Assembly: GCA_001627925.1 (NCBI GenBank) | Contig: LUQC01000024.1 | Coordinates: 1-51,857 of the forward strand | Source of the DNA: Rhodobacteraceae bacterium REDSEA-S34_B6 | Lineage (GTDB): Bacteria; Pseudomonadota; Alphaproteobacteria; Rhodobacterales; Rhodobacteraceae | Reading direction: 5' to 3' | Length of the DNA stretch: 51,857 nt | Shown: one piece after another, positions 1 to 51,857 of the stretch | Layout: the number at the start of each line of letters is the position of its first letter | Numbering within the stretch: the stretch's first letter is position 1 | Program-made: the position numbers and the translations under genes | The notes under the pieces: model-generated | Seen by the model: the letters and a program-made list of their open reading frames with translations, nothing else | Databases searched by the model: none | What the model was told of the DNA's origin: nothing

Positions 1-1
1 C

Positions 2-976
2 CATTTATCCTACATAAAACCGCATTGGCCATATATTGTTCCTTCTCCCTATCATGAAATGTATTCAGAAGAGGATATCAATAACCCAATTCGTTCCGAT
101 AAAGAAAAGCAGACCAATCATCCGTTACTTCGTGCTTATCAAAATGCAAGGGTTTCAAAATGTTTTTCTAGAGATGAAGTGCGAGAGCATGTGATACCGG
201 CTTATATGGGCTTAATAAAGCAGTTAGATGACAACTTAGGTAGATTATTTCAGTGGATGGAAAAGTCCAATTTAAGTGAAAATACGATTATTATTTTTTC
301 ATCTGATCACGGCGATTATCTTGGTGATCACTGGATGGGAGATAAGGATTTTTATCATGAAATGGCTGTAAAGGTTCCTTTAATTATACATGATCCACGA
401 AAAGTTTCAGATAAATCTAGGGGTACTGTAAAAACTGAACTTGTGGAAATGATTGATTTAGCCCCAACCATTTTAAATTTTTTTGGATGTGAACCCAAGC
501 CGCATATAATTGAGGGCCGTGATTTAACTCCCATTTTGACTGGGACGGCGGGCTTTTCCCGAAATTATGTTATCAGTGAACATGATTACCATTGGTCTGA
601 AATGGCAAAGGAGCTTGATCAGCCACAAGATTTAGCGCACACTAAAATGATATTTGATGGTCGGTGGAAATATATAAGATGTGAAGGATTTGAACCTATT
701 CTGTTTGATTTATATTCAGATCCAGGCGAACTTATAAACATCGCTGGTTCAACAAAAAAGATGCATCGAGAAGCAAGGTCTCGTCTGGAGATGGCGCTTG
801 AGTCTTGGGCAATGCGTCATCATTCCAGAATTACTGCAACTGAGGAATTGTTAGACTCGCAAAAAAAAGCGACTAAGTCAGGTATATTAATTGGTTTCTG
901 GGATGAAACGGAATTTGAATCTATAACTGGACAGAAGTTTGAAAACTTGAAAGCTATTGGAAAAAAAGAGAATTAA
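2..976 (+). CDS. Sulfatase / phosphonate monoester hydrolase family protein, 3' part
   Basis: The reading frame is open to the left edge, so the gene starts outside the window and only the C-terminal 324 residues are visible. They carry the second half of the alkaline-phosphatase-superfamily sulfatase fold: SSDHGDYLGDHWMGDKDFYH supplies the Asp-His metal ligands and Lys typical of this part, followed by VPLIIHDP and the C-terminal FDLYSDPGELINIAG motif of arylsulfatases and phosphonate monoester hydrolases. The formylglycine site (CxPxR) would lie in the missing part, so maturation and exact activity cannot be judged. The family hydrolyses sulfate esters or phosphonate/phosphate mono- and diesters. 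It converges on the SDR gene with a 10-base gap. Family assignment is firm; the substrate is unknown. Confidence 0.85.
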   Translation, partial: HLSYIKPHWPYIVPSPYHEMYSEEDINNPIRSDKEKQTNHPLLRAYQNARVSKCFSRDEVREHVIPAYMGLIKQLDDNLGRLFQWMEKSNLSENTIIIFSSDHGDYLGDHWMGDKDFYHEMAVKVPLIIHDPRKVSDKSRGTVKTELVEMIDLAPTILNFFGCEPKPHIIEGRDLTPILTGTAGFSRNYVISEHDYHWSEMAKELDQPQDLAHTKMIFDGRWKYIRCEGFEPILFDLYSDPGELINIAGSTKKMHREARSRLEMALESWAMRHHSRITATEELLDSQKKATKSGILIGFWDETEFESITGQKFENLKAIGKKEN

Positions 977-986
977 GATTTTTGGC

Positions 987-1763
987 TTAGGTCAGCATCT
1001 TTGTATCACCATCGATAGAAATTGATTGACCAGAAATGCGAGCGCCCATTGGTGAAGCCAAAAACATGATCTGATTAGCAATGTCTTCAGCAGTGACGTA
1101 CGATTTTATCGATGTAAATGAAAAGGCTTCTTTTTCTATATCAGCAAAGCTTTTCCCTAAGCGTTGTGCTTTTGCCATCAAAACATTTTTCTGTCTTTCA
1201 CCTTTAACTAAACCGGGCAAGATAGCGTTAACCCTTATGTTGGCCTCACCTAATTCAATGGCAAGTGACTTTGTTAAACCAATAACTCCCCATTTGGCCG
1301 CAGCGTAAGGTGAACGAAGGGCAAAGCCCATCTTACCTGCAGCAGAGGATAGGTTTATTATTGATGCGTTTTCGCTGAGCCGAAGTTTTGGGACACAATT
1401 TTTTATTAATAAAAATTGACTAGTTAAGCAGATATTTAAGCATTCTGCCCAGTCTGCAGTGTCAATTTCTTCAATTTTACTGGTCGGTCCAGCTATTCCT
1501 ACATTGTTGATTAGACAGTCAAGGCCTCCTAATTTCTCCAACGCATTCGAACAGAATGACTGAACTGCATGCTCATCTGAAACGTCTACAACTTCTGCGT
1601 AAATATCAGGATAATCGTCTTTTAAAGTTTTAACCAAGTGTGGGTTAATATCACAGGTTGCAATTTTTGCCCCCTGTGTATGGAAGCTTTCCAAGATCGC
1701 TTTTCCAATACCCGAGCCACCGGCAGAGATAATTACTTTCAAGTTTTTTAACAAAATATCCAT
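987..1763 (-). CDS. SDR family NAD(P)-dependent oxidoreductase
   Basis: A classical short-chain dehydrogenase of about 258 residues, the usual length. The cofactor loop reads SAGGSGIGKA, a variant of TGxxxGIG in which the first Thr-Gly is replaced. NNVGIAG follows in the middle, INLSSAAGKMG carries the catalytic Ser, and YAAAKWG the Tyr-x3-Lys pair. The frame extends 8 codons further upstream to 1787, but the Met at 1763 begins directly before the first beta strand and gives the normal SDR length, so I prefer it. The product is a cytosolic alcohol/ketone dehydrogenase of unknown substrate. It is transcribed toward the sulfatase and away from the peptidase gene. Confidence 0.85.
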   Translation of the reverse strand: MDILLKNLKVIISAGGSGIGKAILESFHTQGAKIATCDINPHLVKTLKDDYPDIYAEVVDVSDEHAVQSFCSNALEKLGGLDCLINNVGIAGPTSKIEEIDTADWAECLNICLTSQFLLIKNCVPKLRLSENASIINLSSAAGKMGFALRSPYAAAKWGVIGLTKSLAIELGEANIRVNAILPGLVKGERQKNVLMAKAQRLGKSFADIEKEAFSFTSIKSYVTAEDIANQIMFLASPMGARISGQSISIDGDTKMLT

Positions 1764-1931
1764 GCTCACTATTTTCCAAAATCGCAACTATTCCAGTGTA
1801 TTAGTACATCAAGCACAGTATTGTTAAAAGTTAATAAGCCTTCAATGCTTTTCCTTTTGTACTTGCTTAGTTTAAGAATTTGAGTTCAATCTAGGCACTG
1901 GCAATATGTAAATATCGTTCGGGGGTAAGTT

Positions 1932-3299
1932 ATGGCGTGGGATTCCTATCTTGAAAAAAATCAAGACCGTTTTGTGGAGGAGTTGAGATCATTCATATCG
2001 ATTCCATCAGTATCAGCTGCAGATGAACATTTTGAGGATGTTGTTAAAGCAGGTGAGTGGGTCGAATCCAAGTTGCAGTCAATTGGCATTTCCAATGCTC
2101 GGTTAATGAAAACACAAACCCACCCTGTTGTTTATGGCGACTGGTTACATGCTGGGGAAAGTAAACCAACTATACTAATCTATGGACATTTCGATGTTCA
2201 GCCAGCGGATCCATATGAGCTTTGGGATAGTCCACCTTTTGAACCACTTGTTGAGGATGGGAAAATTTATGGTCGTGGTGCGTCAGATGATAAAGGAAAT
2301 ATGTTAGCACCTATTTTGGCAATTGAAGCCCTGCTCTCTAGTGATGGAAAGCTGCCTGTAAATGTTAAATTTTTTTATGAAGGACAGGAAGAAATTGGCT
2401 CGCCCACGATTGGTCCATTTATAAAAGACAATATAGAACTATTGAAAGCAGATATGATATTTTCATCTGATGGCGGACAGTGGTCTGAGGATCAGCCGAG
2501 TTTGGTTTATGCCTTACGAGGGTTAGTCGGGTGTGAGATTACGGTAACTGGAGCGAGTGGCGATCAACATTCAGGAACTCATGGCGGTGGTATAGCCAAC
2601 CCAATACACGCATTGTCACATTTAATAGCATCAATGAAAGATCTCGATGGTAGAATAACAATAGATGGGTTTTATGATGATGTTATCGAATTATCGGATG
2701 AAGAAAAGGAAATGTTTGCTAAGCTTCCCTTTGATGAAAAGGACTATGCAGAACAATTAGGTGTTCCGGAAACTTTTGGGGAGAAGGGTTATACTGTTCA
2801 AGAAAGACTTTGGGCACGTCCAACTTTAGAGCTGAATGGGATATGGGGCGGATATCAAGGTGGAGGCTCTAAAACAGTATTGCCTTCTCAAGCTCACGCA
2901 AAAATCACGTGTAGGCTTGTTGCTAACCAGAAGCCTGAAAGAATATTTGATTTAATAAAAAAGCATGTTGAAAATAACCGACTACCGGGAGTCAAAGCTG
3001 AGGTTAAAAAACTTGCTGGTGATGCTGATCCATTTCTGGTCCCAAGAGGCCATAACTCCAGTCAAATAGCTGGCCGAGTTTTGCACGATTTATACGGAAA
3101 GGAGCCATTGGAGACCCGAGTTGGAGGATCTATTCCAGTGATGTCTACCTTATTGTCAGAGTTGGGTATTCATGCAACCATGTTTGCTTTTGGCTTAGAT
3201 GACGAAAAAATACATGCGCCAAATGAATTTTTTAGACTTTCTAGCTTTAAGAAAAGTCAAATTGGATATTGTAAACTTCTGGAAGAATTTGGTAAATAA
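1932..3299 (+). CDS. M20 family dipeptidase / metallohydrolase
   Basis: 455 residues, the usual length for carnosinase-like (CNDP/DapE-type) M20 enzymes. The first metal motif YGHFDVQP gives His86 and Asp88; GRGASDDKGN gives the bridging Asp near residue 119; GQEEIGSP gives the catalytic/metal Glu pair at 153-154. A dimerisation insert with DQHSGTHGGG lies in the middle, and the C-terminal HAPNEFF carries the last His ligand. It is probably a cytosolic di-zinc dipeptidase or amidohydrolase; there is no signal peptide. ATG start with a GGGG-containing ribosome site about 8 bases upstream. The following small gene is only 30 bases away and may be co-transcribed. Confidence 0.9.
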   Translation: MAWDSYLEKNQDRFVEELRSFISIPSVSAADEHFEDVVKAGEWVESKLQSIGISNARLMKTQTHPVVYGDWLHAGESKPTILIYGHFDVQPADPYELWDSPPFEPLVEDGKIYGRGASDDKGNMLAPILAIEALLSSDGKLPVNVKFFYEGQEEIGSPTIGPFIKDNIELLKADMIFSSDGGQWSEDQPSLVYALRGLVGCEITVTGASGDQHSGTHGGGIANPIHALSHLIASMKDLDGRITIDGFYDDVIELSDEEKEMFAKLPFDEKDYAEQLGVPETFGEKGYTVQERLWARPTLELNGIWGGYQGGGSKTVLPSQAHAKITCRLVANQKPERIFDLIKKHVENNRLPGVKAEVKKLAGDADPFLVPRGHNSSQIAGRVLHDLYGKEPLETRVGGSIPVMSTLLSELGIHATMFAFGLDDEKIHAPNEFFRLSSFKKSQIGYCKLLEEFGK

Positions 3300-3329
3300 C
3301 GAACAACTTAAATTGGATGAGATCAAGTT

Positions 3330-3617
3330 TTGTATTGCCGCGTAGTTCATGTAAAGGCAGTCAGTGAGATTCAGTTAAAGATGATTACTTCTTATATTGA
3401 GTCAACTATGATGCCCAGAAACCTAGCCGCAGGACAAGTTTCGGGTGAAGTTTTTGAAAAGTCTCCAACCGAAATTTTTACTGTTTCCAAATTTTCAGAC
3501 GAAGAAACGGCAAATAAAATAATGGGTTTAATGAAAGATGAAATTCGTGAGATGGCAAAAGGTTGTAAAATGAGTTTGTTAGAAGGTCCAAGAATTATAG
3601 AAGGAAAATCCTCTTAA
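3330..3617 (+). CDS. Conserved-looking hypothetical protein, 95 aa
   Basis: I do not recognise this protein. It begins with TTG, 30 bases after the peptidase stop. The pattern of short strands and helices, beginning YCRVVHVKAV, with a helix and a second strand IFTVSKFSDEE, resembles small ferredoxin-like dimeric alpha/beta barrel (ABM/EthD-like) proteins, but this is a guess from pattern only. No membrane segment or signal peptide is seen. Position suggests co-transcription with the peptidase. Confidence 0.6.
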   Translation: MYCRVVHVKAVSEIQLKMITSYIESTMMPRNLAAGQVSGEVFEKSPTEIFTVSKFSDEETANKIMGLMKDEIREMAKGCKMSLLEGPRIIEGKSS

Positions 3618-3648
3618 TACTGATCTTAAAAGGCGGGAGCCTATTTAA

Positions 3649-3825
3649 ATGGATACATATTTAAAAGTGATGGTTACCATTATAACGGTATGTGTAGTGA
3701 TATTAACTCTTATTATAATTGTGGAAATGTTTGCTAGTCTTGGTCATCATGAAGAGTATGATGAGGGCTATCATGAAAAACTAGATTATCTCATTGATCG
3801 CATTGAACAGTTAGAAAGAGACTAG
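3649..3825 (+). CDS. Small single-pass membrane protein, 58 aa
   Basis: An ATG at 3649, with a GGCGGGAG ribosome site 10 bases upstream, opens a 58-residue frame ending with TAG at 3823-3825. Residues 8-29 form one hydrophobic helix (VMVTIITVCVVILTLIIIVE). An acidic, His-rich stretch with HHEEYDEGYHEK follows, then a short amphipathic or coiled-coil tail, LIDRIEQLERD. The clear ribosome site and coding-like composition support a real gene. Function unknown; the His/Asp/Glu cluster could bind metal, but that is speculation. Confidence 0.55.
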   Translation: MDTYLKVMVTIITVCVVILTLIIIVEMFASLGHHEEYDEGYHEKLDYLIDRIEQLERD

Positions 3826-3878
3826 GGCCATTTTTTAATCTTCTGGAAATGGTGACTTAAAACGCTATCATTTCAAAA

Positions 3879-3995
3879 ATGAAGGAAGATAGAAATAAGA
3901 AAAAGTCCGATGCTAGGATAAGCGGCGAAATCGCAGTATATGTTTTGCTTGCCTTAGCGGCCTTTGTTTTTGTTTTTGTTTATCTTGGTTCCTAA
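3879..3995 (+). CDS. Small single-pass membrane protein, 38 aa
   Basis: ATG at 3879, TAA at 3993-3995. A charged N-terminus (MKEDRNKKKSDARISGE) is followed by one hydrophobic helix rich in Val, Leu, Ala and Phe to the end (YVLLALAAFVFVFVYLGS). The layout, basic cytoplasmic tail then a terminal helix, is typical of alphaproteobacterial micro-membrane proteins. No strong ribosome site is visible, so support is weaker than for the 58-residue neighbour. Confidence 0.4.
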   Translation: MKEDRNKKKSDARISGEIAVYVLLALAAFVFVFVYLGS

Positions 3996-4015
3996 ATCTA
4001 TCGGATAAGCAGTAG

Positions 4016-4684
4016 TTACATTGCCGCCAAAGTATGCTCCAAACCATTTAATATGTGTTCTTCCAATATATCTGCAGCACCAGATGCATTTCTATCTAAA
4101 GCGGCTTGAAAAATTTTGTGATGTTCCTGTGCGGCTTCATCTCCCCGGAAAGTAAGAACCAACATTTGATATCTGAGATACTTATCGTAAAGAGTAGAGT
4201 GTAATTCCAGTAGGTTTCTTGAATTACAAGCCTGTATAACAGCTAAATGAAATTCCCAATCATAGCGCTTCCAAGTCTCCTTTTCCGAGCTGTCTCCGGA
4301 AATCATTTTTTTCTCCATCAACTGTAATTTATGGTGAGCTGCAACCAAGTTACCTTCCCAATCAGCATCTCCATTTTCCACAGAGGTTTTAAGTGCATGA
4401 CATTCTAAGAGTACTCTAAGTTTAGCAACTTCCGTTAAATCCTCCCTAGATACCTTTGTTACAAAAAAGCCTCTTTGCTCTTCCGCCAGGACAAATCCTT
4501 CGCTTGCGAGTCTGTTTAATGTCTCTCTTAGCGTTGAAACACTGGCTTCGTATTTAGTTTTTATGACTTCGAGCTTTAGCTTTGATCCAGGAGCAAGTTC
4601 GCCAAAAATAATATCGTGTTTTATTTTCTCATAAGTAGACGAGCCAACTGTGCTTAATTGTTTTTCCATTACCAAATATACCAT
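4016..4684 (-). CDS. GntR-family transcriptional regulator, FCD (FadR/VanR) subfamily
   Basis: 222 residues: an N-terminal winged helix (YEKIKHDIIFGELAPGSKLK, then VSTLRETLNRLASEGFV, the GntR recognition helix) and a C-terminal all-helical FCD domain. That domain shows candidate metal-site residues in YDWEFHLAV, LHSTLYDKY and EEHILNGL. FCD regulators usually repress catabolic genes and release DNA on binding an organic acid. A second Met at codon 6 is an alternative start. The gene is divergent from the Gfo/Idh dehydrogenase at 4892 and near the TRAP block. A sequence resembling sites elsewhere overlaps its own start codon (4674-4690), which suggests autoregulation. Confidence 0.9.
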   Translation of the reverse strand: MVYLVMEKQLSTVGSSTYEKIKHDIIFGELAPGSKLKLEVIKTKYEASVSTLRETLNRLASEGFVLAEEQRGFFVTKVSREDLTEVAKLRVLLECHALKTSVENGDADWEGNLVAAHHKLQLMEKKMISGDSSEKETWKRYDWEFHLAVIQACNSRNLLELHSTLYDKYLRYQMLVLTFRGDEAAQEHHKIFQAALDRNASGAADILEEHILNGLEHTLAAM

Positions 4685-4776
4685 ATAATTTTTTTTTTCT
4701 CTTATGATTAGGCAGAGAGAAATTTTTTTTCAAGTTTTATAAATATATGTATAAACCAAAAATACCATATAATATT
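4674..4776. promoter_or_regulatory. Candidate operator pair of the GntR regulator
   Basis: The 12-base string ATACCATATAAT occurs twice, at 4678-4689 (overlapping the regulator's start codon) and at 4762-4773, 84 bases apart. Both lie in the divergent space before the dehydrogenase. The second copy, read as AAAATACCATATAATATT, closely matches the inverted repeat upstream of the TRAP genes (AAAATATCATATATTTT, 5974-5990). AATATTGCAA directly after the second copy also recurs at 5997-6006. Seen directly; binding by the adjacent GntR protein is inferred. Confidence 0.45.
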
Positions 4777-4891
4777 GCAATCCTCAATTTTTTTGCTTAC
4801 CAATGAGTCTGGGAGTTTTGGGAGTTTTGTTCGGAGATTTGGATTTTGCGCAATAGCAAAATGTGATCTCAGAGCTAAAGATAATAAGCAA

Positions 4892-5935
4892 ATGAGTGAC
4901 ACTATAAAATTGGTTATTGCAGGCCTGGGACTTGTAGGTAAGCGTCATGCTGATGCAATAGTCAAAGAAGATGACATTGATCTTATTGCAATTGTTGATC
5001 CAAGCGAAGACGCGGTAAATTATTCAAACAAAAACAATTTACCGATATATCCTTCTTTAGAAGATATGTTCCTAAAGGAATTACCAGACGGTGTTATATT
5101 GGCCACGCCAACGCCGATGCATGCAGAGCATGCTATGTATTGCCTAAATAAAAAGTGTCCAATAATGCTCGAAAAGCCAATAGCGACTTCCTCCGAAGAA
5201 GCCCGTGCGCTAGTTGAGGCATCTGAGCACTTTGAAATTCCAGTACTTGTCGGTCACCACAGACGGCACAATCCAATAATTCAGAAGGCCCGTGAAATCA
5301 TTCTTTCTGGTGAGATTGGCCAAATAAGAGCAATTCATGCTAATTGTTGGTTTTATAAGTCTGATGACTACTTTGAAATAGCTCCCTGGAGAAAACAAAA
5401 AGGGGCTGGTCCAATTTCTGTAAATCTTGTTCATGATATAGATCTTATTAGGCATTTGTGTGGTCAAGTAGAAAGTGTACAAGCACAATGCTCACCGTCT
5501 ATTCGTGGATTTGAAAATGAGGATCTGGCGGCAGCACTTTTGAAATTTGAAAATGGAGCAATTGGCACGATAACCGTTTCAGACTCCATAGTTGCCTCTT
5601 GGAGTTGGGAAATGACTTCAAAGGAAAATCCAATTTATCCATCAACTTCCGAAAGTTGTTATGTGATTGGTGGAACGCACGGTTCACTTTCTATTCCAGA
5701 TTTAACAGTCTGGACGCATAAAGAGAAACGCGATTGGTGGAAACCAATAACTTCAGCTTCAGTTTCCTATGAGCCAGCCGATCCACTTCAAAATCAACTT
5801 AGACATTTTCTGAATGTGGTAAAAAATAATGAAAAACCATTAGTTTCTGGCCGTGAGGGTTTTAGGACTCTACAAGTTATTGAGGCAATTCAGAAATCAG
5901 CATTGACTCAGCAATCTGTAAAAGTAGAGACTTGA
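4892..5935 (+). CDS. Gfo/Idh/MocA family NAD(P)-dependent dehydrogenase
   Basis: 347 residues from the ATG at 4892. The frame runs 39 codons further upstream, but those codons do not look like protein, and the Rossmann strand KLVIAGLGLVGKRHADAI begins just after this Met. EKPIATSSEEA holds the catalytic Lys of the EKP motif. HDIDLIRHLCG in the second domain supplies the Asp and His typical of inositol- and sugar-oxidising members. Cytosolic. The divergent position from the GntR regulator and location before the TRAP genes suggest oxidation of the transported sugar- or cyclitol-like compound. Substrate unknown. Confidence 0.88.
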   Translation: MSDTIKLVIAGLGLVGKRHADAIVKEDDIDLIAIVDPSEDAVNYSNKNNLPIYPSLEDMFLKELPDGVILATPTPMHAEHAMYCLNKKCPIMLEKPIATSSEEARALVEASEHFEIPVLVGHHRRHNPIIQKAREIILSGEIGQIRAIHANCWFYKSDDYFEIAPWRKQKGAGPISVNLVHDIDLIRHLCGQVESVQAQCSPSIRGFENEDLAAALLKFENGAIGTITVSDSIVASWSWEMTSKENPIYPSTSESCYVIGGTHGSLSIPDLTVWTHKEKRDWWKPITSASVSYEPADPLQNQLRHFLNVVKNNEKPLVSGREGFRTLQVIEAIQKSALTQQSVKVET

Positions 5936-5960
5936 GAGGAGATTCGTTGTTGATAGCGGA

Positions 5961-6023
5961 TTGGTGTACTTAAAAAATATCATATATTTTATATTAAATA
6001 TTGCAAAATTTAAAAAATATGAT
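5961..6023 (+). promoter_or_regulatory. TRAP promoter with overlapping inverted repeat
   Basis: TTGGTG (5961-5966), a 16-base spacer and TATATT (5983-5988) form a plausible sigma-70 promoter. The inverted repeat AAAATAT-cat-ATATTTT (5974-5990) covers the -10 box, as expected for a repressor site. TAAAAAATAT recurs exactly 40 bases downstream (5971 and 6011), each followed by SAT. This is close in sequence to the pair at the GntR gene. The repeats are visible; promoter and operator roles are inferred. Confidence 0.45.
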
Positions 6024-6076
6024 AACGAGTAATTAGGTGCTAGTAGGGCACATTTGTATATTGGGAGGACTAATTA

Positions 6077-7087
6077 ATGATTACTAAATTAACTCGCCGT
6101 TCGGTTTTGAGTACGATAGCTGCAGCAAGCATGCTTGCAGGTACGACAGCGACTACAGTTGCTGCAGACCAAATGACATTTACGTTGGCAACAGCTGGCT
6201 CAGAGACAGATATGAGATCGGCCGCTATGGCAAAAGTGTTTGCGCCTATGGTTGCGGGCTTTGCAGATTATCAGCCTGGGTATAATGCTACTTTGTTTGC
6301 TCAGGGAACAGAGCTTGAAGCCATAAGCCGTGGGAATTTGACTATGTCGATCGCTTCTGCGCAAGAACTGGCACAGTTTTTCCCAGAGTTCTCAATTTTT
6401 GCTACTGGCTATGTCCATCAGGATGCAGCTCATCAGGTCCGCGTTTTCAATGATCCACTAATGGATCCATTCAAGAAAACTGTAGAGGACGAATTGGGAG
6501 TAAAACTACTCTCTGTTATGTACCTTGGACGGAGACATGTGAATTTGCGCCAAACTCGAGATGAGGTTGATGTGCAAACACCGGCAGACTTAGCTGGTGT
6601 TAACCTAAGGATGCCAGGTACAGATGCGTGGCAGTTTCTTGGTTCCGCTCTAGGAGCTTCGCCTACACCTTTTGCGTTTACAGAAGTGTACACAGCACTA
6701 TCCACTGGAGCTGTTGATGGACAAGATAATCCTTTACCTACGGTAGTAGACGCTAAGTTTTACGAAGTGACAAAACAAATTGCTCTTACATCGCATTTAG
6801 TAGACCTAAACTATGTGGCATTTTCCAAAGCGACATGGGATAGCTTATCGCCTGAGCAGCAAATGACAGTTCAGCGCGCCGCTGATGCAGCATCAGCATG
6901 GGGTCGTCTGAAGCAGCTAGACAAAGAGAACAATTTGGCAGATTTTATTAGAAGCCAAGGAGTTGAAATATACACTCCGGATCTTGATGCTTTCCGAACT
7001 CACGTTCAGGCGCAATATGTTGGAAGTGAGTTTGCAGCAAGTTGGCCAGACGGTGTATTGGAAAAAATCAACGCGCTTGGTAACTAA
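6077..7087 (+). CDS. dctP: TRAP transporter substrate-binding protein, DctP family
   Basis: 336 residues, the normal length for DctP proteins. The N-terminus LTRRSVLSTIAAASMLAG, followed by TTVAAD, is a signal peptide with a twin-arginine-like RRS motif and a cleavage site after VAA. The mature part has the DctP pattern: LATAGSETDM at the start, LRMPGTDAW, and the helix region FTEVYTALSTGAVDGQDNPL that is diagnostic of the family and contains the Asn and Asp near the ligand carboxylate. It binds an organic acid in the periplasm and delivers it to the DctQM membrane complex encoded next. GGGAGGA ribosome site before the ATG. The ligand is not predictable. Confidence 0.93.
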   Translation: MITKLTRRSVLSTIAAASMLAGTTATTVAADQMTFTLATAGSETDMRSAAMAKVFAPMVAGFADYQPGYNATLFAQGTELEAISRGNLTMSIASAQELAQFFPEFSIFATGYVHQDAAHQVRVFNDPLMDPFKKTVEDELGVKLLSVMYLGRRHVNLRQTRDEVDVQTPADLAGVNLRMPGTDAWQFLGSALGASPTPFAFTEVYTALSTGAVDGQDNPLPTVVDAKFYEVTKQIALTSHLVDLNYVAFSKATWDSLSPEQQMTVQRAADAASAWGRLKQLDKENNLADFIRSQGVEIYTPDLDAFRTHVQAQYVGSEFAASWPDGVLEKINALGN

Positions 7088-7117
7088 ACTCTGACGCATA
7101 CTGTGAGGGAGTCAAAT

Positions 7118-7723
7118 ATGCAAAAATTTGCAAACCGGCTCACTCGCGGATCTGAATTTATCGCCGCCATTATTTTGGCGGCGATTTTTATTATTTTTCT
7201 GCTGCAAATTTTTGCTCGTTATATTTCAAAGATAGCTTGGCTGATGCCGATTGAGTCGGTATCAAATTGGATGTCGTCCGTCGAACCAATCGGCTGGACA
7301 ATAAATCTCATATCACTTCTTTGGGTATGGCTGATCTTTTTTGGTTGCGCTTTTATAGTTAAAGAACGTGATCATGTGACATTCGATATCCTTTATTTAG
7401 CTTTCCCTGACCATTTAAGAAAAGTAGCGATGATCATAATTTCACTCATAATGATTTTTGTTTTACTTTGGTCGTTTTTACCCACTTGGGAGGCAATATT
7501 TGGTAGCCGCCTGATGGAATTAAAGAAAATCCAAACTTTAAAAATTCCTATAACAGGAGATAAAATACCAATTAAATGGTTGTTTGCGTCTTATATTACA
7601 TTGATGATTGTCGTAATCTTACGCTATGCTTGGATTTGTTATGATGTTTCCAAAAATGGAGCTCCAAAAGGGGCTATAGAAGAGCTTTCAAAGACTCAAA
7701 AGGAAGAGCTCAATGAGTCTTGA
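7118..7723 (+). CDS. dctQ: TRAP transporter small permease, DctQ family
   Basis: 201 residues from the ATG at 7118, which follows GTGAGGGAG at good distance; the upstream GTG at 7103 lies inside that ribosome site. Four hydrophobic helices can be seen: IIFLLQIFARY, the TINLISLLWVWLIFFGCAF segment, MIIISLIMIFVLLW, and WLFASYITLMIVVILRYAW. The conserved pattern W-x-IFFGCAFIVKERDHVTFD between helices 2 and 3 is the family mark. It overlaps the start of dctM by 11 bases, so translation is probably coupled. It forms the membrane complex with DctM. Confidence 0.9.
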   Translation: MQKFANRLTRGSEFIAAIILAAIFIIFLLQIFARYISKIAWLMPIESVSNWMSSVEPIGWTINLISLLWVWLIFFGCAFIVKERDHVTFDILYLAFPDHLRKVAMIIISLIMIFVLLWSFLPTWEAIFGSRLMELKKIQTLKIPITGDKIPIKWLFASYITLMIVVILRYAWICYDVSKNGAPKGAIEELSKTQKEELNES

Positions 7724-9008
7724 GATATTAGCTGGTATTTTTGTACTATTTTCTATGGCAGCTTTGGGCGCACCTGTTGCCTATGCAATTCTATCAGGAA
7801 TTATCGTTTATCTGGGTGTTGCTGGTCAGGATCTCGCTATAGCGGGAGAAACGATGGTGCAAAGGCTTTTTGATGGCTTTCTTTTATTGGCAGTTCCTCT
7901 TTTTATTGTAACTGCAAATATAATGAATGCAGGTTCCATTTCAGATCGGTTACTCAGTTTTTGTGTGGCTGTGGTGGGAAGATTTAGAGGTGGTTTGGGT
8001 CATGTGAATGTCATGGCCTCACTAATATTTTCTGGCATGTCTGGTTCTGCAGTTGCTGATGCAGCCGGCATAGGAAAATTAGTTATAGAAATGATGGTAA
8101 AAAGTGGGCGCTACTCAAGAGGGTACGCAGCTGCAATTACAGCTGCAACGGCCACGATTGGACCGATCATTCCACCCTCTATTCCGATGGTATTATATGC
8201 TCTCGTTTCTAACACATCGATTGGGTCTTTGTTCTTGGCAGGTATATTGCCAGGTTTGATTATGGGTGCAGTTCTTATTGGTATGAATACTTTGATTTCC
8301 TATCGTCGGGATTTTGGAAAAGAAGAGCCAGTACCAATAAAGAAATTACCATTAATTACTTTAAAATCGTTTCCTGCGCTTTTAATGCCTGTGATACTCT
8401 TAACGTGCATATATAGTGGTGTAACTTCACCGACAGAGGCGGCAGCAATAGCAGCTCTGTATGCTTTTATTCTGGCAGCTGGTTTCTACCGCGCATTGAC
8501 AGTTAAGTCACTCTATCAGTTATTTGTAGACAGTGCACGCTCATCGGCGTCCGTTGCGCTGGTAATTGGTGCGTCAATGATTTTGACTTACGTAGTTGTA
8601 AAAGAAAATATCCCACAAACTTTATCAGAATTATTAGCAGGAGCAGAAATTAGCCCAATCATATTTCTACTTTTAATAAATTTACTGATCCTTTTAGTTG
8701 GCTGTATTTTAGATGCTACTGTGATTATTTTAGTAATTGTGCCTTTATTTATACCTACATGTGAGGCTCTCGGCATAGATCTTGTACATTTTGGAGTATT
8801 GGTGGTCGTAAACTCAATGATAGGTTTGATTACGCCACCGTATGGAATGCTGCTCTTTGTTATCAATGCTGTAACGGATATTCCATTGCGTGAAATAATA
8901 GGCGAAATCTGGGCTTTTTTAGCAGTCTTAATTTTTGCTTTGTTGATCATGATTTTTTCACCAAATATGGTCTTATGGTTGCCCAGATTATTTGGCTACC
9001 AGGGCTGA
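7713..9008 (+). CDS. dctM: TRAP transporter large permease, DctM family
   Basis: 431 residues with about twelve hydrophobic segments, the length and layout of DctM, the sodium-driven transport subunit. Family motifs include PLFIVTANIMNAGSISDRL, SGMSGSAVADAAGIG, ITAATATIGPIIPPSIPMVLY (the first Pro-rich hairpin), and the second repeat VVVNSMIGLITPPYGMLLFV. The start overlaps the end of dctQ. Downstream the catabolic genes continue on the same strand after 50 bases. It completes the TRAP uptake system for the compound handled by the enzymes encoded up to 19076. Confidence 0.95.
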   Translation: MSLEILAGIFVLFSMAALGAPVAYAILSGIIVYLGVAGQDLAIAGETMVQRLFDGFLLLAVPLFIVTANIMNAGSISDRLLSFCVAVVGRFRGGLGHVNVMASLIFSGMSGSAVADAAGIGKLVIEMMVKSGRYSRGYAAAITAATATIGPIIPPSIPMVLYALVSNTSIGSLFLAGILPGLIMGAVLIGMNTLISYRRDFGKEEPVPIKKLPLITLKSFPALLMPVILLTCIYSGVTSPTEAAAIAALYAFILAAGFYRALTVKSLYQLFVDSARSSASVALVIGASMILTYVVVKENIPQTLSELLAGAEISPIIFLLLINLLILLVGCILDATVIILVIVPLFIPTCEALGIDLVHFGVLVVVNSMIGLITPPYGMLLFVINAVTDIPLREIIGEIWAFLAVLIFALLIMIFSPNMVLWLPRLFGYQG

Positions 9009-9061
9009 AAAATGGTTTTTGTTAGTTCTGCAATAGTTGAATACGCTGTAGGAAGCTGATG

Positions 9062-10951
9062 ATGTCATTATCAATTCAAGCAACTTGGTTACGCGGTGAT
9101 ATAAGGTCTAAATTAAGCAGAATATCAAAAGCTAAGTTCAAGTCTATAGAACTTACTGAGAATGACTTAATTGATGCAAAAGAAGATGGTGAAGACCTAA
9201 AGGCTTTGTTGTTTGACTATGGATTAAGACTATCCATTTTCGAAATTTCTTCCAACCTTCAGGGGATAAATAATAATCCAGATAAAGAAACCATAAAAAA
9301 GATAGATTTAAAATTTGAGGCCGCTAAATTCCTTGGTTCAAATTTAATCCTCCTGAAATCTACAATATTAAAACAAAATTACTTGGACTGTTCGTCAATT
9401 GATCGAGCTTTGAAATACATCGCTTTGCGTGCATCGCATTTTCGTATCCGTGTTGCTTATATGAACATACCAACTGATGTTTCGATTGGTAAGTTAGATC
9501 CTGCGATAAAAATAATTGAGTCAATTGGTAGCCCATATCTTGGTTTGGCTATTAATTCTCTTTATGCCTTATCAAATGGGTCAAGGCCCTCGGAATTACG
9601 CGATGTGCCCATTCATCGTATTTTTCATGTTCAGCTTTGTGATGGATATGTGCAGCAGCCTGCTAGTGAAGAGCATTCGCATCATAGTGACATGTTACCT
9701 GGCCAAGGAAATCTTAACTTAGCAGGTTTTGTCAAAGTTATTGCTGCTAGTGGATATAAAGGTAGTTGGTCGCTTGCAAAAATTGATAGTAAAAAAGCAA
9801 AAGAAAGTTTTATAGACAACGCATATGACGCTTACAGAGCATTAGTTAGTCTTCTTGATAAAGTTGAACGTAGCGATCCACAAATAAAATTTGAAACACC
9901 CAATATGCCTGCCAGAGTTTATACTTCAGGCGTTGAATTTCTTGAATTTTCTGTTGATGATGAAAGCCACTATCAAATTACACAAATTTTATCATCTTTA
10001 TGTTTTCGCATGGAAAGAAAACACATATCAAAGGCTGTTGAGCTATGGCGCCAAGGGTCTGTGAACATAGTTCTTAATAATGAAAAAAAAGGGTTCTCGC
10101 GTAGTTCATTTTTAGAACATGGGCCCTCCTTATGTGCGATAGGTCTGCGTGTAAGAGACTCTGCGGATACAGTAGAGAGAGCCTCAGCGTTAGGTGCAAG
10201 TTTATTTAGCCAAGCTGTTGGTTCTAGTGAGTTAGAAATTCCTGCAATAAATGGTGTTGGTGAAAGTCTTGTGTACTTTATTGATGAACAGTCCGATTTA
10301 CATCGTGTATGGGATATAGAATTTAACCCGGTTAACAAATCGGAAGCCGTACAACCTTGTGGTGTAAGACGAATTGATCATATTGCTCAGACAATGAAGT
10401 TTGATGAAATGCAAAGTTGGTTACTGTATTATATCTCAACCTTCGAGATGGAGAAAAAACCAGTAGTCGATGTAATTGATCCATCAGGAGTTATTTACAG
10501 TCAGGTTTTAGAGAGTCCGGAAGGTGAAGTGAGGTTAAATTTAAATGGAGCAGATAATAGTGAAACGTTTGCTTCTAAATTTCTTACAAGCCGTTTTGGT
10601 GCTGGAACCCAGCACATTGCGTTACTTTCTGACGATATATTTGAAACTTCAAAAATCCTTGAAGCTTCACGGTTTGAGAGACTTCAAATGCCTGATGAGT
10701 ATTATAACGATTTAAAACAAAAATACGGACTAGCCGAAGATTTTGTAAACAAGCTTCAAACTTCTAATATTCTTTATACAAAGAATAATGGGGAATATTT
10801 TCAAATATATTCAGCACCAATTTTTGATGGTTTCTTTTTCGAAATTGTTGAAAGACGCGATCAATACCAGGGTTATGGTTCAAGAAATGCCTCTGCTCGT
10901 TTAGCTGCTCAAAGTAATTATAAACAAGCAGATAGGACCGCATATGTGTAA
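9062..10951 (+). CDS. QuiC-like fusion: TIM-barrel (3-dehydroshikimate dehydratase-type, metal site degenerate) plus HPPD-like domain
   Basis: 629 residues from the second of two adjacent ATGs (AGGA 8 bases upstream). Residues 1 to about 270 match the AP-endonuclease-type TIM barrel of bifunctional QuiC/QuiC1 proteins; about 285-620 are the vicinal-oxygen-chelate, 4-hydroxyphenylpyruvate-dioxygenase-like half. In QuiC1 the barrel metal is held by Glu134, Asp165, Gln191 and Glu239. Here the colinear positions read Met134 (VAYMNI), Asn165 (LAINSL), Gln191 (HVQLCD) and Ala239 (WSLAKI), so three ligands are gone. The HPPD-like half keeps its facial triad: His440 (RIDHIAQ), His518 (TQHIAL), Glu594 (FFEIVE). 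Dehydroshikimate dehydration by this protein is therefore doubtful; the iron/metal domain may be the active part. A standalone barrel at 14977 keeps all ligands. Confidence 0.85.
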   Translation: MSLSIQATWLRGDIRSKLSRISKAKFKSIELTENDLIDAKEDGEDLKALLFDYGLRLSIFEISSNLQGINNNPDKETIKKIDLKFEAAKFLGSNLILLKSTILKQNYLDCSSIDRALKYIALRASHFRIRVAYMNIPTDVSIGKLDPAIKIIESIGSPYLGLAINSLYALSNGSRPSELRDVPIHRIFHVQLCDGYVQQPASEEHSHHSDMLPGQGNLNLAGFVKVIAASGYKGSWSLAKIDSKKAKESFIDNAYDAYRALVSLLDKVERSDPQIKFETPNMPARVYTSGVEFLEFSVDDESHYQITQILSSLCFRMERKHISKAVELWRQGSVNIVLNNEKKGFSRSSFLEHGPSLCAIGLRVRDSADTVERASALGASLFSQAVGSSELEIPAINGVGESLVYFIDEQSDLHRVWDIEFNPVNKSEAVQPCGVRRIDHIAQTMKFDEMQSWLLYYISTFEMEKKPVVDVIDPSGVIYSQVLESPEGEVRLNLNGADNSETFASKFLTSRFGAGTQHIALLSDDIFETSKILEASRFERLQMPDEYYNDLKQKYGLAEDFVNKLQTSNILYTKNNGEYFQIYSAPIFDGFFFEIVERRDQYQGYGSRNASARLAAQSNYKQADRTAYV

Positions 10952-10993
10952 TTTCTATTCACCTTTGCACCTGCAATTTAAGGACAAGAGAAA

Positions 10994-11803
10994 ATGAAAA
11001 AGGTTGATGAAGCTGAAGCATTAGGCAACTGGTGGAAAACTTCTATCATTGATATGGAGCCTGGCCGTATTGAATTTCGCGGTCATCCAATACAAGACTT
11101 AATCGGTACAGTAACCTTTCCACAAATGATTTGGTTAATGATAAGAGGGGATCTTCCAAGTTTGGATGAGGCAGCACTCTTTGAGGCTGCTTTAGTTGCC
11201 GCAGTTGATCACGGCCCACAGGCACCGTCTATTGCTGCAGCTAGAATGGCTATAACCTGCGGTTTGAGTATAAATAATGCAATGGGTTCTGCAGTGAATA
11301 TGTTGGGTGATATCCATGGTGGTGCAGGTGAACAATGTGCGGAACTATTTTATGATATAGACGAAAAAATGTCTAAAGGCCTTGAGCTTCAAGAGGCAGT
11401 CAAATTGGGCATTGACGGGTGGAATGCTACTCATGGGAAAATCGTTTCTGGTTTTGGGCACCGGTTTCATAAACCAAATGATCCAAGAGCACCTCGCATT
11501 ATGGCTCTAATTAGAGAAGCCGCATCGAGAAACATAGTATCGGGAAAATTTGCTGAAATCGCAGAAGCTGTACAACGCGAAATTGCAGCTCGGCGTGGCG
11601 GCCGTCCTATTGCAATGAATATTGACGGTTCAACAGCTGCCGTTTTTTGTGAATTGGGCTTTCCTCCGCCACTTTCGAGAGGTTTGTTTTGTATCTCTAG
11701 ATCTGTGGGTATTCTTGCACACTCCTGGGAACAGCTTAATCAAGGGGGGCGAAATAAGGGACCAATGCCTCCAAATTATCTGCCAAAATTTGAGGCAGAT
11801 TGA
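10994..11803 (+). CDS. Citryl-CoA lyase / short citrate-synthase-fold protein
   Basis: 269 residues, much shorter than citrate synthase (about 370-430) but like the standalone citryl-CoA lyase or the C-terminal domain of ATP-citrate lyase. All three catalytic residues of the fold are present: His108 in DIHGGAGEQ, His156 in FGHRFHKPNDPRAP and Asp211 in MNIDGSTAAVFCELGFPP. It should cleave or form a C-C bond next to an acyl-CoA, releasing or using acetyl-CoA and a keto acid. The small N-terminal domain is cut down. ATG start after AAGGACAAG. Next gene follows after 3 bases. Its place in a block with an acylating aldehyde dehydrogenase suggests a CoA-ester step in the pathway. Confidence 0.8.
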   Translation: MKKVDEAEALGNWWKTSIIDMEPGRIEFRGHPIQDLIGTVTFPQMIWLMIRGDLPSLDEAALFEAALVAAVDHGPQAPSIAAARMAITCGLSINNAMGSAVNMLGDIHGGAGEQCAELFYDIDEKMSKGLELQEAVKLGIDGWNATHGKIVSGFGHRFHKPNDPRAPRIMALIREAASRNIVSGKFAEIAEAVQREIAARRGGRPIAMNIDGSTAAVFCELGFPPPLSRGLFCISRSVGILAHSWEQLNQGGRNKGPMPPNYLPKFEAD

Positions 11804-11806
11804 CCA

Positions 11807-13000
11807 ATGAATCTTGCAAAGAAAGCTTTTCAAATAGGTCTTATTGGCACTGGTCGGATAAGCGATATTTATTTAGAAAATTGTTTAAAATTCCCAGAGT
11901 TAAATATTGCAGCTTGTGGTAGCCTTGATCAAGAGGAGGCTGAAAAAAAGGCGAAAAAATATGGCATAAAAAGAATATGCCTCCCTGAAGAAATAATTTG
12001 TGATAAGTCGATTGATTGCATTTTGAATCTTACCGTCCCGGCTGCTCATGCAGAAATCAGCAGGAAGTCACTGATAGCGGGGAAGCATGTATATTCTGAA
12101 AAACCTTTTGCGACCTCTGTTTCAGATGGTGAAGAAATCTTAAAGTTAGCAAAAGAAAAAAACTTAAAGGTTGGAAATGCCCCAGATACCTTTTTAGGTG
12201 GCCGGTGGCAAACCGTCCGTAAAATACTAGACGATGGAATTATAGGGAAACCGTTAGGTGTTATGGCGTACGTTGGAACTCATGGCGTTGAAAGGCATAA
12301 TCCTAATCCAGATTTCTACTATAAAAAAGGTGGTGGGCCGCTTTTAGATCTTGGGCCATATTACCTTACTGCAATGGTATCTTTACTAGGGCCAATAAAG
12401 CGCGTTTCTGGAATGGCTTCCCGTTCCTTTTCGCATAGAGAGATAGAAAATGGTCCGCGATATGGCGAATTAATTGCAGTTGAAGTGGAGACACACTCTC
12501 TATCAACATTAGAATTTTCAAACGGGATACTCGGTTCAATGACGATGAGTTTCGACATATGGGATAGTGATACACCCAGATTTGAAATATACGGCGAAGC
12601 AGGTACCATATGTATTCCTGACCCTGATCCTGTTCATGGTGCAAATGTTTTTCAAGGTCCTGTTTATTATCGCACCAGAGCAGATTCAAGATGGGAGTTT
12701 CAGCCAAGGCCAAAGGATCGTGAAAACTGGAATGTGGCAAATAACTTACATGGGTTTAATGAAGATAGTAGAGGTTTAGGTCTTTTAGACTTGGCGTATT
12801 CAATTCAAGAAGACAGACCTGTGCGCCCTAGTGGTGAACTTGCCCATCATGTTTTGGAGGTAATGTGTGGAATACAGGAGTCTTCTCAGAAAAATATATC
12901 GGTAAGCATTCAAAGTAGTTGTATCAGGCCCGCGCCCCTTCCCGTTAGTTTTCCAAAGAAAGCAAAGGGAATTGAAGAGGAATTACAGAATGTCAGTTGA
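11807..13000 (+). CDS. Gfo/Idh/MocA family dehydrogenase (397 aa)
   Basis: Rossmann start IGLIGTGRISDIYLENC with GxGxxS-type loop, then YSEKPFATSVSDG containing the catalytic Lys, and GGGPLLDLGPYYLTAMVSLLG, the Asp-x-Gly-x-Tyr/His region of the C-terminal domain. This resembles the 1,5-anhydro-sugar or scyllo-inositol dehydrogenase side of the family more than the 347-residue protein at 4892. It starts 3 bases after the lyase stop with GAGGCAG as ribosome site, and its end overlaps the next start by 11 bases, so it is in an operon. Reaction: NAD(P)-linked oxidation or reduction of a sugar or cyclitol hydroxyl; substrate unknown. Confidence 0.88.
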   Translation: MNLAKKAFQIGLIGTGRISDIYLENCLKFPELNIAACGSLDQEEAEKKAKKYGIKRICLPEEIICDKSIDCILNLTVPAAHAEISRKSLIAGKHVYSEKPFATSVSDGEEILKLAKEKNLKVGNAPDTFLGGRWQTVRKILDDGIIGKPLGVMAYVGTHGVERHNPNPDFYYKKGGGPLLDLGPYYLTAMVSLLGPIKRVSGMASRSFSHREIENGPRYGELIAVEVETHSLSTLEFSNGILGSMTMSFDIWDSDTPRFEIYGEAGTICIPDPDPVHGANVFQGPVYYRTRADSRWEFQPRPKDRENWNVANNLHGFNEDSRGLGLLDLAYSIQEDRPVRPSGELAHHVLEVMCGIQESSQKNISVSIQSSCIRPAPLPVSFPKKAKGIEEELQNVS

Positions 13001-13649
13001 AGAGATTAAAATCGGAGATCCTTTTTTTTCGGTGAAATTAATAAAAAGTAACAAGAATATTTTTGTGAACGGAAAGGCGATCGTTTTAAATTTATCGAAT
13101 TCTCCATTGAAGATAAGGCAACAAGTGCTCGGGCATTTACAATCAGTAATTGTAATTGATACCGCACTTACTGATGTCCAATGCGCTGTTCTTATCGAAG
13201 GTCTATCAAATCATCTAAGCGATAGTGATTTACTTAAAAAAGTGTGTATGAAATGGCCAACTGCATTTGAAGTCAGAAAAGAGGAGCGTTTGCGAGGCGT
13301 TGAACACTATATGTCTCCTAAGCAGTGGGTTGGTCAGATTGGATTGACTTTTTATTGCTCAATGTCGGTGCCGTTGAAAGTAGGCTTACATAAAGATCAT
13401 CCATTTTGCCCTTTGCCTGGTTTTCGAGAGGTACATACTCAGGTCATAGGAGTTGGCAAAATGCAGCAGTGCTATCAGAAAGATATACGATCTTTATATA
13501 TTGAAGAATTAATGGCGCCAGGGGTTACTCACAGGCCAATGTATGATGCCGATGGAAATTATCCATGGCATCAATATGAAACGGTTACACCATCAATATT
13601 TATGGCGGTCGAAATGCTTCCAGATGGCGCTAGTCCACCAAATAGTTGA
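12990..13649 (+). CDS. Unrecognised protein, 219 aa, possible cupin-like fold
   Basis: I do not recognise this family. The start is the ATG at 12990, which follows GAAGAGG and overlaps the preceding stop. The C-terminal half is rich in well-spaced polar residues that look conserved: GLHKDHPF, FREVHTQVIGVGKM, YIEELMAPGVTHRPMYD and YPWHQYET. Alternating strands with His/Glu/His look like a double-stranded beta-helix (cupin-type) metal site, but this is pattern reading only. There is no signal peptide or membrane segment. It sits between two Gfo/Idh dehydrogenases in an operon, so a role in the same pathway (isomerase, lactonase, epimerase or accessory) is likely. Confidence 0.75.
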   Translation: MSVEEIKIGDPFFSVKLIKSNKNIFVNGKAIVLNLSNSPLKIRQQVLGHLQSVIVIDTALTDVQCAVLIEGLSNHLSDSDLLKKVCMKWPTAFEVRKEERLRGVEHYMSPKQWVGQIGLTFYCSMSVPLKVGLHKDHPFCPLPGFREVHTQVIGVGKMQQCYQKDIRSLYIEELMAPGVTHRPMYDADGNYPWHQYETVTPSIFMAVEMLPDGASPPNS

Positions 13650-13656
13650 GGTAAAT

Positions 13657-14853
13657 ATGACTGAAAAAATTCTTCCAGAGAAGATAACTTTTGAAAAAAA
13701 ATTTCCAAAGTTTAAAAGACGCTTAAGGTTAGGTATCGTCGGGGGTGGTAGAATTTCTCAAACGCAGGCTATGGCAGCCCGTCTTACTAATCGATGGGAG
13801 GTCGTGGCAGGAGCATTCTCATCTGATCCCAAAAATTCCAAGAGACGTGCTGAAGAGCATTTTATTTCTGATGAGCGGGCTTATAGCTCATTTGAAGAGA
13901 TGGCTATCAAGGAAGCGAAGAGGCGAGATAGAATTGACGCAGTAATGATTACAACGCCCAATCACTTGCATCATGAAGTTGCAAAGGTGTTTATTGAAGC
14001 TGGGATCGATGTAATTTGCGACAAGCCCCTAACTAATGCTACTCCTGAAGCAGAGATGCTTGAAGATTTACTTTCTAAGGAAAATGTAAATTTTTGCGTA
14101 TGCTATACGATGTCATGTTTTCCAATGGTAAGGCAGGCGAGAGAGTTTGTTACTGCTGGTAAGATTGGAAATATTAATCAAATACATGTAGAATTTTTAC
14201 AGGATTGGATGGTGCCGGAAGAGGCTTTGCTGGCACCCCATGTTAAGTGGCGACTGGATCCAAAAATATCAGGACCAACAAGCTGTGTTGGGGATATTGG
14301 AACGCATGCAGCGCATTTAGCTCAATTTGTTTCAAGTTTAAAGTTGACGGATGTAAAAGCAGAATTTCATGTTTGTGGTGCCCCGAAAGCTTTGGAAGAT
14401 ACGGCATTTATGATGACTAGATACGAGGGCGGGGTTCCAGGAACATTGTTAGCTACCCGACTAGCTACTGGTAAAAGGGGTGGCCTAAACCTAAGAATAT
14501 ATGGTTCTGAGGGAGGAATTGAATGGAATTTGGAAAGTAGCGAAGAATTAAAACTAAGTGTTTATGGAAAACCAGATCAAACCATCAGTCGTGGTCATGG
14601 TCATGGTGTGTCATCTGATACAGAGCGGTTGGTGCGAACTGCAAGGGGTTTTTCGGAAGGGATAATCGAAGCGTGGGCAAATCTTTATTCAGAGTTTGCA
14701 ATTGCAGTGGCTGCGCGTCTTGATGAAAAGGAATTACCTAAAAATTTGCTGAGTTTTCCAACTATTTCTGAAGGGGTGGCTGGCGTTCGTTTTATTGAAG
14801 CATCCGTACTATCAAACTCGAAAGGTGGGACGTGGATACCGATAAACGGATAA
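13657..14853 (+). CDS. Gfo/Idh/MocA family dehydrogenase (398 aa)
   Basis: The ATG at 13657 follows GTTGAGG and lies 7 bases after the previous stop; 38 codons of open frame upstream overlap that gene and are not used. About 35 residues precede the Rossmann strand LRLGIVGGGRISQTQAMAAR. ICDKPLTNATPEAE holds the EKP-type Lys (here DKP). GDIGTHAAHLAQFV gives the Asp and His of the active site. The residues HGHG near the C-terminus and length of about 390 match the longer sugar dehydrogenases of this superfamily. It is the last gene before the promoter at 14894. Third Gfo/Idh enzyme of the block, suggesting successive oxidation and reduction at different carbons. Confidence 0.88.
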   Translation: MTEKILPEKITFEKKFPKFKRRLRLGIVGGGRISQTQAMAARLTNRWEVVAGAFSSDPKNSKRRAEEHFISDERAYSSFEEMAIKEAKRRDRIDAVMITTPNHLHHEVAKVFIEAGIDVICDKPLTNATPEAEMLEDLLSKENVNFCVCYTMSCFPMVRQAREFVTAGKIGNINQIHVEFLQDWMVPEEALLAPHVKWRLDPKISGPTSCVGDIGTHAAHLAQFVSSLKLTDVKAEFHVCGAPKALEDTAFMMTRYEGGVPGTLLATRLATGKRGGLNLRIYGSEGGIEWNLESSEELKLSVYGKPDQTISRGHGHGVSSDTERLVRTARGFSEGIIEAWANLYSEFAIAVAARLDEKELPKNLLSFPTISEGVAGVRFIEASVLSNSKGGTWIPING

Positions 14854-14893
14854 ATGTATACTTAAGTGATGTACATTAATCGAAATAATAAAG

Positions 14894-14922
14894 TTGATTT
14901 TTTGTAAAATATCTGATATTAT
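14894..14922 (+). promoter_or_regulatory. Sigma-70-like promoter with palindromic operator over the -10 box
   Basis: TTGATT (14894-14899), 17-base spacer, TATTAT (14917-14922). The perfect palindrome AATATC-t-GATATT (14908-14920) spans the spacer and part of the -10 box, the classical position for a repressor. AAAATATC at 14906-14913 is also present in the TRAP operator (5974-5981). It drives the TIM barrel, aldehyde dehydrogenase and ThDP genes. Promoter match is good; the regulator is inferred. Confidence 0.55.
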
Positions 14923-14976
14923 TGTTCATATTGGTTAAAAGCTATTTAATCGGATGTAATATTGGGGCTTTTAAAT

Positions 14977-15870
14977 ATGACTGATATGAATAATCAGGGC
15001 ATTGAAAAAAGCTTATATTCTCTTGCACACCTAACTTTGATTGGTGCGACTCCTGCTGAGCTCGTGTATATTGCTGCTCGTGCTGGATATGATGCGGTTA
15101 GCCCCAGATTTATACCAATGCATGTTGCTGGTGAGTTCAAACACTCTCCTATCCAAAAGGATCAGATAATTGCCACAAAAACGGCTCTCGCTACCACTGG
15201 GTTAAAAGTCCTTGACGTCGAAATCGCTCGGATCACTGACGAGACGGATCCGCGGTCCTTTGTGCCAGCACTAGAGCTGGGTGGGGAGCTAGGTGCGAAA
15301 CAAATGATTATGAGTGCATGGACAAAGACCAGGGATGATAGAAGTTTCCTGATTGATACATATGCGGAAACATGTGATTTAGCAGCTCCTTTCGGTATCA
15401 CTGTAGACTTAGAGTTCCCAAGCTTTTCTAGACTGAGAACCCTAGACGATGCTTTAGACATTGTTCGAGCTGCAAATAAACCAAATAGCGGTATACTTAT
15501 TGACACATTATATCTGCACTTGAGCCGCGTAGATATTGGAGAATTGCTTCACGTTCCTAGTGAATTTCTCCATTTTTTGCATGTTTCAGATTGTTTGCCT
15601 GGCATCGCTGACACGCGGGCCGGGATGATTCAATTAGCACGAGATGCGCGATTATATCCAGGTGAAGGTTGGATAGATTTTAAAGGAATAATAGAGCGAA
15701 TGCCTCCAGTTCACTACTCTATAGAATTACCAAATCAGAGCCGTGTTTTGGAATTAGGATATGAAGAACACGCAAGGCGTTGTCTTGAATACGCCAAACG
15801 AACTTTTGGAAAAGTTGTGTCAAAGAGAAGAAAAACAGCTGAAAAAAATGACTTAGTATTACAAGATTAG
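14977..15870 (+). CDS. Sugar phosphate isomerase/epimerase-type TIM barrel
   Basis: 297 residues from the ATG at 14977 (GGGG 9 bases upstream); the in-frame TTG at 14962 lies within the leader. It is a xylose-isomerase-like TIM barrel with a complete metal site: Glu146 (VDLEFPSF), Asp176 (ILIDTLYL), His202 (LHVSDC) and Glu250 (YSIELPN). The YPGEGWIDFKGI segment and the position of the ligands match the IolE/IolI/hydroxypyruvate isomerase/dehydroshikimate dehydratase group. It is cytosolic and should isomerise, epimerise or dehydrate a keto-sugar or keto-cyclitol. It contrasts with the QuiC-like barrel of the same block, which lost its ligands. The next gene starts 9 bases later. Confidence 0.85.
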   Translation: MTDMNNQGIEKSLYSLAHLTLIGATPAELVYIAARAGYDAVSPRFIPMHVAGEFKHSPIQKDQIIATKTALATTGLKVLDVEIARITDETDPRSFVPALELGGELGAKQMIMSAWTKTRDDRSFLIDTYAETCDLAAPFGITVDLEFPSFSRLRTLDDALDIVRAANKPNSGILIDTLYLHLSRVDIGELLHVPSEFLHFLHVSDCLPGIADTRAGMIQLARDARLYPGEGWIDFKGIIERMPPVHYSIELPNQSRVLELGYEEHARRCLEYAKRTFGKVVSKRRKTAEKNDLVLQD

Positions 15871-15879
15871 AGGAAAAGA

Positions 15880-17289
15880 ATGGGCCGAGAAATTACTGAA
15901 AAAGAGCAAGCTCTAGTTGATAAAATGGTCTCTAAAGCAAAGTCCGCGATGGTAAAGATAGAAAATTGGACGCAGAGAGACCTTGATCGGTTAAGCCAAG
16001 CAATTGCATGGTACGCGGGTAATGAAAAAACCTTCACAAGGCTTGCTCAACAGGGCGTGGATGAAAGTGGCATTGGGGATAGGGCTGGGCGCCCAGGAAA
16101 AAGATTTAAAATTCACATGGTCCTCAGGGATGTTTTGCGCACCCCATCCACTGGTATTGTGGAAACTGATGCTAAGAGAGGATTAGTAAAATATGCAAAG
16201 CCAGCGGGAGTTATTGCTTCGTTGATACCTATGACTAACCCCGCCATGACACCGCCGGTAACGGGTGTATCATCTGCAAATGCAAGAAACGCAGTTATTT
16301 TTTCTCCTCATCCCAGAACAGCTGCAACTACCTGTGAGATGTCACGTATAATGCGAGCGGCTTGTCATGCAGTAGGAGCACCAGAAGACTTATTTCAATG
16401 TATTGAACGGCCTTCCATACCAATGACACAATACCTAATGGAGAGTTGCGATTTAACTTTGGCAACGGGCGGGAAGCCTATGGTTCAAGCTGCTTATTCT
16501 TCAGGAAAGCCTGCTTATGGAGTTGGGGCTGGTAACAGCACGATAGTCGTAGATGAAACTGCGGATCTTAATGAAGCAGCGAAGAATATTATGATTTCAA
16601 AGACATCGGACTTTGGCTCTGGGTGTTCTGCTGATGGGAATATAGTAATTCAGAAATCTATTTATAGTAATATGGTCTCTGAGCTCCAGGCAAATAATGG
16701 ATATCTATGCAATAGTGCTGAAAAAGAGTTATTATCTAGAGCGATGTGGGATAATAAAGAAAACCGCACATTCTCCACGATTGCCTGTAAACCTCAACAG
16801 CTTGCCTTAGTCGCAGGTTTTGAAATCCCCGAACATATCAAATTCCTTATGGTCGAGAATAATGGACAAATTGGGAGGGAACATAAATTTTCAAAGGAAA
16901 AGCTCACGACCCTAATGGCTTTATATTATTTTGAGGAGTTTCCCGATGCACTTAATATTATTCAAAAGATTTATGAGGTAGGGGGAAAAGGGCACTCTTG
17001 TGGAATACACAGTACTAGTGACAAGAATATAGATGCTTTAGCTAGAGTTGCTCCAGTTAGCCGCATGATGGTTCGTCAGCCTCAATCAAAATCCAATGCA
17101 GGATCTTGGACGAACGGTATGCCAATGACTAGTTCATTAGGTTGTGGAATTTGGGGTGGGAATATTACAAATGAAAACGTAACCATGAAGCACATGATGA
17201 ACTACACCTGGGTGAGTAAACCAATACAGGAAGATCGCCCTTCTGAGCGAGAGCTTTTTGGGGAGTTCTTTGGTCAGGAGGTTGCATGA
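15880..17289 (+). CDS. CoA-acylating aldehyde dehydrogenase (SauS/AdhE-type)
   Basis: 469 residues. The sequence follows the acylating branch of the aldehyde dehydrogenase superfamily: LVKYAKPAGVIASLIPMTNP, then VIFSPHPRT, the cofactor region YGVGAGNSTIVVDE, and the catalytic Cys249 in KTSDFGSGCSADGN. There is no Glu268-type general base motif of the hydrolytic enzymes. It converts an aldehyde plus CoA and NAD(P)+ to an acyl-CoA. The closest named type I recall is sulfoacetaldehyde dehydrogenase (acylating); succinate-semialdehyde and acetaldehyde versions look similar, so the substrate stays open. It overlaps the ThDP enzyme gene by four bases (ATGA), which suggests the ThDP enzyme makes the aldehyde. 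Confidence 0.87.
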   Translation: MGREITEKEQALVDKMVSKAKSAMVKIENWTQRDLDRLSQAIAWYAGNEKTFTRLAQQGVDESGIGDRAGRPGKRFKIHMVLRDVLRTPSTGIVETDAKRGLVKYAKPAGVIASLIPMTNPAMTPPVTGVSSANARNAVIFSPHPRTAATTCEMSRIMRAACHAVGAPEDLFQCIERPSIPMTQYLMESCDLTLATGGKPMVQAAYSSGKPAYGVGAGNSTIVVDETADLNEAAKNIMISKTSDFGSGCSADGNIVIQKSIYSNMVSELQANNGYLCNSAEKELLSRAMWDNKENRTFSTIACKPQQLALVAGFEIPEHIKFLMVENNGQIGREHKFSKEKLTTLMALYYFEEFPDALNIIQKIYEVGGKGHSCGIHSTSDKNIDALARVAPVSRMMVRQPQSKSNAGSWTNGMPMTSSLGCGIWGGNITNENVTMKHMMNYTWVSKPIQEDRPSERELFGEFFGQEVA

Positions 17290-19076
17290 TGAAAGATCTT
17301 ACTAAAGATAAAACCGGTCAAACGGTAGCTGAGCATATTGTCGAGTTTTTGAGACACCGTGGTGTTAAGCATGTATTTGGTTTGTGTGGTCATACTAATA
17401 TTGCGGTATTATCAGCTCTAGAAAAAAGTGAAATAGACTTTGTCACGGTTCGTCATGAACAAATTGCTAGCCATGCTGCAGATGCCTATGCGCGCGTGAC
17501 TGGAAAAGCATCGGTTGTTTTATCACATGTGTCTCCTGGACTAACAAATTGTGCAACTGGGGTGGCAAATGCTGCTTTGGATTGTATTCCAATGGTGGTA
17601 ATCGCAGGAGATGTTCCAACTCACTATTATGGTAAACATCCACATCAAGAAGTAAATCTTCATGCCGACGCACAGCAGTATGAAATTTATCGTCCCTTTG
17701 TAAAAAGAGCGTGGAGAGTAGACCGCGCAGATTTAATGGCTGAGATACTTGAGAAGGCTTTTCACTTAGCTGAAAGTGGACAACCGGGCCCTGTTTTAGT
17801 CAATGTCCCTATGGACATATTTTCAGAGACTATCTTATCAACGAGTTTTGATCGAGTTAGGTCTAATACTAAAACTTTAATAAAGCCATCGATAGATGAT
17901 AAAGTAGCAGAAGAAATAGTAAATAAATTAGCCCAAGCGAAGCAGCCTATAGCATACGTTGGAGGGGGCATTTTATTAGCGAGAGCCAGTACTGAGCTTG
18001 AAGAGTTTATAGATTATATGGATTTGCCTCTTGCACACAGTTTAATGGGTAAGGGTGCGGTTAGCGATGATCATCCTTTGGTACTGGGAATGAGTGGATT
18101 TTGGGGTACTTCACTTGTAAATGAGGCATGCTTACAAGCAGACTATATATTTGCTCTTGGAACGCGATTTAAAGAAGCAGATTGTTCTAGTTGGTATCCT
18201 AACTATACATTCAACATACCTAAATCAAAGCTCATACATATTGATATTGAACCTCAGGAAATTGGGCGAAATTATCCGACAGAAGTTGGGATTGTGGCGG
18301 ATGTAAAATCGTCATTAAAAGTATTACTGCGTGCTGCAAAGAGACTATATCCCGGTGGCTTTGAGAGAAGAGAAAAAAGAGATCAGATTGCAGAATTTAG
18401 GGCAGATTTCAAAAATAAAAATCGAGAAGTAGCAGAGAGTAACGCTTTTCCAATGATGCCTGAAAGGATACTTGCTGATTTAAGAAAGATACTGCCCGCA
18501 AATGCTATAATTACAACAGATGTTGGATGGAACAAAAATGGTGTCGGCCAACAATTTTCAATTTTAGAGCCAGGCTCAATTTTGACACCAGGAGGGTTTG
18601 CCACAATGGGGTTTGGACCTCCAGCTGCTATTGGTGCTAAGTTAGCTGCTCCCGATAGAGTAGTTTTGAGCTTGGTAGGTGATGGTGGATTTGGGCAAAA
18701 CCCCTCAATGCTTGCGACTGCAGTTGAGTTGAATTTACATATTATTTGGTTAGTTATGAATAATAATGCTTTTGGTACAATTGCTGGCTTACAAAAGGCT
18801 CATTATGGCACGACATATGGAACATCTTTTCCTGGTACTGCAGCAGTACCTAAATATGGACCTAAATATAGTGAAATTGCCAAAGCATATGGCGCAGAGG
18901 GTATAAAAATTAAAACAGCGAGTGAACTTCTACCTGCCCTCGCCAAAGCCATTGAAAATGGCAAACCAACAGTACTTGATGTGCCAATGATTAATAATCC
19001 AACGCCAACAACTGGGCACTGGAACATTTTAGATATTTATTCTCCGGATAAAAATGTAAGTCATGTCTCAACTTGA
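17286..19076 (+). CDS. Thiamine diphosphate-dependent enzyme (acetolactate synthase/decarboxylase-like)
   Basis: 596 residues in three domains. The N-terminal pyrimidine-binding domain has VFGLCGHTNIAVL and the catalytic Glu58 in VRHEQIASHAADAYARVTG. The central domain runs about 205-345. The C-terminal diphosphate-binding domain has GDGGFGQN (Asp466) and VMNNNAFG (Asn493/494), the GDG-x-NN magnesium motif. Start overlaps the aldehyde dehydrogenase stop. Family members decarboxylate 2-keto acids, make acyloins or cleave diketo-cyclitols (IolD). Here it most simply supplies an aldehyde to the acylating dehydrogenase. The end motif is not that of sulfoacetaldehyde acetyltransferase. Last gene of the block; convergent with the transporter gene at 19147. 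Confidence 0.9.
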   Translation: MMKDLTKDKTGQTVAEHIVEFLRHRGVKHVFGLCGHTNIAVLSALEKSEIDFVTVRHEQIASHAADAYARVTGKASVVLSHVSPGLTNCATGVANAALDCIPMVVIAGDVPTHYYGKHPHQEVNLHADAQQYEIYRPFVKRAWRVDRADLMAEILEKAFHLAESGQPGPVLVNVPMDIFSETILSTSFDRVRSNTKTLIKPSIDDKVAEEIVNKLAQAKQPIAYVGGGILLARASTELEEFIDYMDLPLAHSLMGKGAVSDDHPLVLGMSGFWGTSLVNEACLQADYIFALGTRFKEADCSSWYPNYTFNIPKSKLIHIDIEPQEIGRNYPTEVGIVADVKSSLKVLLRAAKRLYPGGFERREKRDQIAEFRADFKNKNREVAESNAFPMMPERILADLRKILPANAIITTDVGWNKNGVGQQFSILEPGSILTPGGFATMGFGPPAAIGAKLAAPDRVVLSLVGDGGFGQNPSMLATAVELNLHIIWLVMNNNAFGTIAGLQKAHYGTTYGTSFPGTAAVPKYGPKYSEIAKAYGAEGIKIKTASELLPALAKAIENGKPTVLDVPMINNPTPTTGHWNILDIYSPDKNVSHVST

Positions 19077-19146
19077 GAAAGCTGTGGTATTAATCTATTG
19101 TTTTCGGCTTAAGAAATAATCGGTAGATCGTTAACTTAGTTTTTGC

Positions 19147-19992
19147 TTATTCTGGCTTCCAAATCGTAATTGCGATACCGCCTAGAACAAGGGCACAAGA
19201 TAAAACAAATTTAAGCGATATTAATTCATGCATAAAGATCATTCCGCCTGCGGCGGATATTAATGGTACGCTTAGCTGTGATACAGCGGCATTACTCGAT
19301 GGTATTTTTGGCAGAATAAAATACCATAATGCATACCCTATTCCAGACGTAATCGCGCCTGAACAAATTGCCAACAGTGCCCCAGTATTTGACCATGAAA
19401 AACCAGTGTTATTTGGGAGTAATAAGATAAAAATTAAACAAATTGGTGTGGAAATTAGAAAGCTGGCAGTTGTGGCGGAGATTGCGGATTCCGCATTTTT
19501 TCCTAAAATAGAATAAATTCCCCATGCCATACCTGCGATTGCCATAAGTACACTTGATTTCATATCAAGAGTGAAATCTCCGCTCGGCCAAAGTAGATAT
19601 ATTAGTCCGGTAAAAGCAATGATTGCACCAATACTTTTATTTTTTGGTACTTGCCTATCAGAATGAAATGATGACGCGAACATTACCAACTGTACTACCC
19701 CGAATTGGATCAACACGCCTATCCCAGTCTCAAGCCCTGTGAATGCATAAGAAAACCCCACCAAATATAAGCTCAACGCGGCGGCAGTTTTTAAATGAAG
19801 ATTACTAAATATTTTTAACGAGTATTTTCTCAGATAACATACTAAAAGTAACGTTATGGCACCAGCGGATACACGGAGCAGGAGAACTAACTCGGGATCC
19901 ATATTGTAACTTGCTAGTGCAGCACGGGTCAAAAGGGCATTCCCCGAAAATGCCAGCATCGTCAGTAAAACAAGTGAATAGACGTATACCAA
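19147..19992 (-). CDS. EamA/DMT family transporter
   Basis: 281 residues with ten hydrophobic segments in two EamA halves of about 135 residues each, the standard layout of the drug/metabolite exporter superfamily. The first half starts VYSLVLLTMLAFSGNALLTR and the second with VLMAIAGMAWGIYSILGK, both matching the EamA pattern in which the first helix of each half carries a W/G-rich face. It likely exports a small metabolite or amino acid. It ends 71 bases from the ThDP gene stop and is transcribed away from the gene at 20190. Confidence 0.87.
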   Translation of the reverse strand: MVYVYSLVLLTMLAFSGNALLTRAALASYNMDPELVLLLRVSAGAITLLLVCYLRKYSLKIFSNLHLKTAAALSLYLVGFSYAFTGLETGIGVLIQFGVVQLVMFASSFHSDRQVPKNKSIGAIIAFTGLIYLLWPSGDFTLDMKSSVLMAIAGMAWGIYSILGKNAESAISATTASFLISTPICLIFILLLPNNTGFSWSNTGALLAICSGAITSGIGYALWYFILPKIPSSNAAVSQLSVPLISAAGGMIFMHELISLKFVLSCALVLGGIAITIWKPE

Positions 19993-20189
19993 ACTTATCT
20001 TTCTAATAAAGTTTCTTCCATAAACTGCACTTGTACCAGTTTATGAATTGATAGCTAGTATAATACTGTTACCATTAAAAACTTCAGCCTCAAGTATCGC
20101 GAATAAAGATTTTGAGAGGTATGCATAATAATCATTAAGATTGACAAATTAGCCAATTATCAGACAAACTTGCAGTAGGTGGAGGCACG

Positions 20190-20465
20190 TTGAAAGTGTA
20201 TCAACTCGTTATATGGCAAGAGTGCTCTAAAAGTGGTCAAAAAGGCCATATTAGTTTTACAACGACGCAAGATTTTATTCCCAAAGTAGGTGAGCTATTT
20301 TCTGCTCCGCCGCTGTCAGGGCATGTAGTCGGCGTAACGCATGATCTGCACGAGCAAGATTTTAATCTTTCAAAGTTCATACATTTTGTTCAGTTGGAAA
20401 AAAAATCATTAGAACTCGCCGATGCGTTTGAGCTTCCAGCACAACTTGAATTTGTTGAGTATTAA
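20190..20465 (+). CDS. Hypothetical protein, 91 aa
   Basis: I do not recognise it. The TTG start at 20190 has a strong ribosome site (GGTGGAGG, about 6 bases upstream). The protein is soluble, with beta-rich sequence: YQLVIWQECSKSGQKGHISF, VGVTHDLHEQDF and FIHFVQLEKK. No signal or membrane segment. It stands alone between a transporter and the hairpin at 20487. Confidence 0.6.
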   Translation: MKVYQLVIWQECSKSGQKGHISFTTTQDFIPKVGELFSAPPLSGHVVGVTHDLHEQDFNLSKFIHFVQLEKKSLELADAFELPAQLEFVEY

Positions 20466-20486
20466 CTTTCTTTAGATTAAAAAAAA

Positions 20487-20504
20487 GGCTGCATTAATGC
20501 AGCC
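20487..20504. repeat. Perfect 18-base palindrome
   Basis: GGCTGCATTAATGCAGCC is its own reverse complement. It is preceded by an eight-A run (20479-20486), so read on the minus strand it is a stem followed by eight T, like an intrinsic terminator. On the plus strand it can act as an operator or an mRNA hairpin just before the AGGAGG of the following mini-gene. Confidence 0.6.
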
Positions 20505-20517
20505 AGTAGGAGGTTAT

Positions 20518-20583
20518 ATGAAGCAGTTGTGTTCGTTATTTGCAAACGGTATGCCAAGTGAGCGACTAGGTGAATTTTTTTAG
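20518..20583 (+). CDS. Possible 21-residue small protein or leader peptide
   Basis: A full consensus Shine-Dalgarno AGGAGG (20508-20513) stands 4 bases before an ATG that opens 21 codons, MKQLCSLFANGMPSERLGEFF, ending with TAG. This is the strongest ribosome site in the region yet it serves no long gene. The PfkB kinase starts 15 bases further in another frame and has a weak site of its own, so translation of the short frame may help initiate the kinase. Coding status unproven. Confidence 0.4.
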   Translation: MKQLCSLFANGMPSERLGEFF

Positions 20584-20597
20584 GGTTATCTGTTGAG

Positions 20598-21479
20598 ATG
20601 CGAGATATATTGATCACTGGCCTAACCACCCTAGACTTGATTTTTAAAATGGAGAATTTCCCTAATAAAAGTGAAAAATATAGGGCAGACACTGCTATGC
20701 TTTCTGGAGGCGGTAACGCTGGTAATGCTTCTGTGGCTGTAGCTCGACTAGGAGCTAATTCGACGATATTTTCTGCTGTAGGTAAAGATGATGTTGGATC
20801 TCTTATTCTTGCTAAGCTACAGCGCGAAAGTGTTAATACAGAATTTGTTTTGACTATAGAAAATTGGCAATCATCTTTTTCGTCAGTGTTTGTAGATATT
20901 AATGGTGAGAGGCAGATTATGAACTATAGAAATTCGCTTCCAGAAGGTGCCGCAAAAAGTATCTTGGGTTTTCCGGTTTATGATGCCTATCTTTCCGATA
21001 GTAGGTGGAACGAAGCTGCTATTGCTACTCTTTCTTTGGCAAAAAAATTTAAAAAACCAGGCATTTTAGACGCAGAGGCACCCGTTTCGGACCAAGCGGT
21101 AGAGCTTGCATCTCATGTTGCATTTTCCAAGCAGGGGCTCAGCCACTTCACCAATAAGGATGATGTAACGGCAAGTTTGAAGCTTATCGAAAATGACTTT
21201 AATTCGTGGGCCTGTGTTACTGACGGACCAAATGGCGTTTATTTTCTTGAGGAAGGCATATTATGTAATTTGCCTGCACCTGAGATAAATGCAAAAGACA
21301 CTCTTGGTGCTGGAGATGTTTGGCATGGAGCATTCACAGTTTGTTTAGCTGAAGGAAAAAGTGAGAGAGAGGCAATCAAATTTTCCAATCTCGCAGCTGC
21401 AATTAAATGTACAAATTTTGGCGGACAGTCCAGCATTCCAACCCGCACAGAAATTAATGAATTTATTAATTCAAATTAG
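20598..21479 (+). CDS. PfkB family carbohydrate kinase
   Basis: 293 residues of ribokinase fold. N-terminal signature region: LSGGGNAGNASVAVARLGA with the Gly-Gly substrate loop. C-terminal PfkB signature: NAKDTLGAGDVWHGAF, where Asp240 is the catalytic base and GAGD the anion hole. Product: ATP-dependent phosphorylation of a sugar or nucleoside hydroxyl. It begins soon after a 21-codon frame with a strong ribosome site and lies 14 bases before the dioxygenase gene. The following DapA-family gene is broken, so this small operon may be partly decayed. Confidence 0.88.
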   Translation: MRDILITGLTTLDLIFKMENFPNKSEKYRADTAMLSGGGNAGNASVAVARLGANSTIFSAVGKDDVGSLILAKLQRESVNTEFVLTIENWQSSFSSVFVDINGERQIMNYRNSLPEGAAKSILGFPVYDAYLSDSRWNEAAIATLSLAKKFKKPGILDAEAPVSDQAVELASHVAFSKQGLSHFTNKDDVTASLKLIENDFNSWACVTDGPNGVYFLEEGILCNLPAPEINAKDTLGAGDVWHGAFTVCLAEGKSEREAIKFSNLAAAIKCTNFGGQSSIPTRTEINEFINSN

Positions 21480-21493
21480 GGAAGAGATTATTT

Positions 21494-22411
21494 TTGCCTT
21501 TATTTAATTTCGATAACTTTACAATTAAAGATGAAGTAATTCCGGCTGAAAAACTTGCCTCTATGTTAGAGGCTGATCAGTCTAAGGACTTATCTGTTCA
21601 ATTGCGAGATAATGGCTATCTACTTTTGAGATCTGTGTACAACCCTTCAGATGTTCAAGCTGCTAGGGACGAGATATTAAAAAGGCTAGCAGAGGTTGGA
21701 GAAGTTGCTGAGCCCATATCTGATGCAATTTCTACAGGAACATCGGAAAGGCGTTTGCATTATCCAAATACGAAAGAGCTAGGGGCATTCTGGAAATCAG
21801 TCAGTGAAGGTTCGGCATTAAGAAGGGTAATAAATGGCCCGGAAATTACCAGTGTGATGGAGGAAATTTTTGGTGAAAAAGTAACTCATTTTTCGTTTGC
21901 TTGGCTCCGGGCTATGCAGGCGGGAAAGGCTAGCCCGGTTCATATTGACCATCCTTATATGAACAGGGGTACCAAAAATTTGCTCACTTGCTGGTGTCCA
22001 ATAGGTCCAGTTGGATTGGATGAAGGTACATTGTATATATTAGAGAATTCTCACACTTGGAGTGATATTAGGGCACAATTTGAAGGATTAGATGTTGACA
22101 GAGACAAAACCCGTCTGGGGCATATCGAAGATACTCCTTTGGCTTTAGCTGAAAGAAAGTCGAGTCGTTTTCTCACCACGTCATTTAATCCAGGTGACTG
22201 TTTGATTTTTGGAATGTTCATGGTACATGGTTCATTCGATAATAATTCGCCTTTAGGTCGAATAAGATTGTCTTGTGATACGCGTTTTCAACCCATAAAT
22301 CAGCCAATGGATCCGCGGTTTTCCGGGAAAAACCCACTAGCCCATTCTGGTTTAGGTTATGGCTGTTTAACAGCTTCGTTACCAATGAATGAAACTAGAG
22401 CACCTCGATAG
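21494..22411 (+). CDS. Phytanoyl-CoA dioxygenase (PhyH) family protein
   Basis: 305 residues; TTG start at 21494 with AGGGAAGAGA upstream. It is an Fe(II)/2-oxoglutarate oxygenase of the PhyH family: the His-x-Asp ligands are His150 and Asp152 in PVHIDHPYMN, the distal ligand is His245 in MVHGSFDNN, and the 2-oxoglutarate-binding Arg follows in GRIRLSCDTRFQP. Such enzymes hydroxylate small acids, lipids or amines. In a group with a sugar kinase and an aldolase-like gene; substrate unknown. The next gene begins 8 bases later. Confidence 0.85.
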   Translation: MPLFNFDNFTIKDEVIPAEKLASMLEADQSKDLSVQLRDNGYLLLRSVYNPSDVQAARDEILKRLAEVGEVAEPISDAISTGTSERRLHYPNTKELGAFWKSVSEGSALRRVINGPEITSVMEEIFGEKVTHFSFAWLRAMQAGKASPVHIDHPYMNRGTKNLLTCWCPIGPVGLDEGTLYILENSHTWSDIRAQFEGLDVDRDKTRLGHIEDTPLALAERKSSRFLTTSFNPGDCLIFGMFMVHGSFDNNSPLGRIRLSCDTRFQPINQPMDPRFSGKNPLAHSGLGYGCLTASLPMNETRAPR

Positions 22412-22419
22412 GCGATGGC

Positions 22420-23260
22420 ATGAAAGGTATTTTGCCTAGTCTGAATACTCCATTTACAAATTCGGGTGAATTAGATCTCGATTCCCTGACTCGCCTGGTG
22501 CAGCACACGATAATGTCTGGCTGTGGAGGAATGCTCGGACTGGCAGTAGCAGGAGAATACGATACTTTAAATTTTGATGAGAAAATTCAATTTATTGATA
22601 CAGTTACAAAAGTTAACAAGCGCCGCATCCCTTTCATATGTAGTGTAACGGCAGCTGATGTTGAAGAAAGTATTGAACTTACTAAAAGTGCTAAAAAAAA
22701 CGGCGCGGATGGATGCTTGTTAGTCACACCCTATTATAATAAACCCACCCAGGAAGGCTTATATCAGCATTATAAAAAAATTGCAGATGAAGTAGACATA
22801 CCTCAGATACTTTATAATGTTCCTGGCCGGACATCTGTTGATAAAAATCGAAACAGTCGGGGCAGGTAAAAAGTATAGTGCAGTTTTGAAAGAACTAGAT
22901 GGTCGACTGAAAGTTTGTGGTGGCTGGGCTGTAACGCAACTTATTGATGCAATGGCTCGATCAGTGAATGCTTTCATACCCACTGGATTAGAAAAAATTT
23001 ATGTAGAGATTTATCACTTATATCAAGATGGTAATAAAGAAGAAGCTCAGTTGTTATTTGAAAAAGTTCTGCCTGTATTGAACTTCTCAAATCAAAATAT
23101 TGGAACAAGTATTCGGTTTTTTAAGAATTTGCGAGTTCTTGAGGGGCTATTCGAAAGCAATTATTGTCGTTATGAGCAAGCTGTTTTTAGTGAATTACAG
23201 GAAATTGAAGCAGCACAGGCTACTTCAATAGCTAAAGGGTTATTAGCAAGACCTGTTTAG
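22420..23260 (+). pseudogene. DapA/NAL-family aldolase gene broken by an internal deletion with frameshift
   Basis: The first 140 codons (22420 to about 22840) encode the N-terminal half of a dihydrodipicolinate synthase/N-acetylneuraminate lyase barrel: LPSLNTPFTNSGELD, then LLVTPYYNKPTQEG and ILYNVPGRTSVD, with Tyr at 22813. The frame then runs into a stop at 22867. The second half continues in another frame from about 22841: IKIETVGAGKKYSAV (Schiff-base Lys at 22844), GGWAVTQLIDAM and FIPTGLEKIYVEIY to 23260. Tyr and Lys are normally 28 residues apart; here they are 31 bases apart, so about 53 bases are missing. The protein is probably non-functional unless the loss is a sequencing or assembly error. 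Confidence 0.8.
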
Positions 23261-23288
23261 AAAAAATGTTATATGAAATTCATTACTT

Positions 23289-24248
23289 TCATGTTTGGCT
23301 GCGTCTTAATTTTTGAAAGCGCCTTAAATTATCTGGCATTAATTCTTTACCCATAACTGCTTTCCAATCTGTTTCTGCCACATCTCCGATATATAGGTCG
23401 CCTAAACTGTCTAGTGCTATACTGTGAGGTGATATAAATTGGCCAGGATAAACCCCCGGCCCAACTCCTTTATCTAACCTTGAAAGCATAGAACCTTGTC
23501 TATCAAAGAAACTTACAAATGGACCTAAATTTGGGAAATCCTTATTTACCTCAAGGTAAGAAGCTAACTCACCAACAATGAAATCGGGCGAAGAGCCTGC
23601 AGTTATCGCTAAACCGCTAGGTCGGTGCATATTATTAATTTGGGTTTCAAAATTACCTAATGTATCAAAAATCTGTATGCGAGAATTCTCACGATCCGCC
23701 ACATATATCCATCCATCAGTATCGCAACATATATTATGAGGTAGATTGAACTGACCAGGTCCAGCTCCAGCTTGCCCCCAGCTTTTTATGTATTTTCCTT
23801 TGGGGTTATAGTGATGGATACAGGCATTATTATATCCATCGGAAACAAAAATATCCCCTGAGGGCGATATTGTGGAATGTGTACATTTACAGAATGGTTT
23901 TCCACTCATAAATCCAGAACTTATGCCTGGAGTGCCAAGTTCCATGAGTAGTTCACCAGTTAGGGAAAATTTCCGTACGGTATGATCAAAATTATCGGTA
24001 AGATAGATACATTGGTCTGGTCCTATCGAGGCTCCATGTGGATTTGTGAAAATACCGTGACCCCAGGTGCGTAGTACTTCCCCGTTTTGACATAGAACTA
24101 TTATGGGATGGTGTCCTCTATTGAATAAATACACCTGATCATTGGCGTCTATTGCAATTCCTGCAACATCTCCCAAAATGACTTCATCTGGGAAATTCCC
24201 CCAATCTTCTACTGGCGTGTACGTGTAGTTTCCACTTCCTAACATCAA
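23289..24248 (-). CDS. NHL-repeat beta-propeller protein
   Basis: 319 residues forming NHL repeats, each with a pattern like DVAGIAIDANDQVYLFNRG, GASIGPDQCIYLTDNFDH, FNLPHNICCDTDGWIYVADR and PHSIALDSLGDLYIGDVAE. The arrangement is that of a six-bladed propeller related to peptidyl-alpha-hydroxyglycine alpha-amidating lyase, a common annotation for bacterial members of unclear role. No signal peptide is visible, so it may be cytosolic. It converges on the broken aldolase gene and is divergent from the demethylase at 24399. Confidence 0.85.
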   Translation of the reverse strand: MMLGSGNYTYTPVEDWGNFPDEVILGDVAGIAIDANDQVYLFNRGHHPIIVLCQNGEVLRTWGHGIFTNPHGASIGPDQCIYLTDNFDHTVRKFSLTGELLMELGTPGISSGFMSGKPFCKCTHSTISPSGDIFVSDGYNNACIHHYNPKGKYIKSWGQAGAGPGQFNLPHNICCDTDGWIYVADRENSRIQIFDTLGNFETQINNMHRPSGLAITAGSSPDFIVGELASYLEVNKDFPNLGPFVSFFDRQGSMLSRLDKGVGPGVYPGQFISPHSIALDSLGDLYIGDVAETDWKAVMGKELMPDNLRRFQKLRRSQT

Positions 24249-24273
24249 ATATTCATCTAAGTTCTTTATATTC

Positions 24274-24281
24274 TGTATACA
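24274..24281. promoter_or_regulatory. Small palindrome in the divergent promoter region
   Basis: TGTATACA sits between the NHL gene (start 24248) and the demethylase gene (start 24399). The TNGTATACNA form resembles sites bound by FCD-type GntR regulators. An 8-base palindrome can occur by chance, so this is a weak call. Confidence 0.2.
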
Positions 24282-24398
24282 TACACGCTACAGTAAAATG
24301 ATTGTTGAATCCACCTGGCTATTCTGTAATTCAAAGGCTTGACAGCCAGAACTGTATACTGCTTAGAATACTCTCTCAGGTCTGTGGAGAGCACTCAA

Positions 24399-26462
24399 GT
24401 GTCAAATAAATATGAGACATTATTTACACCCGTTAAAATTGGACCAGTAACAGCACCTAATCGTTTTTTCCAAGTTCCTCATTGTACAGGAATGGGACAT
24501 TTGAGACCAAAGGCTGATGCTGCCACGCGAGCGATAAAAGCAGAAGGGGGATGGGGCGTAGTTTCAACGCAGGAGACAGAAATTCATCCTAGTTCAGATT
24601 TAACCCCTTACCCTGAACAAAGAATTTGGGATGAGCGCGATATTCCAGCTTTGAGATTAGTCACCGATTCTGTGCATAAGCACGGTTCTCTTGCAGCGAT
24701 TGAGCTTGCGCATAATGGAAATCATGCAATCAACCAATTAACTCGGGCTCCCATTCTTGGAGTAAATGAGATGAGCGCTGATATCTTAAGTCCTCGTCAA
24801 GCTCGGCAAATGGATAAAAGTGATATCAAAAATCTGCGCTACTGGCATCGGATGGCTGCACGGCGTGCAAAGGAAGCCGGATTTGATATTGTTTATGCGT
24901 ATGCCGGTCATCATATGACCCTAGCCCACCAATTTTTATTGCCAAACGTAAACGATAGAATGGATGAATACGGCGGAAAATTAGAGAACCGGGTTAGACT
25001 AATAAAAGAGCTAATCGAAGAAACAAAAGAAGAAGTAGGTGATAAGTGTGCAGTAGCCTTCAGGTTTGCTGTAGATGAAGTCAAGGGCGCTGATGGTATG
25101 CAGGCTCGGGAAGAAGGTCGGGCAGTTGTTGAGATGCTAGCGGAACTTCCCGATTTATGGGACGTGAATGTTTCTGATTGGTCAAACGATTCTGTTACCT
25201 CAAGGTTTGAACCCAACGAGGGCTATCAAACTTCTTATATTGATTTTGTTAAAAGCGTCACCTCCAAACCAGTAGTTGCAGTTGGTAGATTTACTTCTCC
25301 CGACCTCATGGCGAGTCTTGTAAATAGAGGTATTGTCGATTTTATTGGGGCGGCCCGGCCTTCGATTGCTGATCCATTTTTACCTATGAAAATTGAAGAA
25401 GGACGTTTTGAAGATATTCGCGAGTGTATTGGATGCAATATATGCGTTGCCTCTGATAACTTGGCAATCCCAATAAGATGCACTCAAAACCCAACTATGG
25501 GTGAGGAGTGGAGGCGTGGTTGGCATCCTGAAAAAATTCAGCGTAAAGGAAGTGAAGAGTCAGCTTTGGTTATAGGATCAGGGCCAGCAGGACTTGAATG
25601 TGCAATGCAATTGGAGCGACGTGGCTACAAAGTTACACTGGCTGAAGCCAACGAAGAGTATGGTGGGAGAGTACTGTCTGAGTCTAGGTTAAAGGGACTA
25701 AATGCTTGGCGAAGAGTGGCAGATTATCGTATTAGATACTTACAGCAGTCAGCCAATGTAGATCTTTTTTTAGATAGTAGACTAACTGCTGAAAATGTGC
25801 TCGAGCTTGGAGTAAAAAATGTATTTTTAGCAACAGGATCTAAGTGGCGATCTGATGGAGTTGGCCGAAGCAATCGTAAGACGCTGAGAGTTCAGCCAGC
25901 AAAAAATATTTTTACTCCCGATGATATTATGGGAGGCGCCTTACCCAAAAGTGGTCAGCTTGTAATTTATGATGATGATCAAATATATCTTGGTGGTGTC
26001 CTCGCAGATCATCTCAGTGATCTGGGATTTGACATAGTCTTTGTAACCCCCGCAAATAATGTTTCGCCATGGTGTGAGAATACGCTAGAGCAGCACAGAA
26101 TTCAGAGAAGTCTTATAAATAAGAATATTGATTTAAAGTTTGGTTACGTAATCAGTGAGATTAGTGAAGATAGAGTAGAGTTTGAATGTAATTACACTGG
26201 GAAAAAACTAGATGTGACCACCCAATCTGTTTTGCTAGTTACTGAAAGACACCGTGAAATCAGTCTATATGAAGATCTAATGAAGTTAGTTTCAGAGAAA
26301 GATAGCCAGAAATTTTTTCTAAAATTAGTTGGTGATGCAGCTGCACCAGGTTTAATCGCTGATGCAGTTTTTGATGGTCACTTAGCGGCGCGTAATTTTG
26401 AACGCGACGATGGTGAAGTGGAAAAAGAATTCTATATTAGAGAAATTATTTCTTTAAAATAG
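24399..26462 (+). CDS. TMADH/DgcA-family flavin N-demethylase
   Basis: 687 residues from a GTG at 24399 (GGAGA 8 bases upstream), which gives the same N-terminal length as trimethylamine dehydrogenase; a TTG at 24339 is open but unlikely. N-terminal flavin barrel: VPHCTGMG holds Cys29, matching the Cys30 that binds FMN covalently in TMADH; VYAYAGHHM keeps the Tyr/His pair. A 4Fe-4S site follows: Cys343, 346, 349 and 361 (ECIGCNIC, then RCTQNP). The C-terminal half has the FAD/NAD-like domain (LVIGSGPAGLECAMQLERRG). Two of three aromatic bowl residues that hold trimethylamine are acidic here (Glu59, Asp353), so the substrate is probably not trimethylamine; dimethylglycine-like or proline-betaine-like amines are options. 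Confidence 0.88.
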   Translation: MSNKYETLFTPVKIGPVTAPNRFFQVPHCTGMGHLRPKADAATRAIKAEGGWGVVSTQETEIHPSSDLTPYPEQRIWDERDIPALRLVTDSVHKHGSLAAIELAHNGNHAINQLTRAPILGVNEMSADILSPRQARQMDKSDIKNLRYWHRMAARRAKEAGFDIVYAYAGHHMTLAHQFLLPNVNDRMDEYGGKLENRVRLIKELIEETKEEVGDKCAVAFRFAVDEVKGADGMQAREEGRAVVEMLAELPDLWDVNVSDWSNDSVTSRFEPNEGYQTSYIDFVKSVTSKPVVAVGRFTSPDLMASLVNRGIVDFIGAARPSIADPFLPMKIEEGRFEDIRECIGCNICVASDNLAIPIRCTQNPTMGEEWRRGWHPEKIQRKGSEESALVIGSGPAGLECAMQLERRGYKVTLAEANEEYGGRVLSESRLKGLNAWRRVADYRIRYLQQSANVDLFLDSRLTAENVLELGVKNVFLATGSKWRSDGVGRSNRKTLRVQPAKNIFTPDDIMGGALPKSGQLVIYDDDQIYLGGVLADHLSDLGFDIVFVTPANNVSPWCENTLEQHRIQRSLINKNIDLKFGYVISEISEDRVEFECNYTGKKLDVTTQSVLLVTERHREISLYEDLMKLVSEKDSQKFFLKLVGDAAAPGLIADAVFDGHLAARNFERDDGEVEKEFYIREIISLK

Positions 26463-26496
26463 TTGTTTCTGATAGTTTTAGGTTGGAGGTCAAAGA

Positions 26497-27711
26497 GTGG
26501 AAGAGGGATTTAAGGAACTTATTTCGAAGTACCAAGGGTCTCAGAGTCTCCCTCGCCAATTTTATACGTCTGAGACTGTTTATAAGATGGATATCCAGCA
26601 TTATTGGAACCATAGTTGGATTTGGGTTGGGCATATAAATCAAATCCCAAACATTGGGGACTTTTTTTTATTCGATTATGGTTATGAGTCGGTGATAATT
26701 GCTCGTGACAAAAATGGTAGTGTAAATGCGTTCTTAAATGTATGCCGCCACAGAGGTTCAAGGGTATGTATTGAAAAGAGCGGAAATACTCGGCTATTTG
26801 TATGCCCTTATCATGCATGGACTTACGAACTTAATGGAAGCCTGCGTGCTGCACGCGAAATGGAGGATAACTTCAACACAGCAGAATATTCATTAAGAAA
26901 AGTCAATCTCCGAATTTTTCACGGGCTCATTTTTATTTGCGTAGCAGATAATCCACCTAATATAGATGAAGGCTTACTTCAATTGGAACCATTAGTTGAA
27001 CCTTTTGAATTTGAGAATTTAAAAATTGTGCATAGCTCAAATTACCCGGTAGCTGCGAATTGGAAATTGGCTTTAGAAAATTATATGGAATGCTACCATT
27101 GTGCGCCTGCCCATTTGGAGTATTCTCGCTCGCACAGTCTAAAAGATCCATCAAGCGCCAATATCGAATTGAAAAATTGTATGCTTAAGAAAAGTATGGA
27201 TGTGGGGTTATCTGGAGAAGAGCTACATATAAATCTTTTGGAGTCAAATAATGTAGAAATGGACTTCTATTTTTCTCGTTATCCTCTCTTTCAAGGGTAC
27301 AAAACTGGTAGTAAATCTGGGGAAAAATTAGCACCATTGTTAGGTAGGCTTAAAGATTTTGATGGTGGGACAAGTGATATACAAATAGGCATTTTGAACA
27401 ACTTCTTATCTTACTCCGATCATGTTATTGGTTACCGTTTTATACCAAGGTCTCTTCAAATAACGGATATTGAAGTAATTTGGATGGTGAGAGAGGATGC
27501 GGAAGAAGGGAAAGATTATAACCTAGAAGATCTGACTTGGTTATGGCACTGCACATCTCAGGATGATGAACGCATTATTGCTCTTAATCAAAAAGGGGTT
27601 AATTCTAATCACTATGTGCCTGGCCCATTATCAAATATGGAATGGGGTATAAAAGCGTTTCATGCTGGATATCTGAAACAATTAGAAGAAAAAACAAATA
27701 TTAATTCCTAA
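26497..27711 (+). CDS. Rieske non-heme iron oxygenase, alpha subunit (betaine/quaternary amine type)
   Basis: 404 residues; GTG start with TTGGAGG upstream. Rieske cluster: Cys83, His85, Cys103 and His106 (NVCRHRGSR, then FVCPYHAWTYEL). Mononuclear iron site: His201 and His206 in ENYMECYHCAPAH, with bridging Glu198 in place of the Asp found in aromatic dioxygenases, a feature I associate with GbcA, carnitine and stachydrine oxygenases. It probably demethylates or cleaves a quaternary amine; the demethylase 34 bases upstream would take the next methyl group. The reductase partner is not in the window. Confidence 0.88.
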   Translation: MEEGFKELISKYQGSQSLPRQFYTSETVYKMDIQHYWNHSWIWVGHINQIPNIGDFFLFDYGYESVIIARDKNGSVNAFLNVCRHRGSRVCIEKSGNTRLFVCPYHAWTYELNGSLRAAREMEDNFNTAEYSLRKVNLRIFHGLIFICVADNPPNIDEGLLQLEPLVEPFEFENLKIVHSSNYPVAANWKLALENYMECYHCAPAHLEYSRSHSLKDPSSANIELKNCMLKKSMDVGLSGEELHINLLESNNVEMDFYFSRYPLFQGYKTGSKSGEKLAPLLGRLKDFDGGTSDIQIGILNNFLSYSDHVIGYRFIPRSLQITDIEVIWMVREDAEEGKDYNLEDLTWLWHCTSQDDERIIALNQKGVNSNHYVPGPLSNMEWGIKAFHAGYLKQLEEKTNINS

Positions 27712-27762
27712 AATTTTGTGTAAATTGTTACTGCATAAGAACTATTCCATACGGGGTTTTTC

Positions 27763-29148
27763 ATGAAAATTGGAAATTCAAATTTTGCAAATACCAATGA
27801 ACCATCTACAGATTCTTTGCATTCCTGGGATAGGCAACACCAATTGCATCCTTGGGCAGCAATGGACGCTTGGCGCGAGTATGATCACATGCTGGTGGAA
27901 AATGCAGAGGGAATTTATTTATGGGATGCCTCAGGTAAGAAATTCATAGATGGCCCGGGTGGGATGTGGTGTGTCCAGATTGGCTATGGAAGGCAAGAGA
28001 TGGCCGATGCAATTGCCAAGCAAGCCATGAAACTACCATATGCCTCACCGTGGACCACGGTCACCGAGCCATCCTCTATTCTCGCAAAAAAAATTGCTGA
28101 GTTGGCCCCTGGTGATCTTAATAATGTATTTTTCACAACGGGTGGTTCGACTGCAGTTGATACGGCTATAAGAACGATGCATTTTATGAATAATAGATTG
28201 GGAAGGCCAGATAAAAAAATCGTTTTAGCCCGAGAGAAAGGTTATCATGGTTCAACATATTTAGCTTCGACAGTCACTGGTAAGGAACGAGATAAATCTC
28301 GTTTTGATATTGAGAACCGCTTGGTTCACTTTTTGCCAGATGTTAATCCTTATCATCGGCCTGAAAAAATGTCAGTTGAAGCTTGGTGTGATCAAAAAGT
28401 TGCAGATTTAGAGAATGCTATCAAAAAAATTGGACCTGATAAAGTTGGGGCATTTATTGCTGAACCAATTCTCTGTTCGGGGGGCGTGATCATTCCACCT
28501 GATGGATATCATAAGCGTACGTTAGAAATTTGTCGAAAATACGATGTACTTTATATTTCAGATGAGGTCGTGACAGGTTTTGGTAGGCTTGGTCATTGGT
28601 TTGCATCTAGTGACGTATTTGGAATTCAGCCGGACATCATAACTTGTGCAAAAGGCTTAACATCAGGATATTTACCATTAGGAGCGTGTATAATATCAGA
28701 CGATGTAATGGAAAGAATGGAAAGCCCAGATGAATCTGTTTTGTTCTCCAATGGTTATACATATTCGGCACATCCAGTATGCTGTGCAGCCGCATTGAGG
28801 AATATTGAAATTTTTGAGGAAGAAAACATTTTAGGGAATGTTCAAAAAGTTATGCCGTATTTTCAAGAGAGGTTAAAACAGCTTTCAAAATATCCCATCG
28901 TGGGTGATGTACGTGGAATGGGTCTTCTTGGATGCATCGAAGGAAAACCTGCGCAGGAAGGTTTTACATTGGCAGAAGAAAGAAAACTTGGAGCGCTCCT
29001 AGATGAGACTTGCGAGGAAATGGGGCTATTAGTAAGACCATTAATAAATATGGCCGTTTTTTCGCCCCCATTAATAATAAATCATTCTCAAGTTGATGAG
29101 ATGTTTGATATTCTTGAGAAAGCTCTAAAAAAAATTTCTGGAATTTAA
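27763..29148 (+). CDS. Class III PLP-dependent aminotransferase
   Basis: 461 residues, standard for omega-amino acid / diamine transaminases. PLP lysine Lys297 in ITCAKGLTSGYLPLGA; the Asp of the YISDEVVTGFGRLG motif binds the pyridine nitrogen; GPGGMWCVQIGYG is the N-terminal substrate region; TTGGSTAVDTAIR binds phosphate. Likely substrates are a polyamine, beta-alanine, taurine or another omega-amine. It begins about 50 bases after the Rieske gene and is convergent with the amine oxidase (7-base gap). Confidence 0.92.
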   Translation: MKIGNSNFANTNEPSTDSLHSWDRQHQLHPWAAMDAWREYDHMLVENAEGIYLWDASGKKFIDGPGGMWCVQIGYGRQEMADAIAKQAMKLPYASPWTTVTEPSSILAKKIAELAPGDLNNVFFTTGGSTAVDTAIRTMHFMNNRLGRPDKKIVLAREKGYHGSTYLASTVTGKERDKSRFDIENRLVHFLPDVNPYHRPEKMSVEAWCDQKVADLENAIKKIGPDKVGAFIAEPILCSGGVIIPPDGYHKRTLEICRKYDVLYISDEVVTGFGRLGHWFASSDVFGIQPDIITCAKGLTSGYLPLGACIISDDVMERMESPDESVLFSNGYTYSAHPVCCAAALRNIEIFEEENILGNVQKVMPYFQERLKQLSKYPIVGDVRGMGLLGCIEGKPAQEGFTLAEERKLGALLDETCEEMGLLVRPLINMAVFSPPLIINHSQVDEMFDILEKALKKISGI

Positions 29149-29155
29149 CTTTAAA

Positions 29156-30439
29156 TTAGTGAGACTTATTTTTAAGTTTGATGAATTTTGCTATTCGAAT
29201 AGCAGCCATTTTACCACTTTCATATGCTCCATTGACCAAACCTGCTTTATTCCCTGTCGTTGCTTCACCAGCAAACATTAATTTTTCTGCAATGGGTTCA
29301 CTAAGCAGTTTTCGTACGCCGTAGCAGCCTGGTTTAACCGCAGAGTAGGATCCTTCGGTTAGTGGGTTAGTCGCCCAATCGGTAGCAAAACCTTTTAAAA
29401 AATGCTTACGTATGTTGCCCCCAGATAAAGCCTCTAGTTTGGAGAGTGCATACTCAACAATTTCATTTTGTCCTTGCTTGGATAAGTTCCAGGCAAACTG
29501 CCCTCCGATAAACCCCACAATGTAATCGTGCCCAGTTGGCCATGCTAAGAAATAGCAGCCACTCCCGATATCCTCTGGCTCAATATCATATTGTAAGAAA
29601 CTATTTTCAGTAAATCCTAATCGACTTCCGTCAAAGAGCAGTGGTATTTTTATCAAGAGGCCCATTTGAATACCATCAAGTGCTTTTTGCACATTGCTGG
29701 AAAGTGTAGGAAAAAACTTTATTTTTTCAGACTTCAAAACACCAATAGAAACAGTACAAATGCACCCTCTAGCCGTAATTGTACCTTTTGATGTAACAAC
29801 TTCTACGCCTGTACCTGAATAATCTATTTCATGTACGGTTGTGTTTTGAACGATGGGAAAGTTGTTATTCAAGGTGGCCACTAAGCTCCCTAAACCTTCT
29901 TTTACAATAAAGCTTGGTTGGGTGTCTTTTAAATGCCAATATTCCGCTGTCGATATCTGATCGATATCAACAGCGTAGTTAAGCGGCCCCTCCCAATTCT
30001 GAAAACATTCGCCGTACGGAACTTTTGGAATAATTTTTGACGCAGGTATATCTAGTCCTCTGCGTCCAGCCTCACGAATAGCTTCTTTTATCCTCACTTC
30101 AGACTTATAGTACTTATTTAATGCTGCTTTTGTGGATTTTGTACCGTTTTGCTCGAACATTTCTATCTGTGGGCTTGAATGATCTATGAGTGTAAAATTA
30201 TTCATTTTACCCAGATCTGAGAATATATTATCGTCAGAGCCAGAAATCCAGGAACAGCCATGATCGACAGGTTGGCCAAGAACTTTACTCTCCGTATAAG
30301 CTCTACCTCCAATACGATTTGCAGCCTCTAAGATGATATATGATATCCCTTGTTCTTGAAGCACTCTGGCTGCAGAAAGTCCTGACGAGCCGGCACCGAT
30401 TATCACAATATCAGGGTTATTTGGAAGAGTTATACCCAA
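29156..30439 (-). CDS. Flavin-containing amine oxidase
   Basis: 427 residues. The FAD-binding Rossmann motif is VIIGAGSSGLSAARVLQEQG with Glu at the end of the second strand (ILEAANRIGGRAYT). The C-terminal FAD motif is FAGEATTGNKAGLVNGAYES. The aromatic and WATNPLTEGSYSAV region matches monoamine/polyamine oxidases. It should oxidise an amine to an imine/aldehyde with H2O2 release. It is divergent from a polyamine-type binding protein gene and convergent with a transaminase, which fits amine or polyamine breakdown. Confidence 0.9.
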   Translation of the reverse strand: MGITLPNNPDIVIIGAGSSGLSAARVLQEQGISYIILEAANRIGGRAYTESKVLGQPVDHGCSWISGSDDNIFSDLGKMNNFTLIDHSSPQIEMFEQNGTKSTKAALNKYYKSEVRIKEAIREAGRRGLDIPASKIIPKVPYGECFQNWEGPLNYAVDIDQISTAEYWHLKDTQPSFIVKEGLGSLVATLNNNFPIVQNTTVHEIDYSGTGVEVVTSKGTITARGCICTVSIGVLKSEKIKFFPTLSSNVQKALDGIQMGLLIKIPLLFDGSRLGFTENSFLQYDIEPEDIGSGCYFLAWPTGHDYIVGFIGGQFAWNLSKQGQNEIVEYALSKLEALSGGNIRKHFLKGFATDWATNPLTEGSYSAVKPGCYGVRKLLSEPIAEKLMFAGEATTGNKAGLVNGAYESGKMAAIRIAKFIKLKNKSH

Positions 30440-30649
30440 GGTTTTTATCTACTTTCGGCCTTCATATTGTAGAAGAAGCTATAATGCAGTCGTAGTGTAT
30501 GCAACCTGTCAGATTTCCGTGTTTTTTCTTAGATTTGGCACCAATAGTGATATTTCTCTATTTAAGCCTTCTAATTTGTCTAGACTCATTACAAATTAAT
30601 GTATTTTATGAATCGCATGCTATGAACTTTAATTAAGGAAGTGGGAAAA

Positions 30650-31702
30650 ATGAGAAAATCTTTAAGTTACTTGGTGGCTGCAACAGCGTTGTCATTTAGT
30701 GCTCATGCATTTGCAGCTGACAGTGAGCTGGTCGTATTTGACTGGGGTGGATATGAAGACGAAATGTTCTTCCAAGATTATATGACAAAATATGGGGATG
30801 CGCCAACTTACTCTTTCTTTTCAGATGAAGAAGAAGCTTTTCAAAAAGTACGCGCAGGTTTTCGAGCTGATTTAGGGCATCCATGTTCGCAGTCAGTCGT
30901 TAAGTGGAGAAATGCAGGAATTATAAAACCGATTGATACCTCAAGACTGAAAAATTTTAGTAAGGTTGATCCGGGTTTTGCTGGAATGGAAGGTTTTCAA
31001 GTCGATGGCGTGCAATGGGCACTTCCTATAGACTGGGGCGCTACGGCCTTAACATATAATGCAGAAGAAGTGTCGGCAGAAGAAGCAAGTTCTTTGTACG
31101 TTTTTGCTGATCCGAAATTTCAGGGACGAGTTTCTATAATTGACAATGTGGATGATGCTTACGCACTTGGTTACTTGGCTGTTGGCGTTATGGATTGGAC
31201 AAAATCGACAGATGCAGACTTTAAGAATGCCTCTGATTTCCTAAGAAAAGTGCATAAGAATGTACGACAGTATCACGCAGATGGTGCTGAAGGGGCGGCC
31301 CTAATGAAGAGTGGAGAGATTCTTCTTGAATGGACATGGAATGAAGTGGCTTTTACGCTCGGCTGGGAAGAGGATGCACCAGAAACTGTATTCAAAAGGG
31401 ATACAAAAGAGGGATCCTCAACTTGGGTATGTGGCTATACAATGATGAAAGATGCACCAGGTTCAGAACAAAAAGCATATGATTTTCTTGATGCGTGGCT
31501 GTCTGATGCATCTGCCGAGTATATTGTTACCGAGTGGGGTTACGGGCATACTAATAAAGAAGTAATGGCTACCGTTGGTAAGGAAAATGGATGGGAACCA
31601 CTAGCAAGTTATACCGAGGGTTCTTTATTCCAAAAGCCGTCAGATCCGGCGCTTAGGGAGCGAATGATCAAAGAATGGGAACTGATCAAAAGTGGTTTCT
31701 AA
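30650..31702 (+). CDS. Polyamine-type ABC transporter substrate-binding protein (PotD/PotF)
   Basis: 350 residues from the ATG at 30650 with AAGGAAGTGGG upstream; a GTG at 30641 lies inside this ribosome site. Signal peptide: RKSLSYLVAATALSFSAHAFAA, cut before DSELVVFDWGGYE. The mature start and segments such as VQWALPIDWGATALTYN, and the terminal DFLDAWLSDASAEYIV, match spermidine/putrescine-binding proteins. The aspartate/aromatic ligand pattern cannot be fixed by eye, so the ligand might also be another cation. The matching ATPase and permeases are on the other strand, converging on this gene. Confidence 0.9.
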   Translation: MRKSLSYLVAATALSFSAHAFAADSELVVFDWGGYEDEMFFQDYMTKYGDAPTYSFFSDEEEAFQKVRAGFRADLGHPCSQSVVKWRNAGIIKPIDTSRLKNFSKVDPGFAGMEGFQVDGVQWALPIDWGATALTYNAEEVSAEEASSLYVFADPKFQGRVSIIDNVDDAYALGYLAVGVMDWTKSTDADFKNASDFLRKVHKNVRQYHADGAEGAALMKSGEILLEWTWNEVAFTLGWEEDAPETVFKRDTKEGSSTWVCGYTMMKDAPGSEQKAYDFLDAWLSDASAEYIVTEWGYGHTNKEVMATVGKENGWEPLASYTEGSLFQKPSDPALRERMIKEWELIKSGF

Positions 31703-31714
31703 GGAACCACTTTT
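31688..31714 (+). terminator. Intrinsic terminator overlapping the stop codon
   Basis: Perfect 10-base stem AAAAGTGGTT / AACCACTTTT (31688-31697 and 31705-31714) with loop TCTAAGG. The TAA stop of the binding protein gene lies in the loop. A-rich and T-rich ends make it work in either direction. Confidence 0.7.
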
Positions 31715-31722
31715 AGATACTT

Positions 31723-31745
31723 TCAGAGGCGTATTTCGCCTCTGA
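31723..31745. terminator. Second hairpin, bidirectional terminator
   Basis: Perfect 9-base stem TCAGAGGCG / CGCCTCTGA with loop TATTT, only 8 bases beyond the first hairpin and 2 bases before the stop of the convergent ATPase gene. On the minus strand it is followed by AAGTATC, so the T-run is poor; it may serve as a paused barrier between converging transcripts. Confidence 0.55.
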
Positions 31746-31747
31746 TA

Positions 31748-32821
31748 TTAATTTGAAAAAGCCATTATATTATTAGTATCGGCTTTTAGATAAATTTTAT
31801 CACCTAAAGAATAGTTAATCTGATCAACAGAATTTTGTGACGATATTGTAAGGGTTTCATTTGATCCGCATGAAACTTTATAACAGGTAGTTTCACCAAA
31901 GTATGATACATCAATTATAGTAGCTGTTATAAATGCTTTTGAACGGGAAGGTTTTCGGATAATTGAAATTTTTTCGGGTCTGATACCCAAAATAATTTTA
32001 TTTGATGCGTTACCAAAAACCCTTGATTTGTCGATAGCTATTTCACCAAAAATTTCAGAGCGAACAGTGAAATTTTTGTTTTCTACTATGTTCCCGTTCA
32101 CGAAATTCATTTCACCAATAAAGGAAGCCACCTCTTTTGATGTTGGAAATTCATAGAGTTCTTTTGGTGATGCTTCTTGTGCGACCTTTCCATCGAACAT
32201 GACGGCAACCTTATCACTCATCGTAAGTGCTTCTTCCTGGTCATGCGTTACAAGAATAAAAGTAATTCCCACCGCTCTTTGCAAATGTCTAAGCTCTGAC
32301 TGCATTTGCTCGCGTAATTTTTTATCTAATGCTGACAAAGGTTCATCTAGTAGCAGAACTTTCGGCTTAAGTATAAGGGCACGCGCCAATGCAACTCGCT
32401 GTTTCTGGCCGCCAGAAAGCGCGTTTGAAGAGCGCTTGTTGAATCCCGAAAGCCCAACTAATTCGAGCGCTTCATCAACAAGTTTGTTCCGATTTAAGCT
32501 TGGATCCCGTTTACTTCGCAATCCATAAGCAACATTCTCTTCGACATTTAAATGTGGAAAAATTGCGTAATTCTGAAAAACCATATTTGTTGGCCTGAAG
32601 TTAGGCTCGATTCCTTCCATTGAGGAATTATCAATGAATATTTGACCAGAGGTTGGTTGTTCAAATCCTGCGATTAACCTAAGCAAGGTAGTTTTCCCGC
32701 AGCCCGAGGGGCCTAAAAGAGAATAAAACTGGCCCTCCTCAATAGCTACAGACACTCCATTAACGGCATTAACATCCCCGAAACTTTTATAGACATTTTC
32801 TACCTGAACTAGCTTACTCAT
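31748..32821 (-). CDS. potA: Polyamine-type ABC transporter ATP-binding protein (PotA-like)
   Basis: 357 residues from the ATG at 32821, preceded by AAAGGAAG; 24 upstream codons overlap the permease gene region and look non-coding. Walker A GPSGCGKTT, Q-loop NMVFQNYA, signature ALSGGQKQRVALARAL, Walker B VLLLDEPLSALD and His switch VTHD are all intact. The C-terminal TOBE domain (about 270-357, GIRPEKISII) is the regulatory part usual for PotA/MalK-type ATPases. Downstream member of the operon after two permeases. It energises uptake of the ligand bound by the protein at 30650. Confidence 0.92.
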   Translation of the reverse strand: MSKLVQVENVYKSFGDVNAVNGVSVAIEEGQFYSLLGPSGCGKTTLLRLIAGFEQPTSGQIFIDNSSMEGIEPNFRPTNMVFQNYAIFPHLNVEENVAYGLRSKRDPSLNRNKLVDEALELVGLSGFNKRSSNALSGGQKQRVALARALILKPKVLLLDEPLSALDKKLREQMQSELRHLQRAVGITFILVTHDQEEALTMSDKVAVMFDGKVAQEASPKELYEFPTSKEVASFIGEMNFVNGNIVENKNFTVRSEIFGEIAIDKSRVFGNASNKIILGIRPEKISIIRKPSRSKAFITATIIDVSYFGETTCYKVSCGSNETLTISSQNSVDQINYSLGDKIYLKADTNNIMAFSN

Positions 32822-32843
32822 TTGTTTAAACTTCCTTTGAAAT

Positions 32844-33641
32844 TTAGAGTACTGTATTTTGTGTTTTTGCCGCTCTTCTTCTGAAATATTCACTCAAAGA
32901 TAGTAGAATTAGCGAAACTATAATTAGAATTGTTCCCAATGCCATTGTCGTTGGTAGTTGTTTTGGAAAACGAAATAAAGACCATATGTAAACTGGTAAA
33001 GTCGTTTCTGTTCCTGTTAAGAAGAAGGCAATTATGAATTCATCTAGTGAAAGGGTGAAGCCCAGAAGCAGGCTGGCCATTATTCCTGGGTAAACTAGAG
33101 GAAGTATTACGCGGCGAAACGTTCCAAATTGGGTTTCACCCAAGTCTAACGAAGCTTCTTCCAAACTAATGTCCAGGTTATTAAAAGCAGAATTCATTAT
33201 TAAAATAGAAAAGGGCATTATTAATAATGTGTGACCTAGAACAACGCTCCAGAGGTTTAGTGGTAATCCAAGCTGAATAAGTACGATCAAAAGGGAAACG
33301 CCCACTATTATCTCTGGAAGAACAAGAGGTGCCAAAATAAAGGTCAGCGAAACCTGTTTTCCAGGAAATTGGTATCGGCTGGTCGAGCGTGATGCAAGCG
33401 TGCCGAGGATTGTTGCGAAAATACTTGATGATGTGGCTACGATAAGTGAATTCCTCAAGGCTTCATGCAAGGTTTCTTGATATAATAGAGCCTCAAACCA
33501 ACCGGTAGTGAACCCAGATAATGGGAAAGCAATTATTTGGCTTGAATTAAATGAAAAAATTGGCAGAAGAAGCGCTGGTGCGTATAAAAAAATTAAGTAA
33601 GTAATTGCAAAGATTTTTAAAAATTTACTAGATCTACCCAT
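32844..33641 (-). CDS. ABC transporter permease (PotC-like)
   Basis: 265 residues with six hydrophobic segments and the EAA coupling loop ISLEEASLDLGETQFGTFRR followed by VILPLVYPG, the BPD-type contact site for the ATPase. The family mark FTTGWFEALLYQE after the first helix matches spermidine/putrescine PotC-type proteins. Starts 1 base from the previous gene's stop, so it is in one operon with it; the ATPase gene follows after 22 bases. Confidence 0.9.
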   Translation of the reverse strand: MGRSSKFLKIFAITYLIFLYAPALLLPIFSFNSSQIIAFPLSGFTTGWFEALLYQETLHEALRNSLIVATSSSIFATILGTLASRSTSRYQFPGKQVSLTFILAPLVLPEIIVGVSLLIVLIQLGLPLNLWSVVLGHTLLIMPFSILIMNSAFNNLDISLEEASLDLGETQFGTFRRVILPLVYPGIMASLLLGFTLSLDEFIIAFFLTGTETTLPVYIWSLFRFPKQLPTTMALGTILIIVSLILLSLSEYFRRRAAKTQNTVL

Positions 33642-33642
33642 A

Positions 33643-34551
33643 CTAGTACTTCCTCAAGTACTTTTTGTTAACTAAAACAAAAACAATTGATATGAATGCT
33701 ACAATGACCAGAGATGATACGGATAATGCAGCGGCAAGTGGGGCGTTATTAGCTTTGGAGAATTGGACTTGTATCATATTTGCTATCATTAGGCCGTCAG
33801 TACCGCCAACTAACTTTGGTGTGATATAGTCTCCAACCGTTGGGATAAAAATTATCAAGGCGGCTCCTACGACCCCTGGCATAGATAGTGGTAGTATCAC
33901 TCTAAAGAACTGACGAAATGGTCCATCACCTAAATCTCTACTTGCCTCAAGAAGGGATCGGTCGATTTTTTCAAGCGAAACAAAAATTGGTAAAATTGCA
34001 AAAGGAGCCCATCCATGTGTCAAAGCTATAATAACGGCATTAGAATTATATAAAATAAACGTCAGTGGTTCGCTTATCATTTCTAACCACAATAAAAAGG
34101 AATTAAGCACGCCATTGTAGCCAAGAATTACCTTCCATAAAAACATTCTAAGTAGGTAGCTTGTCCAAAATGGTATGGTTATTAAGAACAACCAGAGGGC
34201 CTTTCTGTTACCTCCATGGAATGAGATGAAATAGGCCATTGGATAGGCGAGTAAAACGGTAAAAAATGTTACTGTAAGGGAAATTGTTAAAGATCTTGAA
34301 AACAGTAATTGGTACACTGGCTGTGTAAATGCCTCGATGTAATTATTTAAAGTGAATGTTCTATTCAGCACTAAGTAATCTTGTGTCCAAAAACTTAATA
34401 AGAACATCATAGTCAGTGGTGCTGCTAATAAGACAAGACTGAAAGTTAAAGGAGTGGAAAGAAGCTTCCAGCCTTTTCTCGTCTCTTGTTTAATTTGAAA
34501 TTTTAAAATTTTTATCCTCATTATCCTTAACGCAGGGTACGAACTCTTCAC
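33643..34551 (-). CDS. ABC transporter permease (PotB-like)
   Basis: About 302 residues with six hydrophobic segments and EAA loop LLEASRDLGDGPFRQFFR followed by VILPLSMPGV. DYLVLNRTFTLNNYIEAF after the first helix is typical of PotB-type subunits. The start is uncertain: GTG at 34551 or ATG at 34521, neither with a good ribosome site. A promoter-like pair lies upstream (34577-34607). First permease of the transporter operon, 123 bases downstream of the cupin gene. Confidence 0.88.
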   Translation of the reverse strand: MKSSYPALRIMRIKILKFQIKQETRKGWKLLSTPLTFSLVLLAAPLTMMFLLSFWTQDYLVLNRTFTLNNYIEAFTQPVYQLLFSRSLTISLTVTFFTVLLAYPMAYFISFHGGNRKALWLFLITIPFWTSYLLRMFLWKVILGYNGVLNSFLLWLEMISEPLTFILYNSNAVIIALTHGWAPFAILPIFVSLEKIDRSLLEASRDLGDGPFRQFFRVILPLSMPGVVGAALIIFIPTVGDYITPKLVGGTDGLMIANMIQVQFSKANNAPLAAALSVSSLVIVAFISIVFVLVNKKYLRKY

Positions 34552-34576
34552 TCAAGCGAGCAATTCTACCCACAAG

Positions 34577-34607
34577 CTTATAATGCTTACAGCCTTAATT
34601 TCGTCAA
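34577..34607 (-). promoter_or_regulatory. Possible promoter for the permease-permease-ATPase genes
   Basis: On the minus strand TTGACG (34602-34607) is followed after 19 bases by TATAAG (34577-34582). Boxes are good, but the spacer is 2 bases long for a sigma-70 promoter. It lies in the only sizeable gap of the minus-strand operon, between cupin and PotB-like genes. Confidence 0.35.
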
Positions 34608-34674
34608 GTTCAATAACTAAAATCTAAAGTGTAATTAGTGTCAGAAAATGTTTATGTGCTGAGTTCTAGTTGGT

Positions 34675-35046
34675 TTAGTTCGCTTCTTCTATTGAATGTT
34701 CTACGTTCTCCGAAAACACTGCGACTGTACATCCATTTTCAGAGTATGAGTTGTGTTCCGTGCCTGGCGCTAACCAAACTACATCGCCAGCCGAATATAT
34801 GGTGCCATCATTATCCCTTAGTTGTCCCTCTATAACGTAAAACTCTTCCGCCCCACCGTGACGATGAGGGACAGATGATGATCCTGGCTCCATTTTGTAG
34901 ATATAAAACCCAACATCTCGCGGCATGGTGGGGTTTAGCTTTATATAAGATGTTCCGGTTTCTCCGGTAGTTTTTGTATCGTAAGGAGTAAATTTAGCAG
35001 TTTTTATATTAACTACTTTACGCTCATGAGAATTTATAGATTTCAA
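34675..35046 (-). CDS. Small cupin-domain protein
   Basis: 123 residues; TTG start with AGAGGAAAT upstream. A single cupin: motif 1 is PHRHGGAEEFYVIEG (His, His, Glu metal ligands) and motif 2 is AGDVVWLAPGTEHNSYSE (His). It is a small metal-binding beta barrel of ChrR-like or dioxygenase-like type. It lies directly after the Rieske oxygenase gene (46 bases) and before the transporter genes on the same strand, so it may act on, or sense, the same amine compound. Function not predictable. Confidence 0.82.
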   Translation of the reverse strand: MKSINSHERKVVNIKTAKFTPYDTKTTGETGTSYIKLNPTMPRDVGFYIYKMEPGSSSVPHRHGGAEEFYVIEGQLRDNDGTIYSAGDVVWLAPGTEHNSYSENGCTVAVFSENVEHSIEEAN

Positions 35047-35092
35047 GATTATTTCCTCTCAGCCTACATATTAAAGATAATGACTTTTTGAT

Positions 35093-36295
35093 TTATTTTT
35101 GTCTTTGTTCTGCAAGAAGTTTCTCGTTTGCCTGCATTAGTTTACCTGTTTCTGGTTCTGGGCCCATTAAAACAGGAAAATATTCTCTTAAAGTATCGTG
35201 GTATGCTTTTACCCCATATTCCAAATCAGATAACAAGACACCTTGGTACGCGCTTGAGAATGCTGCCTCCCAAGACCACTCGATCAACTGTTCGTCTTCT
35301 TTGCTGGTTAGTCTATCAATTCTCATGCTTAGATATCTTGAAATTCTCATTTCTCTATCTTCGTCAACATATTTATAATTACCCCCACGCTGTATAGTTT
35401 TTCCGTTTTCGATAGGGTATTCCTGATAAAAAATAACAGAATCTGGGTATAGACCAAAAACAAGATTCGGGAAAACGCCGATATAAAGCCAACATTTCTT
35501 GTGCGATTCGTCCAAAGTATCTTTGGCACGCAATAATTTCTTATAATTTTTAACGCTCCAAAGACGACCTAAGCCTGAACTGAAAGAACCCACTGATCTA
35601 GAAAGCCCATCCTCCAGGGGCTCATCATGATAATTTTTTCCAAAAAGATCATGCAATCCCGGATGCGCCATAGGAACGTGATAGCCTTCATTGTCAACAT
35701 CGCGAACACATTTCCAATTTGCATTAACCTCTTCGGTCCAGAAACCATCTCCAGAGGCCTGTAAATCAGCAAGTTCATATTGTGAAACTTCACTGTCAAA
35801 TTTTTTTAAAATTTTTGATGGCTTTGGTTGTGGTCCAGGTTGAAACCTAACAAAAATAAAGCCATTCCAAATGTCCATTTCTAAAAGCGGCAGTCCATAT
35901 TTGACTGGGTCTAAACCGGGGAGTGAAGATGGTTGGGCAGCACCGCGAAGTGTTCCGTCTAAGTTATACGTCCATCCATGAAAAGGGCAAGTTATTGCTG
36001 ATCTACAATTACCCGCCTCTGCGGCTAATACTCTTGACCCACGATGTTTGCATAAATTATGGAATGCCCTCACCGTTCCGTCAGCGCCTCTTATAACCAG
36101 TGCACGCTCACCTATTAGATCCCATGTGACAAAGTCACCAGTATTGGGTATGTCGTTGCTATGGCAAATTAGCTGCCAATGGCGTCTGAAAAATAGATCT
36201 TTTTCTGCTTCGAACATTTCTTTGTTGAAAAAACTCCAGGCTGGTAAACCTGAGCGATCCCAATCATTGGGTATTTTTGAATACTCTTTACTCAA
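35093..36295 (-). CDS. Rieske non-heme iron oxygenase, alpha subunit (second copy type)
   Basis: 400 residues from a TTG at 36295 (AAAGG 8 bases upstream); a GTG at 36304 is also open but overlaps that site. Rieske ligands Cys82, His84, Cys103 and His106 (NLCKHRGSR, then ITCPFHGWTYNL). The mononuclear iron site is VDNEGYHVPMAHPGLHD with two His and the preceding Asp. It is clearly different in sequence from the Rieske protein at 26497, with about 20% extra around the insertion GPQPKPSKILKKFD. It shares an operon with a cupin and a polyamine-type transporter, so its substrate is probably an amine. No reductase is visible. Confidence 0.87.
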   Translation of the reverse strand: MSKEYSKIPNDWDRSGLPAWSFFNKEMFEAEKDLFFRRHWQLICHSNDIPNTGDFVTWDLIGERALVIRGADGTVRAFHNLCKHRGSRVLAAEAGNCRSAITCPFHGWTYNLDGTLRGAAQPSSLPGLDPVKYGLPLLEMDIWNGFIFVRFQPGPQPKPSKILKKFDSEVSQYELADLQASGDGFWTEEVNANWKCVRDVDNEGYHVPMAHPGLHDLFGKNYHDEPLEDGLSRSVGSFSSGLGRLWSVKNYKKLLRAKDTLDESHKKCWLYIGVFPNLVFGLYPDSVIFYQEYPIENGKTIQRGGNYKYVDEDREMRISRYLSMRIDRLTSKEDEQLIEWSWEAAFSSAYQGVLLSDLEYGVKAYHDTLREYFPVLMGPEPETGKLMQANEKLLAEQRQK

Positions 36296-36328
36296 TGCAT
36301 ACACCTTTTAGGAAAAATCATAAACTCT

Positions 36329-36379
36329 TTGCTATTGTTAGCAATTAAAAAAAGAAAGCATACCGCCTAGATGGTATGC
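36329..36379. promoter_or_regulatory. Two inverted repeats in the divergent promoter region
   Basis: TTGCTA-ttgt-TAGCAA (36329-36344) and GCATACC-gcctagat-GGTATGC (36358-36379) lie in the 172-base space between the Rieske gene (minus) and the BMP-type transporter (plus). Both are perfect. They are candidate operators for two regulators or one dimer; no regulator gene is adjacent. Confidence 0.4.
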
Positions 36380-36467
36380 AAGAAATAAAACACTTCTGCT
36401 CTTTAGTAACAATAAATTGACTGATTGAAAAAAAAGTGCTCACCTACATCAATCAAGGAGAGAAAAA

Positions 36468-37451
36468 ATGATTTCAATTACACGTAGATTTTTATTGGTT
36501 GTCACACTTGCTTGTTCAAGTGTGTTGATGGCCAGTGCTTCATATGCTGATAAGATCAAGGTTGCCGCAATATATACACTTCCAGTGGAACAGCAATGGA
36601 TCAGCAGAATACACAAAGCGCTGAACACCGCCGCTTCACGCGGTGATATCGAGTATGTTTATTCGGAGAATATCGCCAATACTGATTATGAGAGAGTAAT
36701 GCGGGAATATGCCGAGCAAGGAATGCAATTAATTGTTGGAGAAGTGTTTGGTCTAGAGCGCGCTGCTAGAAAAGTTGCCAAAGACTACCCTGACACTGCT
36801 TTCTTGATGGGCTCATCGTTCACGCCTGTTGCCCCAAACTTTTCCGTTTTTGACAACTGGATTCACGAGCCTTCATATCTCTCTGGTATGGTTGCAGGTG
36901 CTGCCACCTCATCCAATTTAATTGGCATGGTTGGTGGGTATGCTATACCAGAAGTAAATCGTCTTATGCATGCTTTTATGGATGGTGCCCGAGAGGTAAA
37001 TCCAGATGTTAAATTTTTGGTGAACTTTATCGATAGTTGGTACGATCCTCCGAAAGCAAAGGAAAGTGCCTTCGCTATGATGGATGCTGGCGCAGACGTA
37101 ATGTATGCGGAAAGATTTGGTGTTTCTGATGCAGCTGTAGAGCGTGGCGTAAAAGCTATTGGGAATGTTATTGATACCTCGGGTGATTATCCTGGAACGA
37201 TAATGGCATCGGCTATTTGGCATATGGAAGCAACTATAGATAAAGCTGTATCGCGTGTGGCAGACGGATCATTCGAAGCTGCGGATTATGGACAGTACAG
37301 CTTTATGGCTTACGGTGGTGGATCACTAATTATGGATGAAAGTCTCATGTCGTCAGAAACAGCAGCAGCTGTAAAGGCCAGAGAAGCTGAAATTTTGGAT
37401 GGTCTGTTCAGGGTTAACGTTAACGACGCCCGTCCCACTTCTGATAATTAA
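36468..37451 (+). CDS. BMP-family (PnrA/Med-like) ABC substrate-binding protein
   Basis: 327 residues; ribosome site AAGGAGAG. Signal peptide: ITRRFLLVVTLACSSVLMAS, cleaved after YADK region. The mature part has the basic membrane protein family pattern: KVAAIYTLPVEQQW, EYAEQGMQLIVGEVFG, and YLSGMVAGAATSSNLIGMVGG. BMP proteins bind nucleosides or other purine-like and small heterocyclic compounds. It is the first gene of a four-gene transporter set that continues into a CodA-like deaminase, so a pyrimidine- or purine-like ligand is the best guess. Confidence 0.92.
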   Translation: MISITRRFLLVVTLACSSVLMASASYADKIKVAAIYTLPVEQQWISRIHKALNTAASRGDIEYVYSENIANTDYERVMREYAEQGMQLIVGEVFGLERAARKVAKDYPDTAFLMGSSFTPVAPNFSVFDNWIHEPSYLSGMVAGAATSSNLIGMVGGYAIPEVNRLMHAFMDGAREVNPDVKFLVNFIDSWYDPPKAKESAFAMMDAGADVMYAERFGVSDAAVERGVKAIGNVIDTSGDYPGTIMASAIWHMEATIDKAVSRVADGSFEAADYGQYSFMAYGGGSLIMDESLMSSETAAAVKAREAEILDGLFRVNVNDARPTSDN

Positions 37452-37460
37452 AAAGTAATA

Positions 37461-37486
37461 GCGCTGGCCACAAAGGTGGCCAGCGC
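37461..37486 (+). promoter_or_regulatory. Very stable mRNA hairpin between binding protein and ATPase genes
   Basis: Perfect 11-base stem GCGCTGGCCAC / GTGGCCAGCGC with loop AAAG. It is not followed by a T-run, so it is more likely a 3' stabiliser or partial attenuator that lets the binding protein be made in excess than a full terminator. It ends 9 bases before the ATPase start. Confidence 0.6.
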
Positions 37487-37495
37487 ATTTCAAAA

Positions 37496-39013
37496 ATGGA
37501 AGCATCGACTGTATTAAGGCTCAAGGGGCTTACCAAGCGCTTTGGCCCAATTTTAGCTAATGATGATATAACAATTGAACTTCAAAAGGGAGAGGTTCTA
37601 GCGCTTCTTGGCGAAAATGGGGCGGGCAAAACAACGCTTATGAATATGTTGTTTGGCCATTATTTGCCTGACTCTGGGAACATTGAAATTAAGAGGACAG
37701 ATGATAATTTGGTCCCCTTAGAATTGGGTGATCCCAGTGCCGCCTTAGCCGCTGGCATTGGTATGGTTCATCAGCATTTTACTCTTGCGGAAAACATAAC
37801 GGCTTTTGAAAATATTACTCTCGGTGCTGAGTCCCTATTTTCTTTAAGGCGTAATCAGAAAAAAGCTCAAACAAAGATTAAGAGTATAATGTCGCATAGT
37901 GGCCTAGATGCACCGCTCGATATTCCAGTAGGCAAGCTCTCTGTCGGTGAAAGACAACGAGTTGAAATCCTTAAGGCTTTATATCGGGATGCCCATATTC
38001 TTGTACTTGATGAGCCAACAGCAGTTCTGACTCCACAAGAAGCAGATTCTTTATTTTCAAATCTAAGACGAATGACTAATCAGGGTCTATCAGTTATTTT
38101 CATAACTCATAAAATGCGAGAAGTTTTATCTTTTTCAGATAGGCTTGTTGTATTGCGTGATGGCAAAAATGTTGGAAGTATGAAGACTTCAGACGCTAGT
38201 GAAAAAAAAATAGCACGTTTGATGGTAGGAAGTGAGACACAAAAAGTGTCTTCAAAAAGAATTAAACCCGGCGGACCAATTTTATCATTGAATGAAATTT
38301 CTGTGGCTGGCCAATCAAAAAGAGATTCGCTCCATGAAGTTAATTTAATTCTAAACTCAAACGAGATCTTGGGAATTGCAGGGATTTCTGGAAATGGTCA
38401 GAATGTACTGGCTGATCTTATCTCTGGTCTGGTAGCGCCTGATAGGGGGTCAATAGTTTTAAAAGGCGTAGCTATTGAAAACATAAGTCCTTTTAATATG
38501 ATAAAATCTGGTTTTGGGCGTATACCAGAAGACAGGCACCGACAGGGTATTGTCGGAGGCTTAAGTGTATCTGAAAATATGATAATAGAACGCCTGGATG
38601 ATCCTCAAATACAGAACTTTGGTTTTCTGCGCTCATCTGTAATTAATAAGAATGCGAAAACATTATCAGAAAAATATGACGTGCGAGGTCCAGGTATTGA
38701 TCAGGCGTCTCGTTTATTATCAGGGGGAAACATTCAGAAACTTATATTAGCTCGAGTTTTTGAAAAGCAACCGGAGATAATACTAGCTAATCAACCCACC
38801 CGTGGACTTGATATGGGGGCTGCATCGGAAGTTCAAAAACACCTAATTGAAGCTAGAGATAGGGGTGGTGGCGTCATTCTCATTTCTGAAGACTTAGATG
38901 AAATCTTAGGTTTGGCCGACAGAATAGTAGTCATGAGAGATGGTAAGTTACATGATGCTATTTCAAACAGTCGAGAGGATATCGGCTTAATGATGGCGGG
39001 GGATTCTACATGA
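37496..39013 (+). CDS. Duplicated ABC ATPase of a BMP/sugar-type importer
   Basis: 505 residues with two nucleotide-binding domains. N-terminal half: Walker A GENGAGKTT, signature LSVGERQRVEILKAL, Walker B ILVLDEPTAVLTP. C-terminal half: degenerate Walker A AGISGNGQNV, LSGGNIQKLILARV, and LANQPTRGLDMG. This two-domain layout is typical of ribose/nucleoside importers (RbsA/NupA type). The ATG at 37496 has no obvious ribosome site because the hairpin precedes it, so expression may be lower than for the binding protein. Stop and next start overlap by four bases. Confidence 0.92.
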   Translation: MEASTVLRLKGLTKRFGPILANDDITIELQKGEVLALLGENGAGKTTLMNMLFGHYLPDSGNIEIKRTDDNLVPLELGDPSAALAAGIGMVHQHFTLAENITAFENITLGAESLFSLRRNQKKAQTKIKSIMSHSGLDAPLDIPVGKLSVGERQRVEILKALYRDAHILVLDEPTAVLTPQEADSLFSNLRRMTNQGLSVIFITHKMREVLSFSDRLVVLRDGKNVGSMKTSDASEKKIARLMVGSETQKVSSKRIKPGGPILSLNEISVAGQSKRDSLHEVNLILNSNEILGIAGISGNGQNVLADLISGLVAPDRGSIVLKGVAIENISPFNMIKSGFGRIPEDRHRQGIVGGLSVSENMIIERLDDPQIQNFGFLRSSVINKNAKTLSEKYDVRGPGIDQASRLLSGGNIQKLILARVFEKQPEIILANQPTRGLDMGAASEVQKHLIEARDRGGGVILISEDLDEILGLADRIVVMRDGKLHDAISNSREDIGLMMAGDST

Positions 39014-40083
39014 TCCGCATCGAACCAAGGGAAAAAATATCTAATAGTAGCACAGTACTTATACCAATTATCGCAGCTGTAGTTTCTCTATTATTTGCTG
39101 CCATACCTTTACTAGCAGCTGGCGCTAATCCTTTTGTCGCTTATGTTGAAATGGCCAAGGGCGTTTTTGGATCTGTTTTTGCTATTTCGGAAATGTTAAC
39201 GCGTGCTACACCACTTATCTATACTGGTCTTGCAGCGGCAATCGCATTTCGGGCAAAACTTTGGAATATAGGTGCCGAGGGTCAACTTTACCTTGGTGCG
39301 ATAGCCGCTGTAACAGTAGGCTCAGGTTTTTTTGACCTACCTGCTGTCTTATTATTACCTCTCATTATAGTTCTAGGAGGCTGTGCAGGTGCAGCAGGTA
39401 TGGCAGCGCCAACATATCTGAAAGTACGTTTTGGGGCTGATGAGGTAGTAACGACGCTTTTACTCAATTTTATTATAATTATATTCCTTCAGATGTTATT
39501 GGAAGGACCGTTGCAAGATCCAATGGGTTTGGGTTGGCCGCAATCAGCTCCAATTTTGGATCAAGGAATGTTTCCACCATTAATTGATCGGATGCGCATT
39601 CATTCTGGCTTGATTTTAGCCGTTCTTTTAGCAGTCATAGCCCATTTTATGATAAAGTACTCAGTTTGGGGGTTTAAATTAAGGGCGGTTGGGGAAAATT
39701 CTGCTGCGGCTAAGCACGCTGGAATTAACATAAATCGTTCACTTTTTGGTGTAGCGCTTCTTTCTGGTGGTCTTGCGGGGCTTGCGGGAGTGAGTGAAGT
39801 TGCAGGATTAAAAGGCTATCTAACAGCAGACCTTTCACCTGGTTTTGGATATGCCGGAATAGTAGTTGCTATGTTAGCGGGCTTATCTCCACTTGGTGTT
39901 TTGATAGCATCAGTTTTTATTGCGTCTGTATTTGTTGGTGCAGATAGTATGAGTAGGGCAATGGGGATTTCATCTTTCTTAGCGGATTTGGTGGTATCTG
40001 TATCGCTTTTATGTGTGCTAGTTGGAGGTTTCATATCAAAATTTAAGATTGTCCGCGCTGGCACAGGGAAAAGATTTAAATGA
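39010..40083 (+). CDS. ABC transporter permease, BMP/nucleoside type (NupP-like)
   Basis: 357 residues, about nine hydrophobic segments. Family patterns: EMLTRATPLIYTGLAAAIAF, AKLWNIGAEGQLYLGAIAAV and GINVNRSLFGV-like sequence at GININRSLFGVALLSGG, followed by GLAGVSEVAGLKG. These are marks of the larger permease in importers of purine nucleosides. It overlaps the ATPase gene (ATGA) and the next permease gene, which shows tight operon coupling. Confidence 0.92.
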   Translation: MIRIEPREKISNSSTVLIPIIAAVVSLLFAAIPLLAAGANPFVAYVEMAKGVFGSVFAISEMLTRATPLIYTGLAAAIAFRAKLWNIGAEGQLYLGAIAAVTVGSGFFDLPAVLLLPLIIVLGGCAGAAGMAAPTYLKVRFGADEVVTTLLLNFIIIIFLQMLLEGPLQDPMGLGWPQSAPILDQGMFPPLIDRMRIHSGLILAVLLAVIAHFMIKYSVWGFKLRAVGENSAAAKHAGININRSLFGVALLSGGLAGLAGVSEVAGLKGYLTADLSPGFGYAGIVVAMLAGLSPLGVLIASVFIASVFVGADSMSRAMGISSFLADLVVSVSLLCVLVGGFISKFKIVRAGTGKRFK

Positions 40084-41024
40084 TCGATATCCTTAATATA
40101 TTGCTTACAGATAGTTTTTGGGCGGCATCTCTAAGGATTGCAACACCCCTAATTTTTGGTGTTTTGGGAGCTTTGATTTGTGAAAGATCTGGCACCTTAA
40201 ATCTGGGAATTGAAGGTATCTTTGTAGTTGGCGCAATGTGCGGGTGGATGGCTACATGGTTGGGTGCCGGATTATGGGGAGGAATTATAGTCGCGTTTAT
40301 ATGTGGTGCGTTCTTCGGGTTAATACATGCAGTCCTTACCGTACCACTAGGTCTTTCGCAGCATGTTAGCGGGCTTGGTATAACTTTATTTGCTACCTCT
40401 GTAAGCTATTTTACCTACCGAACGGCTTTGCCAGATGTGGCATCACCTCCAAGAATTGAGCCATTTCAACCACTGGACATTCCGGTGCTCTCAGATTTGC
40501 CATTTGTTGGATTAGTTTTGTTTCAGCAAACGGCTTTAACTTGGCTTGCTTTACTCATGGTGGTATTAGTTTGGTATGTGCTCAATCGTACAAACCTTGG
40601 ATTGGCGATTAAAGCGGTTGGAGATAATCCAAACAGCGTGGATGCTCAGGGTTTATCGGTTTACGCCATTCGAATGTGGGCGATTGTTATCGGCTCGGCG
40701 CTAATGGCTCTTGGAGGAGCGTTTTTAACAATGAGCGCATTTGATGCATTTTTCTTTGGAATGGTTAATGGTCGTGGCTGGGTTTGTATTGCACTTGTAA
40801 TTTTCGCAAGTTGGAGGCCGGGAAAAGCTCTAATAGGTGCGCTTTTATTTGGTGCATTTGACGCTTTACAAGTAAGACTGCAAACCGAGATGGGAGCCTT
40901 TGTTCCCGGGCAGGTATTTTTGATGGCTCCATATGTCTTGTCAATTGTGGCATTGGTTATTGCAGCAAGGTCTGCAGATTACCCGAGGGCTTTATTGACA
41001 CCTTGGTTCAAGGGGCAAAGGTGA
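40080..41024 (+). CDS. ABC transporter permease, BMP/nucleoside type (NupQ-like)
   Basis: 314 residues with about nine hydrophobic segments. The patterns IATPLIFGVLGALICERSG, LNLGIEGIFVVGAMCGW, VGDNPNSVDAQGLSVYAIRM and FGMVNGRGWVCIALVIFASW are typical of the smaller permease of the same importers. Start overlaps the previous stop by four bases; the deaminase gene follows after 9 bases. Confidence 0.93.
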   Translation: MIDILNILLTDSFWAASLRIATPLIFGVLGALICERSGTLNLGIEGIFVVGAMCGWMATWLGAGLWGGIIVAFICGAFFGLIHAVLTVPLGLSQHVSGLGITLFATSVSYFTYRTALPDVASPPRIEPFQPLDIPVLSDLPFVGLVLFQQTALTWLALLMVVLVWYVLNRTNLGLAIKAVGDNPNSVDAQGLSVYAIRMWAIVIGSALMALGGAFLTMSAFDAFFFGMVNGRGWVCIALVIFASWRPGKALIGALLFGAFDALQVRLQTEMGAFVPGQVFLMAPYVLSIVALVIAARSADYPRALLTPWFKGQR

Positions 41025-41033
41025 GGTTATAAA

Positions 41034-42305
41034 ATGTTTGATTTGATGATAAAGGGTGCCAGGCTTACGGATGACGAGGGCGAGTTTGATATTGCCTGTA
41101 AGGATGGAAGAATAGTTGAAATTTCGAAATCGATATCGGGTGAAGCAAATGAAATAATTCATGCGGATGGATGTCTCCTGTCCCCGCCATTTGTTGATCC
41201 ACATTTTCATATGGATGCCACTTTGTCATTGGGCACTCCAAGGCTCAATGTTTCTGGTACGTTGTTGGAGGGTATTAGTTTGTGGGGGGAACTCAAACCG
41301 CTACAATCGATTGACGATATTATTGCAAGGGCTATAAAATACTGTGATCTTGCAGTTGCTAAAGGTATAGGAGCTATACGTAGCCATGTCGATACATGTG
41401 ATGATGAACTTAAAGGTGTTCAGGCGTTGCTGGATGTGCGAGAAAAAGTCAAAGGGTACTTAGATCTACAGTTGGTAGCGTTTCCTCAAGACGGCGTTTT
41501 GAGAGACCCAACGGCATTAGAAAACACCAAAAGGGCTTTGGATATGGGGGTAGACGTTGTTGGAGGCATCCCCCATTTTGAAAGGACGATGTCTGAGGGT
41601 GTGCGAAGTGTTACATTGCTATGTGAAATTGCTGCTGAACGAGGTCTAATGGTTGATATGCATTGTGACGAAAGTGACGACCCAATGAGCCGTCACGTAG
41701 AGACACTTGCTTTTGAAACGAAAAGATTAGGTTTAGAGGGTCGCGTTTCAGGGTCACATCTCACTTCAATGCATTCTATGGATAACTATTATGTTTCTAA
41801 GTTGATACCCTTGATGGCTGAATCACAATTAAACGTAATACCGAACCCTTTGATAAATATAATGCTGCAGGGTCGGCATGATACTTACCCAAAAAGAAGG
41901 GGTCAAACTAGAGTGAGGGAATTACGTGATGCAGGCCTCAAAGTTGGTTTTGGATCAGATTGCGTAATGGATCCATGGTATTCTCTTGGCAAAGCAGACA
42001 TGCTAGATGTGGCTTTCATGGCATTACACGTAGGACAACTATCCAGTCGTGAAGATATGGATTGGTGTTTCGATGCTGTAACTAAAAATTCTGCTGATAT
42101 TATGGGATTGGAAGAGTACGGGATACAAAAAGGTAAGCTAGCAAATTTTGTTTTACTGCAAGCAAAAGACAAGATTGAGGCTATTAGATTGCGTGCCCAT
42201 AGATTATTGGTTGTTAGAAATGGCAATATCATTTCACGGTCTGATCCAATAAAATATACATTGTGTAAGCAAGAAGGTAATTTAGACTTTACTGAGTTAA
42301 ATTAA
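41034..42305 (+). CDS. Cytosine-deaminase-like amidohydrolase (CodA family)
   Basis: 423 residues, colinear with E. coli CodA. Metal and catalytic residues: His57 and His59 (DPHFHMDAT), Gln152 (VAFPQDG), His210 and Glu213 (HCDESDD), His242 (SHLTSMH), Asp309 (GSDCVMDPW). CodA has GHDDVFDPW here, so its His312 and Asp314 are Ser308 and Cys310 in this protein. Position 314 contacts the substrate in CodA and changes there alter preference, so the natural substrate may not be cytosine: creatinine-like, isoguanine-like or another heterocyclic amine is possible. It directly follows the importer and probably deaminates its cargo in the cytosol. Confidence 0.85.
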   Translation: MFDLMIKGARLTDDEGEFDIACKDGRIVEISKSISGEANEIIHADGCLLSPPFVDPHFHMDATLSLGTPRLNVSGTLLEGISLWGELKPLQSIDDIIARAIKYCDLAVAKGIGAIRSHVDTCDDELKGVQALLDVREKVKGYLDLQLVAFPQDGVLRDPTALENTKRALDMGVDVVGGIPHFERTMSEGVRSVTLLCEIAAERGLMVDMHCDESDDPMSRHVETLAFETKRLGLEGRVSGSHLTSMHSMDNYYVSKLIPLMAESQLNVIPNPLINIMLQGRHDTYPKRRGQTRVRELRDAGLKVGFGSDCVMDPWYSLGKADMLDVAFMALHVGQLSSREDMDWCFDAVTKNSADIMGLEEYGIQKGKLANFVLLQAKDKIEAIRLRAHRLLVVRNGNIISRSDPIKYTLCKQEGNLDFTELN

Positions 42306-42344
42306 TCGATCTTCAGGTATTAGAACAATAAAGAGGATTTTATA

Positions 42345-43583
42345 GTGAAGCCAGTTATTGTTATCGGAGCTGGTATCTGTGGCATTTCAACGGCGATTTG
42401 GCTGCAGCGCTCAAATTGTGAGGTTCTATTATTAGATAAAGCTGAGCCGGGCAAGGGAGCCTCTTATGGGAATGCAGGGCTGCTAGCACAATGGGCAATT
42501 GTTCCAGTAAATGAACCATCGATTTGGAAACAGATCCCGCGTTATTTAATTGATCCCATGAGCCCACTTTTTCTAAAATGGAGCTATTTGCCGAAGTTAA
42601 CTCCGTGGTTAATAAAATTTTTACAGAATGCAAACTCTTCGAATTCAAGTAGAACTATTGAGGCCCTAATTCCTTTACTGACAGACTCTGTTCAACAGCA
42701 CAAAAGTCTCACCTCAGGCACAGCTGCAGCAAATTGGATAGCTGACAGTAAGTTTAGCTACGCTTATCAATCTGTAGAAGACTTTCACAAAGATTCTTTT
42801 GGTTGGGCGTGTAAGAAAAAAGTTGGAATGGTACCTGAGGTATTTACGGGAAATTTGGTTCGAGAAGTAGAGCCAATATGTGGATCATTTATTGATTGTT
42901 TAGCAGTCATAAGTGGACAAGGTCACATTATGAACCCACTGGGTTACATTTCTGAGCTGATGAAAGTATTTTTTAATAATGGTGGAAAATTTATAAGTGC
43001 GAAGGTAGAGGATTTTGGGTTCCAGAATGAAAAAATTTCTACAGTATATACCGATAATGGTCATTTTGAATGTGAGAAAGCCATCATAACAGCTGGTATT
43101 TGGTCTAAGGAACTAATGCGTAAGCTTGGTCTCAATATTCCGCTGGAGGCTGAGAGAGGATATCATGTCGTATACAAAAATGCCTCGATATTACCTCGAA
43201 ATCCGATGATGATGACAAGCGGTAAATTTGGAGTGACGCCCATGGGAGGGGATCTTAGATGTGCGGGAACGGTTGAGTTGGGTGGTATAAAATTTGGTCC
43301 CAGTAAGGCGCCAATCAGATTACTGAGGCGCCGAGTAGCTGAAGCCTTTCCAAAGATGACCTATGATGAAACTGAGGAATGGCTTGGATTTAGACCAACT
43401 GCTCCAGATAGCCTCCCACTAATTGGTCAGCTCAAAGAAAGCGGTGTGTATACAGCATTTGGGCACCAACATATTGGTATGACATCTGGCCCAAAAACTG
43501 GGCGATTAATATCCGATATAATCAACAATAGGTCACCAAATATTGACATGTCGGTATATGATCCAAACCGGTTCAATTTATAG
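42345..43583 (+). CDS. FAD-dependent D-amino-acid dehydrogenase-like oxidoreductase (DadA family)
   Basis: 412 residues; GTG start with AAAGAGG upstream. FAD Rossmann motif PVIVIGAGICGISTAIWLQR with Asp at the end of strand 2 (LLLDKAEPGKGASYGNAG). The ASYGNAGLLAQ segment and ERGYHVVYKN, and the C-terminal GFRPTAPDSLPLIGQ with GHQHIGMTSGPKTG, are typical of DadA. It oxidises a D-amino acid or similar amine and passes electrons to the membrane chain. The next gene starts 11 bases after the stop. Substrate uncertain; in context possibly a product of the deaminase or a guanidino/amino acid. Confidence 0.9.
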   Translation: MKPVIVIGAGICGISTAIWLQRSNCEVLLLDKAEPGKGASYGNAGLLAQWAIVPVNEPSIWKQIPRYLIDPMSPLFLKWSYLPKLTPWLIKFLQNANSSNSSRTIEALIPLLTDSVQQHKSLTSGTAAANWIADSKFSYAYQSVEDFHKDSFGWACKKKVGMVPEVFTGNLVREVEPICGSFIDCLAVISGQGHIMNPLGYISELMKVFFNNGGKFISAKVEDFGFQNEKISTVYTDNGHFECEKAIITAGIWSKELMRKLGLNIPLEAERGYHVVYKNASILPRNPMMMTSGKFGVTPMGGDLRCAGTVELGGIKFGPSKAPIRLLRRRVAEAFPKMTYDETEEWLGFRPTAPDSLPLIGQLKESGVYTAFGHQHIGMTSGPKTGRLISDIINNRSPNIDMSVYDPNRFNL

Positions 43584-43593
43584 GGATGCTACA

Positions 43594-44427
43594 ATGAAAA
43601 AACCGTGTATTCTATGTGTTGCAATCACTGGATCGCTTCCAACAAAGGCTGATAATCCTGCAGTGCCAATTAGTTTGCAAGAGCAAGTAGAAAGCACTCA
43701 AAGCGCATTTGAGGCGGGTGCTACAATTGCTCATTGTCATGTTCGCAATCAGGATCAGACACCATCATCTGATCCTGAAAAATTTGCTGCATTGTTAGAA
43801 GGCTTAAATGAGCACTGTCCTGGTATGGTGATTCAATTTTCTACTGGTGGCCGCTCGGGCGCAGGAACTGATAGAGGTCGAATGTTACCTCTGGCCCCTG
43901 ATATGGCTTCATTATCCGTTGGATCTAATAATTTTCCAACACGTGTTTATGAAAACCCACCTGACTTGGTTAATTGGTTGGCATCAGAAATGAAGAAATA
44001 CAAGGTTACTCCAGAAGTGGAGGCGTTTGATTTGAGCCATATTCTGACCGCTATCAGAATGCATGATCGAAATGAATTATACGGCAAGTTATATGTTCAG
44101 TTTGTTATGGGAGTAAAAAATGCTATGCCTGCTGATAAAGAAGTTTTTGATTTATATGTAAAATTTATGAATGAAAGAGCACCAAACGCAGAATGGTGTG
44201 CAGCAGGAATCGGTGCTAATCAAATTATCGTAAATGAGTGGGCAATTGCGGCCGGGGGTCATACAAGGGCGGGGCTTGAGGATAATGTTAGACTTGATAA
44301 AGATACATTAGCGCCTTCTAATGCGGCGTTAATACAAAGAGCCGCAGAATTATGTGAAAAATATGAGCGCCCTGTTGCGACCTGGCGTCAAACTCGCGAA
44401 ATACTTAATCTCCAAATAGAAGCGTAG
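43594..44427 (+). CDS. BKACE (3-keto-5-aminohexanoate cleavage) family protein
   Basis: 277 residues from the ATG at 43594 (AGGGA upstream). Beta-keto acid cleavage enzymes are zinc TIM barrels that transfer an acetyl group between a beta-keto acid and acetyl-CoA. Visible marks: VAITGSLPTKADNPAVPIS at the start, His47 and His49 in IAHCHVRNQD (two zinc ligands), QFSTGGRSGAGTDRGRML and PEVEAFDLSHI with the Glu ligand. The family acts on many acids, so the substrate stays open; betaine, amino and sugar-derived keto acids are known. Context suggests cleavage of the carbon skeleton after deamination. Confidence 0.87.
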   Translation: MKKPCILCVAITGSLPTKADNPAVPISLQEQVESTQSAFEAGATIAHCHVRNQDQTPSSDPEKFAALLEGLNEHCPGMVIQFSTGGRSGAGTDRGRMLPLAPDMASLSVGSNNFPTRVYENPPDLVNWLASEMKKYKVTPEVEAFDLSHILTAIRMHDRNELYGKLYVQFVMGVKNAMPADKEVFDLYVKFMNERAPNAEWCAAGIGANQIIVNEWAIAAGGHTRAGLEDNVRLDKDTLAPSNAALIQRAAELCEKYERPVATWRQTREILNLQIEA

Positions 44428-44435
44428 ATTTTCAA

Positions 44436-45368
44436 TTGAAGACACCCGTCACAAAAGTTCCTAATACAAAAAGTTTTCTTGATTTACCCATCCTGTCAGA
44501 TTGGTCGAACCTCAATCATAAGGCCGTAGTTTTTGGGGCACCCTTTGGTAAACCGTATAATACGCAGGATTTTCCAAATAATCAGTCGACTGCGCCAGAT
44601 AGGCTGCGTGATGCATCACCAAGAATTCTTATTGATCAACACGCCATGGATCTTGATTTAGAAACAGAAAGCACCCTTGTATCAATTTCAGTTGCAGATG
44701 GAGGAAATATTCCCCTTAGAGATAACGATATTGATCAGCATTACTCTGAAATAGAAGGTGCAGTGCGTTACTTAGTAGATAGAGGCGTGTTACCGGTTTC
44801 AATAGGAGGTGACGATGGAATAACCAACCCGGTATTACGGGGCTTAGACCCGTTGAATGACGTGACAGTCATTCAAATTGATGCACATATGGATTGGAAG
44901 AATGAGCGATTTGGTGAAAAAGACGGATACTCGAGCCCTATGCGAAGAGCCTCAGAAATGGCTCATATTTCTGGAGTGCATCAACTTGGCATACGTTCTT
45001 ATGGAAGCGCTACTGTGCAAGATCTTAAAGATGCAAAAGATTGGGGAGCTAAGATTTATCTTGCGAAGGATATCCACGAAAAAGGAATAGAATTGTTTTT
45101 GAATGAGTTAACTGATGCGGGGAAGTTCTTTATAACTCTTGATGTAGATGGGTTAGATCCATCAATAGTGCCTGGAACCGTAGCACTATCGCCTGGTGGC
45201 CTTGATTGGATGCAAGTTGTTGCCTGTTTCGAGGGGATATCAAAAAAAGGACAAATTATTGGCCTGAACGTTGTAGAGCTCGCGCCAAAGAACGATATTA
45301 ATCAAATTTCGATGATTGTTGTCGGTAGATTGATCCTAAAATGCCTAATGCTAGAACAAAATAAATAG
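44436..45368 (+). CDS. Ureohydrolase (agmatinase/arginase family) with altered metal site
   Basis: 310 residues; TTG start 8 bases after the previous stop, weak ribosome site. Mn-binding motifs: VSIGGDDGITNPV, QIDAHMDWKN (Asp149, His151, Asp153) and TLDVDGLDPS (Asp236, Asp238). In arginases and agmatinases the first motif is GGDH with a His metal ligand; here the corresponding residue is Asp127. Aspartate can bind manganese, so activity may remain with changed metal preference. It should remove urea from a guanidino compound. Its neighbours (DadA-like, BKACE, downstream AruI-like gene) fit guanidino acid use. Confidence 0.85.
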   Translation: MKTPVTKVPNTKSFLDLPILSDWSNLNHKAVVFGAPFGKPYNTQDFPNNQSTAPDRLRDASPRILIDQHAMDLDLETESTLVSISVADGGNIPLRDNDIDQHYSEIEGAVRYLVDRGVLPVSIGGDDGITNPVLRGLDPLNDVTVIQIDAHMDWKNERFGEKDGYSSPMRRASEMAHISGVHQLGIRSYGSATVQDLKDAKDWGAKIYLAKDIHEKGIELFLNELTDAGKFFITLDVDGLDPSIVPGTVALSPGGLDWMQVVACFEGISKKGQIIGLNVVELAPKNDINQISMIVVGRLILKCLMLEQNK

Positions 45369-45375
45369 TTAAATA

Positions 45376-46251
45376 ATGACGGAAGTGTCAGTAATTATCC
45401 CAACCTATAATAGAGCGGACTTCATTTCAGAATGTGTTCAATCAGTTCTGGCTCAAACGTTACCTGCGCGTGAGGTAATTATAGTTGATGATGGGTCCAC
45501 AGATGCAACTTATAATATTTTAAATGATTTAGGATTTAATTCTATAAGTACGCCTAAGACTGTTTTACGCTATATTTTTCAAGAAAACCAAGGTGTCAGT
45601 TCTGCAAGAAACTTAGGTATAAAGGAGGCAAAAAGTGAATATATTGCCCTCTTAGATTCTGATGATTGTTGGTTAAAAGGCAAGCTGGATCGGCAGGTAA
45701 TTGCTTTTAGAGATGACATACAAAACCGTAGACTATGTCATACTGACGAAATTTGGGTAAGAAATGGAATTCGCGTAAACCAACACAAAAAACATAAGAA
45801 GAGCGGGGGTAATGTGTTCCAAAGCTGTCTAAAATTATGTTGTATATCCCCAAGTTCAACAATGCTTCATAGGTCTGTTTTTGAAGACTTTGGTTTTTTT
45901 GATGAGGACTTACCAGCATGTGAGGATTATGACTTCTGGTTGCGGTACAGTTCAAAAGAGGAAGTAATTTTCATTAATGAGCCATTAATCATCAAAAAGG
46001 GAGGTCACAGTGACCAACTTTCAGGTGTGCATTGGGGAATGGACAGATTTCGCATATACGCTTTGGAAAAGATATTAAACGAGCCTGATCTCAAATTGGA
46101 TTATAGAATTGCGGCGATACGTGAAACCATATTAAAAATGGAAATTTTAATAAATGGATCTCAAAAGCGCAAAAAACAGGTCTACGCAGAGACTTTGCTT
46201 GAGAAGAAGCAATATTGGGAAGATTCATTAAGGCGCTGTTTTAATGATTGA
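45376..46251 (+). CDS. Glycosyltransferase family 2 protein
   Basis: 291 residues, GT-A fold. N-terminal MTEVSVIIPTYNRADFISEC with IIVDDGSTDATY (nucleotide-sugar-binding Asp residues) and the metal motif LLDSDDCWL (Asp-x-Asp-like). The end has no membrane helix, so it acts in the cytosol or as part of a complex. It overlaps the nucleosidase-like gene by 8 bases and is thus the first gene of the GT / nucleosidase / radical SAM / SDR operon, or the last of the deaminase set (7-base gap). Donor and acceptor unknown. Confidence 0.88.
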   Translation: MTEVSVIIPTYNRADFISECVQSVLAQTLPAREVIIVDDGSTDATYNILNDLGFNSISTPKTVLRYIFQENQGVSSARNLGIKEAKSEYIALLDSDDCWLKGKLDRQVIAFRDDIQNRRLCHTDEIWVRNGIRVNQHKKHKKSGGNVFQSCLKLCCISPSSTMLHRSVFEDFGFFDEDLPACEDYDFWLRYSSKEEVIFINEPLIIKKGGHSDQLSGVHWGMDRFRIYALEKILNEPDLKLDYRIAAIRETILKMEILINGSQKRKKQVYAETLLEKKQYWEDSLRRCFND

Positions 46252-47101
46252 ACTGCCCGATATTCGAGACATAGAGCTAAAAATCTGCTGGGTTATAGCG
46301 TTGGCGCCTGAAGCAAATCCAATAATTGATTTATTTGACCTCCGTCTATTTTCAAATGAACTGGACTTTCCAGTGTATGTAAATCAAGAGAACGGGCATG
46401 CACTTGTTATATCTGGAATTGGTAAAACTAAAGCAGCTGCTGCTACCACCTATTTAAAAACGTTATTAAATGTTAAGAAATATGTAGGGTGGATCAATTT
46501 AGGAATTGCTGGTTTTCATTTGGAACCAGTTGGTCGGCTATTTCAAGTGATAAAGGTTCATGACATAGGGAGTAAAAGATCTTACTTTCCAGGATTACGT
46601 TTATCAAAAATAGTTCAACATCAGACCCTTTTTACTGTTTCCCAGCCCGAAACAGCGTATTCAGATTCTGTACTCTTTGATATGGAGGCATCAGGTTTTT
46701 GCGAAATCGCTCCAATGTTTTCCTGTAATGAATTAGTATTCGTTTTAAAAATAGTATCCGATACACCGGAAAGCCCTATCGGTTCAATTTCTAAAAAAAC
46801 AATAACGCAGTTGATTCATCAAAATATAGAGCACCTTCAAAAAATTATTGATATTATAGAAAAATTAGTGAGCGATGAGAAAAAAAGATTGAAGATACCA
46901 GAAGAAGTTTTTCAATATTTTGATAAGTATCATTTCACTCAGAGTAATAGACATAAATTTATCCAGACATATAAAAAATGGAAGTCAGCATTTCCAAACC
47001 GAAAATTAGAAAATACTCTGGCCACTGGAAATTCAGCCTCAAAGTTAATTTCTAGTCTCGAGAGTGAGCTTGTCTCAGCAATAAAAGAATGGAAGCTGTG
47101 A
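46244..47101 (+). CDS. Nucleoside phosphorylase/MTA-SAH-nucleosidase-like protein with C-terminal extension
   Basis: 285 residues; the first about 200 form the PNP/MTAN fold. Catalytic residues match: Glu23 (ALAPEANPI, like Glu12 of MTAN), Glu148 (FDMEASGF, like Glu174 in VEMEA) and Asp173 (IVSDTPES, like Asp197). WINLGIAGF is the ribose-phosphate-side strand. A Lys/Glu-rich tail of about 80 residues (DEKKRLKIPEEVFQYFDKYH onward) is not part of the fold. It starts inside the GT gene's end and its TGA overlaps the next ATG. It probably cleaves the glycosidic bond of a nucleoside-like compound. Confidence 0.8.
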   Translation: MIELPDIRDIELKICWVIALAPEANPIIDLFDLRLFSNELDFPVYVNQENGHALVISGIGKTKAAAATTYLKTLLNVKKYVGWINLGIAGFHLEPVGRLFQVIKVHDIGSKRSYFPGLRLSKIVQHQTLFTVSQPETAYSDSVLFDMEASGFCEIAPMFSCNELVFVLKIVSDTPESPIGSISKKTITQLIHQNIEHLQKIIDIIEKLVSDEKKRLKIPEEVFQYFDKYHFTQSNRHKFIQTYKKWKSAFPNRKLENTLATGNSASKLISSLESELVSAIKEWKL

Positions 47102-48093
47102 TGATTGATAGTATTTTTGCAGAGCGTGAAGTCTTAGATCATCCAGTTGCCCAAAAGGTTATTAAGCGCTTAAAACATGCAGATGTCTTTGAGATTGAAA
47201 GATATCAAGAGATGTTTAACAAAAGGCAACAGAACTTTCGTATTCAAAAACAAAACCCTGCTCTGATTTTAGCGAGAAAGCATGATAACTTTGTTTTGCC
47301 AGCGCCACAGGGTTTTGGGCTCGATGCTCAAAAAAATTACTATTTTTCACATATGTACAACTGTATTTACGACTGTCGATACTGTTTTCTACAAGGCATG
47401 TATTCTTCCGCGAACCACGTACTTTTTGTTAATTATGAGGACTTTTTCAAAGCAATTTCCGATACAATTGATAAAAATACCGACACTAGTCTGACCTTTT
47501 TTTCTGGTTATGATTGTGATTCATTGGCATTCGAAAAAATTACGGGTTTCGCCGAAAAAGCTTTAGAATTTTTTACCAACTTTAGTTCTGTTGAACTTGA
47601 ACTTAGGACCAAGAGTATAGTTTCCGAAACCTTATTAAATAGAAGCCCAATTTCTAATTGTATAGTAGCATATAGTTTATCTCCAAGTAATTTGGCTGGC
47701 GTCTTGGATAATAAAGCTCCAAGTATTGAGAGAAGAGTTAATGCATTAAAGACCCTAGCCAAAAATGGATGGCCAGTTGGTCTACGGTTTGATCCTCTTA
47801 TCTACTGTTCTGGCTGGGAAAATCTATATTCAGAACTAATTCAGGATATTTTTACAGATATCAATATTGATAAAGTTCACTCTGTCAGTCATGGCCCTTT
47901 GCGATTTCCAAAAGAAATGTATAAAAAAATTACATCATTATATCCAGACGATAAACTTTTTTCGTTTCCTATGGAGACCAAGGGCGGAATTGTCTCATAT
48001 GGAACAGATATAGAGCAAGAAATGTCTTTATTTTTACAATCAGAATTAGAAAAATATACTACAAAGAAAAAAATTTTTCGTTGTTTGGTGTGA
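47101..48093 (+). CDS. Spore photoproduct lyase-like radical SAM protein (SPL family)
   Basis: 330 residues from the ATG at 47101 (overlaps the preceding TGA by one base; GGAAGC upstream). Radical SAM cluster motif CX3CX2C: Cys88, Cys92 and Cys95 in YNCIYDCRYCFLQG. The next strand VLFVNYEDFF, the TFFSGYDCDSLAFEKITGF segment and LRTKS match SPL family proteins. SPL repairs thymine photoproduct in spores of Firmicutes; no spore genes exist here and the organism type is not spore forming, so the substrate is likely different. The gene stands between a nucleosidase and an SDR, which suggests chemistry on a nucleoside or nucleotide. Confidence 0.87.
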   Translation: MIDSIFAEREVLDHPVAQKVIKRLKHADVFEIERYQEMFNKRQQNFRIQKQNPALILARKHDNFVLPAPQGFGLDAQKNYYFSHMYNCIYDCRYCFLQGMYSSANHVLFVNYEDFFKAISDTIDKNTDTSLTFFSGYDCDSLAFEKITGFAEKALEFFTNFSSVELELRTKSIVSETLLNRSPISNCIVAYSLSPSNLAGVLDNKAPSIERRVNALKTLAKNGWPVGLRFDPLIYCSGWENLYSELIQDIFTDINIDKVHSVSHGPLRFPKEMYKKITSLYPDDKLFSFPMETKGGIVSYGTDIEQEMSLFLQSELEKYTTKKKIFRCLV

Positions 48094-48111
48094 GATTGGA
48101 GCTTTTAGACA

Positions 48112-48816
48112 TTGGAAAAAAGAAAAGCGATTGTCACTGGTAGTTCTAGTGGTATAGGAAAAGCAATAACCTCAATACTACTAAAAAGTGGTGCTGATGT
48201 GATTGGTCTTGCTAGAGATCACAAAAAGTTTAAACCAAATTTTGATCGTTATTTTCCTATTTCACTTGATTTGTCCGATTTTGAAAAAATTGAGAGTGTT
48301 ATTCCTCAGCTCTTGCTTGAACATGCAGATATTGACGTTTTAATTTGTAATGCAGGTCATGGTGACTTCCAAGCCTTGGAGAATTTCTCATCTAAGCAAA
48401 TATCGAAATTCATAAATCTAAATTTAATTTCGCATATTATCCTTTGTAGGCATTTAGTAAGTTACATGAAGGCTAAAGGTAGTGGCGATATTATTGTCAT
48501 AGGGTCAGAGGCTTCACTAGCTGGAAAGAAAAAGGCAACTCTGTATTCGGCTGCAAAGTTTGGTTTGAGAGGTTTTACTCAGGCACTTCGTGATGAATGC
48601 AGTAATACCGGCGTGCGGGTCTGCTTAATAAATCCAGGCTTTGTGAGAAGTCCATTTTTTGATAGCTTGAATTTTAAGCCTGGTGACGCCGAAAATAATG
48701 CAATTGAGACAGACGATATTGCTAAAATCGTCTGTGACATTATTAAAACCAGGCAGGGTACAATTATTGATGAAATCAACATATCGCCAGCATCAAAGTC
48801 GATAATTTTCAAATAA
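48112..48816 (+). CDS. SDR family oxidoreductase
   Basis: 234 residues; TTG start, weak ribosome site, 18 bases after the radical SAM stop. Cofactor motif IVTGSSSGIGKAI, then VLICNAGHG (NAG), Ser in IGSEASLAGKK and YSAAKFG (Tyr-x3-Lys). Small, with a truncated C-terminus relative to most SDRs (about 245-260). It is likely the last gene of the GT/nucleosidase/SPL operon, ending before the hairpins at 48995 and 49036. It should reduce or oxidise a carbonyl/hydroxyl on the same product. Confidence 0.85.
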   Translation: MEKRKAIVTGSSSGIGKAITSILLKSGADVIGLARDHKKFKPNFDRYFPISLDLSDFEKIESVIPQLLLEHADIDVLICNAGHGDFQALENFSSKQISKFINLNLISHIILCRHLVSYMKAKGSGDIIVIGSEASLAGKKKATLYSAAKFGLRGFTQALRDECSNTGVRVCLINPGFVRSPFFDSLNFKPGDAENNAIETDDIAKIVCDIIKTRQGTIIDEINISPASKSIIFK

Positions 48817-48994
48817 TTTATTTATTTGGGTCAGTTAGATATCTTGTGAGTGCAAAATAATGCAAAGCGGGTATGCAAAAATAGCATTGGTAAAACCTGC
48901 CGCAGCGCAGCATATATCTACATACAAGGCACAAAAGTGTTTTGAATAGTTTGATAAACGTTCCTCCCAATTTCGTTTTCGAGCTTTAAGATAT

Positions 48995-49026
48995 TGACCT
49001 AACTCCTCCCCCTAGGTCATTCTTTT
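48995..49026 (+). terminator. Hairpin with weak T-run
   Basis: TGACCTA (48995-49001) and TAGGTCA (49013-49019) form a 7-base stem around an 11-base pyrimidine loop, followed by TTCTTTTC. Together with the hairpin 17 bases further it probably ends the radical SAM operon. Confidence 0.4.
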
Positions 49027-49035
49027 CGATTAAGG

Positions 49036-49056
49036 CCCTCCCATGAGGGTCTTTTT
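49036..49056 (+). terminator. Intrinsic terminator
   Basis: CCCTC-ccat-GAGGG (49036-49049), extendable by weak pairs at the base, followed directly by TCTTTTTC. A classic rho-independent terminator for plus-strand transcripts. The 179 bases between the SDR stop and the first hairpin hold no convincing gene. Confidence 0.65.
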
Positions 49057-49079
49057 CATTTCCAGCTTGTGTTATTGAA

Positions 49080-50651
49080 CTACACCATATCCGTTATATG
49101 AATAATGGTAGGTGTTTTAGCGGCGAAGGCTTCAGTTATATCGTCTTGTAATTCGTTTAGGTTAGAAGGTTTTGTTGACCTTGCACCGTAAGATTCTGCT
49201 AATTTACAAAAATCAGGATTTAAGGCTTGGACAGAATTTGGAGAAATTTGTGCTGCTATCATACTATCCTCTATTGCTTTAAGTTTATGATTATCCCAAA
49301 TGAGGATTGGTAAATTGAGTTGTAGTTCAACGGCAGTACCTAACTCTTGGATTGTATACTGGAACCCATAGTCACCAGCTATAGCTAACGTTGGCATGTT
49401 TGGTCGCGCTATACACCCGCCTATTGCCGCTGGTAATGCATAACCCAAAGTCCCAAAGCCATAGGGATGATGCCAATGATTAGGTTTTTCCATATCCCAT
49501 ATCTCTTTAGCTAAATATGCGAATTGCGTCATATCCGAATATATTACAGTTTCCTGAGGCACTATTTCTTCAACGGCCTCAATAACGTTTGCTACTCCTG
49601 GAAACTCTCTTTTAGCCTGTGAAATCCATTCGTTACGTTTTTGAGAAATAAATTTTGCGTCCCATGTTGGTTTGCTATCTTCTTCGTTAAAATATTTAAG
49701 TGAAGCTTCAACAAAGTCTGCCACTTTCATATTAACTTTAAGATCGGCTTTATGATGATCAGAAAGAACTTCAGGATCTGTATCAACGCGTACCAACGGA
49801 CATTTATGACCGAGATTATAGCGCCAGATATCAACTTCGGCTAATTCGGACCCTAATACTACGAGTAGATCTGATTTTGACAGAACACCAACAGTGTCAG
49901 GCCTAGCCAACGATGAGCCCATTAATAATGGATAGTTTGATGGTATAAGCCCCCTACCTGTAAAGCTTGTGAAGCATGCAGCACCAGTTTTTTCTATAAG
50001 TTTAAATACATCTGCATCCTTTGCGCCCCCACCAACTATAAAAATAGGTTTTTTAGAGTTTTTAATTAATTGTGAAATCTTGATAATTTCATTTTCATTA
50101 TACGAAAAAGAAGCACTAGGTTTTGTAGAAATTTTAAAATCAGGAGCGTTTTGCTCAAGTACCTTAATCGGGACTTGTATATGTTTGGGCCTACATCTTT
50201 TGTCAGAAAATTCTGTGAAGGCCCGGTCTAATAAACCATACGCAGCTTTATAATTTTGAGCAGTTTCGGACCACTCGCAAACACTACCAGCCGCGCGCTC
50301 TTGATCCAGCATTTGGTGCAACTGTCCACGTCTATAGGCGGTCTCATCTAAACAGGAAGAAATGGCTAAGATTGGTATACTATCAGAGTATGACTGCCCT
50401 AGTGCGGTTAAGACATTACAAATACCCGGCCCAGTAATGACATAAACAATGCCTGGTTTTCCACTAGCCCTGGCATAGCCATCAGCCATAAAGCCCGCAC
50501 CTTGTTCATGTCTCGCGAGTATGTGGACGAGCCCTGCTTCTTCGATCCCGCGATAAAGCTCTTGGTTATGTACACCAGGAATTCCAAATACATATTGAAC
50601 GCCCTGAGCTTTCAAAAACCTGGATATTTGAACTCCAGTAGGTCTCTCCAT
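49080..50651 (-). CDS. ThDP-dependent 2-oxo acid decarboxylase, AruI-like
   Basis: 523 residues from the ATG at 50651; a TTG at 50666 is open too. Catalytic Glu in ARHEQGAGFMADGYARASGK, FGIPGVHNQELYRGIEE, and the magnesium motif GDYGFQYTIQELG with WDNHKL (GDY-x-DN instead of GDG-x-NN). The GDYGFQYT variant and RGQLHQMLDQ remind me strongly of 5-guanidino-2-oxopentanoate decarboxylase AruI of Pseudomonas. That enzyme makes 4-guanidinobutanal from deaminated arginine. In the window this agrees with the ureohydrolase at 44436 and the DadA-like dehydrogenase. It is divergent from the proline-racemase-like gene. Assignment to AruI from memory, not by search. Confidence 0.8.
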   Translation of the reverse strand: MERPTGVQISRFLKAQGVQYVFGIPGVHNQELYRGIEEAGLVHILARHEQGAGFMADGYARASGKPGIVYVITGPGICNVLTALGQSYSDSIPILAISSCLDETAYRRGQLHQMLDQERAAGSVCEWSETAQNYKAAYGLLDRAFTEFSDKRCRPKHIQVPIKVLEQNAPDFKISTKPSASFSYNENEIIKISQLIKNSKKPIFIVGGGAKDADVFKLIEKTGAACFTSFTGRGLIPSNYPLLMGSSLARPDTVGVLSKSDLLVVLGSELAEVDIWRYNLGHKCPLVRVDTDPEVLSDHHKADLKVNMKVADFVEASLKYFNEEDSKPTWDAKFISQKRNEWISQAKREFPGVANVIEAVEEIVPQETVIYSDMTQFAYLAKEIWDMEKPNHWHHPYGFGTLGYALPAAIGGCIARPNMPTLAIAGDYGFQYTIQELGTAVELQLNLPILIWDNHKLKAIEDSMIAAQISPNSVQALNPDFCKLAESYGARSTKPSNLNELQDDITEAFAAKTPTIIHITDMV

Positions 50652-50708
50652 TCCAATATTTCCCAAAAAGCAGTTTACACATCTTAATGCTATACCTAAG
50701 CTTCTTTA

Positions 50709-51734
50709 ATGCGAACCACTAAGTCAATCCATGTTATTTCAGCTCATGCGGAAGGAGAGGTTGGAGATGTTGTTGTTGGTGGTGTTTTGCCCCCTCCCGG
50801 CGACACAGTTTGGGAGCAAAGTAAGTGGCTGTTGGGTAATGGCTTATTGCGTAATTTCCTTTTAAACGAACCTCGTGGTGGTGTTTTTAAACATATAAAT
50901 CTACTTGTGCCTCCAAAAAATCCGAAGGCGGATGCCGCTTTCATCATAATGGAGCCTGAGTTTAATCCTCCAATGTCAGGATCTAATTCAATTTGTGTTG
51001 CAACTGTTTTACTTGATGTGGGACTAATTAAAATGATTGAGCCTATCACCACTTTTATTCTCGAGGCGCCTGGAGGATTAGTTAAAGTAAAAGCTGAGTG
51101 TTCTGACGGGAAGGCAAACAGGATTTATGTAGAAAATTTGCCGAGCTTCGCAAATGCTCTGGATTTAACTCTTGAAATTGACGGGTATGAGGCTTTGAAC
51201 GTCGATACTGCGTTCGGCGGAGACTCGTTTGTCGTAGTGGATGCCGAAAGTCTGGACTTTAAGCTTGCTCCAGATGAAGCAAAAGATCTTGCGAAAATAG
51301 GAGAAAAGATTACCATTGCTGCTAACGAGCAACTAAATTTCTATCACCCCACCTATTCTGATTGGGGTCATTTCTCCTTCTGCCACTTTTGTAGTCCATT
51401 ATTTAAAGATAGTAATGGTATGAACTTCAAGTCTGCTGTAGCCGTTAAACCAGGGAAAATTGATAGATCGCCAACAGGTACAGCTTTGTCAGCCAAAATG
51501 GCAATATTACACAAACGTGGAAAAATGAAGGCTGGAGAAACGTTAACTGCGACTTCAATTATTGGTTCACAGTTTTCTGGTCAAATTCTAGGAAAAACAA
51601 AAGTTGGTAGCTTTGATGCTATTTTACCCCAAATTAGTGGACGAGCATGGATTACCGGCACTCATCAGTACATGCTTGATCCTGCAGATCCATGGCCAGA
51701 GGGCTATCGCATTTCAGATACATGGGGTGTTTAA
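50709..51734 (+). CDS. Proline racemase family protein with Ser/Thr in place of both catalytic Cys
   Basis: 341 residues, typical length. The motif that normally reads PPMCGHGT is PPMSGSNS (Ser90 for Cys, Ser92 for His), and the second DRSPCGTG is DRSPTGTA (Thr256 for Cys). Cys/Cys enzymes are proline racemases or 4-hydroxyproline epimerases; Cys/Thr ones are trans-3-hydroxyproline dehydratases. A Ser/Thr pair cannot work as a two-base racemase, so dehydration or another one-base reaction is more likely. Starts 57 bases from the divergent AruI-like gene. Overall fold is clear: AHAEGEVGDVVVGG, AFGGDSFVVVDA and FCHFCSPL. Confidence 0.85.
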   Translation: MRTTKSIHVISAHAEGEVGDVVVGGVLPPPGDTVWEQSKWLLGNGLLRNFLLNEPRGGVFKHINLLVPPKNPKADAAFIIMEPEFNPPMSGSNSICVATVLLDVGLIKMIEPITTFILEAPGGLVKVKAECSDGKANRIYVENLPSFANALDLTLEIDGYEALNVDTAFGGDSFVVVDAESLDFKLAPDEAKDLAKIGEKITIAANEQLNFYHPTYSDWGHFSFCHFCSPLFKDSNGMNFKSAVAVKPGKIDRSPTGTALSAKMAILHKRGKMKAGETLTATSIIGSQFSGQILGKTKVGSFDAILPQISGRAWITGTHQYMLDPADPWPEGYRISDTWGV

Positions 51735-51751
51735 ATAATAAATTTATGTCT

Positions 51752-51857
51752 TCAATAATTAGAATTCGTACGTCGTCGAATCCATGAAATACTGACATAA
51801 AAAATCCCTATAGCAAATGTGAAAATTGGGAGGCCATATCGCATATTGATGTCTAGT
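51752..51857 (-). CDS. Possible 3' end of a membrane protein gene
   Basis: On the minus strand a frame comes in from the right edge and ends with TGA at 51752-51754. Its last residues form a hydrophobic helix and a basic tail (MRYGLPIFTFAIGIFYVSIS, then WIRRRTNSNY). This looks like a membrane protein end or a very short membrane protein starting at the ATG at 51844. The region is too short to decide. Confidence 0.35.
   Translation of the reverse strand, partial: LDINMRYGLPIFTFAIGIFYVSISWIRRRTNSNY

Follow-up and report, generated by a model that had tools for sequence, protein, structure and literature searches.

The window (the whole stretch of DNA that was analysed, 51,857 nucleotides) carries a QuiC-like fusion gene at positions 9062–10951, in a cluster that lies on the plus strand except for a GntR/FCD regulator (4016–4684, minus strand). 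Upstream of the fusion are a Gfo/Idh/MocA dehydrogenase (Gfo1, 4775–5935), a TRAP solute-binding protein (SBP, 6077–7087), whose nearest solved structure is 4pf6 (540 bits, 79% identity), and two TRAP permeases named from position and size (7103–9008; small 7103–7723, large 7713–9008). The gene downstream (10994–11803) is citryl-CoA-lyase-like, judging by its NF004864 score (418.6 bits, cut-off 261) and by H108, H156 and D211, which are conserved in all 21 proteins compared, Azoarcus included, and which we take to be the citrate-synthase-type catalytic His/His/Asp. A separable sub-block follows, consisting of Gfo2, a protein without known family and Gfo3 (11807–14853). The cluster continues with an IolI-like TIM barrel (14962–15870, alternative start 14977), a protein of the CoA-acylating aldehyde dehydrogenase type (ALDH, SauS/AdhE/EutE-like, 15880–17289) and an acetolactate-synthase-like thiamine-diphosphate (TPP) enzyme (17286–19076). 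The aldehyde dehydrogenase scored 418 bits against NF047625, below the cut-off of 600, and its catalytic Cys was present in 21 of 21 proteins; in the TPP enzyme, RHEQ and GDG were conserved in 22 of 22, again including Azoarcus. The separate barrel, described earlier as starting at 14977 and carrying all four metal ligands, does carry them: E, D, H and E were found in 19 of 19 loci compared. In a region alignment with IolI (1i60), three of the four ligand columns match, while the fourth shows V in IolI, which we take for a misalignment.

The open reading frame of the fusion (9059–10951) opens with ATGATG, and residues are numbered here from the second ATG at 9062 (629 aa; 630 aa from 9059). 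In a phmmer search, residues 2–621 of 630 matched QuiC1 (5hmq) end to end with 337 bits. Pfam assigned AP_endonuc_2 and Glyoxalase_5, the combination of a barrel joined to a half resembling 4-hydroxyphenylpyruvate dioxygenase (HPPD) that is typical of QuiC/QsuB. The N-terminal TIM-barrel half (9062–9868) is evident from alignment to QuiC1 and clade comparison, and the C-terminal HPPD-like half (9911–10924) from Pfam, alignments to 5hmq and 1cjx, and the constraint comparison described below. Both curated equivalog models scored the fusion below their cut-offs, NF042435 (QuiC/QsuB) with 401 bits against 1200 and TIGR01263 (HPPD) with 199.9 bits against 277.

The catalytic metal site of the barrel has been lost. 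According to the available text of PMC7442255, E134, D165, Q191 and E239 are among the active-site residues of QuiC1/QsuB. In the end-to-end alignment to QuiC1, these positions are occupied by Met (M134, codon 9461–9463), Asn (N165, 9554–9556), Gln (Q191, 9632–9634, the one ligand position retained) and Ala (A239, 9776–9778), exactly the residues given in the preliminary description. The remaining dehydratase-site residues R64, H168, S206 and R210 correspond to S, Y, S and D, so that one in four is retained. The window protein is one of 21 sequences of this type, hereafter called dead, among 182 distinct classified sequences, a frequency that is far from chance. Another 156 have E-D-Q/H-E (live barrels), three are odd and belong to neither group (L061, L156, L157), and two are partial without barrel columns (L269, L279). 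L014 ends at a contig end, L005 is not a fusion, and fragments in G064 and a partial match in G239:C4 lie outside the classification.

All 21 dead-barrel sequences lack E134, D165 and E239, and they formed one clade (SH-aLRT 100) in a tree built from the HPPD half alone, with 65 sequences (21 dead, 41 live, 3 odd) from an earlier 144-sequence set. Per-position residue counts in the dead clade come from the same earlier set. The suggestion that the Met/Asn/Ala type might form its own clade thus stood as regards a single clade and Asn165, which is a clade marker (21/21); it did not stand for Met134, because this position varies between M, L, I, R, S and Q. Gln191 was found in 16 of the 21 members. 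Genomes of the dead clade had no live QuiC among the matches listed and classified (0/17, vs 64/278 other genomes; Fisher p 0.029). Protocatechuate 3,4-dioxygenase failed as a discriminator between the two types: its gene pcaH passed the cut-off in 11 of 19 genomes of the dead type and in 17 of 22 of the live type (Fisher p 0.31). Contig 15 of the window's own genome holds a pair of intradiol-dioxygenase-like genes that fall below the cut-off, and this genome may thus still have a route through protocatechuate.

Ligands elsewhere in the barrel were sought by sequence alignment alone, and no replacement set of acidic, His or Cys residues appeared among the polar positions conserved in at least 19 of the 21 dead barrels. 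The acidic positions conserved to this degree, D35 and D194, also occur in live QuiC, and H189 stands alone. Four polar positions (N165, H189, N219 and W236 in QuiC1 numbering), each conserved in at least 19 of 21 dead sequences, differ from live QuiC. The stretches bearing QuiC1 positions 64, 206 and 210 are absent from 7 of the 21 dead proteins, which favours a scaffold over a binder, at least in those members. AlphaFold models built from four-row alignments reached mean pLDDT values (45 for the fusion, 36 for the SBP) that were too low for a view of the site.

The putative iron site of the HPPD-like half is intact. H440 (codon 10379–10381), H518 (10613–10615) and E594 (10841–10843) align with H161, H240 and E322 of 1cjx and form a 2-His-1-Glu facial triad. 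The triad noted in the preliminary description is therefore present, but it is nothing special to the window protein, as HHE occurs in 174 of the 182 sequences, QuiC1 and all 21 dead members included. In the other eight, all with live barrels (8/156 full-length live sequences), the second His is replaced by Gln (HQE). All 22 dead-type sequences (counting L061) have equivalents of S201, N216, Q239 and Q309 (1cjx numbering), as do 35–39 of the 39 live ones. Phe337 of HPPD has an aromatic-stacking role; the window protein has Ala at this position, as do 20 of the 22 dead-type and 38 of the 39 live sequences. Since these pocket residues and the Ala are common to live QuiC, they are no mark of a new activity. 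The available text of PMC7442255 describes what the HPPD-like half does in QuiC-type dehydratases as unknown.

If the iron half is the working part, constraint should swap between the halves, and this swap was observed. Mean pairwise identity in the dead clade was 42.9% for the barrel and 64.4% for the HPPD half, with the barrel lower in 190 of 190 pairs (the near-copy L002 excluded), whereas in the 156 live sequences the values were 63.3% and 47.3%, with the barrel lower in 12 of 12090 pairs. At an HPPD identity of 60–70%, barrels were 40.5% identical in dead pairs (122) and 77.9% in live pairs (1201); dead barrels share only 36–40% where their HPPD halves share 50–70%. For the window protein and L002, the closest pair, dN/dS was 0.40 in the barrel and 0.064 in the HPPD half (Fisher p 0.010). 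Constraint has moved from the barrel to the HPPD half in the dead clade. This supports the earlier proposal that, in a reversal of QuiC1, the iron half may do the work while the barrel serves as a scaffold or binder. Pseudogene decay of the fusion was rejected, as the frame is intact in the dead-clade genomes and the dN/dS of the HPPD half is low.

A point absent from the preliminary description is that the neighbouring genes change along with the barrel. Every one of the 21 dead loci, and none of the 29 live control loci, contains the citryl-CoA-lyase-like gene; the IolI-like barrel, ALDH and TPP genes were each found in 20 of 21 and 1 of 29. The controls were selected non-randomly, nine for an SBP near the fusion and 20 as the first entries among the live sequences. 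The dead barrel is linked to these extra genes. The dead exception, G294, lacks IolI, ALDH and TPP in its locus and carries the TPP gene elsewhere, on a different contig; the live exception, L201/L231, adjoins IolI, ALDH and TPP and lacks the lyase. Other genes are shared between the two types. The nine syntenic live loci all have GntR (20/21 in dead loci) and TRAP genes, with SBPs 61–87% identical to that of the window, and mostly Gfo1 (8/9, and 19/21 dead). AroE occurs in three of the nine live loci and six of the 21 dead ones, the Gfo2–Gfo3 sub-block in two of the nine and 9 of 21, and an HpaI-type aldolase in 5 of 21 dead loci. The L182 locus has a window-like SBP (85%), Gfo1, AroE and HpaI, yet the fusion is absent.

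Our favoured view, held with moderate confidence, is that QuiC has been repurposed in the window protein: the iron half would perform the chemistry, within a pathway that goes around the protein's own former dehydratase. The protein resembles QuiC1/QsuB in its end-to-end homology, domain order, HPPD-like triad and the GntR and TRAP neighbours, and differs in having lost three of the four metal ligands along with most of the other residues of the dehydratase site, in its low equivalog score, in the constraint on the HPPD half and in the added lyase-like, IolI-like, ALDH and TPP genes. The ancestor would have been a 3-dehydroshikimate dehydratase with two domains, whose gene probably already belonged to a GntR-Gfo-TRAP-(AroE)-QuiC operon. 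Its barrel would have lost the catalytic metal site, most simply once, and been retained as a drifting, still folded scaffold, while the HPPD-like half would have kept the 2-His-1-Glu site and keto-acid dioxygenase pocket residues under stronger constraint. This half may be a non-haem Fe(II) oxygenase, its use of iron and O2 and the step that it catalyses being predictions. A substrate of the quinate/shikimate type is suggested by the syntenic live loci and by Azoarcus and Streptomyces, in which AroE/AroD accompany related TPP and lyase genes. The putative oxygenase might take as its substrate an oxidised, ring-derived or ring-opened keto acid formed from an imported acid of this class. Because the IolI-like barrel, TPP enzyme, acylating ALDH and lyase accompany the dead barrel, carbon probably exits as a CoA thioester, which the lyase would split into acetyl-CoA and a 2-oxo acid, bypassing fusion-made protocatechuate.

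The strongest challenge to an active iron half would be a wholly non-catalytic or regulatory fusion that scaffolds the IolI barrel, ALDH and TPP enzyme, with the HPPD half as an oligomerisation or docking surface. The fusion does cluster with other enzymes in the 21 dead loci, and in the available text of PMC7442255 QsuB keeps dehydratase activity without its C-terminal half, for which oligomerisation is proposed and protocatechuate activity was not found. However, a purely structural role needs no invariant iron ligands, and the full triad and keto-acid-pocket residues occur in all dead-type members compared; we regard this explanation as unlikely but not negligible. That the barrel is still catalytic, metal-independently or through ligands elsewhere, so that both halves are active, seems very unlikely to us. 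Some constraint is left in the barrel (dN/dS 0.40), and its four conserved polar positions are unlike those of live QuiC, but no new acidic/His/Cys set emerged from the alignment, seven of 21 members lack the stretches of positions 64, 206 and 210, and barrel identity falls to 36–40% where HPPD halves remain 50–70% identical.

Two further alternatives concern the substrate. The fusion could be a 4-hydroxyphenylpyruvate dioxygenase for tyrosine breakdown, given its homology to 1cjx, facial triad and S201/N216/Q239/Q309 equivalents, and given that the genome has no other fusion match and hence no separate HPPD was found. Yet the TIGR01263 score lies below the curated cut-off and the Phe337 position is Ala. 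The homogentisate dioxygenase gene hmgA is present in 15 of 19 dead-type genomes and absent from four, including that of the window (95.5% complete). We rejected tyrosine catabolism as highly improbable. Alternatively, the imported substrate may be a 3-deoxy-ulosonic acid such as KDO, a 2-keto acid on which the iron half would act directly, a reading we consider quite unlikely. In its favour, the SBP 4pf6, the nearest solved relative, was presumably solved with KDO, not quinate, and sialic-acid SBPs come next. Nine loci with SBPs 80–88% identical to 4pf6 (L173–L181), however, contain neither the fusion nor the lyase, while three loci with live QuiC and AroE (L183–L185) have SBPs 82, 86 and 87% identical to that of the window. 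Azoarcus and Streptomyces also have AroE near the TPP and lyase genes, and Azoarcus has AroD there as well. No mention of 4pf6 was found in the available text of PMC5812351 and PMC5788505, and among the matches listed in our searches on KDO with TRAP or KDO catabolism there was no report of this cluster.

Within the favoured reading of a repurposed QuiC, we tentatively suggest, as a possibility with less than even chances, a non-aromatising quinate route, of which our literature searches gave no published account, and to which the former QuiC's iron half would add an O2-dependent step. The puzzling HPPD-like domain of QuiC would then gain a real catalytic job. C1 of quinate, with its OH, COOH and two CH2 arms, has the core of citrate. 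Oxidation could yield 3-dehydroquinate, whose ring the thiamine enzyme might open beside the ketone; the freed carbon would be converted to a CoA thioester, here via the acylating ALDH and in Azoarcus and actinobacteria via a CoA transferase. From this thioester the citryl-CoA-lyase-like enzyme would release acetyl-CoA and a 4-hydroxy-2-oxo acid, and an HpaI-type aldolase could cleave the latter into a C2 unit and pyruvate.

Among the closest known systems is the pAZKH cluster of Azoarcus sp. KH32C (NC_020548, L232), which has the TPP enzyme (64% identical), citryl-CoA lyase, an HPPD-like protein and a QuiC-type barrel. It differs in that the two halves are separate genes, AroE and AroD are present and a CoA transferase replaces the acylating ALDH. 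Its barrel retains E-D-Q-D, while its HPPD-like protein has Asp at the second His and a shortened C-terminus. As the barrel and not the HPPD part looks alive there, an intact HPPD-type site appears dispensable in some such clusters. A Streptomyces plasmid brings TPP, lyase, CoA transferase and AroE together; tblastn within 9 kb of the actinobacterial loci gave no match to the fusion, the HPPD-like protein or either barrel. The myo-inositol (Iol) pathway uses a Gfo/Idh/MocA dehydrogenase, IolI, a thiamine-dependent enzyme and a CoA-acylating aldehyde dehydrogenase. The window cluster resembles it by analogy only, and adds a TRAP transporter and the citryl-CoA-lyase-like enzyme. Among the matches listed in literature searches on citryl-CoA lyase with quinate/shikimate dehydrogenase/thiamine, and on quinate/shikimate catabolism in Roseobacter or with TRAP, there was no report of the cluster.

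A natural clade with a dead dehydratase and a more strongly constrained HPPD-like half offers favourable material for finding out what the latter does, with no dehydratase background. Should the reading of the neighbourhood also be right, marine bacteria would have a second breakdown of quinate/shikimate-type compounds that avoids protocatechuate. Mycosporine or gadusol was also considered as a candidate substrate, on grounds of its skeleton.

The QuiC-like fusion (9059-10951, + strand) encodes 630 amino acids with a doubled ATG at its start; numbered from the second ATG, its key residues are M134, N165, Q191, A239, H440, H518 and E594. Its best PDB match by phmmer was QuiC1 (5hmq; 337 bits, residues 2-621), and in this alignment M, N, Q and A lie opposite QuiC1 E134, D165, Q191 and E239, and triad opposite triad. 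The QuiC1/QsuB site list in PMC7442255 matches the ligand positions used here. Alignment to 5hmq confirmed the preliminary description, which held that three of the four metal ligands of the N-terminal barrel are gone and that the iron triad of the C-terminal HPPD-like half is retained, the latter being equally true of QuiC1.

Our searches covered three overlapping genome sets (295 from the same family, 385 from the class and 398 from the phylum) and a scan of genome contigs; from the fetched matches we classified 182 distinct sequences, counting in the window protein and QuiC1. The ligands E-D-Q/H-E were kept in 156 (live barrels). A dead barrel, with Asn at 165 and no Glu at 134 (M, L, I, R, S or Q) or 239 (A, G or S), occurred in 21; three had odd ligand sets (L061 CQQS, L156 ENHE, L157 EGHE) and two were partial. 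A tree built only from the HPPD half, with 65 rows (21 dead, 41 live, 3 odd), placed all 21 dead sequences on the same side of a branch that had an SH-aLRT value of 100, which bore out the suggestion that the pattern might make its own clade. The degenerate barrel L061 was placed inside the dead group, on a long branch of unsure position. L156 (G012) and L157 (G114) are distant QuiC-like fusions whose ligand change is separate from, and outside, this clade. Seventeen of the 21 members came from the family sample (17/295 genomes), and the others were L002 (Rhodobacteraceae MAG MED-G08), L003 (Amylibacter MAG), L004 (alpha proteobacterium HTCC2255) and L035, from another family of the same class. 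All 38 full-length matches fetched last had live barrels; most of them came from distant families or from different classes within the phylum. L269, also fetched, was partial. At a contig end, L223 (G064:C394, ~6494-8614) carries a dead-type fusion in fragments adjoining a lyase gene, which is either a disrupted gene or a misassembly.

The HHE triad was found in 174 of the 182 sequences. Triad loss affected 8/156 live-barrel proteins vs 0/21 dead ones, all eight having Gln for the second His (L050, L244, L246, L248, L264, L265, L268, L271); they are the mirror image of the dead-barrel finding.

Constraint is swapped between the two halves in the dead clade. Among dead rows (20; 190 pairs), mean identity was 42.9% for the barrel and 64.4% for the HPPD half, which was higher in 190/190 pairs. 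The corresponding values for 156 live sequences (12090 pairs) were 63.3% and 47.3%, with the HPPD half higher in only 12. At 60-70% HPPD identity, barrels were 40.5% identical in dead pairs (122) vs 77.9% in live pairs (1201). Between the window protein and L002, the barrel holds 20/24 amino-acid changes, and dN/dS was 0.40 for the barrel and 0.064 for the HPPD half (Fisher p 0.010). Constraint on the barrel is thus loosened without being absent. The stretches carrying QuiC1 positions 64, 206 and 210 are missing from seven of the 21 dead members. Equivalents of S201, N216, Q239 and Q309 of 4-hydroxyphenylpyruvate dioxygenase (1cjx) are kept in 22/22 dead-type and 35-39/39 live rows, so the pocket is ancestral rather than new.

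We rejected QuiC dehydratase identity for the fusion, as ligands, site residues and model cut-off all fail. HPPD identity was likewise rejected on the model cut-off, an Ala at the Phe337 position (an Ala that occurs in live QuiC too) and genome context. The window's own genome contained no hmgA match and no second match to the fusion. The way the fusion works may resemble that of the HPPD-like oxygenases.

The 21 dead loci usually run GntR (opposite strand), Gfo/Idh/MocA dehydrogenase, TRAP solute-binding protein (SBP) and permeases, fusion, citryl-CoA-lyase-like gene (10994-11803 in the window), optional Gfo2/unknown/Gfo3, IolI-like barrel, acylating aldehyde dehydrogenase (ALDH) and thiamine-diphosphate (TPP) enzyme. 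The lyase was present in 21/21, and IolI, ALDH and TPP each in 20/21; in the exception, G294, the TPP gene sits on a different contig. Live loci had the lyase in 0/29 and the other three in 1/29 (L201/L231). In that locus (L231 8732-14906, G114:C54), a live QuiC (E-D-Q-E) directly follows IolI-like, ALDH and TPP genes (48, 64 and 68% identical) and the lyase is absent; the locus may represent an intermediate, or these three genes may have a second use. Nine live loci resemble the dead ones in having GntR, TRAP and, in most cases, Gfo1, and their SBPs share 61-87% identity with that of the window; this suggests that the dead cluster is a modified version of a live operon. Live QuiC occurred in 0/17 dead-clade genomes vs 64/278 others in the family sample (Fisher p 0.029, by a test that ignores relatedness), which fits replacement. 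By sequence, the four added enzymes retain their expected catalytic residues: lyase H, H, D and ALDH Cys in 21/21, TPP Glu in 22/22 and IolI E, D, H, E in 19/19.

A protein of 218-225 aa (window 12972-13649) sits between Gfo2 and Gfo3 in the nine dead loci having it and in two live-QuiC loci; at the thresholds applied, searches of Pfam, NCBIfam and the PDB gave no relative. The trio adjoins the lyase without a fusion in G164 (L217), of the same genus. Gfo3 (13543-14853) overlaps the preceding gene by 107 bases at its listed start, an overlap that an in-frame ATG at 13657 would abolish.

The core of citrate recurs in quinate, whose tertiary C1 bears an OH, a COOH and two CH2 arms. After ring opening, a CoA thioester formed on one arm would thus be a natural substrate for the citryl-CoA-lyase-like enzyme, which argues that the cluster probably degrades a quinate/shikimate-type acid without protocatechuate made through the fusion. 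The iron half would be a candidate either for cleaving the ring or for decarboxylating a 2-oxo acid oxidatively. No published link among these cluster genes was found among the matches listed, which does not itself show absence.

AroE, of the PRK12549 type in the four proteins scanned, was present in 6/21 dead and 3/9 syntenic live loci. Azoarcus sp. KH32C has TPP (64% identical to the window's) and citryl-CoA lyase beside AroE, AroD and a CoA transferase, and encodes a QuiC-type barrel (E-D-Q-D) and an HPPD-like protein there as separate genes. The HPPD-like protein has lost its second His, which counts against a fixed role of the iron half, as does the lack of any HPPD-like protein within 9 kb in the actinobacterial loci: a Streptomyces plasmid groups TPP, lyase, CoA transferase and AroE next to a branched-chain-type ABC transporter, and Nonomuraea groups the first three. 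Among the family's further loci that hold close relatives of the lyase, two were scanned. A class III CoA transferase precedes the lyase in both, accompanied by TctABC in L225 and by an ordinary aldehyde dehydrogenase in L222; these neighbours fit a citryl-CoA-like substrate.

Among solved SBP structures the nearest is 4pf6, which reportedly carries KDO. Nine TRAP loci (L173-L181) with SBPs 80-88% identical to 4pf6 were without fusion or lyase, a Gfo1-like gene occurring in 1/9, and the pathway served by 4pf6 itself may differ from that of the window SBP. L182 (G116:C14) combines a window-like SBP (85%) and TRAP permeases with Gfo1, an HpaI-type aldolase and AroE; the 19.8 kb covered there hold no fusion or lyase.

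Elsewhere in the window's genome, contig 15 (56740-58016) carries two adjacent intradiol-dioxygenase-like genes scoring below the pcaH cut-off. In the window itself (24339-27711), a gene for a Rieske ring-hydroxylating oxygenase alpha subunit follows one for an Old-yellow-enzyme-type reductase, a pair that may form a second catabolic block.
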